This document shows positions 1 through 64,000 of a stretch of 64,000 nucleotides of DNA, piece by piece. The position numbers and the translations under genes are program-made. The stretch's first letter is position 1, and each line of letters begins with the position of its first letter. Under the pieces are notes generated by a model that did not search any database, had not been told where the DNA came from, and saw only the letters and a program-made list of their open reading frames with translations. Source of the DNA: Holophagae bacterium (lineage in GTDB: Bacteria; Acidobacteriota; Holophagae; Acanthopleuribacterales; Acanthopleuribacteraceae); assembly GCA_029263455.1 (NCBI GenBank), contig JAJCXM010000008.1, positions 496,001-560,000 of the forward strand. The letters run 5' to 3'.

Positions 1-1
1 T

Positions 2-166
2 GCCATGGGTATGACGCAAGCTGAGTTTTCCAGAGTGTTGAATGTATCGCTGCGAACGCTTCAAGATTGGGAACAAGGGCGTCGTACACCAACTGGGGCA
101 GCACAATCCCTGATTAAGTTGGCCGTCCGGCGTCCTGATGTACTCAAGGAGGTGTTTTCCTCGTAG
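2..166 (+). CDS. XRE/HigA-NadS-like helix-turn-helix protein (C-terminal part)
   Basis: Open reading frame entering from the left edge and ending at TAG 164-166. The visible 54 residues contain a helix-turn-helix: MTQAEFSRVLNVSLRTLQDWEQGRR followed by TPTGAAQSLIKLAVRRPDVL is the arrangement seen in the C-terminal half of NadS/HigA-type XRE antitoxins that accompany RelE/HigB toxins. Such proteins bind their own promoter and neutralise the toxin; this is known of the family, not shown here. The N-terminus and any toxin gene lie outside the window. The Met at 5 or 14 is probably internal because the first HTH helix normally needs more residues upstream. A stand-alone XRE regulator is the alternative. 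Confidence 0.75.
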   Translation, partial: AMGMTQAEFSRVLNVSLRTLQDWEQGRRTPTGAAQSLIKLAVRRPDVLKEVFSS

Positions 167-330
167 AGATGGCGAAAGGCTCTGACAACATCTACGGCGG
201 AGCTGAGCCCAAAAACCTGTGAGACTAATGGACATTAACAGACCAGTACCATGGCGACTAGGACGCGCCCGTAGAAACCTCAAAGATAAACCGATGTGAT
301 TGCTCGAGCGTTGCAGCATTAGAGGTAACG

Positions 331-1572
331 ATGGAAGCTTTAGTCCTTATTGTTGGCGAAATGTTTGCCGTGTTGGCTTGGCCGTTTGTTGTCCTGTTTG
401 TTGACCTGATTGGCGCCATCATTGGTGGAGTATTCTGTGTTAGCCAGAGTAAGCGAGCCGCTAAGAGCCGATTCGGTGCTTGGTTTGCGGGGTTGAGTGA
501 AGCTCGAAAGAAACGTTTTCGTCGCATCGCGCGCTGGTCGTTGGGCTTGACGCTCACGACGACAGCGGCATTGATCAGCGGCATGATCGTCGTCGACCGA
601 ACCCAGTTGCCTGCTATGACGCAATGGAGCTTAGCGCAAGTGGAAAAGCGAACCAGCTTCAAGGTGACTTTCGATCAGGTCACGGGCAGTGTGATTGCCG
701 GCAACTTGCAGCTCCAAGGTGTGCGCGTGACTAAAAGCAACGAAGTTGATTTGCACGTTGACACCATTGAGGTTAAATGGGGTTTACTGGACCTGCTTTA
801 TGGCGACGTGGATGTCAGCCGACTCAATCTCGATGGACTCCACGGGCGGATCGTAAAATCGCCTTCTGATCGCAAACGAATCCGACCACCTAAGAAGGCG
901 TTTGTCGTGGAAAACTTTAGTATCCAAAACGTCGAAGTAGTGTTCATTGATGACGAAGGGGCCATGAAGGTGACGGCATCACTACAAGCGAAACCGCTGC
1001 ACAGTCGTCGTCCACTCTGGACCATCTTGTTCCGATCCAACGGCTTTGTTACTTTCGACGGACGACGCTTAGAAGTGGAGACCAAGAAACTGAGTCATGC
1101 GATGCAAACCTCATGGTCGGCTCGCAACCTACCGGTTTCTTTCGTTTCCAAGTGGATCAAGATCCCATTTTCGCTGTTTGACCAAGGGACTTTGGACATT
1201 GACGTACGCGATCGCTGGACCCATCAAGACTACTGGGATGTGAACCTAAACATCAGCCTTCAAGTGAATGATGGACATATCGTGCTGCCTGAAGACACGT
1301 CGTTCTTTGATTTAGTCCCGCTGAAGCCAGCCGTGTCCTATCTCAATACCCAGAACCCCATCGAACTGACGTTCTCGTTGGTCATGAATCCCGATGCCTT
1401 TGAACTGGATGCTTCCGACAATATGAATGTACTGTGGAATGCGTTAGGTGTCTCTATGGTGTCAGCTGTCATTGAACAAGCCGGCACAGAAAAAGAACCT
1501 GAGGAGATGTGGCAAAAGGTAAAGGGCGTAGCAGTTGATGTGCTCGATAAGAAGCGCAAGAAGAAAAACTAA
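331..1572 (+). CDS. AsmA/TamB-like inner-membrane protein
   Basis: 413 residues. Two hydrophobic segments lie near the N-terminus (about residues 3-37 and 70-88), followed by a beta-rich periplasmic-type region. The stretch after the second segment (WSLAQVEKRTSFKVTF, then VIAGNLQLQGVRV, then a repeated 'L.GD.DVSRLNLDGLHG' pattern) resembles the N-terminal domain of AsmA/TamB/YhdP-family proteins, which span the periplasm and take part in lipid or outer-membrane protein traffic. TamB and YhdP are far longer, so this would be a short AsmA-like member. The C-terminus is strongly basic (KKRKKKN). The start ATG has GAGGT four bases upstream. It stands alone; the next gene is 160 bp away. Family assignment comes from sequence pattern only; the specific role is unknown. 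Confidence 0.6.
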   Translation: MEALVLIVGEMFAVLAWPFVVLFVDLIGAIIGGVFCVSQSKRAAKSRFGAWFAGLSEARKKRFRRIARWSLGLTLTTTAALISGMIVVDRTQLPAMTQWSLAQVEKRTSFKVTFDQVTGSVIAGNLQLQGVRVTKSNEVDLHVDTIEVKWGLLDLLYGDVDVSRLNLDGLHGRIVKSPSDRKRIRPPKKAFVVENFSIQNVEVVFIDDEGAMKVTASLQAKPLHSRRPLWTILFRSNGFVTFDGRRLEVETKKLSHAMQTSWSARNLPVSFVSKWIKIPFSLFDQGTLDIDVRDRWTHQDYWDVNLNISLQVNDGHIVLPEDTSFFDLVPLKPAVSYLNTQNPIELTFSLVMNPDAFELDASDNMNVLWNALGVSMVSAVIEQAGTEKEPEEMWQKVKGVAVDVLDKKRKKKN

Positions 1573-1731
1573 GGTGACGTCGTTTAGCTGGATAGAAGGA
1601 AGTTTTTTCGCCGCTACCAGACCTTGAGACGAACGGCTTGCGTGATTCGAGCGAGTCTAACCACCGTGATATGATCGATTTTGACTTGAGTATTACGTCT
1701 ATAGGCCGTGTGAAGCAGGAAACGATCTGAC

Positions 1732-2118
1732 ATGAACGAAGTGTTTTTATCCCGCATTTTGCCTGCGCATGATTTGAAACTTCGGTTCAGCGAATTTTAT
1801 GGCCTGCCAGCGGATGCCATCACCTTTGTGCCGAATTTCGAGGCCTTGAGCGATATCAGCGCGGGCAAGTTTGCGTTGCTGGAAACCTTGGGTGGCGAAT
1901 TTCCCCAACAGATAAGCATCTATTGGCAATCCGCAGCCAGTCATGAGGAGCTGGCGACTTTCCTAGCCCGTGTTTTCGCCGTCGACGTCTTGTACAGCGA
2001 CGACACCGTCAATCCGTTTCGCTGGCTCGTACATGCCAATGGCCAAACGCGCGCCGTCATAGTGGACTCCGACGCATTGGATGAGGGTTATTTTGTGGTT
2101 AGTGCAATCGCCGATTGA
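1732..2118 (+). CDS. Hypothetical protein, 128 aa
   Basis: A compact acidic soluble protein with no signal peptide and no membrane segment. The sequence begins MNEVFLSRILPAHDLK and contains 'FYGLPADAITFVPNFEAL' and 'DDTVNPFRWLVHANGQTRAVIVDSD', giving an alternating alpha/beta look. I do not recognise the family. An AGGA lies about ten bases before the ATG. It is flanked by a 160 bp gap upstream and a repeat-rich 1 kb gap downstream, so it is probably monocistronic. A full-length frame, sensible composition and a plausible ribosome site make it likely real; a small immunity- or chaperone-like protein is possible but unsupported. Confidence 0.55.
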   Translation: MNEVFLSRILPAHDLKLRFSEFYGLPADAITFVPNFEALSDISAGKFALLETLGGEFPQQISIYWQSAASHEELATFLARVFAVDVLYSDDTVNPFRWLVHANGQTRAVIVDSDALDEGYFVVSAIAD

Positions 2119-2181
2119 GTGAAGACTGATTAATAGCCGGTTTCTGGAAGGCGAGTTAGGATTTACGTCTGTAGAGTCGAA

Positions 2182-2406
2182 GAGCTCCAATCAACTTGCA
2201 GCCCCGTTCCCTTTTTCCAGACACCTCAACAATCAGAAGACCCAACGGGCAAGATGCCTGTTCCACGGTTGAGATCAAAGGCCCTAGTGGCACAGGCGTC
2301 CCGCCTGTGATCTCAAAAAGCTCCGATCAACTTAAATGCAGCCCTTTTTGCCCATTCCTGTCTCACCAACAAACACTAGCCTAAACAGGCAAGATGCCTG
2401 TTCCAC
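2182..2406. repeat. Duplicated intergenic unit (copies at 2182-2266 and 2318-2406)
   Basis: Both copies start with GAGCTCCAATCAACTT or its variant AAGCTCCGATCAACTT, run through TGCAGCCC, and end with the identical 19-mer GGCAAGATGCCTGTTCCAC (2248-2266 and 2388-2406). The copies are about 137-140 bp apart. The internal GGCAAGATGCC contains a small inverted repeat (GGCA/TGCC). The ending looks like a family of dispersed intergenic repeats seen in several bacterial phyla, but I cannot confirm other genomic copies from this window. Confidence 0.7.
2291..2309. repeat. Perfect palindrome CACAGGCG-tcc-CGCCTGTG
   Basis: Eight-base arms (2291-2298 and 2302-2309) are separated by three bases, lying between the two copies of the larger repeat. 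It would form a stable hairpin. There is no T-run after it, so it is more likely part of a dispersed repeat element than a terminator. Confidence 0.7.
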
Positions 2407-2427
2407 ACGCGAAAACCTCATCCTTCC

Positions 2428-2451
2428 CAAAGCGCCAAAGCGCCAAAGCGC
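2428..2451. repeat. Three tandem copies of CAAAGCGC
   Basis: Perfect 8-bp repeats at 2428-2435, 2436-2443 and 2444-2451. This is a microsatellite-like tract inside the non-coding repeat region. Confidence 0.8.
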
Positions 2452-2463
2452 GACAGGATATAG

Positions 2464-2483
2464 CCCCGACCGTCAGGTCGGGG
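2464..2483. repeat. Perfect palindrome CCCCGACC-gtca-GGTCGGGG
   Basis: Eight-base arms around a four-base loop. A related imperfect palindrome, CCCCGGCC-ttac-GACCGGGG, lies at 2619-2638, and half of it recurs at 2975-2984. Together they look like members of one REP-like palindromic family. Confidence 0.75.
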
Positions 2484-2618
2484 TAGGTCTGCGGATTAAC
2501 GAATATACGTGGATTCAAAATATTTAATGCCAACAACTTGCGTCAAACTCGAATCAAAAAGATATCGGCCAAACCTCCTGCCGCCCATTGGGGCTCGTTA
2601 AGGATTTTGGACGTTTGA

Positions 2619-2638
2619 CCCCGGCCTTACGACCGGGG
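2619..2638. repeat. Imperfect palindrome CCCCGGCC-ttac-GACCGGGG
   Basis: Same geometry as the palindrome at 2464-2483 (8-4-8) with one mismatched pair. It is followed by CTAGATTCTGCCGC; the half-copy at 2975 is followed by the similar CTATTTTCTGTCGC. Confidence 0.65.
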
Positions 2639-3125
2639 CTAGATTCTGCCGCCTCCGTGAGGCTAAAAACCAGGTGATCGACGCCGACGTTAGCGTAAAG
2701 CTTAAGAAAGTGAGTCCGAGCTTCCTTGGCGCGGCGCAAGATGTGATGCCGGCCAGACGGACGTTAAGAGTCCTTTTTCATATACTCCGCAATGCTCCCA
2801 TTTCATCAATATCTGATTCGAGCAAATTAGAGGGCTTATACAACAGTCTCGGCCCGACCGTGGGTTCAACATATGTAATACCAACTATTTATGCAAATTT
2901 AGTCGGCGCAAATTAGTGACTAGTCCCCCCACCGCTTTTGGGGGCTCTGTGAGCTTGATTCGATCTGTGTCTTTCGACCGGGGCTATTTTCTGTCGCTAT
3001 TTGAATGCAGACCAAAGTCGAAAAAATTGGCCGTAAATACCCGAATCGGGGGATTGTGAACATGAATCAATATGTCAAGAATAACAGTTGTATTCAGGCC
3101 CTAATCCTTTGTTATGGGAGTATTT

Positions 3126-3734
3126 ATGTATCGGACTGCATTCTTGTTGCTTAGTGTATCTTGCCTCGCGGCCCCGATTCGATTTGACTTTACGTTTCTG
3201 AGTGCGCAAACAGGCGCATCGGCTGTTGGTTTCATTGTTTTTGAGGAAACCCTCCTAACCAACCCAGGTACCGCGACCTTCGCTTTGCCGCACCCTGGGG
3301 TTCTTGACTTGCAGGTGACGGTTACTGGCGCAGGAGCCGGAAATGGAACCTTTGTTATCGATGATTTTGACTTAGTTGAATGGGACACGAATGGTGGTCT
3401 GTTAGATTTTGGCCAGGAACTAGTTGGCCAACCGACTTCGCAGCAACCTTGGGGACCCACTGTTCCTATAAGCGGCGAAGGAGGTGAATTCAACTTATTC
3501 GCAGGCTTTGTGACTGACTACGAGTCAGGGACGGTTTTGGATGGTGTTGAAGCCCCTTCAGGGGTTTTTTGGTTCGCCGTGGGCGCAAATGGTGGCGCAG
3601 CCGATATCATGCAATTGGTATCGATGCGTGCCGGAGGGTCGGTGCCTACTTTGGGGACCTGGGGATTAGGCGCCCTACTGATTGGCTTAGCTGTCATGGC
3701 TATGGCAATGCGACGCGTGAGGGCGGCAGCTTGA
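3126..3734 (+). CDS. Secreted protein with IPTL/VPTL-CTERM sorting signal
   Basis: 202 residues from ATG 3126, chosen because GGGAG lies five bases before it; an upstream in-frame ATG at 3114 overlaps that site. There is an N-terminal signal peptide (MYRTAFLLLSVSCLAA). The middle is Gly/Thr/Val-rich and predicted beta, without a recognised domain. The C-terminus is the typical IPTL-CTERM tripartite signal: VPTLGTWGLG, a hydrophobic helix (ALLIGLAVMAMAM), then a basic tail (RRVRAAA). Proteins with this signal are thought to be anchored or processed at the envelope by exosortase-type enzymes; none is encoded in this window. The gene stands alone and is followed by a hairpin. Confidence 0.8.
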   Translation: MYRTAFLLLSVSCLAAPIRFDFTFLSAQTGASAVGFIVFEETLLTNPGTATFALPHPGVLDLQVTVTGAGAGNGTFVIDDFDLVEWDTNGGLLDFGQELVGQPTSQQPWGPTVPISGEGGEFNLFAGFVTDYESGTVLDGVEAPSGVFWFAVGANGGAADIMQLVSMRAGGSVPTLGTWGLGALLIGLAVMAMAMRRVRAAA

Positions 3735-3747
3735 ATTCAAAGGTCGT

Positions 3748-3771
3748 GGGGCTTGCATATTCACAAGCCCC
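3748..3771. terminator. Hairpin downstream of the VPTL-CTERM gene
   Basis: GGGGCTTG (3748-3755) and CAAGCCCC (3764-3771) form an 8-bp perfect stem with an 8-base loop, starting 14 bases after the stop codon. It lacks a T-tract, so it may stabilise the transcript 3' end or be a weak terminator. Confidence 0.5.
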
Positions 3772-4190
3772 CGATCATGGTGCAGTCATTTATAGTCATA
3801 GCCCGATAGTGCAGCCAGCGGACGCGCAAGCAGCCGACGCTTGTCTATTTGGTCGTGAACGTCATGACAAAGGGGACATAGCCGGGACTATCTAGATTGT
3901 TTTTAACAAAGTAGTTTTTGCGATCAGCTCAATCTGGCTTTTTGCGAGGGAGGGCCTTGTATTTTTGCATCCAGCAGGATTGGTTCCCCAAATACACCGG
4001 CATATCCGCTTACAAGTTTTCAGCCGAATAAGACACCCGGTGAAGGTCGACGGCGACGAGTTACGCTTTCGCCTTAACCCGTTTGCTATACTTTCGTGAT
4101 CTCAATTAATTGGCTATTGGCGATACCTGGTCTTAGTGTTTTAGAATCAGGGGATAACGAAAGAGGTTTGCTAAGATTAGGGGTGGTTTG
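3772..4190. other. Intergenic region, 419 bp
   Basis: No gene recognised: short frames here have no ribosome site or family. Its right part holds an extended -10-like box (4084-4092) that may drive the next gene. Confidence 0.55.
4084..4092 (+). promoter_or_regulatory. Possible extended -10 promoter element
   Basis: TGCTATACT matches the extended -10 consensus TGnTATAAT in all but one position. It lies about 99 bases before the ATG of the TraB/TIKI-like gene. I see no good -35 box, which an extended -10 does not strictly need. Assigned by pattern only. Confidence 0.35.
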
Positions 4191-4991
4191 ATGAAACGCG
4201 CTTTATGTCTGTTTGTGGTCGTTTCGCTCGCCTTTTGCGGAGATGAAACGGAATTGATCGTCATCGGTACCATGCACAGCGATGGACCTCAATTCACCAC
4301 CGATCATTTGCATCGAATCCTGACGGAGCTGAAGCCAGACGTGATTCTTTTCGAACGCGACGCTTCGATGCTGACAGAAGACAATTGGTTTCCTGCTATC
4401 GAAAAACCAGAGTTGGAGGAGCGAGCGGTCACGCGTTTGCGAGATCATCATTCCTTTGAGCTGCGGCCCTACGACCTCGATGGTAGACGTCAATTCAAGA
4501 TAGACCATGAATTCAAACAGAACAATAAAGCGTTAGGGGAAGCGATTGATGGTCTGTATCAGTCGGGTAAACTCTCCGCGATTAACGTATTGAAAGTCGA
4601 CACCATCGCAGCGATCACCCGTGCGTTGCTTGAGCTTGGTAAAGAGCCGGCCTACGTCTTTAATGCGCCCTCGTCGTCTGCCCTCGTTTTGTTGCGCAAG
4701 GAGACCTTGTATGAGCACTACACAGAGATCATCGCTTCCACACCCGAGTTGGCGCCATTTGCAGAACATTGGGAGCGCGTGAAGACGTTTTGGGTCAAAC
4801 GAAACAAAGCCATGGTAGCCAATATTGCAGCTCACACTGAGACGTATGCTGGCAAGCGTCTGGTTGTTTTGTCGGGTTTTTCGCACAAATACTTCCTGAT
4901 GGACGGTCTGCGCCATCACCAGGGATTCAAGCTGGTGGAATACTGGGACGTGATTGGCCTTCCCCAGCCGTCTAATACAACTCAACCATAG
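4191..4991 (+). CDS. Exported TraB/TIKI (ChaN-like) superfamily protein
   Basis: 266 residues from ATG 4191 with GGGGTGG upstream. An N-terminal hydrophobic signal (MKRALCLFVVVSLAFC) precedes the domain; the cysteine is not in a proper lipobox because Phe occupies the -1 position. The body opens with 'ELIVIGTMHSDGPQF' and 'ILTELKPDVILFERD', and ends with 'RNKAMVANIAAHTETYAGKRLVVLSGFSHKYFLMDGL'. This is the layout of the TraB/TIKI/erythromycin-esterase-like fold: an early His/Glu pair (GTMH, FER) and a late Arg-Asn/His set (RN, GFSHK). TIKI members are metal-dependent proteases, ChaN binds haem, and other members are uncharacterised. The substrate cannot be guessed. It is followed at 123 bp by an exported propeller-like protein. 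Confidence 0.6.
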   Translation: MKRALCLFVVVSLAFCGDETELIVIGTMHSDGPQFTTDHLHRILTELKPDVILFERDASMLTEDNWFPAIEKPELEERAVTRLRDHHSFELRPYDLDGRRQFKIDHEFKQNNKALGEAIDGLYQSGKLSAINVLKVDTIAAITRALLELGKEPAYVFNAPSSSALVLLRKETLYEHYTEIIASTPELAPFAEHWERVKTFWVKRNKAMVANIAAHTETYAGKRLVVLSGFSHKYFLMDGLRHHQGFKLVEYWDVIGLPQPSNTTQP

Positions 4992-5114
4992 CTCAAACAA
5001 ACGGGTAGAATCGTTCCGCGTAACAAAATGCGCTATGTTTCCCTTGTTGTGCAGACGTGGCTGACACATGTGCCGTTCCAGTGGCGCAATATCTTGTGGA
5101 AGATGGGAGGATCC

Positions 5115-6377
5115 ATGCTGTGCTTGCTTTGCGTTATTTTGGTTTTCGGTGAGCACGCCATTCCAGACGGAACTCATGCGGTGACGTTAGATAGAAAGGG
5201 AATCGTTCGAATATCTCGCGATGGCGTGTTGCATCCAATCATTGCATCACCAAATGAACGCGGGAGGCTAAAAAGCGAAGTAGTCGGGATTCATCACATC
5301 ATTCTGCGCCCCAGTGCCGGCATACCAAGGACCACATGCGATTTCGTGTTCTTGGGCTTTCCTGGCTTCAGATTGACTGGAAAAAAGGAACTGTATCTGT
5401 GGGTGGCTGAGCCTAGCCCAAATCAAAGTGTTGCGACATCCGGTGTGGGGCAATGTATTTCAATTACACAACGTCTCAAAGGTCGCGTGGATGAAAAAAG
5501 CTTGAAAGCACTTAGCAGAGCCATAAAAGACACCAATGGCCGATATTATGATTTGTTTTGGTCGCCCAACGGTGACAAGGTAATTGTTTGGGGTCAGAAG
5601 GTTGCCTTCCAAATTGATGTCATTGATTACACGCTGCAGCAAGTGAGTATCAGAAATCTTCCGGTTCGCGGGTTATGGGATGATGGCCATTTGATGTGCC
5701 CCGATGAATTGGGTAGCTGCGCCTATATTAGGGAAGAAAGGGGTCTGTTTCGGATTTGCAATTTGCAGCAAATCTCACGAGTCTTTGAATGGCCTTTATT
5801 GTATGAGGCAAGGTCGGTTTTTGGAGATGAGATTCTGACCGAGAGGGCAATGTCTCAAGATTTTGCAAAATTCCTGAATGATAAGCACTTTTTGCTTCGG
5901 CATCGCATCGTCGACGAGTCGGGTTCGGTTGTCATCACGGTCGGCAAAGCAGATGTGAGTCTCTCTGGAGACGGCACTAGTGTTCTGGCAACTCAGGAAG
6001 GTCATATTGGACTATTTCGCTTCCCAACTGGCGAGCTATTGGCTGAAATAGAACATGAGAGTGAGATCGAATCGGCGGTGATCTCTAAGGACGGCCAGAG
6101 CATCGGCATTTCAGCACGAATATGGCAGCAGGACGCACCAAGCATTCCAAAGACAACGGTCTATGATTTTGTTGACGGGGAGCTGGTGCGGGGGCATACT
6201 TTCCATAACGTAGACCGAGCATTTTATTTGTCGAATGAGCTGGCGTTCATCCGAAACGATAAGCTTTGTGTGACACGCAGTGCGGGTGTCCAAGAGTATG
6301 AGCTGAATATAAGCGACTACAGTTATTGCGCATTAATTCATGATGGTCGTGTATTGACAAATTTCTTCAGCCATTAG
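5115..6377 (+). CDS. Exported WD40/propeller-like protein of unknown function
   Basis: 420 residues from ATG 5115, selected because GGGAGG lies four bases upstream and the protein then begins with a signal peptide (MLCLLCVILVFGEHAIPDG). In-frame codons upstream to 5028 would bury that signal. The body has several propeller-like strand sets, such as 'YYDLFWSPNGDKVIVWGQKVAFQIDV', 'ADVSLSGDGTSVLATQEGHIGLFRFPTGELLAEI' and 'ESAVISKDGQSIGISARIW', resembling degenerate WD40/TolB blades. No catalytic motif is visible. The 3' end is convergent with the gene that follows. Function unknown. Confidence 0.6.
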   Translation: MLCLLCVILVFGEHAIPDGTHAVTLDRKGIVRISRDGVLHPIIASPNERGRLKSEVVGIHHIILRPSAGIPRTTCDFVFLGFPGFRLTGKKELYLWVAEPSPNQSVATSGVGQCISITQRLKGRVDEKSLKALSRAIKDTNGRYYDLFWSPNGDKVIVWGQKVAFQIDVIDYTLQQVSIRNLPVRGLWDDGHLMCPDELGSCAYIREERGLFRICNLQQISRVFEWPLLYEARSVFGDEILTERAMSQDFAKFLNDKHFLLRHRIVDESGSVVITVGKADVSLSGDGTSVLATQEGHIGLFRFPTGELLAEIEHESEIESAVISKDGQSIGISARIWQQDAPSIPKTTVYDFVDGELVRGHTFHNVDRAFYLSNELAFIRNDKLCVTRSAGVQEYELNISDYSYCALIHDGRVLTNFFSH

Positions 6378-6433
6378 TCAAACCTATGTCATCGATGGAA
6401 TCAGACATTTTTCTATTTGTTTGATCAAGCGAA

Positions 6434-7105
6434 TTATTTGATGTCGGGTGCGGACTTCGGCCGCCTGTCTCGTTTGATTGTGACAGCGGTAGCAACTAGA
6501 CCCACGATGAGAAAAAGCAATGGCGTGGTGGTTAACGTGGGGACGGTAGCTAGGATGGGAGCGTCCGATAGGGCAAAGGATAAATCCCAATCCAGGTCTG
6601 GGTTAAATGACGAACAGGACGGTTGTCCCCCACATGGTGTCCAGGGTCCCATGGTTGTGGTCGCATAGGCAGCTCCGTTTTGGGTAGCCTGGGTTCGCCA
6701 AAGCCAAACACAATTGCCCAATGTTTCAAATGACACTTCGAGCCAGTAAGTGCCAGCATTCAGGCTCCATGGTTGAGGAAGCGAAAGCCCTAGTTCGGTT
6801 CCCAACTGGACAGGCATGATATTCTCGGCTTCAAATACAACCACATCAGGTAGGCCTGCAATGTCTGTAAATAGACAAACACGCGCTGGGGTTAAGGCAG
6901 CCTTCGTTCGGCAATCGGATGCGTGTCTACCGCGTACGACGATGGAGCGAATCGTCCAGGTCGACCCAATCGGAACGGTGAAATCGTCTGCTGAGTACAC
7001 ATCACTAAATACGGGGTTGGTGGATGAAAGCCCGAAACCTGTGCCAGGCTGGTCCAACTGTTCGTAAAGCACCCCAAAACTCCATAGGCAACACATGATG
7101 ACCAA
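6434..7105 (-). CDS. Secreted protein with VPTL-CTERM-like tail
   Basis: 223 residues. TTG at 7103-7105 is preferred as start because GGAGG sits seven bases before it; the first ATG is nine bases further in and too far from that site. The N-terminus is hydrophobic. The body is beta-rich ('VFSDVYSADDFTVPIGSTWTIRSIVVRG', 'PWSLNAGTYWLEVSFETLG') and resembles choice-of-anchor-type extracellular domains. The C-terminus has VPTLTTTPLLFLIVGLVATAV followed by KRDRRPK, the tripartite pattern of an IPTL-CTERM signal, although the usual Trp-Gly after the PTL motif is missing. It is the second such protein in the window. It is convergent with the gene on its left. Confidence 0.65.
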   Translation of the reverse strand: MVIMCCLWSFGVLYEQLDQPGTGFGLSSTNPVFSDVYSADDFTVPIGSTWTIRSIVVRGRHASDCRTKAALTPARVCLFTDIAGLPDVVVFEAENIMPVQLGTELGLSLPQPWSLNAGTYWLEVSFETLGNCVWLWRTQATQNGAAYATTTMGPWTPCGGQPSCSSFNPDLDWDLSFALSDAPILATVPTLTTTPLLFLIVGLVATAVTIKRDRRPKSAPDIK

Positions 7106-7206
7106 GAAAGAACCTCCGCTAGGCGACGATTAATTAGAGCAGCGCAAGAAGAGTGCCTAAAGGCATGCCCATGTCTGTGGCGTGAAAGGGGAGTGCAAAC
7201 ATTACC

Positions 7207-9600
7207 TTATTTGTCGTCAGTTTTTGATAACAGAGCGGCTAGTACATGGTGGCTCTGAGCGCGCCATGTGCCCCAGGTAGATCCTGCCGGAACTTTGCGG
7301 GCCGCAACTCTATGACCCGCTTCTTGAAGTGCCGTCACCAATTCGGCGTGGTCACGTTGGTAAAAGTAGTCCTGTTCCGGTGAGCCCTGCTCATAGCCAG
7401 ACCATTCCATGTAGATGTCGAGTGCCAGGTTCTCTGTCGCAGCCCGAAGCAGATCGCGCCTTAAGTGAATGTGCAAATCGATTCCTTGGCTGGCAACACG
7501 GGCGAAAGAATTCGAATACTGCAAGGCAGTCATCATGCTGGCGTAAGCGCCGGCACCTGTACCGGTTATCGCCCTCGCGTCCCGCGCTGAGATGAGCCTG
7601 TAACGTTGCTCAAGGAATGGAATCAATTCTTTGCCGAGCATATCAATATAGTCACCACGCTGTTTGCCGGCACTTTCACCATAAATACCAAATTGACCTT
7701 TGTTGAAAGCAACGAATACGACAACGGCAGCCGCGACCGGATCGGGCATCTGGCTATCCAGCGCCTGGCCCATCAAACCAAACTCAAGTGCCTGATCACC
7801 GTTGCATACGACAAGTAATGGATATGATTGTTCACCCTTGCCATAGCCTGAAGGGAGATAGACGCTGAGCGTTCGCGTTCCAGTTAGTTGGCTTTCAATA
7901 GTGATTACGTCGAGGACGCCCGCATCCGTTGCATCATGATCCATTAAATAGGCCGCTTCTTCCCATTTAGGCATCACTAGCTCAGAAAACGAGCCCTTGC
8001 TGCCAATAACGATCTTTTTGTTTCGAGGATCGGATTGCGGCTTTTCAAAATCCTCGATGAAGCGGTACTCCAAGCGTGCATTTGGTTCAACCGTGTAGCT
8101 CCTGTAATGAAAGTCAGAGCCGGGAACGTTGAACATTGATGCGCCTCTGGGAGCCAAGTCACTAGCCATGACAAGGTCGGTCGCCTCCGTTTGATAAATG
8201 AAGTGGACCAGCCGATCTCCTTCGAGCAATGGCATCGTAGGGTGCTTTTCAAAGAAGTCAGCGATTTGGGACTTTTTGTCCTCTGCCCCGGATAACTGCC
8301 GCACGAATTTCCCGAACTCGGAGTTGGCCGTCAGCGAGGGCAAGTCGACAGTTGACGCTTTCAGAGACGCCGATGCGACCACATTAATGGCGGCGATTTC
8401 TAGGTAATTGCGCACGTAAAAACGTTTGCCATCACAGGCGGGCATATTGAATCCGCCCGTATCCAAGGCGTGTATTTGTGCCTCAGTCTCATAGCCGCTT
8501 GGCGATGCTCGACCCACATACAAGTCGCCATCCGCCCCCCATGTGACTAGCCGATCGTTGACGAGAATCATGCGCCCAATTCCTGGCTCTCTTGATCGCC
8601 AAACTCGTTCCCCTGAATCCATCGCAACGCAAACAAGTATGCGCCCATTGATTCCGTAGAGATGATCTTGATAGACCAGAGGGCCCTGGTAGGTGTTCTT
8701 GAAATCCGCGTAGACTAATGCTTCTGTAATATGCCATGCCTGTTCTGTTTGTTGGATATCGTAGGCGGCGAAATCTCCGTAATAGCCACTGCGGCTAAGC
8801 AAGAATCGGTTTGAATTGAGGCGCTGAGCTCGCGCAATGGCACTGAACTCTTTGTCGCTTGTTAGCTGCGTCCACAATATTTTGCCGTCGGTCGGATCCA
8901 GCCCCATAACGTGGCTATTGGTATTGCATAGGATCTGTTCAACGCCCGCCAGCTCAATGAGGATTGGCGATTGATAAAAGACGGTACCTGTGCCGGAGCA
9001 CCATATCTGTTCGCCGGTTTCCACGTTAAAAGCGCAAAAACTATTGCCCTGCTCGCCGCCCACTTCAATCACCACATGTCCGGCTGCCATGATTGGGGAA
9101 CTGGTGAATCCCCAAGGCGGAGATTTGGCGCCCTGTGTTTCAACCAAATTGAAACGCCAGATCTGTTTGCCGCTGCGCTGATCGAGCGCGAAGAAATCTC
9201 CGTGAGGACCTAATCCAAATACTTGACCGTCATCACACAGTGGCGTTGATGTTGGTCCATCAACAGAGCCGCCATGTCCTTTGTAAGTCGGGCCAATTTT
9301 GTAACGCCAAAGCGTTTCACCTGAGTCGGTACTGAGCGCCACAAGGTAGTCGTCCGTTGCATCTGAAAACATAGTGAAGAGCTGGGTACCGTCGACGATG
9401 ATGTCTGAATAACCTGAGCCCAGCGGTTGACGCCATCCCAGTTCGAGGCTGAAAGCCGAAGATTCTTCAAAGAGTTTGTCCACCTCGATGCGCCCATTAC
9501 CGCTTGGCCCCATGAATTGATTCCAAAGCGCTTCGTCTGCGTTTACTGTTGGCACGCCCGAGAGCAGCATGCACAGAACCGGTAAGGAAAAACATCGCAT
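7207..9600 (-). CDS. PQQ-like beta-propeller fused to a degenerate alpha/beta-esterase domain
   Basis: 797 residues with signal peptide (MRCFSLPVLCMLLSGVPTVNA) and GGAGGG five bases before the ATG. Residues about 25-420 carry PQQ-like blades, for example 'LVALSTDSGETLWRYKIG', 'FFALDQRSGKQIWRFNLV' and 'VMGLDPTDGKILWTQL'. Residues about 560-790 resemble the esterase D/enterochelin-esterase family: 'LTGTRTLSVYLPSGYGKGEQSYPLLVV', then 'GKELIPFLEQRYRLI', then 'RAITGTGAGAYASM'. Family members have GxSxGG at the last site; here it reads GTGAG, so the nucleophilic serine is absent and hydrolysis is unlikely. A late 'AQSHHVLAALL' resembles the usual His region. The role may be structural or binding; whether PQQ is bound is unknown. 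A related propeller is cut by the right edge. Confidence 0.7.
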   Translation of the reverse strand: MRCFSLPVLCMLLSGVPTVNADEALWNQFMGPSGNGRIEVDKLFEESSAFSLELGWRQPLGSGYSDIIVDGTQLFTMFSDATDDYLVALSTDSGETLWRYKIGPTYKGHGGSVDGPTSTPLCDDGQVFGLGPHGDFFALDQRSGKQIWRFNLVETQGAKSPPWGFTSSPIMAAGHVVIEVGGEQGNSFCAFNVETGEQIWCSGTGTVFYQSPILIELAGVEQILCNTNSHVMGLDPTDGKILWTQLTSDKEFSAIARAQRLNSNRFLLSRSGYYGDFAAYDIQQTEQAWHITEALVYADFKNTYQGPLVYQDHLYGINGRILVCVAMDSGERVWRSREPGIGRMILVNDRLVTWGADGDLYVGRASPSGYETEAQIHALDTGGFNMPACDGKRFYVRNYLEIAAINVVASASLKASTVDLPSLTANSEFGKFVRQLSGAEDKKSQIADFFEKHPTMPLLEGDRLVHFIYQTEATDLVMASDLAPRGASMFNVPGSDFHYRSYTVEPNARLEYRFIEDFEKPQSDPRNKKIVIGSKGSFSELVMPKWEEAAYLMDHDATDAGVLDVITIESQLTGTRTLSVYLPSGYGKGEQSYPLLVVCNGDQALEFGLMGQALDSQMPDPVAAAVVVFVAFNKGQFGIYGESAGKQRGDYIDMLGKELIPFLEQRYRLISARDARAITGTGAGAYASMMTALQYSNSFARVASQGIDLHIHLRRDLLRAATENLALDIYMEWSGYEQGSPEQDYFYQRDHAELVTALQEAGHRVAARKVPAGSTWGTWRAQSHHVLAALLSKTDDK

Positions 9601-10101
9601 CAGAACCCTCCGTTTGGCAAAAAGACGAAGTCATTATCTGGTTTGCGTGCAAAAGATTGCAATGATGGGCAAGACTTTTTATCAAGTTTTTACTTTTCAA
9701 TAACACCTCCAAATAGAAAGAACTTAAAGGAGCAATGTTTTTCATGGGCTGATCCATAAATGAGTCGTTTTGCGATCATTCTTGGGCTACAACGTTGCCG
9801 GAATTGGGATTGTTGTCTCGAAGCAACCGATTTGGTTACAAGCATAGAGCTGCGGGTTAACACTCTGGACTAGTCACGCTGCGTATAAATGTTACGCAGG
9901 TCACGTTATTTCCGTAGTCTCCATCACAACTAATGCTTTATGGGGGCGGTTTCTCGGCCTGAGCTTGACGCTTAATTTCGCAGCACCCTAAGTTTGATTT
10001 ACGGAATAGGCAACTCAACACCGTGACCAGCGGCAAGTTTTTCCCACAAGGAAACGAAATTTTGCGCCGCGTAGCTTGAGGCACCCTGAAGGAGGTCCAC
10101 C
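9601..10101. other. Divergent intergenic region, 501 bp
   Basis: Lies between divergently read genes and must hold both promoters. An inverted repeat CTGCGTA/TACGCAG occupies 9879-9899. No gene or RNA structure recognised otherwise. Confidence 0.55.
9879..9899. repeat. Inverted repeat CTGCGTA-N7-TACGCAG
   Basis: Seven-base perfect arms (9879-9885 and 9893-9899) with a seven-base centre, flanked on both sides by TCACG. It lies about 200 bp upstream of the FG-GAP gene. It could be a regulator-binding dyad; no regulator is identified. Confidence 0.4.
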
Positions 10102-13100
10102 ATGAATCTTGAAGTTCTTCGATGTCAAAGGATGTTTGTGATTGGCCTCTGGATTGGAATGGTGAACATGGTGACGTTTGGCCAATCCACCTTCACCGAT
10201 ACGGGACAGACCTTGGGGAATAGCACAAGCAAACGCGTTGCGTTGGGCGACCTCAATGGTGACGGTCGTCCGGATGCGTTTGTCGCCAATTCTAGCGGGG
10301 CGAACAAAGTTTGGTTCAACAACGGGGTTGGTACGTTTTCAGATAGTGGCCAATTCCTGGGTAGTGCTAACAGTGAGGGCGTTGTCTTAGTCGATTTGGA
10401 TGGACTGAATGGCTTGGACGTGGTGGTCGCCAATGCGTTCGCCGACAATCAGGTTTGGGTGAACGATGGCACTGGTTTATTCACCGCAGGCCAGGCATTT
10501 GAGCCTATGCAAAGTAACGACGTTGCCATGGGTGATTTGAATGGAGATAACTTTGTGGATTTCTTCTTCGCCAACCATATGGAGAATAGTGTGTGGTTCA
10601 ACGACGGAAGCGGAATGCTAATCAATAGCGGGCAGAGCCTGGGTAGCTCGACTAGTTACTCGGTCGCTTTGGGAGATTTGGACGGCGATGGTGATTTGGA
10701 TGCGTTTCTTGCCAACGGTGGTAGCGGCGTCATGGACCGTATATGGGTAAACCAAGGCGGAGCGCAGTTAGGAACGGAGGGTCAGTTCGCCGACAGCGGT
10801 CAAACACTCGGAACAGCTTGGGCTTACGATGTGGATCTCGGTGACCTCGACGGCGATGGCGACCTGGATGCGTTTTTGGCCAATTGGTTCCCTAATGCGA
10901 ACACCGTCTGGATCAACCAAGGTGGTATTCAGGGCGGTATACAGGGAGTCTTCAACGACAGTGGCCAGAGCTTGGGCAGTGCCGCATCACTTGGCGTGAG
11001 TTTAAGCGATGTGGACGGTGACAGCGACCTCGACGCCTTCGTCGCGAACAATTTTCCGGAAGGTAATCGAGTATGGCTCAACAATGGCAGCGCTTCCTTT
11101 GTTGACAGTGGCCAAACACTGGGTGCGGCCAGCACACATTACGACGCTGCGTTGACGGATCTTGATGGCGACGGCGACATTGACGCCTTTAGCGCCGCCT
11201 TTGAACCCAATTTCGTGTTCCGCAACGATTCACCGCCACCCGTTAACCCTGAAGGCTGGCAAATACAAGGTGTTGCGACGCGTGCCAACGTAGGCTTGGG
11301 CTGCGCAATCGCACTTGACAGCAATGGTCGCCCGCATATGGCATACGTGCGGCGCGTTTCGAAGCGGTCCGGAAACGACGCCCAACTGTTTTATGTTCGC
11401 TGGGACGGTATTCAATGGCAATCGATGTTTGTCGACGAGGCGCCGTATATGGTAGGGGATGGGGGATTCGTCTCTCTTTGCCTTGATAGCAACGACCTAC
11501 CACATATTGCATACAGCGCGGGAAGTTTCGGTACTCGTACACCCCGATACGCCCATTGGAATGGAAGTTGGGACCTTCAAGACATCGGTTTACCCGACGA
11601 GGCCATCAACCCGCAAGTCAGCTTGCAGCTTGATTCGATGGATCGTCCTCACATTGTCTATTTTGACCAGGGTAGTCGAGAAATTCGCTATCGCATGTTT
11701 GACGGCACTTGGACTGTTGAAACTATTTACAATCTCCCAGTGGGTCTTTCACAACCGATCCCTAGGCTCGCTTTGGATTCATTGGGAGTACCGCATGTGA
11801 GTTTTATGGTAGAAGGCATGGTCGATTATGACGTTTATCATGCGACACGAACTGGGATGATGTGGCAGCTCGAGGTCATCTCCGTTACAGACGGGACATT
11901 CAATGATTATTCGGCTATCGCAATTGACTCCATGGACCGACCACTCGTCGCCTATGCTGATGGCATTTTCGCAGATCAGCTGAAGCTGGCCGCTTGGGAT
12001 GGCGTGAATTGGCAAATAGAAACGGCATATGATGGCGAATCGTTTTTCAATAAACGTGTGAACCTAATGCTTGCAAGTGACGATACCCGACACCTGACCC
12101 TCGTCGTTGATGATTTTGTCGACGCATTACTGCACCTCCAAAAGAATGGCGCAAGCTGGGAGATTGACGTCATCGACAATAGCGCCCCCTTCGGATCAAA
12201 TTCGCATGCCGTCCTCGACGGATCCGGATCCGTCATGGTGTGTTACTACACCACGCGCTACGCTACGTTACGTTACGCGAGCTGGGGGCCAAATTGGCAG
12301 GTACAATCGCTTCCGGATCCAGGACAGACGACGGCGGTCTCGATTAGTGTGTACAACAATAAGCCGAATATCGCCTACGCAAACCAATCCACGGGCCAGA
12401 TACTTTCATCCCAATGGGAAGAACCATGGATGACCGAGCCCGTCGACTTCATCATCAATCCGGTATTGGAACTAGATAGCTCGAGCTCCGACACCTTGCG
12501 GCACATAAGTTACTATGACGCCGACAATCAAACTCTGCTTTTTACTTATTTTAAAGATGGAATATGGGGTACCGTGACCGTAGACGATACTGCCGATGTA
12601 GGTCGCTACAATCGTTTGGTGGGGAACCGTGTTGACAACATCCGCATTGCCTATTGGAACGCGACCAGTCAGAGGATCAGGTTGGCGATATCAACCTCAC
12701 CGAGTGCCACGTTCGACCGTTATACGAATGCCGTCGGACCAGCGCTCGATTCAACCAGCGGTTCGCTGTCCATTTCGTCCGACGCGGACCGAAACATCTT
12801 TATCGCATATCACGATGGGGTGAACGATGACCTTCGCCTGGCCACCTGGAACAATATGGCCTCACAATTTACGGACGTACAGGTGTATGGCGCCGGTGTT
12901 GTTGCGGGGCGGGTGAACAGCATTCAGTGCGATGGCAGTACGGGTTTCCCGACGATTGCAACCATCGATGAAAGCAGTAATAGGCTTGTATACGGCTGGT
13001 TCGACGGCGGCGGCTGGAATTTCGATGACGCCATTACTCTAAGTGAGAACGTGACGTCGTTGGCGTTAACCCTTGGTTTGGACTCCTACGACAGGCCAAG

Positions 13101-13971
13101 AATCCTGTACACGATTGATAGCGGCGTCATCCGAATCGCCGCCAAGCGAAATGGCGTTTGGTTCCAAGAAACTATTACCGATTCCGCTGTCAATTCGATC
13201 ATCGATGCGGCACTCGATGCGCGACCTCACGTTGCCTTTATCAATCCGTCCAATCAGGTGGCTTACGCCTTCCGTAATGCCACCTTGGATGTCGATGTCA
13301 GCGATCCTGCGGCTCCTCCATACTCAACGGGCGGCTACTACAACCCACTGGCTGCTTGCAGCGCGGTTCAAGATCTGTTCTTGCCCAAGCTTGGCGCCCG
13401 ACATGCTAAAAGTTCAAAGCGAAACCAACTTGTCCCCAGCTTACTAGATGATCTGTCTGTGTTTGGAGCCATGACCGCGCTGTTCGATGCCACCCCGGGC
13501 GGCCAACATTTCTTGAACTTCTACGATACCCATGCTTCGGAAATGGGGCAATTGGGCATCGCCAATCCATTCCTGCTTTGGGATAGCTATGGCACCCTGC
13601 AAAACTTCATACCCGGAATCGAAGCAATGGTCTCCGGCAACGGTGATGAATTCATTGTGGATCAGCAAATGGTCGACGACGCGCTCGATATTTGGCAACG
13701 ACTGGCTACTGCTGGCTCGACGGAACTCGCGGACGCGATCAACGTCGAGCTGACCGCATCAAATAACCTCCAGGACTGGGTCGGGCTGTCGTTTGACGAA
13801 TGGGCCGAAGCCATTGGCGTTGCCCCCCATTTCCTAGAATCGCTGTGGCCTTATTGGCGGGTGGGTGGCGACACGTTTTGTGGCAATGTAGCGCCACCCT
13901 CGATCCTGACATATGTATGCCTCATTAATAGCGGCGAAACCTGCGCCAATCTCTCTGCTTGCCCATTGTGA
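10102..13971 (+). CDS. Large secreted FG-GAP/VCBS propeller protein
   Basis: 1289 residues; GGAGG lies seven bases before the ATG, and a signal peptide runs to about residue 28. Residues about 30-375 contain seven FG-GAP/VCBS-type repeats with a calcium-binding-like loop, e.g. VALGDLNGDGRPDAFVAN and VDLGDLDGDGDLDAFLAN, enough for one seven-bladed integrin-like propeller. Residues about 385-1080 hold a second series built on 'LDSxxRPHIAY' (ALDSNGRPHMAYV, CLDSNDLPHIAYS, QLDSMDRPHIVYF and others), giving one or two further propellers. The last 200 residues are mainly helical with 'AACSAVQDLFLPKLG' and several cysteines. No catalytic motif is apparent. A role in surface binding or adhesion is typical of such proteins but not shown. 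Confidence 0.75.
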   Translation: MNLEVLRCQRMFVIGLWIGMVNMVTFGQSTFTDTGQTLGNSTSKRVALGDLNGDGRPDAFVANSSGANKVWFNNGVGTFSDSGQFLGSANSEGVVLVDLDGLNGLDVVVANAFADNQVWVNDGTGLFTAGQAFEPMQSNDVAMGDLNGDNFVDFFFANHMENSVWFNDGSGMLINSGQSLGSSTSYSVALGDLDGDGDLDAFLANGGSGVMDRIWVNQGGAQLGTEGQFADSGQTLGTAWAYDVDLGDLDGDGDLDAFLANWFPNANTVWINQGGIQGGIQGVFNDSGQSLGSAASLGVSLSDVDGDSDLDAFVANNFPEGNRVWLNNGSASFVDSGQTLGAASTHYDAALTDLDGDGDIDAFSAAFEPNFVFRNDSPPPVNPEGWQIQGVATRANVGLGCAIALDSNGRPHMAYVRRVSKRSGNDAQLFYVRWDGIQWQSMFVDEAPYMVGDGGFVSLCLDSNDLPHIAYSAGSFGTRTPRYAHWNGSWDLQDIGLPDEAINPQVSLQLDSMDRPHIVYFDQGSREIRYRMFDGTWTVETIYNLPVGLSQPIPRLALDSLGVPHVSFMVEGMVDYDVYHATRTGMMWQLEVISVTDGTFNDYSAIAIDSMDRPLVAYADGIFADQLKLAAWDGVNWQIETAYDGESFFNKRVNLMLASDDTRHLTLVVDDFVDALLHLQKNGASWEIDVIDNSAPFGSNSHAVLDGSGSVMVCYYTTRYATLRYASWGPNWQVQSLPDPGQTTAVSISVYNNKPNIAYANQSTGQILSSQWEEPWMTEPVDFIINPVLELDSSSSDTLRHISYYDADNQTLLFTYFKDGIWGTVTVDDTADVGRYNRLVGNRVDNIRIAYWNATSQRIRLAISTSPSATFDRYTNAVGPALDSTSGSLSISSDADRNIFIAYHDGVNDDLRLATWNNMASQFTDVQVYGAGVVAGRVNSIQCDGSTGFPTIATIDESSNRLVYGWFDGGGWNFDDAITLSENVTSLALTLGLDSYDRPRILYTIDSGVIRIAAKRNGVWFQETITDSAVNSIIDAALDARPHVAFINPSNQVAYAFRNATLDVDVSDPAAPPYSTGGYYNPLAACSAVQDLFLPKLGARHAKSSKRNQLVPSLLDDLSVFGAMTALFDATPGGQHFLNFYDTHASEMGQLGIANPFLLWDSYGTLQNFIPGIEAMVSGNGDEFIVDQQMVDDALDIWQRLATAGSTELADAINVELTASNNLQDWVGLSFDEWAEAIGVAPHFLESLWPYWRVGGDTFCGNVAPPSILTYVCLINSGETCANLSACPL

Positions 13972-14113
13972 AGAAGACTTCCTAGTGGATCGTGCGTTGA
14001 CAAGGCCTTTGCGCCCTCATAGACTCGGGAGTAATCTAATAGTTACGATTTCTAAAACCGAAGGATTCAATCTAGCGAAGGACTCAATAGGTGACGACCA
14101 TGAACACATTCAA

Positions 14114-15955
14114 ATGATGAAGACAAAGTTCAATTGGATATGGCTCATTGCGATGCCCGCGTGTGCCCAGGTCTATCAATACACGGGCGAATTCTTTACC
14201 GATGTTGTTCCGCCTTATACGTTAACCGACAGGGTTGTCGGGAGCATTGAGTTTTCACCGCCCTTACCGGCATTCGCATCTAACTTGGACTCGATCTGTT
14301 ACATTACAGACTTTAATTTCTCCGATGGTGTTCAAACGCTCAATCCATCCAATGCAGTCGTCTGCTCCTTAGATGTGGACACCGATGGTGAGGGTAGGAT
14401 CGTCAAGTGGGTTGGCTATATTCGCGAGGCTAATGTCATGCCTGGCGATCCCATCTCAACGATCGACATTTCAGAGTTCGGTGATAATGTCGGTTCGGGA
14501 CCCGCCGGCAGCGACGCCTGTGCCGGGTTTTCACTCACCGAGTACGCCTTTAATTCGACTCCAGCCACGTGGACGGCAACATTACCAACGGGCACACCCG
14601 CGTCCTATGCTTTTACGGGCAGTCCTTTTACTGCAATCGAACCGCCCTATTCTCTGGGTGGTGTTTTGACGGGGTCATTCCAAGTGTCCAACCCGCTTCC
14701 AGCTGGCCAGTCGCTCACAGACATAGGGCACGCCATTACCAGCTTCAGTTTTGACGATAGTATTGCCATTCGCACGGAACTCAATAGCGAAATTTGTCAA
14801 TTTGATCTGAAGATTGACATGGCAGGTCACATCAAAGAATGGCATATCACCGTGCGCGAAGTTCCATCAACCATGGGCGTCTCTCAACACAGCATTTCGA
14901 CATCGTTCTTGGGTGATTTTGTGGGATCGGGCGTAGCAGGCAATTTTGATTGTGGTCCTCTTACCTTGAGCCCATTCGCTAGCGTGAATGTGGCTGGGAC
15001 TTGGGACGACCCACTACCCATGGGTGTTCCAACGACGTATCAATACGAAGGAGCATTGTTCACCAGTGTCCAGGCTCCCTATACCACCAGCCAAAACGTA
15101 TCGGGCTTCGTGCAGTTCAATAATCCATTGCTGCCGTTTCTCAGCAACGTTAACATGGAAGATTGCTTGCTGGATTACACGTTTGACGACGGATTGCAGA
15201 TACGCAGCCCATTGGATAGCGAGGTGTGTGGGTTTTACCTATCGACAGATCTAAACGGTCATATGACGAGCTGGTCCGCGACGTTACGCGCCTTAAATTT
15301 TGTAACCGGCCAACCCCAGCATACGATTCAATTTGCCAATAATGGCGATGCGGCAGGGTCGGTAACGGCTGGAGCCGAGGCTTGTTCGCCGGCAAGTTTC
15401 GTGGTCGTGGGCTCAAACGAAGTGCCGGGTACGTGGAGCGATCCATTACCACCGTCAACTCCGGCGGTCTATTTTTATTTGGGTGATTTTTACGAAACCG
15501 CTAGTCTACCTTTCTCACGACGCCACCGAGTACGGGGCCGTATTTCGCTTGCGAGCCCTTTAGCGCCGAACATGAACAATCCTTCTTTAGATCGTCATAT
15601 TTCAAACTACCAGTTTCATGACGGACTGGTGAAATTGAACAAACAGAATTCGTTCTATTGCACGGCCAGTTTAGCTACTGACGATAACGGCGACATTATC
15701 CATTGGGATTTCAGTCTGAATCAATTTGCAGGTCTTGAGCATCAAGTTAGAATCCAAAATAAGGGGTTACAGCTAGGCGATTTCGCGGCCGCTGTTTTGT
15801 CCGGATCCTGTAGTGACGCTATGGTTGATTACACGGCTTCCACGGACCAAACCGGAACATGGATACGCATGTGTCCTATTTTATTAACCTCATTAGAAGA
15901 TTGGCCTCAACCGAGCAATATTTTGGATTTATTAGGCCTCAATTGCGGCTGGTGA
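14114..15955 (+). CDS. Secreted protein of four tandem copies of an unrecognised domain
   Basis: 613 residues from ATG 14114 (or 14117). The frame stays open to 13913, but that stretch overlaps the previous gene and would hide the signal peptide MMKTKFNWIWLIAMPACAQ. The ribosome site is poor. The mature protein is four repeats of about 145 residues, each starting Y.Y.G..F......PY....V.G (VYQYTGEFFTDVVPPY, SYAFTGSPFTAIEPPY, TYQYEGALFTSVQAPY, VYFYLGDFYETASLPF), then 'F.DG...L...N..C....' and a later 'G...G.....C'. Paired cysteines recur in each copy, so disulphides are likely. The four units end in a short tail. I do not recognise the domain; the pattern resembles beta-rich modules of PEP-CTERM-type exported proteins, but this protein has no sorting signal. 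It follows the FG-GAP gene by 142 bp. Confidence 0.7.
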   Translation: MMKTKFNWIWLIAMPACAQVYQYTGEFFTDVVPPYTLTDRVVGSIEFSPPLPAFASNLDSICYITDFNFSDGVQTLNPSNAVVCSLDVDTDGEGRIVKWVGYIREANVMPGDPISTIDISEFGDNVGSGPAGSDACAGFSLTEYAFNSTPATWTATLPTGTPASYAFTGSPFTAIEPPYSLGGVLTGSFQVSNPLPAGQSLTDIGHAITSFSFDDSIAIRTELNSEICQFDLKIDMAGHIKEWHITVREVPSTMGVSQHSISTSFLGDFVGSGVAGNFDCGPLTLSPFASVNVAGTWDDPLPMGVPTTYQYEGALFTSVQAPYTTSQNVSGFVQFNNPLLPFLSNVNMEDCLLDYTFDDGLQIRSPLDSEVCGFYLSTDLNGHMTSWSATLRALNFVTGQPQHTIQFANNGDAAGSVTAGAEACSPASFVVVGSNEVPGTWSDPLPPSTPAVYFYLGDFYETASLPFSRRHRVRGRISLASPLAPNMNNPSLDRHISNYQFHDGLVKLNKQNSFYCTASLATDDNGDIIHWDFSLNQFAGLEHQVRIQNKGLQLGDFAAAVLSGSCSDAMVDYTASTDQTGTWIRMCPILLTSLEDWPQPSNILDLLGLNCGW

Positions 15956-16229
15956 ATAGAGTCCTGGCCGCTAAGTAGGTTTCTCAGTTGTTTGGGTACA
16001 AAGACGGCACTATAGGAAAACGATGGCGGAAATCGGCCAGGCTGGGAACTGGCTATTGATACGTTCTTGATCAAATGACTTCATTATCTGATTTGAGCAA
16101 TTGCTCCTGTCTTGGTTCGGACACCCCAAGTAAGCGCAAATAGGATTGATTATCCACGGTTCGCCAGCGTGCATTAAAGCCTCAGAGCGTTGAGGCCGAA
16201 AATACGGTTAACCACCTATCGGAGCGAGC

Positions 16230-18245
16230 TTGAAGTACAGGCAACGAATGATTCGCCGTCGCTATAGAACCGTTTCCACAGACGACTCACTAAGAATCAA
16301 AGGCACACCTGATGTGGTGATGGTTGTTCGCGAGATCTTGGTATTCGTATTGAGTGTGTTGGTTTTGTGGCTTGCGTTCACCTATCTGCCTTATCCAGGC
16401 GCTGCATCCTTTGCCATCCGAGCGTTGGTGGTCATTTTGGTGATTCTAATTGTCATCAGCCTTGTTTACCGCAACCTGAGAAAATGGCAGTTGGACCTTG
16501 ATGGAAACGGACAAGCCATCAAACTTAATGGTCAGCTACTGGCCTATTTCTCGGAAATTCGTGCCATAGGTTGCACTCAAGTCGAGGAGGCTGGCAAACG
16601 CGTATGGCAAGGGTTTGCTTTGGTAGAACGGTTGGGCCGTATTGATCTTATGCGTCATCCCCAACGCAGTCCTGTCGACGCACTATTAGATCGTGTTCAA
16701 GTACTAACGTCGGCGGCGAAATTACGTTATGTGGCTGCTGATTTGCTGCCCGAGACGACCTTTGCCGCCGGCAAAATAGATCGACCAATGGAAGCGTTGG
16801 CACGTAAGTTCTGGCTGCACGCTGATGCACACTGGCTTCTGCCCCGTGAGATTGTGCGGACGGAGGTTCCAAATCCGGCCCGTGTGTTTCTGGACGACCA
16901 CCAAAGGCAGCTGCAAGCAATGGGGTTCAAGTGGTTACGTGATTATGTAGACCGCAACTCCTTTCTTGATCCAATGATGCGACCACCAATCACGCGCTTG
17001 ATGCAATCCGAGGATCAAACCACATTCGCGTCGGTCATCTATTTGCCGTTTGGTGGTTTTATCAGGGCCGTTATGTGGGTCACACGGCAAAAAAATGCTT
17101 GTTCCATAACGCTATGGAGTCAGTTGGACGATGCCATCATTTGCAGTAGCAACGGTGCCGCCCAGCAAGCGGGAGACAGTATTCTTAGTCAAGCTTGGCC
17201 AGGCTTGTCTGTTGAGGAACTTCTGGACAGTCATCAAGATAGGTGTCGTGAATCTGGCTACGTATTTGAGGGTGCTGAAGATTACGTAGCCATGCTTCAA
17301 CAGGTTGCAGATGCGGCCAAGGAACAGCACCAATGGGACGACGATTGTCCTGACGAAAACCTGAAAAGACTATTGAAAGGGACGGCATCACAGCGCCAAC
17401 AACTTAAGCGTGAATTGATTCTCTTTGCTGAAGCGAGGCGTAGCACTAAAGCGTTCGTGATGGAGGAATCGGCCGATCCAGAATTGTCGGCAACGGCGAG
17501 TCAACCTGCCTGGACCCGTTGGACTCTCTTATTCTATTCTTTAGCTCTATTGGCCGTTCTGGTTGTGTGGTTTCAAAAACCCTGGCGCAAAGAATTGATC
17601 CTTGGTTCGGGAGACAAGATCGCCTATGCGGAGTATCTTTTGGGCGGAGCACATGAAGGCGAGTCGGTTCCCATAATCATGGCGCTCCACGGGCTGGGCG
17701 ATTATCCTGAGTCGTTTGCGGCCCTTTTTGATGGTTGGGATGTGAAGGCACGTTTGATTGTTCCAGCCGGTCCTCGTTCCTACATCATGGGTACTGGATG
17801 GTATGGCATAGAGAACGACTATGAGATCCTGGAAGGAATTCAAGCGAGTGCCGACCTAATGCGTGAATTCATGCAGGACTATCAAAAGCAAAATCCTGGA
17901 AATGATTCTTGGACATTGGTCGGCTTTTCACAAGGCGCATACGTGGCCACGGGTCTTGCCATATATTATCCAGACTCGATCGCAGCGGTTTATGCACTAT
18001 CTGGCGGTGTATATCTAGATTTGCCTGAAGACTATCGACTAACCAATGTCGCGCCCATTTATGCCTTTCATGGGATGGGCGATGATGTTATTCCCGTTGA
18101 ATGGGATGCTTGGTCGGCCGCCTACGTACAGGAAATAGGCGGTCACTATTCACTCTATGTGGATCCCGTGTCAAAACACGGGCCGAGTCGTTCGACACAA
18201 GATGCCCTAAAGCAAATGATAGTCAAGCAATGGGCCTTAAGATGA
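16230..18245 (+). CDS. Membrane protein with C-terminal alpha/beta-hydrolase (carboxylesterase-like)
   Basis: 671 residues. TTG 16230 is the likely start, with GGAG five bases before it; ATG 16248 is the alternative. Two membrane segments lie at about residues 30-52 and 60-80, then a roughly 340-residue region of no known family, a third membrane segment at about 430-448, and a hydrolase domain at about 455-671. The hydrolase has IIMALHGLGDYPE (oxyanion region), GFSQG with Ser567 as nucleophile, GMGDDVIP with the acid and SKHGPS with the His, matching the phospholipase/carboxylesterase family. All triad positions appear intact. The stop overlaps the next start (ATGA), so the two are translated together and probably work together at the membrane. 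Confidence 0.75.
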   Translation: MKYRQRMIRRRYRTVSTDDSLRIKGTPDVVMVVREILVFVLSVLVLWLAFTYLPYPGAASFAIRALVVILVILIVISLVYRNLRKWQLDLDGNGQAIKLNGQLLAYFSEIRAIGCTQVEEAGKRVWQGFALVERLGRIDLMRHPQRSPVDALLDRVQVLTSAAKLRYVAADLLPETTFAAGKIDRPMEALARKFWLHADAHWLLPREIVRTEVPNPARVFLDDHQRQLQAMGFKWLRDYVDRNSFLDPMMRPPITRLMQSEDQTTFASVIYLPFGGFIRAVMWVTRQKNACSITLWSQLDDAIICSSNGAAQQAGDSILSQAWPGLSVEELLDSHQDRCRESGYVFEGAEDYVAMLQQVADAAKEQHQWDDDCPDENLKRLLKGTASQRQQLKRELILFAEARRSTKAFVMEESADPELSATASQPAWTRWTLLFYSLALLAVLVVWFQKPWRKELILGSGDKIAYAEYLLGGAHEGESVPIIMALHGLGDYPESFAALFDGWDVKARLIVPAGPRSYIMGTGWYGIENDYEILEGIQASADLMREFMQDYQKQNPGNDSWTLVGFSQGAYVATGLAIYYPDSIAAVYALSGGVYLDLPEDYRLTNVAPIYAFHGMGDDVIPVEWDAWSAAYVQEIGGHYSLYVDPVSKHGPSRSTQDALKQMIVKQWALR

Positions 18246-19918
18246 TTGAAGTGCGAGCAGTCCTGAAATATCCACGATTTCACAGTCTGGGTCGTTGGCT
18301 GACGTCGCTTACAGCTTCATTTGTAATCATGGTTTTGTGGGGGCGAGGCTTTGGTTTCCACTTGGCGCCATTTAAGCCCATTGACTCTTGGAGCTTGATC
18401 GCGTTTGTCGCACTTGCTGCTGGGATTGCGTTCGCTTCTTGGCTGATCACGGTTCGGGATCATCGTACCGTTGCCGTCGGCAAGAACGCTGTCACGATTC
18501 ACACCTTTGTCTACTACACGTTTTCACGTAATAAGGATTTGGCTGCGGCGATTGTTGCGAAACCCTGGTCGGATGAATTCCTGATGATGAGTAGGTACGC
18601 GTCACTTCGTATTCCGTTGTCGGAATTTGAAGATCCGCGTGACGCAATGCGATTGGTGACAACTCTTCATGGCGAGGCAAGAACGGAATATTGGCGACCA
18701 TCGCTGCTGGCGTTGTCTTTGGCTACCGTCGTATTCGTCATGTCCTCGATTCCGAGTCTCTTGGCGTACAGTCCTCCTGCCAGTTTTGGACCCATGATCG
18801 CAGGAGGCGAATGGTTTAGGATCTTTACAGGGTCTCTAACGAACCCTCCACTCTTCATGGGGACCATTGCTGGAATTTGGTTATTAGTCATTGCTGGGAA
18901 CGCTCATCGTGCCTTAGGGCTACTCAACGTGATTAATATTTTGATTCTGGGTATCTTTCTTGGCGGCCTATTTGAAAGTTGGGTCCATCCTTCGCTTACG
19001 GCTAATGGCCTGGCCTACGGCATTACGTTTCTGGCGGTTAACGCCTGCTTTGCGGCTAACGAAACAAGTTTGCCGTTGATGCACCGAATATCGAAAGCCT
19101 GGTGGGTGTCCGCTTTTGGCATCATGGTGGTTCATTGGATATTTGGCAGCCAGTCTCAAAGTTTTTATTGGGGTTATGGTGGAATCCATCTCGGATTATT
19201 TGCGGTCGGCATGTTGATAGGCCCACGAATCAAGCGTTGGCGCTGGTTTCGATACGCTTGGTTGTTGGCTGTGGTGCTCCTAGTAGGTTCTTGCTTTCTA
19301 CGCTTAGATCCGAAGGCGAGTGTGCAGCGCATGGCGACTGGCTTTGAGGATCACGATCACGGATTTAATCTTTGGTTATGGCGTGAAGCAACCCTAGCTT
19401 CCGCTTCAGAAGAGCAGTTGCTGTGGGTTGCGGAAATTGCCAGAGCGCGTCAAGGACAACATGCGGATCTAGCCTCAGCGGCTCGTGGATTTAGCCTGCG
19501 ACGGCTAGGATCAGCTGAATGTGTGGATGCCTATTGGGATGCCTTTATGCAACAACCCCAATCTACTTACGCGACGTTGCTGGCCGAGTCGCTAATGTTC
19601 AGTTTTGGGCCGGGCGAGTTAGTGGATGGCCTTTTGACGTTGGGCGCAGCAGGCCATGTGAATCTTGTGTTGGAAAGAGCGATCAAAGGGACTCAGCTAT
19701 TTACGATTAAGGATGGCGATGAAACGGTTTGTTGGGTCCTTGTTCGGTGCGGTGATTGCGAGACTCGTGCGATTGAGCTACCGGAAATTTTGGTGCGGTC
19801 GCTAATAAACCTAAGTATTTACTGTTATATGGGGCCTGATGATTGGGTGGACAGGTGCTCATTCTCAATCCATCAGCCTGACCACAGAGCCAAGAGCTGG
19901 ATAACGGTCGATCGCTGA
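18242..19918 (+). CDS. Rhomboid-like membrane protein lacking the catalytic serine
   Basis: 558 residues from ATG 18242, which overlaps the upstream TGA as ATGA; a longer frame back to 18101 lies inside the upstream gene. Several membrane segments are present. 'GGEWFRIFTGSLTNPP' matches the GxWxR-type loop of rhomboids, and 'GGIHLGLFAVGMLIG' matches the catalytic-His helix (His316). The helix that should read GxSG is NGLAYG (residues 255-260), with Ala258 where the serine belongs, and the His/Asn of the second core helix are not seen. It is therefore probably a pseudoprotease, similar in logic to iRhoms. The last 200 residues look soluble and helical (TPR/Sel1-like feel, 'EEQLLWVAEIARARQGQHADLASAARGF'). 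Its partner is likely the upstream hydrolase. Confidence 0.7.
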   Translation: MIEVRAVLKYPRFHSLGRWLTSLTASFVIMVLWGRGFGFHLAPFKPIDSWSLIAFVALAAGIAFASWLITVRDHRTVAVGKNAVTIHTFVYYTFSRNKDLAAAIVAKPWSDEFLMMSRYASLRIPLSEFEDPRDAMRLVTTLHGEARTEYWRPSLLALSLATVVFVMSSIPSLLAYSPPASFGPMIAGGEWFRIFTGSLTNPPLFMGTIAGIWLLVIAGNAHRALGLLNVINILILGIFLGGLFESWVHPSLTANGLAYGITFLAVNACFAANETSLPLMHRISKAWWVSAFGIMVVHWIFGSQSQSFYWGYGGIHLGLFAVGMLIGPRIKRWRWFRYAWLLAVVLLVGSCFLRLDPKASVQRMATGFEDHDHGFNLWLWREATLASASEEQLLWVAEIARARQGQHADLASAARGFSLRRLGSAECVDAYWDAFMQQPQSTYATLLAESLMFSFGPGELVDGLLTLGAAGHVNLVLERAIKGTQLFTIKDGDETVCWVLVRCGDCETRAIELPEILVRSLINLSIYCYMGPDDWVDRCSFSIHQPDHRAKSWITVDR

Positions 19919-19943
19919 CTTCATCACAAGTGGATCTTCAGCT

Positions 19944-19994
19944 CTCGGGGTGCACTGGATGCCCGAGCACGGAAGCATGGGGTTTTGGCCCATG
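19944..19994. terminator. Two hairpins between convergent genes
   Basis: CTCGGG/CCCGAG (19944-19967) is followed by CATGGG/CCCATG (19976-19994). They lie between the 3' ends of convergent genes and could act as a bidirectional terminator. Neither has a T-run, so confidence is low. Confidence 0.35.
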
Positions 19995-20067
19995 TCCTGT
20001 TAGTCTGCAGTCAGGGTTGGATGAGCAATATCAATCCTGGCTCAGATTCTGTTATGGTTGTCTTTGA

Positions 20068-23000
20068 TTATTCGGTTGCCTTCGTGCTTGGATCCTGTGC
20101 AATCAGTGATTTGAGCCGAGCTAGCTCATACTCAAGCTCCTCGATTCGTTTTTGATGACTGGGCGTGTCACTATTTGTCGGCCTAGATTCGGGTTTCATG
20201 TAAACCAGCTTCTCACCGCTGACACGCTCCAAGATCCGCATGGCACGCAACATATCCACATTGATGACGCGTCCTTCCCGTTGAGAATAGAATGACCATG
20301 CCATCGGCTCAGACTTGTCCATAAGCGTGAAATTGTGAGGTGACAGGGTGGTAATGTTGCCCGCCTCGTCGCGCACCTTAAGTTCGGAACTGGCCGCCAC
20401 ATCTTCAGCATACAATTGAACCAGATTTGTAGGTGATGAATTGGGAGCTATGTCATTGGCAAGCGCCAGCGTCCCGGATACGCCTACATTGCCGTCAGAA
20501 TACAGACCGCCGGACCCGATATTGACCCCGCCGGCTACACTAACCTGGCCTTGCGCATTGAGATCTTGCTTAATATTTATACGCCCTACCTCGGCGGAAT
20601 GTGCAGTCAATGACGAGACCAGAGTGCCTGTGAGATCAATCACGCGGAGCTCGTCTGAGAGGCTATCCACTACATAGGCAAATTGACCATTCACGGCGAT
20701 GCCCGAGGAACTATCGCCTAAATCTAAAAATCCTGCGACAACAGGATCACTGGGTCGAGAAACGTTCACACTCCACAACGCATCCAGCGATACATCCAAC
20801 ACATAGGCCATTCCACCCGAAACGAACAAACGATTAGGGCTACCAGGGACTGCCAGGGTTGATGCTAGTGACGGCAAGCTGGGGTCCGAAACATCGATTA
20901 CTCTCAACTCGCCCGGCCTCGTGATGTAAGCATATCGTCCCACCATGGCGACGTTCCGTGACTGTGACCCTATGTTTAAGGTGCCCACCACGATCGGCGT
21001 TGTCGAATCTGATACATCAACAACGCGCAACAAGGAGTTTGTCGGATCCACTACATAGGCAAAAGCACCCTGAATTATCAATGCGTAGGGTTCGGATCCC
21101 AATGGGACGCTACTTGTGACAGATGGTGAAGATGGATCTGAAATGTCGATTATTTTCAGGTCATCGGAGGATGTGTCTGTGACGTAGGCATATCGACCCA
21201 CCACATCTAGTCCAATAGGAATACCTACCAAGGATATGCTACCTGCTATTTGAGGTGCATTAGGATTGATAATGTCTATCACTTTGAGATCGTCGGATAA
21301 TACGTCGGTTACATACAGGTAACGTCCTCGAACTATCGCCGTTCTAGGCGAGCCGCCAATCATTAAGCTGCCGACCTGTTCCGGACTATACGGATCAGTT
21401 AGGTCAACTACTCTTAACTCCCCGGATCCCGTGCCTATAACATAAGCATAGGGCCCAGACACCGCAATCTCACTCGGACTGAATCCCGAGCCCAAATCAA
21501 GAATGGCTACTACAGCTGGGGTGCCTGGCATTTGCATCAATCGGGTGCTATTGAGCGTGCCCAGGACTGAGGCATTTCCGTCCACACGAAGGCTATTCCC
21601 AATCAGTAAGTTTTTTTCCACTGACGCGCTTTGCTTTACCTCCATGGTTCCCGTCTTGAAGGACTGCGTGTTGACAGTCGGCACTGTTATTCCAGTGAGA
21701 TTGAGAACTTCAAAGCCAGAATCTGTGTTGCCTACTGCGTAAGCGAAGTTACCCGCCACCACCACGTCGTAGGCTCCAGCGAGTTCGGTGGTCGCGTCAT
21801 CTGCAATGGAGGCAACTTCAACTGGCGCTGTTGGGTCAGAAACGTCAATGACACTGATACCGTTGTCGCCGTCTGACGCCACGAAGACGAGGTTTCCTAC
21901 TAAGGTGATTCCACGTGGCGAATCGAGCAGACGCGTGCCATCATCGATTAATGTTCCAACCTGCATGGGTGCGGTGGGATCTGAAACGTCCAACACCGTC
22001 AAGGCGTCTTCTGTCGTAGACGAAACATACGCAAATGGTCCAGAGACGACAATTTCTCGACAGCGGTCCAAGTTTGTGGTGCCATCATCGAATAGGGCAC
22101 CGACGTGAACAGGATTACGTGGATCTGAAATGTCCAAAATCTCAACGCCTTCGAATGGGCCGGTGACATAAGCATATGAACCGCAAACATCAAGGTTAAT
22201 AGCACCGGAAAGCGCGGTGGTGCCATCATCAAAAATGGCACCTAGTGGCTTTGGATGCCGTGGGTTGGAAACATCAATTATTTGTAGGCCAGATTCACCA
22301 TTTGAGGTGACATAGGCATAAGAACCTACTACTTTTAGTGCCGATGCTCCGCCAAGGGCCGTGGTCGGCGTATCAGACAGCGAACTCAGATGCACGGGTT
22401 GACTGGGATCAGATACATCCACTATTTCAAAACCCTCGCTAGAGGAGGTTAGGTAGGCCAAATTGCCATGAACTACTACGTCGGTGGGTGAAGCTAAGGC
22501 GGTTGTGGCGTCATCTACGAGGGTGCCTACGATGGTGGGTGCCGACGGATTTTGAAGGTCAATAATGTTCAGGGCGTTACCACCCCAAACCCCCACATAA
22601 GCATAGTTGCCCTGAACATAAACAGAACGCGGGAACGTACCGGAAGTGGCGACCGCACCTTCATGTCGAAGGTCGCCAAATGTTTGCAGCATACGGCCGC
22701 CATTAAGGGTCAACGCTTCACTAGGGCTGGTAGTGCCCACTCCGATGTTGCCAGATGTTATTAGGTGATCGTCATCGAAATCTAGGGTGCCACTACCTGC
22801 GGTAATTCGGTCGTTGCTGCCGTTAATCGTTACCGAACCGTCGCTGATGACCGTTCCCATGGCATTCAGGTTGCCGCCTACCCAGTCACCTGCGTTGTCA
22901 ATTACGGTGCCAAACCCGCTAACGGAGTAGCTGGTGCCTGTCACGGCGAGGCTGGCCAGGTTGCCGGCTAAGAAATTAGCCACCTGGGCCAAATAACTTC

Positions 23001-23421
23001 CGTCCACGCCGGGTAAGCCCAGGGAAAGCTTGTGTTGTAGTGCTTGGCTGTCTGGATCCAATCGAATTTGCTTTGCACGCGGGAAAATGGCGATAGGTTT
23101 ATCTGCGATCAATTGCCCATCCACCTGCACCTCAATCCAGGCAGTCCCTCGCCGAAGAATTGAAGCGGGCACGGGGCCGCCTGTCGCACCCAACAACAAG
23201 ACTGGCTCACCGCCCAACCACCAGATTCTTTCGGCAGGCTCATAAGCCACGACCTCGCCGTTGGGGCTAACCTGGTAGGCTATTTCAGCCCATATGTCTT
23301 GACCCGGTTGGTAGTCAAAGTCTAGCTCTAATATCACTGGCACAACTACTGGACCTCGATAATCTTGTGCATAGACCGTCCAAACGACAAAAAAGAACAT
23401 AGCGCAGCGTTTCATCCACAT
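20068..23421 (-). CDS. Secreted double LVIVD beta-propeller protein with coiled-coil tail
   Basis: 1117 residues. The ATG at 23421 is chosen because GGAGGA sits five bases upstream and a signal peptide (MWMKRCAMFFFVVWTVYAQ) follows; the frame is open back to 23595 but without such features. Residues about 20-230 are beta-rich, then a collar 'SGNIGVGTTSPSEALTLNGG' like that of phage tail-fibre/S74-type proteins. Next come two groups of seven LVIVD repeats (e.g. GLQIIDVSNPRHPKPLG, ELRVIDVSDPSLPSLAS), separated by a spacer with another 'LLIGNSLRVDGNASVLG' collar, then a third collar and a C-terminal coiled coil (RIEELEYELARLKSL). There is no peptidase S74 chaperone. The design suggests an elongated, perhaps trimeric, surface protein. 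Confidence 0.75.
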   Translation of the reverse strand: MWMKRCAMFFFVVWTVYAQDYRGPVVVPVILELDFDYQPGQDIWAEIAYQVSPNGEVVAYEPAERIWWLGGEPVLLLGATGGPVPASILRRGTAWIEVQVDGQLIADKPIAIFPRAKQIRLDPDSQALQHKLSLGLPGVDGSYLAQVANFLAGNLASLAVTGTSYSVSGFGTVIDNAGDWVGGNLNAMGTVISDGSVTINGSNDRITAGSGTLDFDDDHLITSGNIGVGTTSPSEALTLNGGRMLQTFGDLRHEGAVATSGTFPRSVYVQGNYAYVGVWGGNALNIIDLQNPSAPTIVGTLVDDATTALASPTDVVVHGNLAYLTSSSEGFEIVDVSDPSQPVHLSSLSDTPTTALGGASALKVVGSYAYVTSNGESGLQIIDVSNPRHPKPLGAIFDDGTTALSGAINLDVCGSYAYVTGPFEGVEILDISDPRNPVHVGALFDDGTTNLDRCREIVVSGPFAYVSSTTEDALTVLDVSDPTAPMQVGTLIDDGTRLLDSPRGITLVGNLVFVASDGDNGISVIDVSDPTAPVEVASIADDATTELAGAYDVVVAGNFAYAVGNTDSGFEVLNLTGITVPTVNTQSFKTGTMEVKQSASVEKNLLIGNSLRVDGNASVLGTLNSTRLMQMPGTPAVVAILDLGSGFSPSEIAVSGPYAYVIGTGSGELRVVDLTDPYSPEQVGSLMIGGSPRTAIVRGRYLYVTDVLSDDLKVIDIINPNAPQIAGSISLVGIPIGLDVVGRYAYVTDTSSDDLKIIDISDPSSPSVTSSVPLGSEPYALIIQGAFAYVVDPTNSLLRVVDVSDSTTPIVVGTLNIGSQSRNVAMVGRYAYITRPGELRVIDVSDPSLPSLASTLAVPGSPNRLFVSGGMAYVLDVSLDALWSVNVSRPSDPVVAGFLDLGDSSSGIAVNGQFAYVVDSLSDELRVIDLTGTLVSSLTAHSAEVGRINIKQDLNAQGQVSVAGGVNIGSGGLYSDGNVGVSGTLALANDIAPNSSPTNLVQLYAEDVAASSELKVRDEAGNITTLSPHNFTLMDKSEPMAWSFYSQREGRVINVDMLRAMRILERVSGEKLVYMKPESRPTNSDTPSHQKRIEELEYELARLKSLIAQDPSTKATE

Positions 23422-23868
23422 ACTATTCCTCCAATTTGCGTAACACGATACGGGTGCTTTTGTTACCTTATCGTCAAAACACGCTGAGAGCTGCAGTCTT
23501 GATTGACTTAGGTTCAATATAGGTTTTGCGGCGCTGCGTTTGATAATCGGCGACGAAGGCAGGACGCCCATAGTGTTGAGGAGAATGATGCTCAAGTGCG
23601 CATGGAGGCATTCATAAAGCGGTCAAGTATCTGTATGTTCGAACTTTGACAGGTGCGTGCTTTGCGGAGAAAGCCGGATTCTAGAATGTATCTTTAGGTA
23701 TTTCACCCGATTGTGGCACTACTTCCATGTTATTCGTTGATTGCACAAGGCCGAGGCCGCTTTCCAGTCTGCAAATACCTAGTGACCTGTTACTACATCG
23801 GTTTGCTCCGCAATGTGGTAGAACGAAATTGGCATCACATTACGTCCTATATCACTCGGGAGATTGCC
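23422..23868. other. Divergent intergenic region, 447 bp
   Basis: Separates the LVIVD gene from the small membrane-protein gene. The plus-strand frame from 23713 is open here but has no ribosome site or signal. I see no RNA gene or clear promoter. Confidence 0.5.
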
Positions 23869-24294
23869 ATGAATAGCCGTCGTTTCTTTTTGATTTCAAC
23901 TGCCTTAACAGCTTTGACCATGGTGCTCCACACGATTGGCCACTTTTCTCCGCCGCCTGGCGACGAAGCATCGATGGCGCTGATCCAGACGATGCAGGCC
24001 TTTCACTTTGATATGCCCTTTGGTATGCGCCCAAACATGTTTGGTATTGTTAAGAGCCTCAGTTTAACCATGACTCTTTTGTTGGTGGCTTTGGTCCTCA
24101 TCAATCTCATGGCTTGGAAACGCTTAGGGCGACATCTCTTCCTTAAGGACTTGGCGGCAATTAACGCACTGGTGCAGGTTGCCTTGACCATCATGTATGG
24201 GTTCTATCAAGTGGCGCCGCCTTTCGTCTTGTTTTCTGCCTGTAGTGTTATGTGGATTGCGACATGGTTGAAAAGGGGAAAACCTGAGCCATGA
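23869..24294 (+). CDS. Small four-helix membrane protein (LIC_13387-like)
   Basis: 141 residues from ATG 23869, with GGGAG six bases upstream; the longer frame from 23713 lacks support. Four hydrophobic segments are visible: 'FFLISTALTALTMVLHTIGHF', 'SLSLTMTLLLVALVLINLMAW', 'LAAINALVQVALTIMYGFYQ' and 'PFVLFSACSVMWIATWL'. The N-terminal 'LTALTMVLHTIGHFSPPP' and the following 'AFHFDMPFGMRPNMFGI' resemble small membrane proteins annotated LIC_13387-type. Function unknown. Confidence 0.6.
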   Translation: MNSRRFFLISTALTALTMVLHTIGHFSPPPGDEASMALIQTMQAFHFDMPFGMRPNMFGIVKSLSLTMTLLLVALVLINLMAWKRLGRHLFLKDLAAINALVQVALTIMYGFYQVAPPFVLFSACSVMWIATWLKRGKPEP

Positions 24295-24300
24295 TTGTCG

Positions 24301-24336
24301 CCTCATAGCCGTTCATTTAACCAAGCTATCCTGAGG
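24301..24336. terminator. Possible hairpin between convergent genes
   Basis: CCTCATAGC and GCTATCCTGAGG can pair over about nine bases with a three-base bulge, just after the small membrane-protein gene and downstream of the convergent PhoX-like gene. No T-run is present. Confidence 0.3.
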
Positions 24337-24416
24337 CAAGTTATAGATCGAAATTGTAGTCGGCTGTACTCATCGATAGCGGCATGAAGCCACGAAAATC
24401 ACCGGGCATGTTTCCG

Positions 24417-25763
24417 CTAAGCGGATGGCCAGGGGCCTGTGATGGCGATGGTCATGCCCGGGTGATAGACGTTGATGAAGAGGGTGGAACCGTCAGGTGA
24501 CCAGCAACAACCGGCCAGTTCGCTACGGTTGGCGATATGATCAGCAACCACGTAGATCGTGCCATCTGGTCTCACAGCCAAGATCCTTTGTGTCTTTTCC
24601 TTGCCGTCCTCGCAAACGATGACGTCTCCAAAGGGTGAAATACACAAGTTATCGCACATGGACATGGACTTGACGTGATGGGACTCAACGAAGAGTTCGA
24701 TGGTGGCTGGATCATTTTTCTCTTCGTTTGTGCCTTCGTTTTTGCTCGGCGTATAGCGCCAGATTTGGCCAAGCCGTTTTGGTCCGCCTTCCGTGCAGGT
24801 AAATAGATAAGAATGGCCGTCGAAGACGATGTCCTCGCCACGACAGAAGATGGCTGCGCCTCTATTTGCACCACGGCTACGGATGACGTCTTCTTCAGGA
24901 TCAGGATCGTCTATATCGATCCAACTGACCTGGTACTTTTGTCCTGCTTTGTAATCGCTATGCCGATGATTGGCGGTGCGTTGATTTGGGGCATGGGTAA
25001 TGACAGCTGTTTGTAACTTGCCGCCAGCGTGTAGATCCGTTGGGTCGTGCATCAGAAAGCGATAAAACAGGCCTTCTATTCGATCCTCGGTTAAATAGGC
25101 GACGCCTCCTGAAGGATGAAAACAGACAGCCTCATGGCGAAAAAGACCCATGTCTTTAATGGGCTGAGGGTTGCCATCATGCGTTGGGCTGACCTCAAAA
25201 CAGTAGCCGTGTTTTTTTAAGGGTCCACCGCTGGGAATGAAGGCTTCTTCGCAACTGATCCACGTTCCCCAAGGCGTTATGCCACCTGCGCAATTCAAAA
25301 TGGTTCCCGTGATGCTTAAGCGTTGATCGACGACCTTCTGCGCCTTGGGATCGTAGATTAATGTCGTGGTTCCACCGCAGGGAACAACACCTTGTTTTCC
25401 TGGGTCGTAACAAATCTCACTTGGCATGTGCCGCGGTGCTTGTTTGCCAAAGTGGGTTAATCTTGAATCGTTGGACTTGAGCTCATGGTTACGAATGAAA
25501 GCTAGGTTTCCGTCATTCATGGGAATCAAACCCATGCCATCAAATGCGCTAGGTACCACCCAGCCATCCGCCATCGCGTCGCCCGCTCTTGACAGGATTC
25601 GGTAACTGAAATCCTTGGCCAGATTGAGTATTCCGGCGGGATCGGGCATTAAGGGACCTAGCGGTGATGGGTACAGATGATCGGCTTTATTGTTGCCTGA
25701 GGCACACGAGAATGGTAGCAAGGCCGCGGAGCCCAAGAATTGTCGTCTTGAGATCCGTGTCAT
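24417..25763 (-). CDS. PhoX-like (DUF839) Tat-exported phosphatase
   Basis: 448 residues beginning with a twin-arginine signal (TRISRRQFLGSAALLPF, then a Cys that could be lipidated). The mature part matches the PhoX/DUF839 family: 'DGMGLIPMNDGNLAFIRNHEL', 'GGTTTLIYDPKAQKVVDQRLSITGT', 'NCAGGITPWGTWISCEE' and 'HEAVCFHPSGGVAYLTEDR'. PhoX enzymes are periplasmic calcium/iron-dependent phosphatases with a propeller fold. The NHE, NCAGG, CEE and TED motifs seen here are the usual metal-site regions. It is shorter than classical PhoX (about 600-700 residues), so it may be a DUF839 relative with another substrate. Only three bases separate it from the upstream aconitase gene, so the two share a transcript. 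Confidence 0.8.
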   Translation of the reverse strand: MTRISRRQFLGSAALLPFSCASGNNKADHLYPSPLGPLMPDPAGILNLAKDFSYRILSRAGDAMADGWVVPSAFDGMGLIPMNDGNLAFIRNHELKSNDSRLTHFGKQAPRHMPSEICYDPGKQGVVPCGGTTTLIYDPKAQKVVDQRLSITGTILNCAGGITPWGTWISCEEAFIPSGGPLKKHGYCFEVSPTHDGNPQPIKDMGLFRHEAVCFHPSGGVAYLTEDRIEGLFYRFLMHDPTDLHAGGKLQTAVITHAPNQRTANHRHSDYKAGQKYQVSWIDIDDPDPEEDVIRSRGANRGAAIFCRGEDIVFDGHSYLFTCTEGGPKRLGQIWRYTPSKNEGTNEEKNDPATIELFVESHHVKSMSMCDNLCISPFGDVIVCEDGKEKTQRILAVRPDGTIYVVADHIANRSELAGCCWSPDGSTLFINVYHPGMTIAITGPWPSA

Positions 25764-25766
25764 GGA

Positions 25767-28451
25767 TCAACCTTTGGCAAACTGTCTCAAGACCATGTTG
25801 AGAATGCCGCCATTGCGGTAATAGTCGACTTCAACGGGTGTGTCGATGCGAACATCCACTTGGAATTTATGGCTTGTTCCGTCGCTGGCTTTGGCCAAAA
25901 CAGTTAGCTCTTGCTTGGCCTCCAGAGTGTTGTCCAAGCCGATAATATCGAATGTCTCATGACCGGATAGACCCAGTGAATCAGCCGTATCACCGGCCTG
26001 GAATTGTAAGGGCAGAACACCCATGCCAACCAAGTTTGAACGGTGGATTCGTTCATAGCTTTCGGCAATTACGGCCCTTACTCCCAAGAGCATGGTGCCT
26101 TTGGCTGCCCAGTCCCGTGAAGATCCCGTGCCATACTCTTTGCCTGCTAATACAATCAAAGCTGTGTTTTCTTTTTTGTAAGCCATGGCTGCCGTATGAA
26201 TATCGGTCACTTCACCATTGAGCAAGTTAGTCGTGTAGCCGCCTTCAGTTCCTGGCGCTAATAGGTTGCGCAGGCGAATGTTGGCAAATGTGCCCCGTGT
26301 CATGACGCGGTCATTTCCTCGTCGTGAACCATAACTGTTGAAGTCTTTCACCGACACGCCGTTTTCCCGCAAGTAATCGGCAGCTGGTGATTTTTGTGAG
26401 ATTGAACCTGCAGGTGAAATGTGATCCGTGGTCACGGAATCACTTAATTTTGCCAGCACTCGAGCGCCTTCAATAGCAGTAATGTCGGGCACGTCGAGCG
26501 TCATGCCATCAAAAAATGGTGGCTCTTGAATGTAGGTGCTTTGACTGTCCCAATCGTACAAGTCTGAAGCCTTACTTTCGATGGCGTTCCAAAGCTCGTT
26601 GGCCTCGTAAGCGTGTCCGTACTTTTCACGGAACATATCGGGCGTTAACGCCCATGCTAAGGATTCCTGGACCTCGTCAACGCTTGGCCAAATCTCATGG
26701 AGGTATACCGGTTTGCCATCTTTGTCCGTGCCGAGTGCGTCTTTGCTGAGGTCGATGTCCACTGTGCCCGCCAAAGCATAAGCGACGACTAGTGGAGGGC
26801 TGGCAAGATAGTTCGCTTTGACGTGTGCGTTGACTCGGCCTTCAAAGTTACGGTTACCGGAAAGTACCGACGCGGCCACCAAGCTTTCGGTTTGAACTGC
26901 TTCAAGCACTTCCTCGGGTAGAGGACCGGAGTTGCCAATACAGGTCGTGCATCCGTATCCAACCGTAAAGAAACCGAGCGCCTCCAGATCCTTGTCGAGT
27001 CCCAGTTTTTCCAGGTAAGAGGTCACAACACGGGAGCCAGGAGCAAGGGATGTTTTGACATAACTTGCCATTTTGAGTCCGCGGGCGACGGCTTTTCGGG
27101 CCAATAAACCGGCACCGATCATCACGGACGGGTTCGATGTATTGGTGCAGCTCGTGATTGCAGCGATGACCACGGAACCGTGGCTAATCGTTTCATCGCT
27201 ATTAGCGACCTTCGCCCTACTCTTCATCGCGTTGTCGGATAGCGCAAAGCCGCGTTCAGTGACCGGTTTCTCCAGCGAAGACTTGAATTCCTTTTTCATA
27301 TCGGACATCGCAACCCGGTCCTGCGGACGTTTTGGGCCGGCCAACGACGGTACGACCGTGCTGATGTCCAATTCAAGTCGAGACGTATAGTTGGGTTCAG
27401 GGTTCGATTCGTTATGAAAAAGCATGTTCTCTTTGCTGTAGCGTTCAACGAGATCAACCAAATCATCGCTTCGACCCGTGAGTCTCAGGTATTTGAGGGT
27501 TTGTTCATCAATGGGAAAGAACCCCATTGTTGCGCCATACTCAGGTGCCATATTGGCGATAGTTGCTCGATCCGCCAGTGAAAGTCGCTTCATGCCGTCG
27601 CCATAAAACTCGACAAACTTGCCGACAACGCCGTGGCTTCTCAAGATCTGCGTAACGGTCAGAACTAAGTCCGTGGCTGTGGCTCCAGCAGCGAGGTCTC
27701 CGACCAGCTTAAAGCCAACGACATCAGGCGTTAACATGTAAATGGGTTGGCCTAACATAACCGCTTCGGCCTCAATACCACCGACGCCCCAACCAACGAC
27801 ACCCAATCCGTTGATCATGGTTGTGTGACTATCTGTACCTACCAAGCTGTCAGGAAACGCACAGCCGTTTTCGGTCATCACAACGGAGGCCAGGAACTCT
27901 AAGTTGACCTGATGCACAATGCCGGTTCCTGGAGGAACAGCTTTGAAATTATCAAAGGCTTTCTGACCCCAGCTCAAGAACTGGTAACGCTCAGCATTGC
28001 GTTGGAATTCAATGGCCTCGTTTTTCAGTAATGCACCTGAATTTCCAAATACGTCAACTTGCACCGAGTGGTCAATGACCAGGTCAACGGGTACTTGAGG
28101 GTTAATCTTTTTAGGGTCGCCGCCCATGCGCGCTAAGGCTGAACGCAAAGCCGCGAGGTCCACAACTGCCGGCACACCAGTGAAGTCTTGCAGGACGACA
28201 CGTGCAGGTTTGAAGGGGATCTCGCCGCGTTCTTGGGTCGTCGGTTGCCACTTCGCCAATCCGATCACGTCTTCTTCGCGAATAGCGAAGCCATCTACGT
28301 TGCGTAAGCAACTTTCAAGCAAGACACGAATGGAATAAGGCAAACGGTCAATGGCCGCAAATTGGGACAGGGCGTCCAGGCGAAAGATGTCGAAGGACCC
28401 TGACTTACAACTTAGTGGTTTACGACTTCCGAAGAGATGATTTTGCGACAT
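25767..28451 (-). CDS. acnA: Aconitate hydratase A
   Basis: 894 residues, normal for bacterial AcnA/IRP-type aconitase. It interconverts citrate and isocitrate in the TCA cycle in the cytoplasm. The [4Fe-4S] ligands are Cys435 ([10 protein letters not shown]) and Cys501/Cys504 ([13 protein letters not shown]). The C-terminal swivel domain carries '[22 protein letters not shown]' and the substrate-binding '[13 protein letters not shown]'. GGAG lies seven bases before the ATG. It is downstream of the FKBP gene (71 bp gap) and directly upstream of the PhoX-like gene. Nothing suggests degeneration. Confidence 0.97.
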
Positions 28452-28522
28452 GGGCGAACTCCTAAAAGAAAAGGCTCTGTTGAAGTTTTATCTTAGCAAA
28501 AGGTAGGGCAAGGGTGCCCTAA

Positions 28523-29179
28523 TCACTTTACTTCGAGTAGCTCTACGTCGAATATGAGCATGGTGTTAGGGCCAATTTTTGCACCAGCACCACGCTCACC
28601 GTACGCCAAACCGGGTGGAATGAAGAGGCGCCATTTGTCGCCTTCTTTCATTAACTGAAGTGCTTCGGTCCAACCCTTGATTACGCCGTTGACAGGAAAC
28701 TCGGCAGGCGTGCCGCGGTCAACGGAACTGTCAAATACGGTGCCGTCTTTGAGGGTGCCGTGGTAGTGGACGCTGACGCGATCAGTTGCTGAAGGCGTTT
28801 TGCCTGCACCGGTCGTAATCACCTGGTACTGGAGCCCTGATGCGGTCGTTTTGATGCCCTCTTTAGATTTGTTAGCTGCCAAAAAAGCATCTGCGTCGGC
28901 TTGATTCTTGCCCCCGCTTTCCGCACGTTCTTTGGTTTGCTTTTCGCGTAATTCTGTTTGGAACTGTGTCATCAATTGTGCGATCTGATCGTTTGTCATG
29001 CTGGATGTGCCAGCTAGACCTTCTGTCAGGCCCTTCACAAATGAATCGACGTCAATTTCAATGTTTTGCTGAGAGAAGTTTGTCGCCATTTGGGCTCCGA
29101 TGGCGTAACTGATCTTTTTCATATCAGCTTGTGCCATGGCGAGCGTGCTTAAAGCGCACATCAAGATTATCTGTTTCAT
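28523..29179 (-). CDS. FKBP-type peptidyl-prolyl isomerase (Mip/FkpA-like)
   Basis: 218 residues from ATG 29179, with AGGAGAC just upstream. The signal peptide MKQIILMCALSTLAMAQ is followed by the helical dimerisation region typical of Mip/FkpA/FklB ('KKISYAIGAQMATNF' and 'MTNDQIAQLMTQFQTELREKQT'). The C-terminal FKBP domain has 'VSVHYHGTLKDGTVFDSS', 'GVIKGWTEALQLMKEGDKWRLFIPPGLAYGERG' and 'TMLIFDVELLEVK', with the usual Tyr, Phe, Asp, Trp and Tyr pocket residues. It should act on periplasmic or outer-membrane folding clients. The upstream frame to 29323 lacks a ribosome site. Confidence 0.93.
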   Translation of the reverse strand: MKQIILMCALSTLAMAQADMKKISYAIGAQMATNFSQQNIEIDVDSFVKGLTEGLAGTSSMTNDQIAQLMTQFQTELREKQTKERAESGGKNQADADAFLAANKSKEGIKTTASGLQYQVITTGAGKTPSATDRVSVHYHGTLKDGTVFDSSVDRGTPAEFPVNGVIKGWTEALQLMKEGDKWRLFIPPGLAYGERGAGAKIGPNTMLIFDVELLEVK

Positions 29180-29391
29180 TCTGTCTCCTTTGCGGCCATT
29201 CAAGACCTTGATGTTGACCGCGCCTGCTCCTGAAAACAAACGGGAGGGGAACTTCGGCGTGTTGGGCCAATCAACCTCGAAGCATAAACGAATTGAAAAG
29301 AATTGGGAATGGCCGACTATCAAAATGAAGGCTTTACCGTTTCAAAATGATGTTATTTGCAAGGAATCCTGGTTGAAAACCTGAAAGTAGT

Positions 29392-30084
29392 CTAAAGGTC
29401 AGCGCTTGGGTTGAATGGGCTGCCGGATGTCCAGTAGGCAAGTTCCGGCGGTTCAACGGGAGGTACAAAGAACCAAACAAAACCCAAACCTGCATAACAA
29501 CTAAGCATCACGATTAGCGAAACCCAACCGGGCATGGGACCAATGGACATGGCGTGGAGCCAAGAATCGTAGGTGTTGGCTGTCTCGGGTTGGATCTTAA
29601 TAAACCAAGCCGCAAACAAGATACAAAAGAGAAACCAGTAATTGCGCTTCAAACGCGCTCGGAAGGCCTGCAAAAACGTGATCTTAAAGCGTGGACGGAG
29701 CAAATCGCTGGCCACTAAGTTGCCCCAGTGTGAGGTTGGGCTAGAAAGGTCACGGGTCAGAATGGGTCCGTAGAAATTTTCTTCAATCATACGGACACGA
29801 TTACGCCAAACATCAAAAAAGCGATAACGGCGCGCTTCTAGTGTTAGGAATTGCAAAGTAATAAAGACGCCAAGCAAAACGGTCCCATGTGTGTGGTCGT
29901 CTCTGGAAAAGGTGAATGACAAGAGTCCCATGACGCAAATAATCGACCAGTTGGTGGTAGTGTCGAGACGTGTTCGCCAAATATTTGACCGTGAAAGTTC
30001 GCCACGGTACAAGTGAACTAGTGCTGAAATGTATTCCGCTCTAGTCAGTGGAACGTCTTCAAAAGAGGGTCGTTTTTGGCTCAT
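29392..30084 (-). CDS. DUF2270 predicted membrane protein
   Basis: 230 residues with about four hydrophobic segments in two pairs ('WSIICVMGLLSFTF' and 'GTVLLGVFITLQFLTLEARRYRFFDVWRNRVRMIEENFY', then 'YWFLFCILFAAWFI' and 'WVSLIVMLSCYAGLGFVWFF'). The motif 'LEARRYRFFDVWRNRVRMIEENFYG' is diagnostic of the DUF2270 family, whose function is unknown. Its start lies 30 bp after the stop of the NSS transporter gene, so both are probably in one transcript. Confidence 0.85.
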   Translation of the reverse strand: MSQKRPSFEDVPLTRAEYISALVHLYRGELSRSNIWRTRLDTTTNWSIICVMGLLSFTFSRDDHTHGTVLLGVFITLQFLTLEARRYRFFDVWRNRVRMIEENFYGPILTRDLSSPTSHWGNLVASDLLRPRFKITFLQAFRARLKRNYWFLFCILFAAWFIKIQPETANTYDSWLHAMSIGPMPGWVSLIVMLSCYAGLGFVWFFVPPVEPPELAYWTSGSPFNPSADL

Positions 30085-30114
30085 GAAATTTTCCGTCTCT
30101 ATCTTATCAGGAGC

Positions 30115-31521
30115 TTAGCCTTCTGTCATGGCGGCCAAACGCTTTCGCAGTAACCAAAAAATCCCAAGTACCAGGCCCCATTGCCACAAACACTGCAGAG
30201 CCAGTCCGGGGTATGCAAATAACCACCAACCCATCAGTACGATGGCTTCCAGGACAACAATGACAATCATGATGGGGAACCATGTGGCCTTCTTGTGGGG
30301 TCGGTGGCTGAAGAGAAAGTCGGCGGCGAATTTCTGGATGCCATAAAACACAACAAAAAGGGCTAAGAACAAACCAGAAACAATAAGACCAACACCCCAA
30401 ACGAAATCTTGGTTGTCGAAGAAAGGGTCACTCAGCGCACTGGGGATGCCCAGTACCACGCAAAGTCCTACGGTGATAAAGAGGCCGGTGCGACGTGAGA
30501 GTCGATAATCTTGGAAAAACCGAGTACTCAATTCGATCATGGAAATCAGGGACGTCAAAGCGGCTGACGCCAAGCCCAGGAAAAACAATAATCCGATAAT
30601 CCGTCCACCTGGCATTTGATTGAAAAGAACAGGCGCGACCTGGAAAGCAATGCCACCCTGTGATCGAGCGGCGGTGATGTCGGCCAGGAACTGGGGTCCA
30701 ACTAAGGCAAATACCGCAGGGAAGATCATCAAACCTACGAAAATCTCGATCATGTTATTGCCGAATCCGGTGGCAATAGGCGTCGTGACCGGGTTGTCCT
30801 GGTCACGGGCATAAACAGAGTAGGCCAACATGAGCCCCCAACCTGCGCCTGTTGACCAGGCGGATTGGGATAGACCGGCGATCCAGTGCGACGGTTGGGC
30901 CAACCGTTCCCATTCCACATGGAAAAGAAAAGCTAAGCCTTCGCCTGCACCAGGTAACGTTAATGAACGAATCGCACCCAGCGCAAGGATTGCAATCAAG
31001 GTTGGGATCAGAATCTTGTTGACGCGCTCAATGCTGCGGGCGCCACGCGCAACGAGCAAGGCTGCTAAGCCAATAGCGGCTAGATGGCAGACGACCGCGC
31101 CACCCGTTCCGCGTAAACCATCAAATAACGACAATGCTGCTGCACCGTCGACGTCGGTTAAGGCGCCTGAAAACGCATAGCCTAAATAGCGAATGGTCCA
31201 GCCAGTGATGACCGCGTAATAGCACATGATCATCATGGCGCAGATACTTATGAAGCCGCCCATCCATGAGCCTTTTTCACCAAGCACCTTTTGAAATGCT
31301 CCTGCTGGACCACGCCGCGTCTTTTTCCCAATCGAAAACTCGACCATCAAAAGCGGAATAGACCACAAAAAGAGGAAGATGAACCAAGGGATGAGAAAAG
31401 TTCCACCGCCGTGGGAGGCAACTTCTCGCGGGAAACGCCAAATGTTACCTGTGCCTACAGCCATACCCATGCAGGTCAGTATCATGGCCCAGCGAGAGGA
31501 AAATCTTTGTGGAGCGGACAT
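30115..31521 (-). CDS. Sodium-dependent transporter, NSS/SNF family
   Basis: 468 residues, about 11-12 membrane segments. The N-terminus 'RFSSRWAMILTCMGMAVGTGNIWRFPREVASHGGGTFLIPW' contains the family signature GxGNxWRFP that forms the Na+/substrate site in LeuT-like transporters. 'PLLMVEFSIGKKTRRGPAGAF' follows as expected. It should import a small amine or amino acid with sodium; the substrate cannot be read from sequence. No ribosome site is seen; instead a TATACT box ends seven bases before the ATG, which suits leaderless transcription. The gene is divergent from the secreted-protein gene at 31698. Confidence 0.93.
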   Translation of the reverse strand: MSAPQRFSSRWAMILTCMGMAVGTGNIWRFPREVASHGGGTFLIPWFIFLFLWSIPLLMVEFSIGKKTRRGPAGAFQKVLGEKGSWMGGFISICAMMIMCYYAVITGWTIRYLGYAFSGALTDVDGAAALSLFDGLRGTGGAVVCHLAAIGLAALLVARGARSIERVNKILIPTLIAILALGAIRSLTLPGAGEGLAFLFHVEWERLAQPSHWIAGLSQSAWSTGAGWGLMLAYSVYARDQDNPVTTPIATGFGNNMIEIFVGLMIFPAVFALVGPQFLADITAARSQGGIAFQVAPVLFNQMPGGRIIGLLFFLGLASAALTSLISMIELSTRFFQDYRLSRRTGLFITVGLCVVLGIPSALSDPFFDNQDFVWGVGLIVSGLFLALFVVFYGIQKFAADFLFSHRPHKKATWFPIMIVIVVLEAIVLMGWWLFAYPGLALQCLWQWGLVLGIFWLLRKRLAAMTEG

Positions 31522-31528
31522 GCACGGC

Positions 31529-31534
31529 AGTATA
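31529..31534 (-). promoter_or_regulatory. -10-like box TATACT, leaderless arrangement
   Basis: TATACT on the minus strand ends seven bases before the ATG of the NSS transporter, so transcription would begin at or next to the start codon. No convincing -35 box and no Shine-Dalgarno sequence are visible. Confidence 0.4.
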
Positions 31535-31697
31535 CATCAGGGGACACTAATTGTGGATTTGTTAAGTCGTTGGGCCGGTCCGCAACCGTGTTCAACGGTC
31601 GCCGAAGCTAAGCTGAATCCCGATTTTGCGGCTATCCTATGGACAATGGCATTGATCTTGCCTTTTTGAGTCATTGACGAAACGCAAGGAGACAGCG

Positions 31698-32636
31698 ATG
31701 AATAAATATATCCTTTTTAGTGTGTGCTTTAGTTTTTTGGCGACCTTTTTGAGTGCAGGCGATGTACCTCGTATCGAAGTGAAGCGCAGTGCATCGATTG
31801 ATTGGCAGGCGGTGCCTACACGTGGACTACAGCTACAAAAAGACAAGTCCTCAAAGGCGACCGTTCAAAAGGTAATACCCCATATGTCGGCCAATAATAT
31901 TTGGAAGTCGTCGCTGCTTATTCGTAATGATGCGACCTATAGTATTCAGGTGTTTCTTGAGTTTATCGCACCTGACGGCCTGCCCGTTGATGTCCTGTTT
32001 GTGGACTCTGACGGCAACGAGTTTGAATCTAACGGCTTTGCGCCAACCCTGTCTGGTTATGAGATTTACGGGTTGGACTTTGATCTTGCGGCTGACGACT
32101 TTCAGAGCTTCCAAGTGTTCGCTTATACGGAAGAAATTGATCGGTTCTATGGCTTAGAAGCGGTCTACCACCGATACAACGGCAACCAAAAAGAGGCAAC
32201 GGTAGGCTCACCCTATTTACCAGCTTTCCCACGTTTCTTATTGAATATGGACGAACGTTTTGACCTATTTTCAGGACAGCAAAAGTTCAGGGGTTTGGCA
32301 ATTACCAATACCGAAAATAATGACTGCGATTGCACGGCCTATCTATACGACAACGGCCTTGAAGGCGCCAACCTGGACGGCTTCTTGGATTCGGTTAGGA
32401 TCGAGTTGGGGCCCCAACAGAAGTATGTGGGTCTGGTTATAGATCTATTTCCAGACGTCGACACGCTACTAGCGCAAGGATTCGGATACATTGACGTGGA
32501 CTGTGAAGGACGATTGGTTACAGCCATGGGCCTGGCTTTTGAAACAGACAGCCCGTTGGCGGGTTCCGTCCCTGTGGATCCAATCTACGAAGGTAAAACT
32601 TCAGGCCGTGGCAAGACCGTTAAAGTCCTGCGATAA
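31698..32636 (+). CDS. Secreted protein of unknown function, 312 aa
   Basis: Start ATG 31698 is preceded by AAGGAGACAGCG. A signal peptide (MNKYILFSVCFSFLATFLSAG) leads into a beta-rich body. 'VIPHMSANNIWKSSLLIRND' followed by 'VFLEFIAPDGLPV' resembles the opening of each module in the large secreted protein at 59618-62983 ('FPWVSKNTQFESIVTINN', then 'VEFQAFRATGSPL'). A second half begins 'KFRGLAITNTENND'. The two proteins therefore likely share a beta-sandwich type. No catalytic motif is seen. The stop is followed by a terminator-like hairpin. Confidence 0.65.
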   Translation: MNKYILFSVCFSFLATFLSAGDVPRIEVKRSASIDWQAVPTRGLQLQKDKSSKATVQKVIPHMSANNIWKSSLLIRNDATYSIQVFLEFIAPDGLPVDVLFVDSDGNEFESNGFAPTLSGYEIYGLDFDLAADDFQSFQVFAYTEEIDRFYGLEAVYHRYNGNQKEATVGSPYLPAFPRFLLNMDERFDLFSGQQKFRGLAITNTENNDCDCTAYLYDNGLEGANLDGFLDSVRIELGPQQKYVGLVIDLFPDVDTLLAQGFGYIDVDCEGRLVTAMGLAFETDSPLAGSVPVDPIYEGKTSGRGKTVKVLR

Positions 32637-32650
32637 GTTGACCAAAGACT

Positions 32651-32682
32651 AGGGCGGGCTGACTGTAAGGTCTGCTCGCCCT
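32651..32682 (+). terminator. Terminator-like hairpin
   Basis: AGGGCGGGC pairs with GCTCGCCCT (one G-T pair), with a further GAC/GTC inside, 14 bases after the stop codon. The following bases TATGTCTA are T-rich but not a clean T-run. Confidence 0.6.
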
Positions 32683-32891
32683 TATGTCTAGAGCCACTCT
32701 TATTTACGGCCGTCATCACCGGCGCATAACGTCTATTTGCCATCTCAATATTCAGCTCTCCTTTTGGTGATTCGATTCTTTTTGAGCCATCGTCACACTA
32801 TCAATTTGATAGATTATTGTTTTTGTCAATCAGCCGACGGTTTGTAATTGACTGGACGAGGCGATTCAATTGAATATATGAACAGTATTTA

Positions 32892-33341
32892 GTGACCTTG
32901 AGAGGAATGATGTTCTTTTTGCTGGCATTACCTGTGATGGCTCTTGCCTTAGGCCCCCAAGAAAGCCCTGTTCCAATAGAACTTGAACAAACGCAGTGGG
33001 TTAGCGTGCCTAACTTGAGTGGGCTACAAGTGGCTTGGGCGATTGGGTCTGAAGAAGGCGCAGGTCTTTATGTGTTGCGCGTCAAACTTGAAGCAGATGC
33101 GCGCATTCCTGTTCACACTCATCCTGACGAACGAATTTCAACTGTCTTGTCCGGGACCTTGTACGTGGGCTTTGGTGACCAGTTTGACGAGAAATCGCTA
33201 GTCAAGATTGTTGAAGGTGCTTGCTACGTAGCACCGGCAGGTGTGGCTCATTTCGTGTGGGCCAAGGATGGCGAGGTGGTTTATCAAGAAATGGGCTCAG
33301 GCCCAACAGCAACCAAAGTCAACGTAAAGCCAAAAAAATGA
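32892..33341 (+). CDS. Exported cupin-domain protein
   Basis: 149 residues. GTG 32892 is preferred because it gives the signal peptide a basic n-region (MTLRGMMFFLLALPVMALA); ATG 32907 or 32910 downstream of GAGGA is the alternative. The rest is one cupin barrel: 'LYVLRVKLEADARIPVHTHPDERISTVLSG' gives HxH...E, and 'EGACYVAPAGVAHFVW' gives the second His, the usual metal-binding set. Small exported cupins of this type are uncharacterised; possible roles are dioxygenase- or isomerase-like. It is monocistronic, 53 bp before the DUF2007 gene. Confidence 0.8.
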   Translation: MTLRGMMFFLLALPVMALALGPQESPVPIELEQTQWVSVPNLSGLQVAWAIGSEEGAGLYVLRVKLEADARIPVHTHPDERISTVLSGTLYVGFGDQFDEKSLVKIVEGACYVAPAGVAHFVWAKDGEVVYQEMGSGPTATKVNVKPKK

Positions 33342-33394
33342 ATATGGTGTGTGCTAGTCTTTGCGCAACTTTGTTGCTTTAGAAGGGGAGTTCC

Positions 33395-33970
33395 ATGAGC
33401 GTGTCGCGTGAGGTTTTGCAACAGTCCTATAAGAAGATGCCAGATGACGAATTATTGGATTTAGTCGCATCCGATTCATTAACCGAATTGGCCCGCTCGG
33501 TGGCTGATTCAGAAATGAAGCAACGCGGCCTTTCGTTGCCTGAGCCGGAACCTATGGACGAGCAAGAGCATGATGAATTAGCAGAAGAACCCTTGGATAT
33601 TTCCGATTTTGAAACGGCAGCATCATTTTCGGATTCAGCCGAGGCCTATCTGGTCAGTCATCAGTTGGAGCAGGCTGGTTTGTTGGCGATTGTGGTTGAG
33701 GATCAAGCCTTGGCTAATAGCGGAGGTTCGGCGCGCATTCAAGTACCCAAAGATCAAGTGGATCAGGCAAAAGAGATTCTGGATACCGTTAACCAAAGCA
33801 CGGCAGAGCAAGACGAGGAGACCGACGATGATCACCCGTGCCCCAAATGTGCAAGTAAACGAACCATGTTCGCATCGCGAGGCTTATTTAAATCGCTCTT
33901 CTCGTTATTCTCAAGCCAGGAAACGCAAATACAATGCACCGAGTGTGGGCATGTTTGGTCGTTAGATTGA
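33395..33970 (+). CDS. DUF2007 and zinc-ribbon protein
   Basis: 191 residues with GGGGAG four bases before the ATG. The N-terminal 60 residues are helical and acidic. Residues about 75-130 ('FSDSAEAYLVSHQLEQAGLLAIVVEDQALANSGG', then 'IQVPKDQVDQAKEIL') match DUF2007, a ferredoxin-like putative signal-transducing domain related to the PII fold. The C-terminus has CPKCASKRT and CTECGHVW, a four-cysteine zinc ribbon. DUF2007 proteins are thought to sense or bind a small partner; no ligand is known. The gene is convergent with the HEAT-repeat gene 13 bp away. Confidence 0.8.
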   Translation: MSVSREVLQQSYKKMPDDELLDLVASDSLTELARSVADSEMKQRGLSLPEPEPMDEQEHDELAEEPLDISDFETAASFSDSAEAYLVSHQLEQAGLLAIVVEDQALANSGGSARIQVPKDQVDQAKEILDTVNQSTAEQDEETDDDHPCPKCASKRTMFASRGLFKSLFSLFSSQETQIQCTECGHVWSLD

Positions 33971-33983
33971 TGTGGTTTGGCGC

Positions 33984-35228
33984 TTAACTTTCAGGGGTTT
34001 CAGGGCTGATTTCGCCGCCTGACGGTGCCGTGGAAACGGAAATGAAACCGTCAAATTCACCTCGACGTTGGCTGCGAATGGCGCCAATGGTGGTCTTGAG
34101 CTGGCTTTTTAGCGCCCGTGATGGCTTACTCTTTTCAAGCCTCATAAGCGGTTCAAGAGCCTTGCTCGTTCCGCAGGTTGCCAGAGCTTTAATAACGGCA
34201 AGGTACAGGTGTTCATCCAAATGGGGTGTTGTCAGTATTTGCGTCAGCACGCCATTGGCTTTTTTGGTTCCCCAGTAACCCAAAGCGTCAATGAGCGGTG
34301 GGCAATTGTTCTTGGGTTCGGACATAGCCAAGATACCGACAATCTTTGCCAAGGATGGTTGATGTTTCAAACGCGCCAGCTCAACGGCGGCTAAAAAACC
34401 GGTGTCATGGCGATCGAGCAGGGGCAGAAGGCTATCTATTGCTGCAGGACCGCCGTAACGGGCAAGGGTAGCCACGATAAACGGAAATTCGTGATTGGCC
34501 GCGCTTGCAATGGCCCGCACTAATGGCGCTACGACGCGATGCTGCAACCTTTCGGCGGCGCAAGTTGCAATGCGAATGTCGCCACAACATAACAGGTCTT
34601 CTAAAGCGCGCCATCCAAATTCAGAAAGCTCTTTCACCGCCACAAGTTTGCGGGTATTCAAATAACGTACTTCGGCGACCGTTTCCTCTAAGGCATTACG
34701 CGCATAACGTGTCTCCAAAGAATCCACCGATAACAGGGAACGGTGAATCTGGTCGATGGCTTCGTGTGCTTGAAGAAATGAAATGAATTTGGTCGAAGGA
34801 AACTCGATGCGAGAGCCTGTCAACTCAAATTTCCCCTTCAATTTGCGCAAGATAATCCGTAGATGGGGATTGAGGTGAGCCAGTATCAGGCTCTTATCTC
34901 CCCGGAAACTGTATTGTCTACCAAGCTCTGGATCGTCTGAGTTTGGTGCAAGAAGTTCCCATAACCCTTTGTTTTGGGGTGACTTTATCGTAATGGGGTA
35001 ACGAAATCTCGACGGGGTCATTCGAAGTTGGCCTGTGATCAAGTCAAATACGGCTTCGCCCTGATCGGACCTTAATTTCATGGTCAGAAAGGGCGGCCGC
35101 ATGGAATAGCCTAACTGAGAAGCCTCATCCACAAAGCGACTCGCATGATGTCCAAAACGTATCGCATGATATGTACTCGCAATGCCCGAGATACCAGCTT
35201 CTAAAAAGTTGCCCATGGAAACCATCAT
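33984..35228 (-). CDS. HEAT-repeat protein
   Basis: 414 residues, no signal peptide. The first 150 residues form a beta-rich region ('FLTMKLRSDQGEAVFDLITGQLRMTPSRFRYPITI') of unknown family. From about residue 190 the sequence becomes helical repeats: 'RALEDLLCCGDIRIATCAAERLQHRVVAPLVRAIA', 'FPFIVATLARYGGPAAIDSLLPLLDRHDTGFLAAVELARL', 'CPPLIDALGYWGTKKANGVLTQIL' and 'YLAVIKALATCGTSKALEPLMRLE'. These fit HEAT/PBS-lyase-type repeats, which scaffold protein contacts. It is divergent from the ECF sigma gene (67 bp between starts), so co-regulation is possible but unproven. Confidence 0.75.
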   Translation of the reverse strand: MMVSMGNFLEAGISGIASTYHAIRFGHHASRFVDEASQLGYSMRPPFLTMKLRSDQGEAVFDLITGQLRMTPSRFRYPITIKSPQNKGLWELLAPNSDDPELGRQYSFRGDKSLILAHLNPHLRIILRKLKGKFELTGSRIEFPSTKFISFLQAHEAIDQIHRSLLSVDSLETRYARNALEETVAEVRYLNTRKLVAVKELSEFGWRALEDLLCCGDIRIATCAAERLQHRVVAPLVRAIASAANHEFPFIVATLARYGGPAAIDSLLPLLDRHDTGFLAAVELARLKHQPSLAKIVGILAMSEPKNNCPPLIDALGYWGTKKANGVLTQILTTPHLDEHLYLAVIKALATCGTSKALEPLMRLEKSKPSRALKSQLKTTIGAIRSQRRGEFDGFISVSTAPSGGEISPETPES

Positions 35229-35284
35229 AAAATAGGCAGATCAAATCATGAAATGCTTTCACCAACTACTTAACGTTCGCGGAC

Positions 35285-35290
35285 TATAAT
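35285..35290 (+). promoter_or_regulatory. -10 box TATAAT, leaderless arrangement for the sigma gene
   Basis: A perfect TATAAT ends five bases before the ATG of the ECF sigma gene. No Shine-Dalgarno sequence is present. Transcription would start at or beside the start codon. The -35 region is weak. Confidence 0.45.
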
Positions 35291-35295
35291 GCGCT

Positions 35296-35874
35296 ATGGT
35301 TTCGATCGATCCGTTTTCCATTGAACCGGCTCAGGTTGCGCGTATTCGCGATGGAAATGAAGCGGCCTTCCAAGCGCTATATTTAGAGCTTTCGCCCTCT
35401 ATATTCCACTTTCTGCTGCGCAAAGTGCGAGACAGGCAGCTTGCCGAAGACTTGGTTCAGGACCTGTTCGTTCGGATTTGGAAAAAAAGAAAAACACTTG
35501 ATCCTAAACAATCCCTCAAGGCCTATATGTATACAACGGCTACACGATTAGCCATCGACCACTTGAGGAAGTCATCAAGTCAGCGAGAAACACAGGACGA
35601 GGAGCTAGTTGATCTGGCAAGTGTTTCTTCGCATGAGATTCAAGTTGTCCAGAGGCAGGAGATTCGCAATGCGCTTGAAATTCTGTCGGCCACTCAACGT
35701 ACCGTTTTCTGCTTGAGCCGATTTGAAGGACTGACGTATGTCGAAATCGCCGAATACCTCAACGTTTCGGCAAAGACAGTAGAGACACATATGTCGCGCG
35801 CTTTGGCCAAGATACGCGAATTAATAAACCCATTCGTGATTATTTTGCTTACTTTGTCAGGGTTAAGCTTGTGA
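35296..35874 (+). CDS. ECF-type RNA polymerase sigma factor
   Basis: 192 residues, the usual ECF length. Region 2 is 'GNEAAFQALYLELSPSIFHFLLRKVRDRQLAEDLVQDLFVRIWKKR' and 'SLKAYMYTTATRLAIDHLRK'. Region 4 is 'EILSATQRTVFCLSRFEGLTYVEIAEYLNVSAKTVETHMSRALAKIRE'. It heads an operon with a FecR-type regulator (31 bp downstream) and a TonB receptor, the FecI/FecR/FecA arrangement, so it should drive transcription of this uptake operon when the receptor senses its ligand. The last residues 'FVIILLTLSGLSL' are hydrophobic, which is unusual and may be a tethering tail. Confidence 0.93.
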   Translation: MVSIDPFSIEPAQVARIRDGNEAAFQALYLELSPSIFHFLLRKVRDRQLAEDLVQDLFVRIWKKRKTLDPKQSLKAYMYTTATRLAIDHLRKSSSQRETQDEELVDLASVSSHEIQVVQRQEIRNALEILSATQRTVFCLSRFEGLTYVEIAEYLNVSAKTVETHMSRALAKIRELINPFVIILLTLSGLSL

Positions 35875-35905
35875 CCAGCCGTATGTATGGATTAGGAGAC
35901 GGGTG

Positions 35906-36859
35906 ATGAAGCCAGAAAACGAGCTGTTGATACGCATACTGCTAGACCGGGCAAAAAGCTCCGATTTGGAGGAGCTAGATCGGTGGTTAACGCAAGATTC
36001 AAGCGCGCGTGAAGAATGGGCGCAGATACAAGAAGTCTGGCGCGAGTCTGAACCTGTTGAGGCAGCCAAGTTTGATGCACAGCAAGGCTGGCGTGACCTG
36101 TCGGCGAGACTCAATTTAGGCGTCCCAAGACCGAGCTGGCGACGGCGCCTAACTTGGATCACGGCCATGGCTGTTTGTATGTTTGCCATCGCTTTTTATG
36201 TTGATGTGGACGGCCCTTCAAATGGTTGGGATGTTCAGGCTAAAACAGGTCAAGAGCGTCAATTTCTTCACCTTGCCGATGGATCGCGTGTGATTTTGGA
36301 GCCCGGTTCAGAATTGAGATTCCGCATGGGAGATTTACGCGAAGTTGAATTACAGGGTCGGGCCGTTTTTGATGTCAGCCACGATGATTCGACTTTTGTC
36401 GTCACGACAGCCGAAGCAAGAGTCGAGGTATTGGGAACTAACTTCGATGTTTGGTCTCGATCCCAACGCACGGAAGTCGCTTTGGCTGAAGGTCGTGTGC
36501 GAATTACCGACCAGCGTAACCAACAAAAAATACTTGAGCCAAATCAACACATTGTCTGTGATGAAGTGGGTTTTGTGGGCGACAGCCAAGATAGCGATCA
36601 CGATCTCTTGTTAGGCTGGCCCCAAGGCGAACTGGTATTTGTTAGGCAGCCGTTAAGTAGAATCACGGATGAGTTGTCGGCCCAATTTCAGGTCCCTATC
36701 AGGTTTGAAGCGGGTATTGACGTGTCACGATCGGTGACGGCGCGCTTCCAAAATGAAGATCTTGCTGGAATTCTAGGTCAGTTGGGACTTACGTTAGACT
36801 TAGAACACCGCGTCGACGGACGTGGTTACCTGTTAGTTAAAAAGGGTGCTGCCCGTTAG
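35906..36859 (+). CDS. FecR-type anti-sigma/signal-transduction protein
   Basis: 317 residues from ATG 35906, with AGGAGA six bases upstream. A cytoplasmic N-terminal segment ('LLDRAKSSDLEELDRWLTQDSSAREEWAQIQEVWRE') is followed by one membrane helix ('LTWITAMAVCMFAIAFYVDV'). The periplasmic FecR domain has 'RQFLHLADGSRVILEPGSELRFRMGDLREVELQGRAVFDV', then 'VLGTNFDVWSRSQRTEVALAEGRVRI'. The end ('LSRITDELSAQFQVPIRFEAG') resembles DUF4974/STN. It should hold the sigma factor and relay the state of the TonB receptor. The stop overlaps the receptor's GTG start by one base. Confidence 0.92.
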   Translation: MKPENELLIRILLDRAKSSDLEELDRWLTQDSSAREEWAQIQEVWRESEPVEAAKFDAQQGWRDLSARLNLGVPRPSWRRRLTWITAMAVCMFAIAFYVDVDGPSNGWDVQAKTGQERQFLHLADGSRVILEPGSELRFRMGDLREVELQGRAVFDVSHDDSTFVVTTAEARVEVLGTNFDVWSRSQRTEVALAEGRVRITDQRNQQKILEPNQHIVCDEVGFVGDSQDSDHDLLLGWPQGELVFVRQPLSRITDELSAQFQVPIRFEAGIDVSRSVTARFQNEDLAGILGQLGLTLDLEHRVDGRGYLLVKKGAAR

Positions 36860-39411
36860 TGACTTGCCTAATAAGTCTCCTTATTTTGATGAGCGGAATA
36901 GATGATGGTGCCTATCCGTTCGCTTCCTCTATGGTTGTTCTGCCGCAAGGCCAGGTAGATTTACGTTCAGCTGTGGAGTCGGTATCCCGGCAGGCAAATG
37001 TAAGACTCATTTTTGCTGACGATTTGTTGGACGGCATTTGGCTTTCGTGCGAATCCCAACGTGTCACTTTAACGAAGGCGCTTGAGCTGCTCTTGGCTGG
37101 TACCTCCATTGAAACAAGTTGGTCAGGCGATGGCGGTCTGATTCTGAAATCGCCAAATCCATCGTGGCTTTGCCTAGGACAGGTCATCGATCAGCTATCG
37201 CAGCGCCCTATTCCAAAAGCAAGGATCCGTTTGTTCCCAGGATTAAGATCGGTTTCTAGCAATGAGTTAGGCCAATTTGAGCTGCCACAGCTCGATCAAT
37301 CCCAGCACCATGAGATCCAGGTTCAGGCTACAGGCTTCAACGTTGCAACCCAGCAAATCGGTCCTAACCAAGACCCGCTTGTTGTGGAGCTGGCGGTATC
37401 TGCGCAGTTAGTGCAAAGCATGCAAGTGTATTCGAGTCACGATGATCAAAGGGAAGTGGATCTGGGTCATGCCTACGTCATTCGCCCAAATCGTATGGTC
37501 GTCGCCAGCGGTGGCGATGATCTATTTGACATTCTGAGGACACTTCCTGGTGTGAGCCCTAACCGTCTCGGCGAATCTGGTGTCAGCTTTCGGGGCAGTG
37601 AGCCAGCTGAGAACCTCGTTTTATTAGATGACATCAAACTCTACCAAATGGACCATGCATTAGGTTATTACAGTGCTATTAGCTCGGATGCCGTAGATGA
37701 GATTCGCATCTATAAAGGTGGTTATCCTGCCAATTATGGGGAACGGACGTCGGGTGTATTAGATATCCGAACGTTGTCGGATCGGCCTGAGCGTGCTGAG
37801 GGGTCGCTGGGCATTGACCGCGACATGGCGAAGCTGACCTTTGCTTTTCCAATCATGGAAGCAGGTGATTTTTGGTTCTCCATGCGTAAGACCATCGATT
37901 CTCGCACCACCGATGTGGTTTATGGCCGTGTGTTTGAACAAACATTCAACGAGCAACCGAATGATTTCAGTGAGACCGAGGGCATCTTTGCCGACCAAGC
38001 CTTCGATTTTCGCGACTTCATCGGCAAATTAAGCTTGTATCACCCCAACGGGCTACGTTTCACTGCAACCGTATTTGAGGGACGTGATGACAGTTCCGAA
38101 GAGATCGGATTTGACCTGGTACCTGAACCCTTTACGGTATACGAGAAAACAGGTTCATGGGGCAACCGAGGGGTGAGCGTAAGCTTAAGCGGTGAGCTCA
38201 ATAGTGATGTTAGCTATAGGCTCACCAGCGTTTGGTCAGAATATTTCTCTAACTTCGACTTCACCGAAGTCAGGTTTAGTGAACGTGACGAGTCATTTGA
38301 TGTGAGGCGCGCTGAAACAGAGAATCGCATGGTGGATCGCCATACAGGTATCGTCTTCGCTTGGCGCGTTAATGACCACGTGAACATAGATATGGGTATG
38401 AATTTTGGTGATATCAACACGGAGTTCTTTGAGCGCCAAGCGCAAAGGAATATAGATAGGCTTGCGGACACTAAACAAAGGAGCCTCTATGCGCAATCTC
38501 GCTGGCGGCCCATCGAAAAACTGAACGTAGTTCTGGGCCTAAGGACAATCCATAATGAGCTGACCGATTCCAGCCAAACCGAACCTAGACTTTTCTTCGA
38601 TCTGAGAATCCACGATCCTTGGTCGGTCCGAGCAGGATATGGCGAATACAGTCAACATGTGCTGAGATCACCCGATACCCTTAACTATTTTTCCGGACTT
38701 AAAACCTGGTTTTTGGCTCAAGAAAATATTCAACCGGGCCTGTCTGAACATCGGTTCGTGGGCTTGAGGCTCGAAAAAGCAGGGTTCTTGGTTGACGTTG
38801 AGGCATTTGAACGTGAATCCAGCGGGCACCTGTCGAAACTATTCGACCCAAGCCAACCGGACAGCGGCGCTTTTCAATATGCAAGTCAGGCAAGTGGATT
38901 AGATATGCATCTAGAGCGTTCGTTCGGTGCACATCGCATGCAATTTGCCTACGCTTACCTGCGCTCGAGAGCCACCAAGAACATATCGCGAGGCTTTGAG
39001 CTAGATTACCCAACTGATACGGAACGTCCTCACACCTATAAGCTTTTCAGCGAGTTTCACTGGGGTGCATGGCTTGGAATCCTTTCTTGGAATTACGCTT
39101 CGGGACTTCCTTACGGTATTCCTTCGGTGGATATCAGCGTCGACGATCAAGGCCATCGATTTTTTGCTTTAGGACCTTCATTGCAGCCAAATTCAGAACG
39201 ACTACGAACCACTCATCAGCTGGATGTGAATGGGCGCTATCGTTTCGCGTTTGATAATATTCAAGGTGAACTAGGTGTATCAATCACCAATATTTATGAA
39301 CAAGACAACGTCATCTACCGATATTACGTATTAGAGCGCGACGAAGTTGTTCCTGTGGATGTTCGCGGCTTGGATAGCACGGTTCAAATGACGATTAGGC
39401 TAAATTTTTAA
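36859..39411 (+). CDS. TonB-dependent outer-membrane receptor with STN signalling domain
   Basis: 850 residues starting GTG 36859, coupled to the preceding stop. After a hydrophobic N-terminus comes an STN domain ('VDLRSAVESVSRQANVRLIFADDLL' and 'VTLTKALELLLAGTSIETSW'), the periplasmic part that contacts FecR. A carboxypeptidase-regulatory-like domain (about 100-190) and a plug ('FDILRTLPGVSPNRLGESGVSFRGSEPAENLVLLDDIKLY', then 'IRIYKGGYPANYGERTSGVLDIRT') follow, then a beta-barrel ending with aromatic C-terminal Phe (VQMTIRLNF). It imports an unknown ligand using TonB energy and signals to the sigma factor. The substrate cannot be inferred, and no SusD partner is encoded next to it. Confidence 0.92.
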   Translation: MTCLISLLILMSGIDDGAYPFASSMVVLPQGQVDLRSAVESVSRQANVRLIFADDLLDGIWLSCESQRVTLTKALELLLAGTSIETSWSGDGGLILKSPNPSWLCLGQVIDQLSQRPIPKARIRLFPGLRSVSSNELGQFELPQLDQSQHHEIQVQATGFNVATQQIGPNQDPLVVELAVSAQLVQSMQVYSSHDDQREVDLGHAYVIRPNRMVVASGGDDLFDILRTLPGVSPNRLGESGVSFRGSEPAENLVLLDDIKLYQMDHALGYYSAISSDAVDEIRIYKGGYPANYGERTSGVLDIRTLSDRPERAEGSLGIDRDMAKLTFAFPIMEAGDFWFSMRKTIDSRTTDVVYGRVFEQTFNEQPNDFSETEGIFADQAFDFRDFIGKLSLYHPNGLRFTATVFEGRDDSSEEIGFDLVPEPFTVYEKTGSWGNRGVSVSLSGELNSDVSYRLTSVWSEYFSNFDFTEVRFSERDESFDVRRAETENRMVDRHTGIVFAWRVNDHVNIDMGMNFGDINTEFFERQAQRNIDRLADTKQRSLYAQSRWRPIEKLNVVLGLRTIHNELTDSSQTEPRLFFDLRIHDPWSVRAGYGEYSQHVLRSPDTLNYFSGLKTWFLAQENIQPGLSEHRFVGLRLEKAGFLVDVEAFERESSGHLSKLFDPSQPDSGAFQYASQASGLDMHLERSFGAHRMQFAYAYLRSRATKNISRGFELDYPTDTERPHTYKLFSEFHWGAWLGILSWNYASGLPYGIPSVDISVDDQGHRFFALGPSLQPNSERLRTTHQLDVNGRYRFAFDNIQGELGVSITNIYEQDNVIYRYYVLERDEVVPVDVRGLDSTVQMTIRLNF

Positions 39412-39489
39412 TTAATCTTGTGACCCTTGTGGGGGTAAAGAGTCTGGACGATCGTACCAGTCATCAGAAGCCAATTTGGAGGTCCATGC

Positions 39490-40818
39490 ATGTACCGAAG
39501 AGATTTTGTGAAGAACCTATCCGTTGGGCTGTCTGGTTTGTGGGCCTCTTCAGGGTTGGCTGGTCAGTCATGGCAGGTCGTAACTCAGCGCAAGGATAGT
39601 ATCGAAACGCTCAACAGTGCCCGTAACTTGGTATTCGTCTTTTTGGACGGTGGCCCTAGTCACATTGATACTTTTGATATGAAGCAAACCATTAATACGC
39701 CATCGTTCATGGATGCACAAAACTTAGCCAATGGTCTTATGTGGCCAACCGGGATCATGCCTGAACTGGCGACCATGAGCGATAAATATACGCTGCTGCG
39801 CTCCATCAGTGCCATCGAAGCTGTCCATGAGCGCGCCACATATCACATGCTCACGTCTCACCGCCAAAACGCGGCTCGCATAGCCGATGTACCGCATTTC
39901 AGTTCGGTGCTTTCATACTTTTTTGATGCGGCGCGCCAGGCAACTGACAGCCTGCCGACCTCCATATGGATTGGTCCCAATCCGGGCAAGAATGGTCTGT
40001 TCCCGATTGAATACTTGGGATTGCAGCTGAGCCAGAACGGTCAGGTACGCAATTTGACCCATCAACAAGATGGTTTAGATGCGCGTTTGCAACTCATGGA
40101 CCAGATGCGTTTAGCGCAAGGACCCGTGACTGATAAACGCGACTATTTAATTCAGTTTCAAGATCAAGCACGCAGCATGATGAGCGATCCCATCCTAAAT
40201 TCACTCATCCAGGCTGAAGGCGATCAAGATCCCTACGGGGACGATCGCGCCGGTGGCTTTATGAGCCAAGTTGATATGGCCATTCGCGTATTAGATGCGG
40301 ATCGAGGCACGCGTGTCTTTCAGCTTCAATTGGGCGGATGGGACCACCACGACCAGATTTACAATTCTCTGCCTTCCTTGGCTGGCGCCTTTGATGCCGG
40401 CATGGCTCATTTACTTCGAGAACTTGACAGTCTTCCCGCTAAACACCGACCCGAGGGCACGCTATTAGATGAAACATTAGTGGTTGCCGTTGGAGAATTT
40501 GGACGCACCACAGGTCGCCTTAACAATTCTCAAGGACGCGATCACTACCCATATGTCGTTCCTGCCTTAGTAGCGGGAGGCGGCGTGATTGGCAATAGAG
40601 CTATTGGGAGCACAACAAGCGACGGCAGTAGCATCGTCGATCCGGGCTGGTCGCTCAATCGATACATGACCATAAGCGATTTGTTCGCAACTATCTACAG
40701 CGCATTGGGCGTTGACTACACCACTACTTTTCAAGACACACCGTCAGGGCGAACCTTTGAATTGACTCCCGCCGAGAGTTTCGGCGAAGTTGATGAAATT
40801 GGAACGTTGTTCGCGTGA
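39490..40818 (+). CDS. DUF1501 Tat-exported protein (sulfatase-like fold)
   Basis: 442 residues; GGAGG lies seven bases before the ATG. A twin-arginine signal is at the start (YRRDFVKNLSVGLSGL). DUF1501 hallmarks follow: 'NLVFVFLDGGPSHIDTFDMK', 'HERATYHMLTSHR', 'LGGWDHHDQIYN' and 'ETLVVAVGEFGRTTGRLNNSQGRDHYPY'. DUF1501 proteins are distantly alkaline-phosphatase/sulfatase-like and are almost always paired with DUF1549/DUF1553 proteins, as here. Their chemistry is unknown. It is the fourth gene of the sigma/FecR/TonB cluster, so a role in handling the imported ligand is likely. Confidence 0.9.
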   Translation: MYRRDFVKNLSVGLSGLWASSGLAGQSWQVVTQRKDSIETLNSARNLVFVFLDGGPSHIDTFDMKQTINTPSFMDAQNLANGLMWPTGIMPELATMSDKYTLLRSISAIEAVHERATYHMLTSHRQNAARIADVPHFSSVLSYFFDAARQATDSLPTSIWIGPNPGKNGLFPIEYLGLQLSQNGQVRNLTHQQDGLDARLQLMDQMRLAQGPVTDKRDYLIQFQDQARSMMSDPILNSLIQAEGDQDPYGDDRAGGFMSQVDMAIRVLDADRGTRVFQLQLGGWDHHDQIYNSLPSLAGAFDAGMAHLLRELDSLPAKHRPEGTLLDETLVVAVGEFGRTTGRLNNSQGRDHYPYVVPALVAGGGVIGNRAIGSTTSDGSSIVDPGWSLNRYMTISDLFATIYSALGVDYTTTFQDTPSGRTFELTPAESFGEVDEIGTLFA

Positions 40819-40829
40819 GGAGGCCAGAA

Positions 40830-42695
40830 ATGAAGATGCTAATTACAGTTATGCTGGCCCTATTCACTTTTATTAGTGTGCAAGCAGAGAATCCTAATCA
40901 AAGCTCCATCGGTATTGAACGGGAAAATGAATGTGTCAATGACCCGGCCAACCTAGTTGACGATCGCGCCTTCATGCGCCGAGTATGGCTCGATTTGACG
41001 GGCGTGTACCCCGATGAAAGCTTGATTGAGCAGTTCGTAGCCAGCCAAGACCCAAATAAGCGATCAAATATGATCAACCTAGTGGCCAACTCCGATGGTT
41101 ACGTTGATCGATGGACCAACTTTTTTGAAGAACTATTTCGTAATCGCTATGTGCTTTTCAGGACTCCAATGTTCCGCAACAAGTTCCACGAGAGCTTGAA
41201 CCAAATGGTGCGTGAGAATCGACCATGGAACGAGATGGCGCAGGACATCATTCGCTTTGCGGGCTTAGGCGTTGAAGAAGGCTCAGCTATGACTTTTTGG
41301 TTAACTGGGATGATTGAAACGGACTATCGGTTGGACTATTTAGACGACCAAACAACCATGATAACCGAGACCATGCTTGGCTTAAAAACGGACTGTATTT
41401 CTTGTCACGATGGTGCTTACCACTTAGAAGAAGTCAATAAAGGCCTGTCTGTTATGACACGCCAACAGTTCTGGGAATTATCCTCCTTTTTAGCTTCGTC
41501 CTATTTACACGTTCCCTATGAAGCATTCGATGACCGAGATGATGACGAACGCTTCTTTGCGCAAGTTCATCTAGTGGAGTTGGATGACACCAATTTCGTA
41601 CAGAATGGTTATCTTGTTGCTGAAGAGCCATTTAATACCGGCGAATACTTGGCCCAGTCAGAAGCAGGCGACGGCATGCGTAAACCTCGCGACGGCGGTA
41701 TTGTCGAACCTAAGTTCTGGCGAACAGGTGAGAGCCCTCAGGAGGGCGAAACTCGTCGTCAAGCATTGGCGCGCATGATAACTTCCGATCGCCAATTTGC
41801 ACGTAATATGGTGAATCGTGTCTGGGCACATTTAATCGGCGAAGGTTTTGTAGAACCATTAGATGGTTGGGATCTCGGACGCCTCGACGAAATATCCGCC
41901 AATGATTTTGATACAACCGTGCAGGCAAAGACGCCTGACCTGATGGAGGTATTGACCGATCAATTCATCGCCACGAACTATGATTTGCGTGCCTTGATCA
42001 TCGATATAGCCAATAGCTCTCTTTACCAATGGGACTACGCGAAAAGTAAACCATGTCACGATGCCTACAAATACTGGCGCGGAAATCAGCGCGTACGTCG
42101 CATGGAAGCGGAGTCAATTTATGAAGCCTATCTGCGGTTTCTGGAGCTAGATTTCAAATACGTGGTAACCGGATATCCCGACCGCACCTTTCAGTCTACC
42201 TGGCAAATGCCCGGAACGATTGAACCTAATCCTGGCGCACTTTTAAAGGACACAGATCGACGTGATTTGATCTTTATCACGGACCCTCGTACTTTGGGAT
42301 ATCAAAACCAAGACGATTATTTCTTACAGCAGGGTGTTGCATTACGCATGATGCGCGACTTAGGCCGCGACAACCGCCTTGAACGTATTCCAAGAATCAA
42401 CGAAACCAGCATCCAGTTGGCATTAATGATGATGAATAACGAGCTAATGACTTTCTATATTGAAAACATGCGGGCTTCACCGTTCTTAACAAGAATGACG
42501 GAAAAAGCCATGCGCGGAGATGTCGCGGAAACTCAGGAAGTGGTTGAGTCGATGTTTAAGCGAGCGCTTCTTCGGTTACCTAATGAAACAGAAATGGATG
42601 TGGCCGTGTCATCTATCGACTCAGCCGACGCTCGTCAGTCCATTGCAAACTTGGCTTGGGTGCTGATTAACCATCCCGACTTTCTGCACAAGTGA
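40830..42695 (+). CDS. DUF1549/DUF1553 protein with CxxCH haem motif
   Basis: 621 residues from ATG 40830, with GAGGAGG six bases upstream; a GTG at 40815 overlapping the previous stop is the alternative. It has a signal peptide (MKMLITVMLALFTFISVQA). The N-terminal half is DUF1549 ('FMRRVWLDLTGVYPDESLIEQFV' and 'EELFRNRYVLFR') and includes CISCH at residues 189-193, where family members carry a CxxCHDH-like haem-c motif. The C-terminal half is DUF1553 ('ARMITSDRQFARNMVNRVWAHLIGEGFVEPLDGWDLG'). These PSD1/PSCyt-type proteins are known mostly from Planctomycetes and Verrucomicrobia and have no assigned reaction. It ends the operon; the next gene is convergent. Confidence 0.9.
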   Translation: MKMLITVMLALFTFISVQAENPNQSSIGIERENECVNDPANLVDDRAFMRRVWLDLTGVYPDESLIEQFVASQDPNKRSNMINLVANSDGYVDRWTNFFEELFRNRYVLFRTPMFRNKFHESLNQMVRENRPWNEMAQDIIRFAGLGVEEGSAMTFWLTGMIETDYRLDYLDDQTTMITETMLGLKTDCISCHDGAYHLEEVNKGLSVMTRQQFWELSSFLASSYLHVPYEAFDDRDDDERFFAQVHLVELDDTNFVQNGYLVAEEPFNTGEYLAQSEAGDGMRKPRDGGIVEPKFWRTGESPQEGETRRQALARMITSDRQFARNMVNRVWAHLIGEGFVEPLDGWDLGRLDEISANDFDTTVQAKTPDLMEVLTDQFIATNYDLRALIIDIANSSLYQWDYAKSKPCHDAYKYWRGNQRVRRMEAESIYEAYLRFLELDFKYVVTGYPDRTFQSTWQMPGTIEPNPGALLKDTDRRDLIFITDPRTLGYQNQDDYFLQQGVALRMMRDLGRDNRLERIPRINETSIQLALMMMNNELMTFYIENMRASPFLTRMTEKAMRGDVAETQEVVESMFKRALLRLPNETEMDVAVSSIDSADARQSIANLAWVLINHPDFLHK

Positions 42696-42702
42696 TCGGA
42701 GT

Positions 42703-43560
42703 CTACATCCCCAGAATAGCAGCGAGATCAATTACAGAGTAGGGGCTTGGCCACATAGGAGAAAAAAAGGACATCGCTACCCCGCGACCGACGATATCGT
42801 CGCCGCTAAAGACAATGGGTGTCTGGAGTCCCACAACGATATTTGTCGCATCGATCTCAGTTGTTACTCCTAAACAATCGGTAAACGAAATGATGTCGAA
42901 ATGTATGAACGAGCTTGGGTCCGGGTAGGGCAAATCAGTACTGATTGACAAATCAATCAATAACAATGTTTTCTCTGCATCTTCGATCATTTCAGGAACC
43001 GGCAAACGCGAGTTGGCTTGCATGTTGGCCGTTTCCTGGAGGTACAATGGCCGGCTGATAAACCAACTTTGAGATGCGCTGATGCCTAGCGTGAAACTGA
43101 CGCCCAAGCCAGGGGCTGGCGCGAGAAATGTGGCGCTTGGAATATGTTCGATCCATGTCTCAGTTGGTTGGCTAACACGAACCCAAATATCGCTTTCACC
43201 GGCGATCCATCGGATGATTGAAACCGATTCTGGATTCAGGACGATGCGATGATCGGTTGACACACCCTCAAGTCGGGCAGCTAGGTAGATAGGCATATTG
43301 CCTGCGATGGAACCCTCTACGTCAACGAGTGTTTCTTGCAAACTGGCACCCAGTTCCAGTCGGATGCGTAGGTATTCAGGTTGCGCTTGTGACGCGGTAA
43401 GAAGGTCGTTGCCTCGCACGTTCAATGTCACTGCGCCCAATTGCTGGTCTACTCCGCGGTAAAAGACATCCTTGATGTTTGCTCTTAGATCGATTCCAGC
43501 ATGCCCAAGCGTGACCAAGTTTGCCAGGACCATCAAAACACGCCATTCAAATACATTCAT
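42703..43560 (-). CDS. Secreted protein of unknown function, 285 aa
   Basis: GGAGGGTATC stands directly before the ATG. The signal peptide is MNVFEWRVLMVLANLVTLGHA. The body is beta-rich ('LGAVTLNVRGNDLLTASQAQPEYLRIRLELGASLQETLVDV', 'SDIWVRVSQPTETWIEHIPSATFLAP') and has one cysteine near the end. I do not recognise a family. It is convergent with the DUF1549/DUF1553 gene, with seven bases between stops, and may be a standalone gene for an exported protein. Confidence 0.6.
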   Translation of the reverse strand: MNVFEWRVLMVLANLVTLGHAGIDLRANIKDVFYRGVDQQLGAVTLNVRGNDLLTASQAQPEYLRIRLELGASLQETLVDVEGSIAGNMPIYLAARLEGVSTDHRIVLNPESVSIIRWIAGESDIWVRVSQPTETWIEHIPSATFLAPAPGLGVSFTLGISASQSWFISRPLYLQETANMQANSRLPVPEMIEDAEKTLLLIDLSISTDLPYPDPSSFIHFDIISFTDCLGVTTEIDATNIVVGLQTPIVFSGDDIVGRGVAMSFFSPMWPSPYSVIDLAAILGM

Positions 43561-43939
43561 GATACCCTCCGATTGTTGCTAGGTAGGCGTAATTGCAAGC
43601 TGTATTCCAGTTAGGTATCACGCTTGAATCAATACAGTTGAAGGTACACAGGTGTAAACATTATTTGGCTGTTTCTGATGCAAGATACATGCGATTTGAT
43701 GTGGTCAGGTAGCGAGAGATGGCTCTGTGGCTGTAAGCATAAATGGGCGTCATTCAGTTCGTGATGATAGTAGCCAAGCACGATCCGGCTCCATTGACGT
43801 GAGCACTGAACATGCCTTAACTGTCGAAAATAAAGAAAGTTGATAGCCTCAGCTAATCAAGGATGAATAATAGCCTATTCACTCTTTGAGTTGTTTGTTA
43901 GGCTACCTGTCTCAATAGGTCTAGACGTAGGAGCCAATC
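43561..43939. other. Divergent intergenic region, 379 bp
   Basis: Lies upstream of both the secreted-protein gene (minus) and the DDAH-like gene (plus). No gene, RNA or clear -35/-10 pair recognised; the last 100 bp are AT-rich and probably promoter-bearing. Confidence 0.5.
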
Positions 43940-44824
43940 ATGGCCGGGACGGCGCAATCAGATACAGGACGATTAAAGCGAGTCATGCTGCGACATGTTC
44001 GTGACGCGTTTCATTCACAGGCGGCCGTAGACGCTCAATGGGAGATGCTTAACTATACAAGTCGACCCGACTTTGCCGCAGCCTGCGAGGAATACGACTG
44101 GTTCGCAGGTCTGCTGATGGATCGTGGCGTAGAGATAGATTATTTGCCGGCTGACGACGCATTATCGCTAGATGCGCTCTACCCCCGTGATACGGCCATA
44201 GCGACTGATCAGGGAATCATCTCATGTAGCATGGGCAAAGAAGCGCGCATGGATGAACCGAACTCCACCAAGGGCGCCTGCGTCACCCTTGGGTTTTCAG
44301 TTTTTGGTGCCCTTTCTTTTCCAGCTAAACTAGAAGGCGGCGACGTCGCTTGGTTAGATTCACGGACTTTAGCGGTTGGCCACGGCTACCGGACCAACGA
44401 CACAGGAATCCGGCAACTTCGTACACATCTCGATGACAAGGTGGAATTGATCGAGGTGCCTTTGCCACATTTTCGTGGCCCAAATGATGTCTTCCATTTG
44501 ATGTCCATCTTCAGCCCGATCTCGCCGGATGTCGCCCTGGTTTATTCGCCCTTGATGCCCGTTCCGTTTCGAAACCTACTCATGGATCGTGGCTTTAAGC
44601 TAGTTGAGGTGCCAGAGTCAGAATTTGATACGCTAGGCTGCAATGTTTTGGCGGTAGGACCAAAAACCTGCATCGCCGTCGACGGCAATCCGATTACTCG
44701 TAAGCGATTGGAAAAAAACGGGATCGAGGTTTTAGTCTTTCCTGGCCATGAAATTTGCATAAAGGGTCAGGGCGGACCGACGTGTCTGACGAGGCCGTTG
44801 AATTGGGGCGACGTTCAACGCTGA
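43940..44824 (+). CDS. Dimethylargininase/amidinotransferase-family protein
   Basis: 294 residues; TAGGAG is six bases before the ATG. The family fold is the five-fold alpha/beta propeller of guanidine-modifying enzymes. The early acidic site is 'ALYPRDTAIATDQG'; 'PAKLEGGDVAWLD' is the conserved GGD segment; His186 (NDVFHLMS) and Cys282 (GGPTCLTRPL) match the catalytic His and Cys of dimethylarginine dimethylaminohydrolase (DDAH). The enzyme should hydrolyse a methylated arginine or similar guanidine to a ureido product; the exact substrate is unknown. The 3' end overlaps by ten bases with the convergent Rieske oxygenase gene. Arginine deiminase is less likely because the length and spacing fit DDAH. 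Confidence 0.82.
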   Translation: MAGTAQSDTGRLKRVMLRHVRDAFHSQAAVDAQWEMLNYTSRPDFAAACEEYDWFAGLLMDRGVEIDYLPADDALSLDALYPRDTAIATDQGIISCSMGKEARMDEPNSTKGACVTLGFSVFGALSFPAKLEGGDVAWLDSRTLAVGHGYRTNDTGIRQLRTHLDDKVELIEVPLPHFRGPNDVFHLMSIFSPISPDVALVYSPLMPVPFRNLLMDRGFKLVEVPESEFDTLGCNVLAVGPKTCIAVDGNPITRKRLEKNGIEVLVFPGHEICIKGQGGPTCLTRPLNWGDVQR

Positions 44825-45948
44825 TTTCGGTATGCGTCACGTAGCTTTTCTTGAAAGTCCCAAACAGCTTTTTCTTGGCTAGGGCAAAGTCGCCCCGGTG
44901 TGTAGTATCCGGATCCTAACCCTTTTTGCACCTTGCTGCAGATATCGATATCTTCCTGTTGAACTTGCTCGGAAAAATCCAAATCGGCCTTTTTTGACTC
45001 GGCAGTAGCCGTATTCGGATAGTAGTAATCAAATATGACACGACAGTGATTGGGTGCGGTCGGGACCACGAGATTCGTTTGTAAGCGGCCCGGAAGCAGA
45101 TTCAGCATCATATTCGGATATATGAACACATAGTGCGCGGTCCCATCGGCGTAGGTCTCACCACTTATGGGGCTTGATTGGTAGGAATACCATTTTTGAG
45201 TGTCAACCTTGTAATCAGCGTAGCTCAGTTCTTTATTAAGGCCTGGGTGCACATAAGGTAGGTGATAACCTTCCAAATAGTTCTCGACATACACTTTCCA
45301 ATTGCATGGGATCTCGTAAGTGACTTGTTGATGATGTTGGTAAGTTCCAAGATCAGAACCCAACCGTTCAGTAAGTCCTGCTATGCGTTCGTCAATGCTA
45401 ATCTCTGCTTCATCTAGAGAAGCAAAGATGAGCCCATTCCATGTCTTCACATGGATCTGCTTTAGTGCGACCTGCTGAGGGTCAAAAGTTAACGCCTTTT
45501 CCATTTCAGGGGCGTTCTTTAAGCGTCCGTCGAGGTGGTAAGTCCAGCCATGGTAGCGGCACTGAAGGGTCTTGATACGCGTGCAGGCCGTCACCAAGGG
45601 GCCGCCGCGGTGACGACAAACGTTGTGAAAACCGCGGATGTCATTCTGGTCGCGAACAAGGAAAGTGGGTGCATCGTGGAAGGTGAATGGCAACACCGTT
45701 CCCGGTTCCTGTAACTGATTCTGATGAGCCATTAACTGCCAGGATCGCGTCAGGAGTCCTCGCTCAAAATCGTGGCATTGAGGATCGCTGTAAAGTTGAG
45801 CTGGGAGTGCAATCGCTGTTTCGAGCCGCTGTGATTGCATGGCAGACACAGCCCAATCAGGGAATGCTGAAGGGAAATTCATGTCGAGAATTCTATCACG
45901 TGACTTAAGCCGGGTGGACGCTGAGTCATCGAGAAGTTCATGCGTCAT
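44815..45948 (-). CDS. Rieske non-haem iron oxygenase, alpha subunit (choline-monooxygenase-like)
   Basis: 377 residues. The Rieske [2Fe-2S] motif is Cys111-x-His113 (CRHRGG) and Cys130-x2-His133 (CRYHGW). The mononuclear iron site follows in 'NYLEGYHLPYVHPGL' with a late Asp in 'QEDIDICSKVQ'. The length and the motif 'CNWKVYVENYLEGYHLPYVHP' fit the branch that includes choline monooxygenase, glycine-betaine demethylase GbcA and stachydrine demethylase, which act on quaternary amines. No reductase is encoded alongside. No strong ribosome site is seen for 45948; the Met at 45882 (MNFPSAF) is an alternative start. Tail-to-tail with the DDAH-like gene. Confidence 0.88.
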   Translation of the reverse strand: MTHELLDDSASTRLKSRDRILDMNFPSAFPDWAVSAMQSQRLETAIALPAQLYSDPQCHDFERGLLTRSWQLMAHQNQLQEPGTVLPFTFHDAPTFLVRDQNDIRGFHNVCRHRGGPLVTACTRIKTLQCRYHGWTYHLDGRLKNAPEMEKALTFDPQQVALKQIHVKTWNGLIFASLDEAEISIDERIAGLTERLGSDLGTYQHHQQVTYEIPCNWKVYVENYLEGYHLPYVHPGLNKELSYADYKVDTQKWYSYQSSPISGETYADGTAHYVFIYPNMMLNLLPGRLQTNLVVPTAPNHCRVIFDYYYPNTATAESKKADLDFSEQVQQEDIDICSKVQKGLGSGYYTPGRLCPSQEKAVWDFQEKLRDAYRNQR

Positions 45949-46047
45949 GACGTTTGTTTATAGTGACATGCAGATGATGGCTTGCCATCTGGTATGGTAT
46001 CGAAATAGAGAACGTGATTTAGTGAGACAAAGAAGGTAGGTGATGCG

Positions 46048-48186
46048 ATGTGGTTCGTGATGATGATGTTCTGGCTGAATGATGGAGTCGCAGATCAGTT
46101 GTGGGACGCCGCACGTGCCGGCGATTTGGTGAAAGTGAAAGCTTTGATAACTGCTGGAACTGACGTCAATGTGAAGACAAAATATGGGGCCACCGCATTG
46201 ACCTATGCTTGCGATAAGGGGCACTTAGACTTGGTTCGCTATTTGGTCGAATCAGGCGCAGAGATTAATATCAAAGATACGTTTTACGAAGCGGCACCTA
46301 TTTCTTGGGCCCTATTTAATGAGCATGATGATGTCGTGGTTTACCTCGTCGAAGCGGGTTCAGAGGACGTGGCTCAGGTTTTCTCGTTCGGACTGCAACG
46401 AAACAATGTCGTGTTGGCCAAAGCGGCTATCGATTCTAAGCGATTGGACTTGTCATTGGTGGGCGCTGCCAAAGCTAAGCTCAACGAGGAATCACCTGCT
46501 GAATTAGTAGCCCTGCTTGAAGCTGTCGAACTACCTGCCGTTGAAGATCAGCATCAGGTCTCGCCAGAACGCTTGGCGGTGCTGTCGGGTACATTCCACC
46601 AGTTGGACCTAGGCATGACGGTGGAGTTGAAGGTTGAGAACGGACTATTGGCGGGCGTCATCTTACCTGATCGGACTTTCACCCTGATGGCCAAGAGCGA
46701 TTCGACTTTTGACGTGATCGAACAACCTGGACAAAGCATCGAGTTTAAGCAAAACGCTGAGGGCGCGATGGTCTTTGACTTTAAGGTCGGCGACAATGCT
46801 TATTCATTTAATCGAGGCCCCTTTCCTAACGAAGAGCCAGCCGAACAAGCTGTTATTGAGCCAGAGCCACAACCTGTGCGTTCGAACCCTCGTCCGTGGC
46901 CGATGTTTCGTGGCACAAATGCGGATGGCAATGCCGACGGTCAAGCCGTTCCGACCCGCTGGGATGTGGAAAAAGGCGAGAACATAGCCTGGCGGACAGC
47001 AGTGGCGGGTTTAGCCAATGCGAGTCCGGTTGTTTGGGGCGACAAGGTTTTCGTGCTTACGGCCATCAGTGGCTCTGGCGACCATTCATTTAAGCCTGGA
47101 TTGTATGGTGACGTCGATTCCGTCGAAGACGTGTCGAAACATTCGTTTCGAGTTATAGCCGTCAATTTGTTTGATGGTAAAGTTATTTGGGATAAGGAAG
47201 TTGTTAATGCCGCTCCGGCGGTTAAACGGCACCTGAAAGCGACCCACGCTAATTCGACACCGGCAACAGATGGTCAGCATTTGGTTGTCCTCTTTGGTTC
47301 CGTTGGCCTCTTGTCAAGTTATGACTTTGACGGCAACAAAGAATGGTCGGTGGACTTGGGTCCGCTTGACGCAGGTTGGTTTTACGACAAAACCTATCAA
47401 TGGGGTCATGCAAGTTCTCCGGTCATCTATCGCGACACGGTAGTGGTCCAAGCTGACATTCAAGGTCAATCATTTATCGCTGCTTACCATCTCAAGGATG
47501 GCTCTTTGGCTTGGAAGACAAATCGCGATGAGATCCCAACCTGGGGAACGCCGACCGTTGTGCGAGGGGCTATTGATGAAATCGTTACCAATGGTCCCCG
47601 GATCCGCAGTTATAAGGCAGATTCAGGTGAACTCTTGTGGGAAATGAGTCCCAATTCCGAGGTCACGGTCGCTACGCCAATTTACGCCAATAACCTCGTT
47701 TATGTGACCGGCGGATATCCGCCTGCACGTCCCGTTTATGCCTTTCGTCCAGGTGGCAAGGGTGATCTCAGCCAGGCGGATAACCAAACCCACCTAGCCT
47801 GGTCCAAGAGTAAAGGCGGCACCTATATGCCGACACCTATTGCTTATGGCAAATATCTCTTTACCGTGGCTAACGACGGTCGCGTAACCACCTATGATGC
47901 GGTGAGTGGCGAGCAACTTGGGCGCTACCGATTAGGTGCAGGTGTATCGCTATGTTCGTCGCCGATTGCGGCCGACGGGCGACTCTTCTTTGCCGCAGAC
48001 TCGGGAGAAGTGATTGTGGTAACAGCCTCTGAAAACATGAGGGAACTGGCACGCAATGATATGGGTGAGATTCTTATGGCCACGCCTGCGGCCTCAGATG
48101 GCGTCTTGTTGGTGCGCGGTTTGCAAAACTTGTATGCGATCCGTCAGGGTGAGAACGGTTTGAAAGCGCCTTCAAAGGACCCGTGA
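46048..48186 (+). CDS. Exported ankyrin-repeat/PQQ-like propeller fusion
   Basis: 712 residues. The N-terminus (MWFVMMMFWLNDGVA) is a short signal-like segment. Residues about 17-110 hold ankyrin repeats ('DQLWDAARAGDLVKVKALITAGTDVNVKTKYGATALTYACDKGHLDLVRYLVESGAEINIKD'). Residues about 180-255 look like DUF3471-type beta domain ('LSGTFHQLDLGMTVELKVENGLL'). From about 280 on comes a PQQ-like propeller ('RVIAVNLFDGKVIWDKE', 'IAAYHLKDGSLAWKT', 'RSYKADSGELLWEM', 'VTTYDAVSGEQLGRY'). All three are binding modules, so a scaffold or binding role is more likely than catalysis. It is followed by a clear terminator. Confidence 0.8.
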   Translation: MWFVMMMFWLNDGVADQLWDAARAGDLVKVKALITAGTDVNVKTKYGATALTYACDKGHLDLVRYLVESGAEINIKDTFYEAAPISWALFNEHDDVVVYLVEAGSEDVAQVFSFGLQRNNVVLAKAAIDSKRLDLSLVGAAKAKLNEESPAELVALLEAVELPAVEDQHQVSPERLAVLSGTFHQLDLGMTVELKVENGLLAGVILPDRTFTLMAKSDSTFDVIEQPGQSIEFKQNAEGAMVFDFKVGDNAYSFNRGPFPNEEPAEQAVIEPEPQPVRSNPRPWPMFRGTNADGNADGQAVPTRWDVEKGENIAWRTAVAGLANASPVVWGDKVFVLTAISGSGDHSFKPGLYGDVDSVEDVSKHSFRVIAVNLFDGKVIWDKEVVNAAPAVKRHLKATHANSTPATDGQHLVVLFGSVGLLSSYDFDGNKEWSVDLGPLDAGWFYDKTYQWGHASSPVIYRDTVVVQADIQGQSFIAAYHLKDGSLAWKTNRDEIPTWGTPTVVRGAIDEIVTNGPRIRSYKADSGELLWEMSPNSEVTVATPIYANNLVYVTGGYPPARPVYAFRPGGKGDLSQADNQTHLAWSKSKGGTYMPTPIAYGKYLFTVANDGRVTTYDAVSGEQLGRYRLGAGVSLCSSPIAADGRLFFAADSGEVIVVTASENMRELARNDMGEILMATPAASDGVLLVRGLQNLYAIRQGENGLKAPSKDP

Positions 48187-48209
48187 ATTGAACGCCGCCA
48201 ATATGAATT

Positions 48210-48233
48210 AGCGGTCCAACTGGACCGCTTTTT
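48210..48233 (+). terminator. Rho-independent terminator
   Basis: AGCGGTCC pairs with GGACCGCT around a four-base loop, followed by TTTTT. It lies 24 bases after the ankyrin/PQQ stop codon and insulates the pyrimidine cluster that follows. Confidence 0.9.
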
Positions 48234-48243
48234 GAAAGCGAAC

Positions 48244-48249
48244 TATAAT
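48244..48249 (+). promoter_or_regulatory. -10-like box upstream of the pyrimidine-catabolic cluster
   Basis: TATAAT stands 76 bases before the mmsA start and just after the terminator. The -35 region, which would fall inside the terminator, is weak. A short palindrome ACACGTGT at 48296-48303 lies between box and start and could be an operator. Pattern-based only. Confidence 0.4.
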
Positions 48250-48325
48250 CAAAAACCTATTTCGATAGATACACATAAAGCGTGCGCAAGATTGAACACG
48301 TGTCCACAGCTAGGAAGGTGACGCT

Positions 48326-49783
48326 ATGACCACGAACCTAATGAACAACTGGATTGGTGGCCAACTGACACCTTCTAGCTCGCCTTCAACATTGTATGTC
48401 AACTGCCCGCTAGACGGTAGGATTTTGGCCCAAGTCCCCTTGTCAAATGCGGCCGATGTCGATTCAGCTGTGCGAGCTGCTGAGTTAGCCTTTACTGGCT
48501 GGTCAAAGTTACCGATCAAAGAGCGTGCGCAGATTTTCTTTGAGTACCGAAAACTGTTAATTGAACATCAGGACGAGCTTGCCCAGCTGGTTCATGAAGA
48601 GAATGGCAAGACCATCGATGAAGCCTTGGCTGAGGTCAAGAAGTCGATTGAAGTGACCGAGTTTGCCTGCGCGCTACCTCAACTTACAGCCGGCGAGATC
48701 ATGGAAGTGAGTCGTGGCGTTGAATGCCGTACCGAATTTTGTCCACTGGGTGTGGTGGCCTGCATTACGCCCTTCAATTTCCCCAATATGGTGCCTAATT
48801 GGACTATTCCCAATGCCCTGTGTCTAGGAAATACGATGGTCTTGAAGCCATCGGAACTGGTTCCGATGAGTGCGATGCGACTTGCGGAATTACTCAAACA
48901 AGCAGGGTTGCCTGACGGTGTATTTAACGTGGTCCATGGCGGCAAAGATGTGGTTGAAGGTCTTTGTGACCATCCCCAAATCCAAGCCATTTCCTTTGTT
49001 GGGTCGACCAAAGTTGCCAAGCTCGTTTATGTGCGAGCAAGCGCTCATTTGAAGCGTGCATTGGCGCTTGGCGGTGCCAAGAATCATTTGATTGTGTTAC
49101 CGGATGCACATTTGGAAATGACGGCCAACAATGTCACGGCATCCATGGCAGGTTGTGCGGGTCAACGATGCATGGCGGCTTCGGCCATGGTCGGCGTTGG
49201 CGACGTGGATCCTGTCGTAAATCGCCTCGTTGAAGAGGCGCGTAAGATTGTGCCCGGCATGAACCTGGGCGCGGTTATTTCGCAAGCAGCTAAAGAGCGT
49301 ATCGAGCGCTATATCGATGAAGCGGAAGCTGAAGGAGCCGTGGTCAAATTAGATGGTCGCGGCGTGAAGGTTCCTGGTTTCGAAAACGGCTATTATGTCG
49401 GTCCAACGGTCATTGACCACGTGAAACCCGAAATGAAAATTGCCCGTGAAGAGGTGTTTGGACCCGTATTGTCGATCATGCGAACAAAAACACTAGATGA
49501 AGCCATCGATATTGAAAACAAAAATCCATATGGCAATGCAGCTGCCGTATTTACGCAGTCGGGCGGTGCCGCAGATTATGTGAGAGAGCGCGCCAGTGCC
49601 GGTATGTTTGGCGTGAATATTGGCGTGCCCGTGCCTCGAGAGCCTTTCGCTTTTGGCGGTTGGAACGACTCTAAGTTTGGCGTAGGCGATATCACGGGTA
49701 AGAGTTCAATCGAGTTCTGGACCAAGGCTAAGAAGACGACGCGAAAATGGAACGCTGAGGCACGCAGCAACTGGATGAGTTGA
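48326..49783 (+). CDS. mmsA: CoA-acylating methylmalonate-semialdehyde dehydrogenase
   Basis: 485 residues; GGAAGGTG lies before the ATG. Aldehyde dehydrogenase superfamily, with Cys282 as the nucleophile in 'GCAGQRCMAAS' and the MmsA-type 'FNFPNMVPNWTIPNALCLGNTMVLKPSE' segment. It oxidises malonate semialdehyde or methylmalonate semialdehyde with NAD+ and CoA, releasing CO2 and giving acetyl-CoA or propionyl-CoA. Here it closes the pyrimidine pathway: uracil gives malonate semialdehyde and thymine gives methylmalonate semialdehyde after the aminotransferase step. It is the first gene of the cluster; the NCS1 transporter starts one base after its stop. Confidence 0.95.
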   Translation: MTTNLMNNWIGGQLTPSSSPSTLYVNCPLDGRILAQVPLSNAADVDSAVRAAELAFTGWSKLPIKERAQIFFEYRKLLIEHQDELAQLVHEENGKTIDEALAEVKKSIEVTEFACALPQLTAGEIMEVSRGVECRTEFCPLGVVACITPFNFPNMVPNWTIPNALCLGNTMVLKPSELVPMSAMRLAELLKQAGLPDGVFNVVHGGKDVVEGLCDHPQIQAISFVGSTKVAKLVYVRASAHLKRALALGGAKNHLIVLPDAHLEMTANNVTASMAGCAGQRCMAASAMVGVGDVDPVVNRLVEEARKIVPGMNLGAVISQAAKERIERYIDEAEAEGAVVKLDGRGVKVPGFENGYYVGPTVIDHVKPEMKIAREEVFGPVLSIMRTKTLDEAIDIENKNPYGNAAAVFTQSGGAADYVRERASAGMFGVNIGVPVPREPFAFGGWNDSKFGVGDITGKSSIEFWTKAKKTTRKWNAEARSNWMS

Positions 49784-49784
49784 G

Positions 49785-51503
49785 ATGAGCCAAAACGACA
49801 TCACGCAGTCGCCGCTTTACAGCGAAGATCTAGCACCTGTTCCAGCCGAGAAACGGACATGGAACACGTGGAGTATGGCGGCAATCTGGGTTGGAATGGC
49901 CGTCTGTATTCCGACCTACATTCTTGCCTCGTACATGATCAAGAGCGGGTTGGGCTGGATCGAATCACTGGTGATCATTTTCGTGGCCAATCTGGTGGTC
50001 GCCTTACCGATGGTGCTCAATGGTCATGCGGGTGTTAAGTATGGGATTCCGTTTCCAGTCATGGCCCGTGCAGCCTTTGGAACGGTGGGTGTGCACATCC
50101 CAGCCATCGTTCGCGGCGTTGTCGCATGTGGTTGGTTTGGCATCCAAACTTGGATCGGCGGGCTTGCCATTTATGCGATTGGGTGCGTGATCGTAGGCCA
50201 AACGATGGTCCCTGAACTAACGGTTGGCAAGTTTGCTGGCTTCGGCATCTTTTGGCTCATTAACATGTATTTTGTATGGAAAGGGACCGAGAGCATTAAA
50301 TGGCTTGAAAGCTACGCGGCGCCAATTCTATTGTTAATTGGTGTCTTTTTGATTGGTTGGGGCGCCTCGCAAGCCGGCGGAATTGGTCAAGTACTGAAAC
50401 AAGCCGAACAGATGCGAGGCCAAACAGCACACATCGAAACGAGCGCTAACGGCCCTGTCTTGGTGATTGAGCCTGTCGTCGATTTACAGGGACAGCCCAA
50501 AGCAGAAGCATTCAATTTGCAATACACTGATGGCCATAGCTCGGTGGACTTTCCGATCACATCAACGACGACAAGACTCAATCTGGCAGAACTTGACGAA
50601 GTTAGTCAGTTAGCTCCGGGCACCCCCTTGCAGGTTCAATTCACCAAAGGCAATTTCACATCGTCTAGCGTAACGGCGAACTGGAGTGAGGCCACTGAAT
50701 CGAAGGGCCCTGGATTTTGGGTCTACCTCTTATGGTTAAACGCCATGGTTGGCTTTTGGGCAACGATGGCAATCTCCATCTCTGACATTACACGCTATGT
50801 AAAGACACAGAAGGAACAGGTTCTTGGCCAACTTATCGGCTTACCAGGGACGATGGTCCTCTATTCGTTTGTGGGCGTGTTTGTCACCTGCGCCGCACTG
50901 GTTCTGTTTGATGACGTACTGGTTGCGGAAGATGCGCCTTGGGACCCCGTGACGCTATTAGGAAAGTTCCAACAACCCGTTGTCGTCATAGTGGCTCAGA
51001 TTTTCATGTTGATCGCCACCTTAAGTACCAATATTGCCGCCAATGTCATTGCGCCTGCTAATGCATTTTCGAACGCATTTCCAAAGCGTATAAGTTTCTT
51101 GGGCGGTGGGATAATTACCGGCGTTATGGGCATCCTTATCGCCCCTTGGTGGCTTCTAGACCGTATTAGCGGATTATTGATTTTTGTTAGTGGTTTCCTG
51201 GGACCTGTACTCGGTGTTCTCATTGCCGATTATTTTTTTGTACGACGCATGGACCTTGATGTGGACGGGCTTTTTGATCCAAATGGACCCTATCGATATA
51301 AGGCAGGCATGAATCCAATTGGCTTGACGGCTTTGCTGGCTGGTGTGCTTACGGCAATGACAGGACTGTGGGTTCCGTCCTTGAGTGGTCTTTACACTCT
51401 GTCTTGGTTTAGTGGGTTCGGGGTTGCTTGTGTCCTGTATGTCGTTGGCACAAAGTGGTTTGGTTCATCGAACTCGGTTTCTAGCGAACAAGGAGGCGAT
51501 TGA
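49785..51503 (+). CDS. NCS1-family nucleobase transporter with large inserted domain
   Basis: 572 residues, about 12 membrane segments. The N-terminal 'KRTWNTWSMAAIWVGMAVCIPTYILAS' and 'GIPFPVMARAAFGTVGVHIPAIVRGVVACGWFGIQTWIGG' match the nucleobase:cation symporter-1 family (uracil, cytosine, allantoin, hydantoin carriers). 'NAMVGFWATMAISISDITRYVKTQKEQ' is the usual sixth-to-seventh helix region. Typical family members are 430-500 residues; this one has about 100 extra residues (roughly 207-308), Gly/Thr/Ser-rich and beta-like, between membrane segments. It probably imports uracil, thymine or dihydropyrimidines. Overlaps the next gene by one base. Confidence 0.9.
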   Translation: MSQNDITQSPLYSEDLAPVPAEKRTWNTWSMAAIWVGMAVCIPTYILASYMIKSGLGWIESLVIIFVANLVVALPMVLNGHAGVKYGIPFPVMARAAFGTVGVHIPAIVRGVVACGWFGIQTWIGGLAIYAIGCVIVGQTMVPELTVGKFAGFGIFWLINMYFVWKGTESIKWLESYAAPILLLIGVFLIGWGASQAGGIGQVLKQAEQMRGQTAHIETSANGPVLVIEPVVDLQGQPKAEAFNLQYTDGHSSVDFPITSTTTRLNLAELDEVSQLAPGTPLQVQFTKGNFTSSSVTANWSEATESKGPGFWVYLLWLNAMVGFWATMAISISDITRYVKTQKEQVLGQLIGLPGTMVLYSFVGVFVTCAALVLFDDVLVAEDAPWDPVTLLGKFQQPVVVIVAQIFMLIATLSTNIAANVIAPANAFSNAFPKRISFLGGGIITGVMGILIAPWWLLDRISGLLIFVSGFLGPVLGVLIADYFFVRRMDLDVDGLFDPNGPYRYKAGMNPIGLTALLAGVLTAMTGLWVPSLSGLYTLSWFSGFGVACVLYVVGTKWFGSSNSVSSEQGGD

Positions 51504-52897
51504 TGTCACTGTTAATTAAGAACGGACGAATTATTACCGCGGTTGATGACTACATGGCGGACGTCTACATAGAAAAGGACAAAGTCACCTTGATCGGACG
51601 TTCAATGGAAATGGAAGCCGATCAGGTTATCGACGCTACAGGTAAATATGTGATTCCAGGTGGCATTGATCCTCATACCCATTTGGACATGCCTTTCGGT
51701 GGCACGGTTTCGGCCGATGATTTTGAAACCGGTACCCGGGCTGCGGCTTTTGGTGGAACCACGACGCTAATCGATTTCGCCATCCAAACCAAAGGACATT
51801 CGACGTTAGAAGCGCTGGACACGTGGCATGCAAAAGCCGACGGCAAGACGGCAATCGACTACGGATTTCATATGATTGTCACCGATATGGACGACGATAG
51901 GCTCCACGAGATGAGGGCCCTCGCTGATGCAGGTGTCACCTCCTACAAGATGTTCATGGCCTATCCTGGCGTTCTCTATGTGGACGACGGCACCATCTTT
52001 AGAGCCATGCGTAAAGCTGGCGAAGATGGCACGGTTGTCTGTATGCACGCTGAAAATGGGATTGTTATCGATGAAATCGTGAAAAGAGCCGTTGCCGAAG
52101 GAAAAACAGCCCCCAAATATCATGCTTTGACCCGTCCTACACGTATGGAAGCCGAAGGTGTGCACCGTGCAATTTCTATTGCTGAAGTGGCTGGTGTGCC
52201 GGTCTACATCGTGCATTTGTCTTCGTCCGATGCGCTAGAGCAAGTAACGCAAGCCAGAAACCGTGGCGTACATGCATTTGCTGAGACATGTCCTCAATAT
52301 TTGTTCCTGGATTATTCCTATTACGAGAAGGAAGGATTTGAAGGGGCTAAATATGTCATGACGCCTGCTTTACGTGATAAATGGAATCAGGACAAATTGT
52401 GGCGTGGACTCCAGTTTGGGGATTTATGTTCGGTGGCAACCGACCATTGCCCATTCTGTTTTAAAGACCAAAAAGAACTTGGCCGCAATAACTTTGCCCA
52501 GATCCCCAATGGCGCACCCGGCGTGGAAAACCGAATGTCATTGGTATTCAATGGCGGTGTGGTCCAGGAACGTATTAGCGTGAACAAATTTGTGCAGCTG
52601 ACATCGACGGCTGCAGCCAAGATGTTTGGCCTCTTCCCTAAAAAAGGGACGATTGCAGTGGGTAGCGATGCGGACATCGTTGTTTTTGACCCCAATCGTA
52701 AAGAGACCATATCTGTCAATAACCCCTGCACACACCATATGAATGTGGACTACAACACCTACGAGGGCTTCGAGGTCACAGGATTTAGTGACACGGTTAT
52801 CTCGAGGGGTAAAGTTATCGTTAAGGACAATACTTATTTGGGACGTAAGGGCGATGGCGCTTTCTTGAAGCGCGGCCTTTACAACGGATTCCCTTAA
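51503..52897 (+). CDS. hydA: Dihydropyrimidinase (D-hydantoinase)
   Basis: 464 residues from ATG 51503, with AGGAGG six bases upstream; an in-frame TTG at 51500 is too close. A cyclic amidohydrolase of the urease superfamily: metal ligands His58 and His60 (GIDPHTHLDMPF), carbamylated Lys149 (SYKMFMAY), later His residues in 'VYIVHLSSSDALEQV' and the Asp in 'VATDHCPF'. It hydrolyses dihydrouracil or dihydrothymine to N-carbamoyl-beta-alanine or N-carbamoyl-beta-aminoisobutyrate. Its position after the transporter and before the ureidopropionase supports dihydropyrimidinase over a plain hydantoinase. Confidence 0.95.
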   Translation: MSLLIKNGRIITAVDDYMADVYIEKDKVTLIGRSMEMEADQVIDATGKYVIPGGIDPHTHLDMPFGGTVSADDFETGTRAAAFGGTTTLIDFAIQTKGHSTLEALDTWHAKADGKTAIDYGFHMIVTDMDDDRLHEMRALADAGVTSYKMFMAYPGVLYVDDGTIFRAMRKAGEDGTVVCMHAENGIVIDEIVKRAVAEGKTAPKYHALTRPTRMEAEGVHRAISIAEVAGVPVYIVHLSSSDALEQVTQARNRGVHAFAETCPQYLFLDYSYYEKEGFEGAKYVMTPALRDKWNQDKLWRGLQFGDLCSVATDHCPFCFKDQKELGRNNFAQIPNGAPGVENRMSLVFNGGVVQERISVNKFVQLTSTAAAKMFGLFPKKGTIAVGSDADIVVFDPNRKETISVNNPCTHHMNVDYNTYEGFEVTGFSDTVISRGKVIVKDNTYLGRKGDGAFLKRGLYNGFP

Positions 52898-52914
52898 ACA
52901 CAAGGAGCTTCATT

Positions 52915-53781
52915 ATGCCTCGCATTATTAAGTCAGGTCTTATTCAAACCGGTCTTGCCATGACGGAAGGCCAAGGAACGATTGACGAAATCAAGGCGTC
53001 GATGGTTGCTCGGCACATACCCTTTATTGAGAAGGCTGGTCAGCAAGGTGTGCAAATCCTCTGCCTTCAAGAGATTTTCAATACGCCCTATTTTTGCCCA
53101 GGCCAAGATTCGGCGTGGTACGCCTCAGCGGAATCGGTACCCGGACCGACAACAGATCTTATCGCTGAATACGCCAAGAAATACAAAATGGTTATTGTGG
53201 TACCGATTTATGAAAGAGAACAAGCCGGGGTCTTATACAACACGGCGGCCGTTATTGATGCGGATGGATCTTATCTCGGTAAGTACCGCAAAACCCATAT
53301 TCCGCACACATCAGGCTTCTGGGAGAAGTACTTCTTTAAACCGGGTAACTTAGGCTATCCCGTTTTTGAAACCAGCTATGCAAAGGTTGGCGTATATATT
53401 TGTTACGATCGGCACTTTCCAGAAGGCGCTCGCGCATTAGGTCTAAATGGCGCTGAAATTGTTTTTAATCCATCGGCGACTGTGGCTGGCCTTTCTCAGT
53501 ATTTGTGGAAACTAGAGCAACCGGCCCATGCGGCGGCAAACGGCTATTTTATGGGTTGTATTAATCGAGTAGGGACGGAAGCGCCTTGGAACGTGGGCCG
53601 ATTCTATGGTTCCTCATATTTTGTGGATCCCAGAGGCCAAATATTTGCCCAAGCATCTGAGGACAAGGATGAACTCTTGGTTGCCGATTTTGATCTCGAC
53701 CTAATTGATGAAGTGCGTTCAACGTGGCAGTTCTTCCGCGATAGACGACCTGACGCTTACAACGATTTGGTGGCACCATGA
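52915..53781 (+). CDS. Beta-ureidopropionase (N-carbamoyl-beta-alanine amidohydrolase)
   Basis: 288 residues; AAGGAG nine bases before the ATG. A nitrilase-fold amidase with catalytic triad Glu53 (CLQEIF), Lys126 (KYRKTHIPH) and Cys163 (ICYDRHFPEG). It releases ammonia and CO2 from N-carbamoyl-beta-alanine or N-carbamoyl-beta-aminoisobutyrate, giving beta-alanine or beta-aminoisobutyrate. 'THIPHTSGFWEKYFFKPGN' fits the ureidopropionase/N-carbamoylputrescine amidase branch, and the neighbouring genes decide for the former. The stop overlaps the start of the aminotransferase (ATGA). Confidence 0.93.
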   Translation: MPRIIKSGLIQTGLAMTEGQGTIDEIKASMVARHIPFIEKAGQQGVQILCLQEIFNTPYFCPGQDSAWYASAESVPGPTTDLIAEYAKKYKMVIVVPIYEREQAGVLYNTAAVIDADGSYLGKYRKTHIPHTSGFWEKYFFKPGNLGYPVFETSYAKVGVYICYDRHFPEGARALGLNGAEIVFNPSATVAGLSQYLWKLEQPAHAAANGYFMGCINRVGTEAPWNVGRFYGSSYFVDPRGQIFAQASEDKDELLVADFDLDLIDEVRSTWQFFRDRRPDAYNDLVAP

Positions 53782-55097
53782 GTGAACACAAAACACTGAC
53801 CTCAGAAGAAGTCCGCCAAAAACACAAGCAATACCTCTTTCCCTCAGTTAAGAATTACTACAAAGAGTCTGCGGTGATTACGGATGCTAAGGGTTGCCGA
53901 GTCAGAGACTTAGACGGCAACGAATATCTGGACTTTTTTGGTGGTATCCTTACCATTTCAGTAGGCCACGGTCAGGAAGATGTGAATGAAGCGGTCATTG
54001 CTCAGGTTAAGCGGCTCAATCACATCACCACGCTTTACCCGTCATTACCGATGGTGGAATTAGCGGAGCGCTTGTCTAACATCACACCAGGTCAGCTTCA
54101 AAAGTGTTTTTTTACGGCATCTGGGACAGAGGCCGATGAAACGGCCGTGATGATTGCGCAAACTTATACTGGCAACAGCGAAATTATTGCCTTGCGGCAC
54201 GGTTACTCTGGACGCTCGTTGCTCTGCCAAAGTCTCACGGCGCACAGTTCTTGGAGATCCGTTTCCACTCAGGTGGCTGCGGTGAAGCACGCATTATCGC
54301 CCTATTGCTATCGCTGTCCTTTAAAACTGAGCTATCCCTCGTGTGGCGTTGCCTGTGCTCAGGACATTGAAGAGTTAATTGTGACAACAACAACCGGGCA
54401 GGTGGCAGGTATGCTTGCCGAACCGATCCAAGGTGTGGGTGGATTTATTACGCCACCTAAAGAGTATTTTCAGATTGCGGCAGAAATCGTGCGTAAGTAT
54501 GGCGGGATCTTTATTTCCGATGAAGTTCAAACCGGGTTTGGACGGACAGGGACCATGTGGGGCATCGAACAATACGGTGTTGAGCCCGACGTTATGACGA
54601 TGGCGAAAGGGATCGCTAACGGTTATCCGTTAGGGGCGGTCGTTGCCACATCCGCAGTGGCTGATTCACTGACAAAAAATACATTATCGACCTTTGGTGG
54701 CAATCCAATTAGTTCAGCGGCTGCTTGTGCAACCTTGGACGTGATTGAACGCGACGAGTTGGTCAAGAACGCAGGCGAGGTGGGCCAGCATTTCCGCAAC
54801 GGGTTGGAAGCCATACAAAAGAAATACCCCAAGTTAATCGGAGACGTACGCGGCATGGGCCTCATGCAAGGGCTCGAGTTGGTGGTAGACGAATCCATCA
54901 AAGATAGAACGCCGAACGTGCAGGCTGCGGTTGATTTGATGGAAGCGACACGTGATCGAGGTTTACTGATTGGTCGCGGCGGTTTGTACTCGAATGTTCT
55001 GCGACTCGCGCCCGCACTTAACATCACGCGCAGTGAAATCGATGAAGGCCTGGCCCTACTCGACGAATCCTTTACTGCAATAACACAAAGGGGTTAA
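53778..55097 (+). CDS. Class III aminotransferase (beta-alanine/alanine-glyoxylate type)
   Basis: 439 residues with ATG overlapping the previous stop. PLP enzyme of the AGXT2/GabT group: 'FTASGTEADETAVMIAQ' binds the phosphate, 'FISDEVQTGFGRTG' contains the Asp that pairs with the pyridine nitrogen, and Lys277 (TMAKGIANGYPLGAV) forms the Schiff base. In this cluster it should convert beta-alanine or beta-aminoisobutyrate to the corresponding semialdehyde, with pyruvate, glyoxylate or 2-oxoglutarate as acceptor; which one cannot be read from the sequence. A cysteine-rich insertion 'YCYRCPLKLSYPSCGVAC' (about residues 177-194) could bind metal or form disulphides. Confidence 0.92.
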   Translation: MSEHKTLTSEEVRQKHKQYLFPSVKNYYKESAVITDAKGCRVRDLDGNEYLDFFGGILTISVGHGQEDVNEAVIAQVKRLNHITTLYPSLPMVELAERLSNITPGQLQKCFFTASGTEADETAVMIAQTYTGNSEIIALRHGYSGRSLLCQSLTAHSSWRSVSTQVAAVKHALSPYCYRCPLKLSYPSCGVACAQDIEELIVTTTTGQVAGMLAEPIQGVGGFITPPKEYFQIAAEIVRKYGGIFISDEVQTGFGRTGTMWGIEQYGVEPDVMTMAKGIANGYPLGAVVATSAVADSLTKNTLSTFGGNPISSAAACATLDVIERDELVKNAGEVGQHFRNGLEAIQKKYPKLIGDVRGMGLMQGLELVVDESIKDRTPNVQAAVDLMEATRDRGLLIGRGGLYSNVLRLAPALNITRSEIDEGLALLDESFTAITQRG

Positions 55098-55100
55098 TAC

Positions 55101-56402
55101 ATGTCTTGGTCCCCTCTTCCCACTGATCGTCTCGAACAAGGATTTAAAGATAAACGTCCTTTATATACTCGCGCAGAGGCCTTGGTTGAAGCCAATCGTT
55201 GCCTCTATTGCCATGACGCACCATGCATTAAGGCGTGTGCAACCGGCATTGATATTCCTCATTTCATCAAGCAGATCGCGCACGATAATTTGCCGGGCGC
55301 GGCCAAGACCATATTGAGTGTCAATATGTTAGGTGCCTCTTGTGCGCAGGTGTGTCCGGTCGAAGTGATGTGCGTGGGTGATTGTGTCTTTAACGACCTG
55401 AATGAAACGCCCATAAATATCGGAAGACTACAGCGATATGCCACCACAGAGGGGCTCAAGTACGAAAATACTAGTGGGCGACGTTTGTTTACCGCCAAAC
55501 CTGCAAACGGGAAAAAAGTGGCGCTTATTGGCGCCGGTCCAGCCTCGCTTGCTTGCGCTGCATATCTTGCGCTAGCGGGCGTCAAAGCTAGCATTTTCGA
55601 ACGCGACCCGTTGCCAGGCGGCTTAAACACAACCGGTGTGGCACCTTACAAACTCAAAGCTGACGAGTCGTTGGACGAGGTGCAGTGGATTCTTGATCAC
55701 GGGGTCGAGCTTCACGGTGGGAAGGCATTAGGTCGCGACTTCAATATGTCTGACTTGCTGGATGAATATGACGCCGTATTTTTGGGCCTTGGATTGGGTG
55801 CCGACCATCATCTGGGTATTCCTGGCGAGCAAACACCAGGCGTTTGGGGTGCAACCGCTTTGATCAGGGCAATCAAGAATGAAGCAGGTTTCAAGGTTCC
55901 AGCCGAAATCAAGCAGGTGGCCATTGTGGGGGCCGGCAATACGGCGATTGACATCGCGCATGAACTCGCCGAGATAACCTCCGCCCAAATCTCGATGGTC
56001 TATCGCCGAAGTGAATCGGATATGAGCGGGTATGCGCATGAAATGGCTCATGCACGTCAGGTTGATGTTCGTTTGGTCGAAAATGCGCGCCCACTTGCGA
56101 TCGAAGTGTCTGCCGGAAAAGTTACTGGTTTACGAGTGGCTCTTAGGAGTGGTGAGGAAGTTCTGCCATGTCAATGGGTGGTACAGGCTATAGGCCAGGA
56201 GCGAATTGCGACACAGCTAGATTTGAGTGTGGATTTGGATGAGAAGGGACGTGTCAAAGTCAATGAGTTTGGATTGACGTCACACGATCGTATTTACGCA
56301 GGCGGCGATTGCATCAATGGCGGCAAAGAAGTGGTCAACGCGGCGGCGGACGGCCGAGAGTCGGCCTTTGCTATGCTCAAATCATGGGGTCTTGAAGCCT
56401 AA
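55101..56402 (+). CDS. preT: NAD(P)H-dependent dihydropyrimidine dehydrogenase, subunit PreT
   Basis: 433 residues. N-terminal Fe-S-binding region 'CLYCHDAPCIKACATGIDIP' and 'CAQVCPVEVMCVGDC', then an FAD-binding site 'IGAGPASLACAAYLA', an NAD(P)H-binding site 'VGAGNTAIDIAHELAE', and a C-terminal FAD motif 'DRIYAGGDCINGGKEVVNAAADGR'. This is the glutamate-synthase-small-subunit-like electron-input half of bacterial dihydropyrimidine dehydrogenase. It passes electrons from NAD(P)H to PreA. It starts three bases after the aminotransferase stop and precedes preA by 16 bp. Confidence 0.96.
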   Translation: MSWSPLPTDRLEQGFKDKRPLYTRAEALVEANRCLYCHDAPCIKACATGIDIPHFIKQIAHDNLPGAAKTILSVNMLGASCAQVCPVEVMCVGDCVFNDLNETPINIGRLQRYATTEGLKYENTSGRRLFTAKPANGKKVALIGAGPASLACAAYLALAGVKASIFERDPLPGGLNTTGVAPYKLKADESLDEVQWILDHGVELHGGKALGRDFNMSDLLDEYDAVFLGLGLGADHHLGIPGEQTPGVWGATALIRAIKNEAGFKVPAEIKQVAIVGAGNTAIDIAHELAEITSAQISMVYRRSESDMSGYAHEMAHARQVDVRLVENARPLAIEVSAGKVTGLRVALRSGEEVLPCQWVVQAIGQERIATQLDLSVDLDEKGRVKVNEFGLTSHDRIYAGGDCINGGKEVVNAAADGRESAFAMLKSWGLEA

Positions 56403-56418
56403 AGGATAGGGAGTTTAT

Positions 56419-57756
56419 ATGGCTGACTTAAGCGTTAATATGTGTGGGATCCAGAGTCCAAATCCTTTTTGGTTAGCCTCTGCTCCACCTGCGAATACAG
56501 GGGAACAAATTATGCGCGCCTTCGATGCTGGCTGGGGCGGCGCCGTGTGGAAAACACTTGGGACCCCCATCGTAAACGTATCTTCTCGTTTTGGTTCTAT
56601 TGATTATGACGGTGCAAAAGTTGTGGGTTTCAATAACATCGAACTGATCACCGATCGGCCATTGGATGTCAATTTTAAGGAGATCGCTGAAGTTAAGAAA
56701 CGCTACCCAAAGCATGCTGTGATTGTTTCCTTGATGGTAGAGACAAAAGAGGAATGGCGCGACATTATTAAGCGATCCGAGGACGCAGGCGCTGATGGTC
56801 TCGAGCTTAATTTCGGTTGTCCCCATGGCATGTGCGAACGTGGAATGGGGAGTTCTGTAGGCCAAGAGCCCGCTGTTCTAGAACGCATCACTTCTTGGGT
56901 GATGGAATACGCAAACATACCTGTTTTGGTGAAATTGACCCCAAATATTGGTGATATTTTGGATCCGGGCCGTGCTGCTGTGCGCGGCGGCGCATCAGGG
57001 CTTTCGCTGATAAATACGATTAAGTCGGTCATGGGCGTTGATCTGGATCGCATGGTACCGCTACCACGTGTGGGAGATGCTTCGACAAATGGCGGATATT
57101 GTGGTCCGGCTGTCAAACCGATCGCCATGCATATGGTGGCGGCTCTGGCGCGTGACAAAGAGGTGGGCATTCCCATATCAGGCATCGGAGGCATTTCAAA
57201 CTGGCGTGATGCGGCAGAGTTTATCGCTTTGGGGTCCACAACGGTGCAAGTCTGTACAGCAGTGATGCATCATGGATATCGAATTGTGGAAGATATGATT
57301 GACGGACTGAGCCAGTTCCTTGATGAAAAAGGGATGACTTCTGTCGAGCAATTGATTGGCCATGCAATTCCCAACTACAAGGAGTGGGGACAGCTTGATC
57401 TAAATTATCGGGTGATTGCGGAAATCAATCCCGAAACATGTATCGGTTGCCAATTATGCTATGTGGCATGTCAGGACGGTGCTCATCAATGCATCCATTT
57501 GGCATCGACTGACTGCGATGCTTATCACGGCGTACATGATCATGCTCAGAGCGTACGTACAAAATGGCCTTCGGTTAGACATGATGAATTACATGATGGC
57601 AAACCACGGGTTCCTTGGGTCGATATCGATGAATGTGTAGGGTGTAATCTCTGTGAGTTGGTGTGTCCCGTTCCGGGTTGTATCACCATGAAAGAGATCG
57701 CGAATCCTGCTGGTCCTGAAAGTTGGAACGACCGTGTCGCCAAAGGACTGGCTTAA
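56419..57756 (+). CDS. preA: NAD-dependent dihydropyrimidine dehydrogenase, subunit PreA
   Basis: 445 residues; GGGAG six bases before the ATG. The first 320 residues are a dihydroorotate-dehydrogenase-like FMN barrel ('NPFWLASAPPANTGEQIMRAFDAGWGGAVWKT', 'LELNFGCPHGMCERGMGSSVGQEP', 'PVLVKLTPNIGDI'). The C-terminus carries two ferredoxin [4Fe-4S] motifs, 'CIGCQLCYVACQDGAHQC' and 'CVGCNLCELVCPVPGC'. With PreT it reduces uracil or thymine to the dihydro form. The position matching the catalytic cysteine of mammalian DPD (LACGQ) reads SSVGQ here; I believe bacterial PreA proteins often differ there. Last gene of the cluster. Confidence 0.96.
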   Translation: MADLSVNMCGIQSPNPFWLASAPPANTGEQIMRAFDAGWGGAVWKTLGTPIVNVSSRFGSIDYDGAKVVGFNNIELITDRPLDVNFKEIAEVKKRYPKHAVIVSLMVETKEEWRDIIKRSEDAGADGLELNFGCPHGMCERGMGSSVGQEPAVLERITSWVMEYANIPVLVKLTPNIGDILDPGRAAVRGGASGLSLINTIKSVMGVDLDRMVPLPRVGDASTNGGYCGPAVKPIAMHMVAALARDKEVGIPISGIGGISNWRDAAEFIALGSTTVQVCTAVMHHGYRIVEDMIDGLSQFLDEKGMTSVEQLIGHAIPNYKEWGQLDLNYRVIAEINPETCIGCQLCYVACQDGAHQCIHLASTDCDAYHGVHDHAQSVRTKWPSVRHDELHDGKPRVPWVDIDECVGCNLCELVCPVPGCITMKEIANPAGPESWNDRVAKGLA

Positions 57757-57759
57757 AGG

Positions 57760-58329
57760 CTAAGTCTGTAGTCGCCTAGGCAAATGGAACATGGGGGTCT
57801 GAGATTCGCGAGGCGTCTTGCCGCGGTAACACAAATGCGCTGTCCCCTGTCTTATATCGATGCTCAGGTCATCGTTCGGTTTATCAGGTTCAACATGCAG
57901 CCAGGCTCCGCGCATAGGCTCGCGAAACATGAATTGTCCATCGATAGTTTGTTCTGAAATGGTCAGGGAAAATAGATATTCGGATGGAACGATGGAACGA
58001 AAGTCGGGTTGCAAATAGTTTATTTCGAACGGCGCTCGATACTCCAATCTCATTTCCAAATTGAATTGCTTGCGGGCTCGAAAGTCGGCATGGATGAAAA
58101 GGCCGTCCCACTGAGCGGGCACCACAGCTCCGTTTTCCCCTTTGAGACTTAGCTTGGCTTGTACCAATTCGCCCAATGGAGCTACTTCAAATGGCAATGA
58201 AGGTGCTGACCAGGAAAATCCACGAAAGGCCAAGAACTTAATGGCTGACGTGACGAGGTCGATTGATGTATGGGCAGATTCACAAATGATCACCGAAACT
58301 CCTGCCCTGAGAATTTTCAGCGCCATCAT
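57760..58329 (-). CDS. Hypothetical protein, 189 aa (PilZ-like possible)
   Basis: Convergent with preA, three bases between stops. The N-terminus has two short helices ('ISVIICESAHTSIDLVTSAIKFLAFRG'), then beta strands ('LGELVQAKLSLKGENGAVVPAQWDGLFIHADFRARKQFNLEMRLEYRAP'), a 'PSEYLFSLTISE' segment and a proline-rich end. The strand-rich middle resembles a PilZ-type barrel, and the next gene is a diguanylate cyclase, but no RxxxR...DxSxxG motif is visible, so I do not assign it. The ribosome site is weak. Real gene likely; function unknown. Confidence 0.5.
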   Translation of the reverse strand: MMALKILRAGVSVIICESAHTSIDLVTSAIKFLAFRGFSWSAPSLPFEVAPLGELVQAKLSLKGENGAVVPAQWDGLFIHADFRARKQFNLEMRLEYRAPFEINYLQPDFRSIVPSEYLFSLTISEQTIDGQFMFREPMRGAWLHVEPDKPNDDLSIDIRQGTAHLCYRGKTPRESQTPMFHLPRRLQT

Positions 58330-58616
58330 AACACCAACTCGCTGGCTTGTTTGATGAGAATGAAAACAGGTGACTAAATGTAGGCTAAAGACCGCAATTT
58401 ATGTCTATCCAATTTTCGAATGTGAATCCATATGGTGGCGTCTGGAAGATACCTTCGTTCGGCCAGGCAACTCCATTTACGAGAACAGGCACGGGTTCCG
58501 GCCCAATGTGTTTATCGCTGGTCTGATAAATTGAGTTCTTTAGCGTTCTAGTAAGTTTATTGTAGACTATGTAAAAAGTGGGATAGGCGAATGCACGCCA
58601 TAGACAGGTGAATCAA

Positions 58617-59615
58617 ATGCTTGCAGGGGAACGAGCTAGGCGACGAGCTGTGATGCGCAATATGAGTCTTGCGGCTGGATTTGTACTTGTGCCATTCACA
58701 TTGGTTAACCTCCAAAACGATTTTAGAATGGGCATGGCCAATGTTCTGATAGTGGTCGGCTTCTTCATTATTGGATTAATGTTAACTCGCGGTAAGCCGC
58801 TTCCGTTTGATGGTGCGGAAATTCTTGTTCTGGCAGCGTGTGTAACGGCCATGTCGATTATCCGGCAACACCAAATTGGTGTTTACTGGTCCTTTGTTCT
58901 CATTCCTGCCATCCATTTCGCGTTGCCAAGAAAGACGGCCACGCCCGCTAATATTATTTACATCATCGTTATTTCAGGGCTATCTGCTCAAGCGGTGGGC
59001 GTGAGTGACGCTATAAGAATCTTTTGTGCATTAGGTTTGTCGTCCTGGATTTCGGGCTTTTTTGCCGCCAAAGTTGAAAAACACCAGAATATGCTGTCGG
59101 CTCTCGCAATCATCGACCCGTTGACCGAAACCTACAATCGCCGACACTTGGAACAGATGATGGATGATGCCGCCCAGCAACATACACGTTATGGCGTTCC
59201 ATTCTCAGTGATCGTTTATGATCTTGACCATTTCAAGAAAGTGAACGATGAATTGGGCCATGAAACAGGGGATTTGGCGTTACAAGAACTCTGCCGCATC
59301 GTTTGTGCACGTGTCAGGAAAACGGATGTTGTTTTTCGCTACGGCGGTGAGGAATTTGTCATTTTGCTGCGTCACACAAAGGCCGACAAAGCTTTAGAAG
59401 TCGCTAAAGACTTGATTGAGATTATTTCCAAGTCCGAGATAATCCCGAACCGGAAACTCACGATGAGCTGTGGTGTCAGCGAATATCGAGCGAAAGAAGC
59501 ATCAAATGACCTGATACGTCGAGCAGATGAGGCTCTGTACGAGGCCAAGAGGTTGGGTCGAAACCGCGCCCATTTAGCGGCCCGGGACCGACGCTCCACA
59601 TCAGTCACATCGTGA
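58617..59615 (+). CDS. Membrane-bound diguanylate cyclase (GGDEF)
   Basis: 332 residues from ATG 58617, with AGGTGA five bases upstream; GTG 58608 overlaps that site. Six or so membrane helices occupy residues about 15-160, forming an uncharacterised sensor module. The GGDEF domain starts at 'IDPLTETYNRRHLEQMM'; the active site is GGEEF at residues 243-247, and an inhibitory I-site RKTD at 234-237 is five residues ahead of it. 'YDLDHFKKVNDELGHETGD' holds the Mg/GTP residues. It should make cyclic di-GMP from two GTP and be product-inhibited. No EAL domain or riboswitch is seen nearby. Confidence 0.95.
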   Translation: MLAGERARRRAVMRNMSLAAGFVLVPFTLVNLQNDFRMGMANVLIVVGFFIIGLMLTRGKPLPFDGAEILVLAACVTAMSIIRQHQIGVYWSFVLIPAIHFALPRKTATPANIIYIIVISGLSAQAVGVSDAIRIFCALGLSSWISGFFAAKVEKHQNMLSALAIIDPLTETYNRRHLEQMMDDAAQQHTRYGVPFSVIVYDLDHFKKVNDELGHETGDLALQELCRIVCARVRKTDVVFRYGGEEFVILLRHTKADKALEVAKDLIEIISKSEIIPNRKLTMSCGVSEYRAKEASNDLIRRADEALYEAKRLGRNRAHLAARDRRSTSVTS

Positions 59616-59617
59616 GC

Positions 59618-62600
59618 CTACGGGAATAGGTTGCCCTCCACAGAGCACTCTCGACATGGGTCGAATCCTGGCGTTAACCTGCTGTGCATGATTTCCATAG
59701 TCGAACCGTTCCAAGTCGCCGTGACGACAACCGGGTCACTTATAGAAACGAATGAGTCGGTGTAAAGGATGTTGACCGCGGTGGTGTTAATCGTCTGGCC
59801 GTCACGTCCTGCGCGCAAGTTAAAGCGATAGTCGTTAATAAACCCGCCGTTTAGATCTGTGTCATTAAGATAGGTGCAGCGACATCCACCTGGTTCTAGC
59901 TGATTCACTTCATCAATGAATTCTTCTCCAGGTTTTAGGATATGTATGATTTCTGGTGTGTCGTTCTGGAATCTGAGAATTAAGGGCCTGAACTTTACAT
60001 CGATGTAGACATTTCTTAAGTTGGTGTAGGGATTCAAGTAGGTCGCATTTGAAATGCTGGGGACTATCAACTGGTCGTTTTCCTGAAATCTCCGGATGTG
60101 AGATACCATCGCGAAACTCTCTGTAGTTACTCTGTACTTCAGTTTTTCACCGGAAAGTACGTAGTTGCGATTGACCTCAAAAAGGTCCATCAGGGCGTCG
60201 CCTTCAATATTGAGCAATTGGAGAATCGCGACATGAGAGTCCAATGGCTCTGTGCCGACGAATTTAATCAGATGATGGTTAATTGATAGGTCTGGGTATA
60301 GGAATTCATTGAGAATACGGGCGTGATGGAGTTCCGTTGCCTCAGTCAACTGTTCTGGATGGAATGCAACCGTCTCCTTGCTATCCAACAATTCACGTGC
60401 GGTTAAGTCATAGATGTCGCCACGCATATTGCTGAGAGCGTAGTCTAACCACCAGTCGCCTTCCTCTTCTGAATCGGGGACTTGATCAATGAAAGCGTCG
60501 AGATGGTTTCGGCGTAAAGAAATGTCGGTATAGATCGTAACTAAACTTTCGTTGGGATCTTCGAATAAATGATCCATCGCGTATTTGAAGAGACTGGCCA
60601 TGCCTTGGCCATGAGGACCTGCGTTGCCTTCGCCCAGACTGCCCGTTTCGGCTCCGAAGTTGGGCGCTTGGGCGTGTAAGACCAACGCATCGCTACGATG
60701 ATTTTCTGGATTCTCTGAATATAGACCCTCAGCCCAATTAGCCGTAGCTTGGTTGAACCAGTGGTGGTCAGGTGCTTGCGAGCCGCGCACACGGGAGATT
60801 CTGTAATCGTAATACGATTGGACAAGGTGGAAATATTCGTGGAATGCTGCGTTACCTGCAGGAATAAAGTCATCCAGTTTTGTGCGATTCATTTCAATAC
60901 AGTCATACTGATACCCGAACTGGCTTGATGCGAACGAGCCGCCTCTTTCGTGATCCATCAACGTGAGACTAACGTCAATAGGGTAGCGACTGCGAGCCGC
61001 GTATGTGAACCCCAAATCCAGGAAACGATCATAGGCTTCTTCGAAGGATTGTTCCAAGTTAGACAAGGCTTGCTCACTGACTGTTCCCGGTGGATAAAGG
61101 AATCGAAAATGTCCGGCTGACGTTGTGTGAATGGACTGGTCTCGGCCGCTAATGACAACGATGTTGTTTATATTCGGTGTTGTTTGACCCTGTCCATTTG
61201 AGACAGAAGCGAATATTGATGTGCGTACTTTCCCGCCGCCGTAAACACCATTCAATGGCAAAAGGTGTGGCTCTACACGACCGCTGCTAGCGACAAAGGC
61301 TGGTTGTTGGACAAAAACAATCGGTTGCTGACTGGGTGCATCTCCGTCAATCGCAATCGATAGCGATTTGGAGTACTCCAGTGGAAAGCCTTCCACTGTA
61401 AAAGTATCGGTCAAGTTTTGCTTTCTAGGTCCCACCCTTCTCCAAACACGCATCGTTTGATTCGCTGAAAGCGCGTTTCTTGGAATGGTGAGTTCGAATC
61501 CGGAGGTTGACAAAGTCCCGCCATCCGGCCCAATGATTTGCGTCGTTTCAAGCATGGAACCTGGCGGCACAATGGGATCGATGGTCGTGCCATTGCCGAT
61601 TGCTGGTTCCGCTCCCTCATTAAAAACGAAAGCTACGCCAGCTAAAGGTGCGCTTGCTTGGGCAATCATATAAGCGTTGGCGGAGTCACCTATGAGGGTG
61701 TTTGCCACCGCAGCGAATGGACGCATTGGAGAAACAGACTCCAGCGTATGTGTGCCCAATAATGAACCGGTCGCGTCATAGAAAAAGAGCTCTACTTCAA
61801 CGGCGTGTTGACTGGTATTCACAATAACGGGAGCAGAGGTGAGGCCGTTCCTTGTTGGTAGGTAACGCAAAAGGACAGTCGATCCTAAATCGGTTGTCGA
61901 AGTGCGATCGGCCATCATTGGGATCGCACTACCCTGTGCCGGCGAGCGTCCTGACTCGGTGTCAAGATTGTTGGTTACCCACGCGCCTCTCATGGCCCGG
62001 TGGTTACCTTCGACGAGCACGCTGAAGCCAGGCCCATCGCCAAGTGTGCGAAACAATGTAGACGCAAATTCTTCCATGAATCCGAAAGGGGGGATGCTAC
62101 GTTCAACAATGGCACGTTCACCATTGGCTCTAAATGCAGTCATCCTGACCAGCAAGAGACTGTCAGAAACGTTGTTTACAACAAGGATCGACTCGAACTG
62201 AGCGTTATTGGAAATCCACGGCATGAGCAAATCTTTATAGGGAACATGGGTATCCAAACCCACGGCGCTGCCAATGGCTGGCTCTGCTTGTTGATTGAAA
62301 ACAAACGCTGAACCCACCAAGGGTTCGTTGGACTCCGCTGTCATCATCACATTTTCGGCGTTTTCAAGTAGATTGTTTGCGACGGCGGCGAAGGGGCGGA
62401 AGGGAAGCGTTTGCGTCAGCGTCTTACTGGTAATTTCTACACCGGCATGATTGTAAAACCTCAAGAGAATGTCGGCTGCTTGGTTACCGATGTTTACGAT
62501 CACCGGTGCAGATGTCAAACCTTCGGTTGTTGGTAGATATGAAAACAATAATTTCCTGCCGCTATACCTTTTGTTTCGAGTCATATCGTCAGGTTTAAGC

Positions 62601-62983
62601 TTGATGGCCGTCCCTTGTGACGGTGACCGCCCACTGGCAGCTTCCAAATTGTTGGTTACCCATCCACCCGTGAGCGTGGAGCTAAGCGACTTGGCTACGA
62701 TGCAAAAGCCAGAACCGTCACCCAAGTCTGGGAACATCTCGCCAGCCTCTTCTTCAAAGAGTGCAAAAGCTGGTACTTGTCGCACTACCTTACTTGAGGT
62801 GTGTGGCAGCGGAGATCCAGTTGCTCGAAAGGCTTGAAACTCGACCTCGGCTGCTTCAACGCCAAAATTATTAATGGTGACAATCGACTCGAATTGCGTG
62901 TTTTTAGACACCCAGGGAAATACAAGCGTTGTCTCTTGAATCCAAATACAGGGCGCTAACAACGCCAACAGGGCTGTGCACAA
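59618..62983 (-). CDS. Large secreted protein: two N-terminal modules plus HEYFH metallopeptidase-like domain
   Basis: 1121 residues. TTG 62983 is preferred: GGAGG lies eight bases upstream and the signal peptide MCTALLALLAPCIW follows directly. Residues about 17-255 and 256-493 are two copies of one module ('FPWVSKNTQFESIV' / 'MPWISNNAQFESIL', 'GLTSAPVIVN' in both, 'PFAAVANNLL' / 'PFAAVANTLI', 'AFVFNQQAEPAIGS' / 'AFVFNEGAEPAIGN'). A third region leads to a zinc-peptidase-like site, His715-Glu716-x2-His719 (HEYFHLVQ), with Glu752 in 'NQATANWAEGLY' as possible third ligand, a gluzincin-like layout. The 3' end is two bases from the convergent GGDEF gene. Secreted protease likely; substrate unknown. 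Confidence 0.75.
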   Translation of the reverse strand: MCTALLALLAPCIWIQETTLVFPWVSKNTQFESIVTINNFGVEAAEVEFQAFRATGSPLPHTSSKVVRQVPAFALFEEEAGEMFPDLGDGSGFCIVAKSLSSTLTGGWVTNNLEAASGRSPSQGTAIKLKPDDMTRNKRYSGRKLLFSYLPTTEGLTSAPVIVNIGNQAADILLRFYNHAGVEITSKTLTQTLPFRPFAAVANNLLENAENVMMTAESNEPLVGSAFVFNQQAEPAIGSAVGLDTHVPYKDLLMPWISNNAQFESILVVNNVSDSLLLVRMTAFRANGERAIVERSIPPFGFMEEFASTLFRTLGDGPGFSVLVEGNHRAMRGAWVTNNLDTESGRSPAQGSAIPMMADRTSTTDLGSTVLLRYLPTRNGLTSAPVIVNTSQHAVEVELFFYDATGSLLGTHTLESVSPMRPFAAVANTLIGDSANAYMIAQASAPLAGVAFVFNEGAEPAIGNGTTIDPIVPPGSMLETTQIIGPDGGTLSTSGFELTIPRNALSANQTMRVWRRVGPRKQNLTDTFTVEGFPLEYSKSLSIAIDGDAPSQQPIVFVQQPAFVASSGRVEPHLLPLNGVYGGGKVRTSIFASVSNGQGQTTPNINNIVVISGRDQSIHTTSAGHFRFLYPPGTVSEQALSNLEQSFEEAYDRFLDLGFTYAARSRYPIDVSLTLMDHERGGSFASSQFGYQYDCIEMNRTKLDDFIPAGNAAFHEYFHLVQSYYDYRISRVRGSQAPDHHWFNQATANWAEGLYSENPENHRSDALVLHAQAPNFGAETGSLGEGNAGPHGQGMASLFKYAMDHLFEDPNESLVTIYTDISLRRNHLDAFIDQVPDSEEEGDWWLDYALSNMRGDIYDLTARELLDSKETVAFHPEQLTEATELHHARILNEFLYPDLSINHHLIKFVGTEPLDSHVAILQLLNIEGDALMDLFEVNRNYVLSGEKLKYRVTTESFAMVSHIRRFQENDQLIVPSISNATYLNPYTNLRNVYIDVKFRPLILRFQNDTPEIIHILKPGEEFIDEVNQLEPGGCRCTYLNDTDLNGGFINDYRFNLRAGRDGQTINTTAVNILYTDSFVSISDPVVVTATWNGSTMEIMHSRLTPGFDPCRECSVEGNLFP

Positions 62984-63048
62984 AGAACTGGCCTCCGGTT
63001 TTTAGGTTGAATCTTGGTTGGTTTTGGTAGAACGTATTTTTTGGCTTT

Positions 63049-63480
63049 TTAAACGGTGCTCTCAAAATGGTGTTTCATGTCGGCTAAGAGGGCAACATAA
63101 ATGGGATTGCATAACGCTCCAACATCACCAACACTGGACTGCCAAGCCGATGACCAGACGATAAAACAACTGTCATCGTTGGATACCGAGTGAACGCAAA
63201 CCTGACCAATATATCCCGAGACTTGATCCTTGGATACGGCACCGGGCCCGTCATCAATGGAATAGCGGAATGTTTGACTTATGTTGTCAATCGCCTGCAG
63301 GGTTTCGTGAAACGCACCATTGAGGATTCGTTGTGCACCGATTTCTGTGCCTTTCTTTTTGCCGACAACTTCACACGAAGAAACGACATTATTAGCCCAT
63401 GACGCATTGTGGAAGTCTTTGATTCCGTCCCAAACTCTTCTTGCAGGTGCCTGGATGACGATCGAGTGATAACAACTCAT
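63049..63480 (-). CDS. SRPBCC (polyketide-cyclase/START-like) protein
   Basis: 143 residues; AAGGTGA precedes the ATG. 'SIVIQAPARRVWDGIKDFHNASWANNVVSSCEVVG' followed by 'GTEIGAQRILNGAFHETLQAIDNISQTFRYSIDDG' and 'SSAWQ' is the typical START-like SRPBCC opening, covering the long cavity-forming helix only at the end ('PIYVALLADMKHHFES'). These proteins bind small hydrophobic ligands or act as cyclases. It lies in a minus-strand run: 24 bp after the propeller gene and 65 bp before the large secreted protein gene. Confidence 0.85.
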   Translation of the reverse strand: MSCYHSIVIQAPARRVWDGIKDFHNASWANNVVSSCEVVGKKKGTEIGAQRILNGAFHETLQAIDNISQTFRYSIDDGPGAVSKDQVSGYIGQVCVHSVSNDDSCFIVWSSAWQSSVGDVGALCNPIYVALLADMKHHFESTV

Positions 63481-63504
63481 GATTCACCTTCTTTATCTCT
63501 ATTG

Positions 63505-64000
63505 CTACAGGTCGACTGCCGCCAAATGCGTCAGTGTTCTGACAAATAATTTGCGGTTAGCATAACTAGCATACGTCAATGAACCTTTTTCCACTACTTT
63601 GACATGTTGCTGCATGACATATCCTTTGTCATTCACTTTGCCTATCTGTACTTTGCCTGAAGCAAGCCAAAGGACGAGCTGGTCTCCCAACAATAACGTA
63701 GACCCTTTGCCTGTCCGCTCTTTCCAAAGACGTTCGCCTGTTGTTCGGTCGAGTGCTGTCAGGAAATCACCCTTATAACCAATTAACAAATCGTCTATGA
63801 CGACAGGAACGTCAAAACCCAATTCTAATAGTTCGTTTTGCCACAGCTCCTGCGCCCGATATTGTGCTTTCTCGCTCACGAGCTTGAAGGCCACGAAACC
63901 GCCGCCACGGTCGATTAGAAAGGTGTCTTCGGACAATGGCAACGTTTGAATTCCGTTGGCATTTTCATGGCGCCACAACAGCGATCCGTTTGTGGCATCA
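63505..64000 (-). CDS. PQQ-like beta-propeller protein (C-terminal part, start beyond the window)
   Basis: The frame is open to the right edge; the residues before the first possible start codon read DATNGSLLWRHENANG, a PQQ blade, so the gene continues outside. Further blades are 'FLTALDRTTGERLWKERTGKG' and 'FVRTLTHLAAVDL'. The stretch 'GKVQIGKVNDKGYVMQQHVKVVEKGSLTYA' aligns by eye with the corresponding part of the PQQ/esterase protein at 7207-9600, so the two are paralogues, but this one ends right after the propeller without the esterase domain. Likely cotranscribed with the SRPBCC gene 24 bp downstream. Confidence 0.8.
   Translation of the reverse strand, partial: DATNGSLLWRHENANGIQTLPLSEDTFLIDRGGGFVAFKLVSEKAQYRAQELWQNELLELGFDVPVVIDDLLIGYKGDFLTALDRTTGERLWKERTGKGSTLLLGDQLVLWLASGKVQIGKVNDKGYVMQQHVKVVEKGSLTYASYANRKLFVRTLTHLAAVDL

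Follow-up and report, generated by a model that had tools for sequence, protein, structure and literature searches.

What does an extra segment of about a hundred residues do in a loop that nucleobase transporters of the NCS1 family normally keep short? The question is raised by one gene of the window analysed here, by which we mean the whole stretch of 64,000 nucleotides. A first-pass annotation, made from the sequence letters, had placed such an insert at roughly residues 207-308 (residue 207 being nucleotide 50403) of the encoded protein, in the loop before a membrane helix, and had suggested a small beta-sandwich that could be a lid, a binding domain or a docking site. The transporter and those parts of it that enter the argument are as follows.

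49785-51503, forward strand: NCS1 (PF02133) nucleobase transporter, 572 aa, LeuT-fold by homology, from PF02133 and Mhp1 matches
50382-50414, forward strand: linker helix after TM5, residues ~200-210, GQVLKQAEQM, from the insert-only model and conserved in the carrier alignment
50424-50693, forward strand: fibronectin type III (FnIII)/Ig-like beta-sandwich inserted in EL3, predicted to be extracytoplasmic, residues ~214-303, from AF2, structural matches and a weak profile match
50721-50792, forward strand: TM6, residues ~313-336, directly 3' of the insert, with W325 equivalent to Mhp1 W220, from the Mhp1 alignment
50895-50948, forward strand: start of EL4, residues 371-388, ALVLFDDVLVAEDAPWDP, 6 residues longer than in insertless NCS1 proteins, from a length comparison

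The 572-aa protein matches PF02133 at 310 bits (cutoff 23.5; E 2.7e-92) and Mhp1 chains at E 1e-39, both in two stretches, and TIGR00800 at 306 bits, below the curated 353, with the match split by the insert. All three alignments break at residues ~204-214 and resume at ~303-318. The insert does precede the TM6 helix, as annotated. Mhp1 (2JLN/4D1A) and the cytosine permease CodB (7QOA) belong to the same family, PF02133. The Mhp1 substrate- and Na2-site residues W117, Q121, W220, N318, S312 and T313 are identical in the window transporter, where they align with W117, Q121, W325, N420, S414 and T415, the last two being the intact Na2-site Ser/Thr. Mhp1 differs in its short TM5-TM6 loop, in having no beta domain and in carrying Q42 where the window transporter has C41.

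In an alignment of about 100 homologues, the stretch from A197 to W312, which covers the TM5-TM6 loop (EL3), measures 116 aa in the window protein and 104-137 aa in the other intact carriers of the insert, as against 20-33 aa in 72 insertless homologues. The two-piece pairwise match to Mhp1 gives ~113 residues against ~14, and the crystallised NCS1 proteins have a short TM5-TM6 loop too; a short loop is indeed the normal state of the family. The first-pass annotation had the frame and coordinates right, and the extra residues can be placed at ~212-306, about 95 in number, in one open frame with no stops. Because this single frame is free of stops and the segment is confidently predicted to fold on its own, the insert is neither a chance reading nor a frameshift, and an origin as a chance, frameshift or fusion artefact was ruled out as the homologous insert recurs in many genomes.

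The proposal of a small beta-sandwich was borne out by prediction. For the insert alone, with 34 inserts aligned, AF2 returns a linker helix (residues ~200-212) followed by a beta-sandwich (pLDDT 86.4, pTM 0.77), whereas a full-length prediction from a two-sequence alignment succeeds for the insert and is poor everywhere else. The linker helix has the family consensus GGFxxVLxQSxQL and is partly common to insertless relatives, for example GGIGAILEKSDEL in the alignment. Structural matches to the insert model, obtained with Foldseek and VIA-align, are mainly to FnIII or Ig-like modules. The scores are moderate, with a best Z of 7.6, many FnIII modules at Z 6-6.6 and Foldseek E values that go no lower than 8e-3; Z values of this size may come from a common arrangement, and Ig-like folds match the insert as well. 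At the level of sequence, the insert matches no known family in Pfam and NCBIfam and nothing significant in the PDB, and PF00041 (fn3) matches none of 28 inserts even at E 0.1. A profile of the insert does align in register, weakly, with one canonical bacterial fn3 domain (E 4.7e-4 in a single genome out of >1000), and Pfam fn3 hits the same stretch of that protein. We regard the predicted beta-sandwich as well supported and call its fold FnIII-like; it may follow the seven-strand FnIII arrangement. It would not count as a PF00041 member by sequence and, unlike fn3 modules of secreted multidomain proteins, it is inserted in the loop of a membrane transporter.

NCS1 proteins are oriented with the N terminus inside. 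The family has a 12-TM topology in which, judging from Mhp1 and CodB, the TM5-TM6 loop is extracytoplasmic (PMC9379551). Because TM5 runs outwards and TM6 inwards, the insert falls in the extracytoplasmic loop EL3. The insert is acidic, with 5 K/R against 11 D/E, and the predicted cytoplasmic loops hold most of the loop K/R. The extracytoplasmic location, predicted by homology, is well supported.

We looked for the insert beyond the window, and the idea that it is unique to the window species was ruled out by carriers elsewhere. About 47 non-redundant homologues carry it. Most belong to Bacteroidota; a few are from Spirochaetota, Planctomycetota, Myxococcota and Hydrogenedentota, and the window's genus accounts for the remainder. 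When 84,980 species genomes were scanned, 27 further insert loci emerged, again mostly Bacteroidota, with one from Spirochaetota, one from Planctomycetota, two labelled Deltaproteobacteria/Myxococcales and one from Hydrogenedentota. Within Acidobacteriota, 87 of 297 genomes have an NCS1 match, which is unbroken through the loop only in the window's genome and a congener. Searches with the insert profile covered genome sets whose phylum names are those of their centre loci, and found it in 8/395 genomes for Bacteroidota, 1/246 for Planctomycetota (centred on L045), 1/188 for Myxococcota (L054), 2/247 for Spirochaetota (L024) and 2/2 for the phylum of L048; in the order of L030 it was found in 20/298, a 21st match being the fn3 protein. 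The first-pass annotation had proposed searching the insert alone for homologues in other transporters: across more than 1,000 genomes, the matches lie in NCS1 frames, and the only one elsewhere is that true fn3 protein. Among the matches listed for plasmid records, the NCS1 matches are two-piece, that is, insertless. In one Myxococcales MAG (L054/L111), the carrier copy runs out of frame directly after the insert and before TM6, through either an assembly error or a pseudogene. A routine presence of the insert in this subgroup, together with a known function, had been named as what would overturn the reading of an unusual insert; the subgroup does carry it routinely, and no known function was found. 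Our partial coverage of the literature yielded no description of such a domain in an NCS1 protein, and the domain marks a whole, seemingly undescribed branch of the family.

In a quick tree from which the EL3 columns were excluded, 29 carriers form one group with SH-aLRT 100. Three divergent carriers (L045, L046 and L048) are placed outside this 29-row clade, in a second small clade, and because they fall elsewhere the carrier tree needs two changes. A tree with all carriers forced together is not rejected (p-AU 0.139), and the profile of the main-clade domain recognizes the divergent domains weakly, with E values of 2e-6 to 3e-4 for three of them and 0.04 for another in a nominal search space of 1000 sequences, which makes a single origin of the insert domain possible.

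Transporters of the main clade share, on average, 66% identity over the core and 24% over the insert. Protein change in close pairs is about 5-10 fold higher in the insert than in the core, and dN/dS in the four lowest-dS pairs is 0.13-0.32 for the insert and 0.01-0.05 for the core; these are approximate Nei-Gojobori values, and the L116/L117 pair is near saturation. That congeneric pair shows an extreme local contrast in rate, its cores being 91% identical and its inserts 32%. Positive selection on the insert was considered and none was seen on average, dN/dS being well under 1. The insert is under purifying selection, maintained yet loosely constrained, which is to be expected if its role is structural and not that of binding a ligand. 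The conserved positions in the insert alignment (GxxKA, W, SS) look structural, there is no clearly evident conserved surface patch or evident conserved polar pocket in that alignment, and none of 29 inserts counted has a cysteine in the domain.

A second loop changes along with the first. The stretch of EL4 before the WDP motif has 18 residues in 47/47 non-redundant carriers, many of them found by the insert profile alone, and 12-14 residues in 72/72 insertless proteins. The consensus reads FxxVLxxxDAPWDP in carriers and FGEAIWDP in insertless relatives, and APW[DE]P occurs in 43/47 carriers as against 0/72. The six additional residues are present in every readable carrier, including the three divergent ones and those that only the insert profile had detected. 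The two groups are not set apart in this way by any other loop, the lengths of EL2, EL5 and EL6 overlapping and those of IL1-IL4 being constant. Because the carriers share descent, the association of EL3 and EL4 counts as one or two events and not 47, and the two changes may go back to the same one or two ancestral events without being related to each other. In LeuT-fold carriers, EL4 serves as the outer-gate loop. In simulations of Mhp1 it acts as a control loop of the conformational change (PMC4505851). The strict co-occurrence with the EL4 extension lends indirect support to the lid that the first-pass annotation had suggested.

The transporter is encoded within an operon whose other members are listed here.

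48326-49783, forward strand: CoA-acylating (methyl)malonate-semialdehyde dehydrogenase (ALDH, MMSDH-type), TIGR01722 above cutoff
51500-52897, forward strand: dihydropyrimidinase, overlapping the NCS1 stop, TIGR02033 above cutoff
52915-53781, forward strand: carbon-nitrogen hydrolase, probable beta-ureidopropionase, PF00795, function by operon context
53778-55097, forward strand: class-III aminotransferase, probable beta-alanine aminotransferase, PF00202, function by operon context
55101-56402, forward strand: GltD-like NAD(P)-binding subunit of dihydropyrimidine dehydrogenase (PreT/PydX), PF14691 and PF07992
56419-57756, forward strand: dihydropyrimidine dehydrogenase subunit PreA/PydA, NF006183 above cutoff

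By its predicted enzymes, this is a complete reductive pyrimidine-degradation (pyd) cluster, and most Bacteroidota carriers are located in the same pathway. A comparable setting has been described for PA0443 of Pseudomonas aeruginosa, an NCS1 pyrimidine transporter near pyrimidine-catabolism genes that is associated with uptake of thymine, uracil and cytosine (PMC11633122). The likeness, drawn from the description, is that of an NCS1/NCS2-set member in a similar genomic setting; the parts of that description available to us mention no extra domain (PMC11633122).

In seven carrier loci, all from Bacteroidota (L038 at 2503-2937 and six others), a cytidine/dCMP-type deaminase of ~145 aa is added to the pyd cluster. 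It recalls the yeast-type cytosine deaminase, and the pathway would then extend to cytosine. Carrier operons otherwise consist of pyd enzymes only, with no conserved extra partner gene. The neighbourhood of the window operon holds several further genes. Directly 5' of it, at 46048-48186 on the forward strand, lies a 712-aa protein with the unusual pairing of N-terminal ankyrin repeats and a C-terminal PQQ/BamB-like beta-propeller; nearby are a Rieske/ring-hydroxylating oxygenase alpha-subunit (44815-45948, reverse strand) and an arginine-deiminase/DDAH-like protein (43940-44824, forward strand). The reverse-strand gene at 59618-62983 encodes a protein of 1121 aa that is predicted to be secreted and matches no Pfam family; its N-terminal segments are internally repeated, and it has a HEYFHLVQSYY peptidase-like motif.

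Insert-bearing and insertless transporters alternate in equivalent pyd operons, as between the window and L064 and between L030 and L097. The L064 operon (Neomarinimicrobiota, 4464-13431) has the same gene order as the window operon (48326-57756) and enzymes 59-81% identical to it, but its NCS1 protein is insertless and only 54% identical, so the two types of transporter are interchangeable in one pathway. The domain is therefore unlikely to define substrate or pathway. Alike enzymes beside a different transporter are a sign of operon transfer and transporter replacement.

The closest positional parallel is found in the KCC potassium-chloride cotransporters (SLC12A4-7), APC-superfamily carriers with a large extracellular domain made of EL3 (TM5-TM6) and EL4. 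In KCC4, EL3 and EL4 pack together as a domain that sits above the outer gate, and transport is reduced by mutations where this domain contacts the TM region (PMC7200160). The NCS1 carriers share the large TM5-TM6 insertion in a LeuT-fold carrier (116 aa against 20-33 aa); EL3 and EL4 are both modified in all 47 of them, and would pack together if the parallel holds. KCCs differ in being animal ion cotransporters whose domain is disulphide-bonded and glycosylated and is built of helices and a small sheet; the cysteine-free inserts lack the disulphide-bonding trait. The comparison is positional only, because the KCC EL3 is not FnIII-like, and we know of no homology between it and the NCS1 insert.

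On this analogy, the FnIII-like EL3 domain would be a structural element that caps a pyrimidine importer at its outer gate, a reading whose chances we consider evenly balanced. The window transporter would be a cation-coupled importer of pyrimidines of the uracil/thymine/cytosine type. Its loop between TM5 and TM6 would hold the beta-sandwich on a short linker helix, tethered directly to TM5 (the gating helix) and TM6a (the substrate helix), and the domain would pack on the elongated EL4 above the outer vestibule, as EL3 and EL4 do in KCCs. Such a cap could stabilize or tune the outer gate while contributing no substrate-binding residues. It is a gating role that we infer, and the wider picture of an NCS1 subfamily in which the EL3 domain and a co-acquired EL4 extension form a bacterial gating cap parallel to the animal KCC EL3/EL4 is one we put forward tentatively, as a plausible case that may well not hold.

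Other roles would account for parts of the same evidence. FnIII and Ig-like folds commonly mediate protein-protein contacts, and the rapid divergence of the insert would fit lineage-specific partners, so the domain might be a docking or oligomerization module. Its partner could lie in the periplasm, the cell wall or the outer membrane, or be another copy of the transporter, and the contact would localize the importer or guide substrate towards it. The carriers, though, come with no conserved additional gene, no surface patch is clearly conserved in the alignment and the EL4 change is left unexplained, and we hold docking to be possible but doubtful. The fast evolution of the insert and the alternation of both transporter types in equivalent operons are also what one would expect of a passenger, a long-standing insertion that the permissive loop tolerates, retained only because it has to fold and at most stabilizing. 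That the sampled main clade, which spans several phyla, shows no loss of this passenger, that it is under purifying selection with its linker helix and core motifs conserved, and that its association with the EL4 extension is perfect make this account unlikely.

The two remaining readings have very little in their favour. The binding domain of the first-pass annotation would capture nucleobases and hand them on to the transporter, much as a binding protein fused to it would, and its inferred position beside the outer vestibule would suit this. It is disfavoured by the very low conservation of the insert (~24% mean identity, though pathway and core are conserved), by the want of an evident polar pocket and by the structural look of the conserved positions; to our knowledge, small-molecule binding by FnIII-like folds is rare, and we consider capture highly improbable. 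The contrast between core and insert in L116/L117 would be at home in a diversifying surface, driven to change by phages, contact-dependent toxins or bacteriocins acting via inner-membrane proteins, but with the insert's mean dN/dS so far below 1 in the lowest-dS pairs, this explanation is barely credible.

The insert is a real, clade-defining and previously unnamed domain, FnIII-like by prediction, in EL3 of a predicted pyrimidine NCS1 importer, and it is absent from current family libraries. Work on LeuT-fold carriers usually deals with membrane bundles that bear no such domain, and the tuning of the outer gate by extracytoplasmic domains is otherwise studied in animal KCCs. A natural and widely inherited soluble TM5-TM6 domain, in a bacterial importer that is probably coupled to sodium, would make such tuning tractable in a model system, with insertless homologues in near-identical operons as matched controls.
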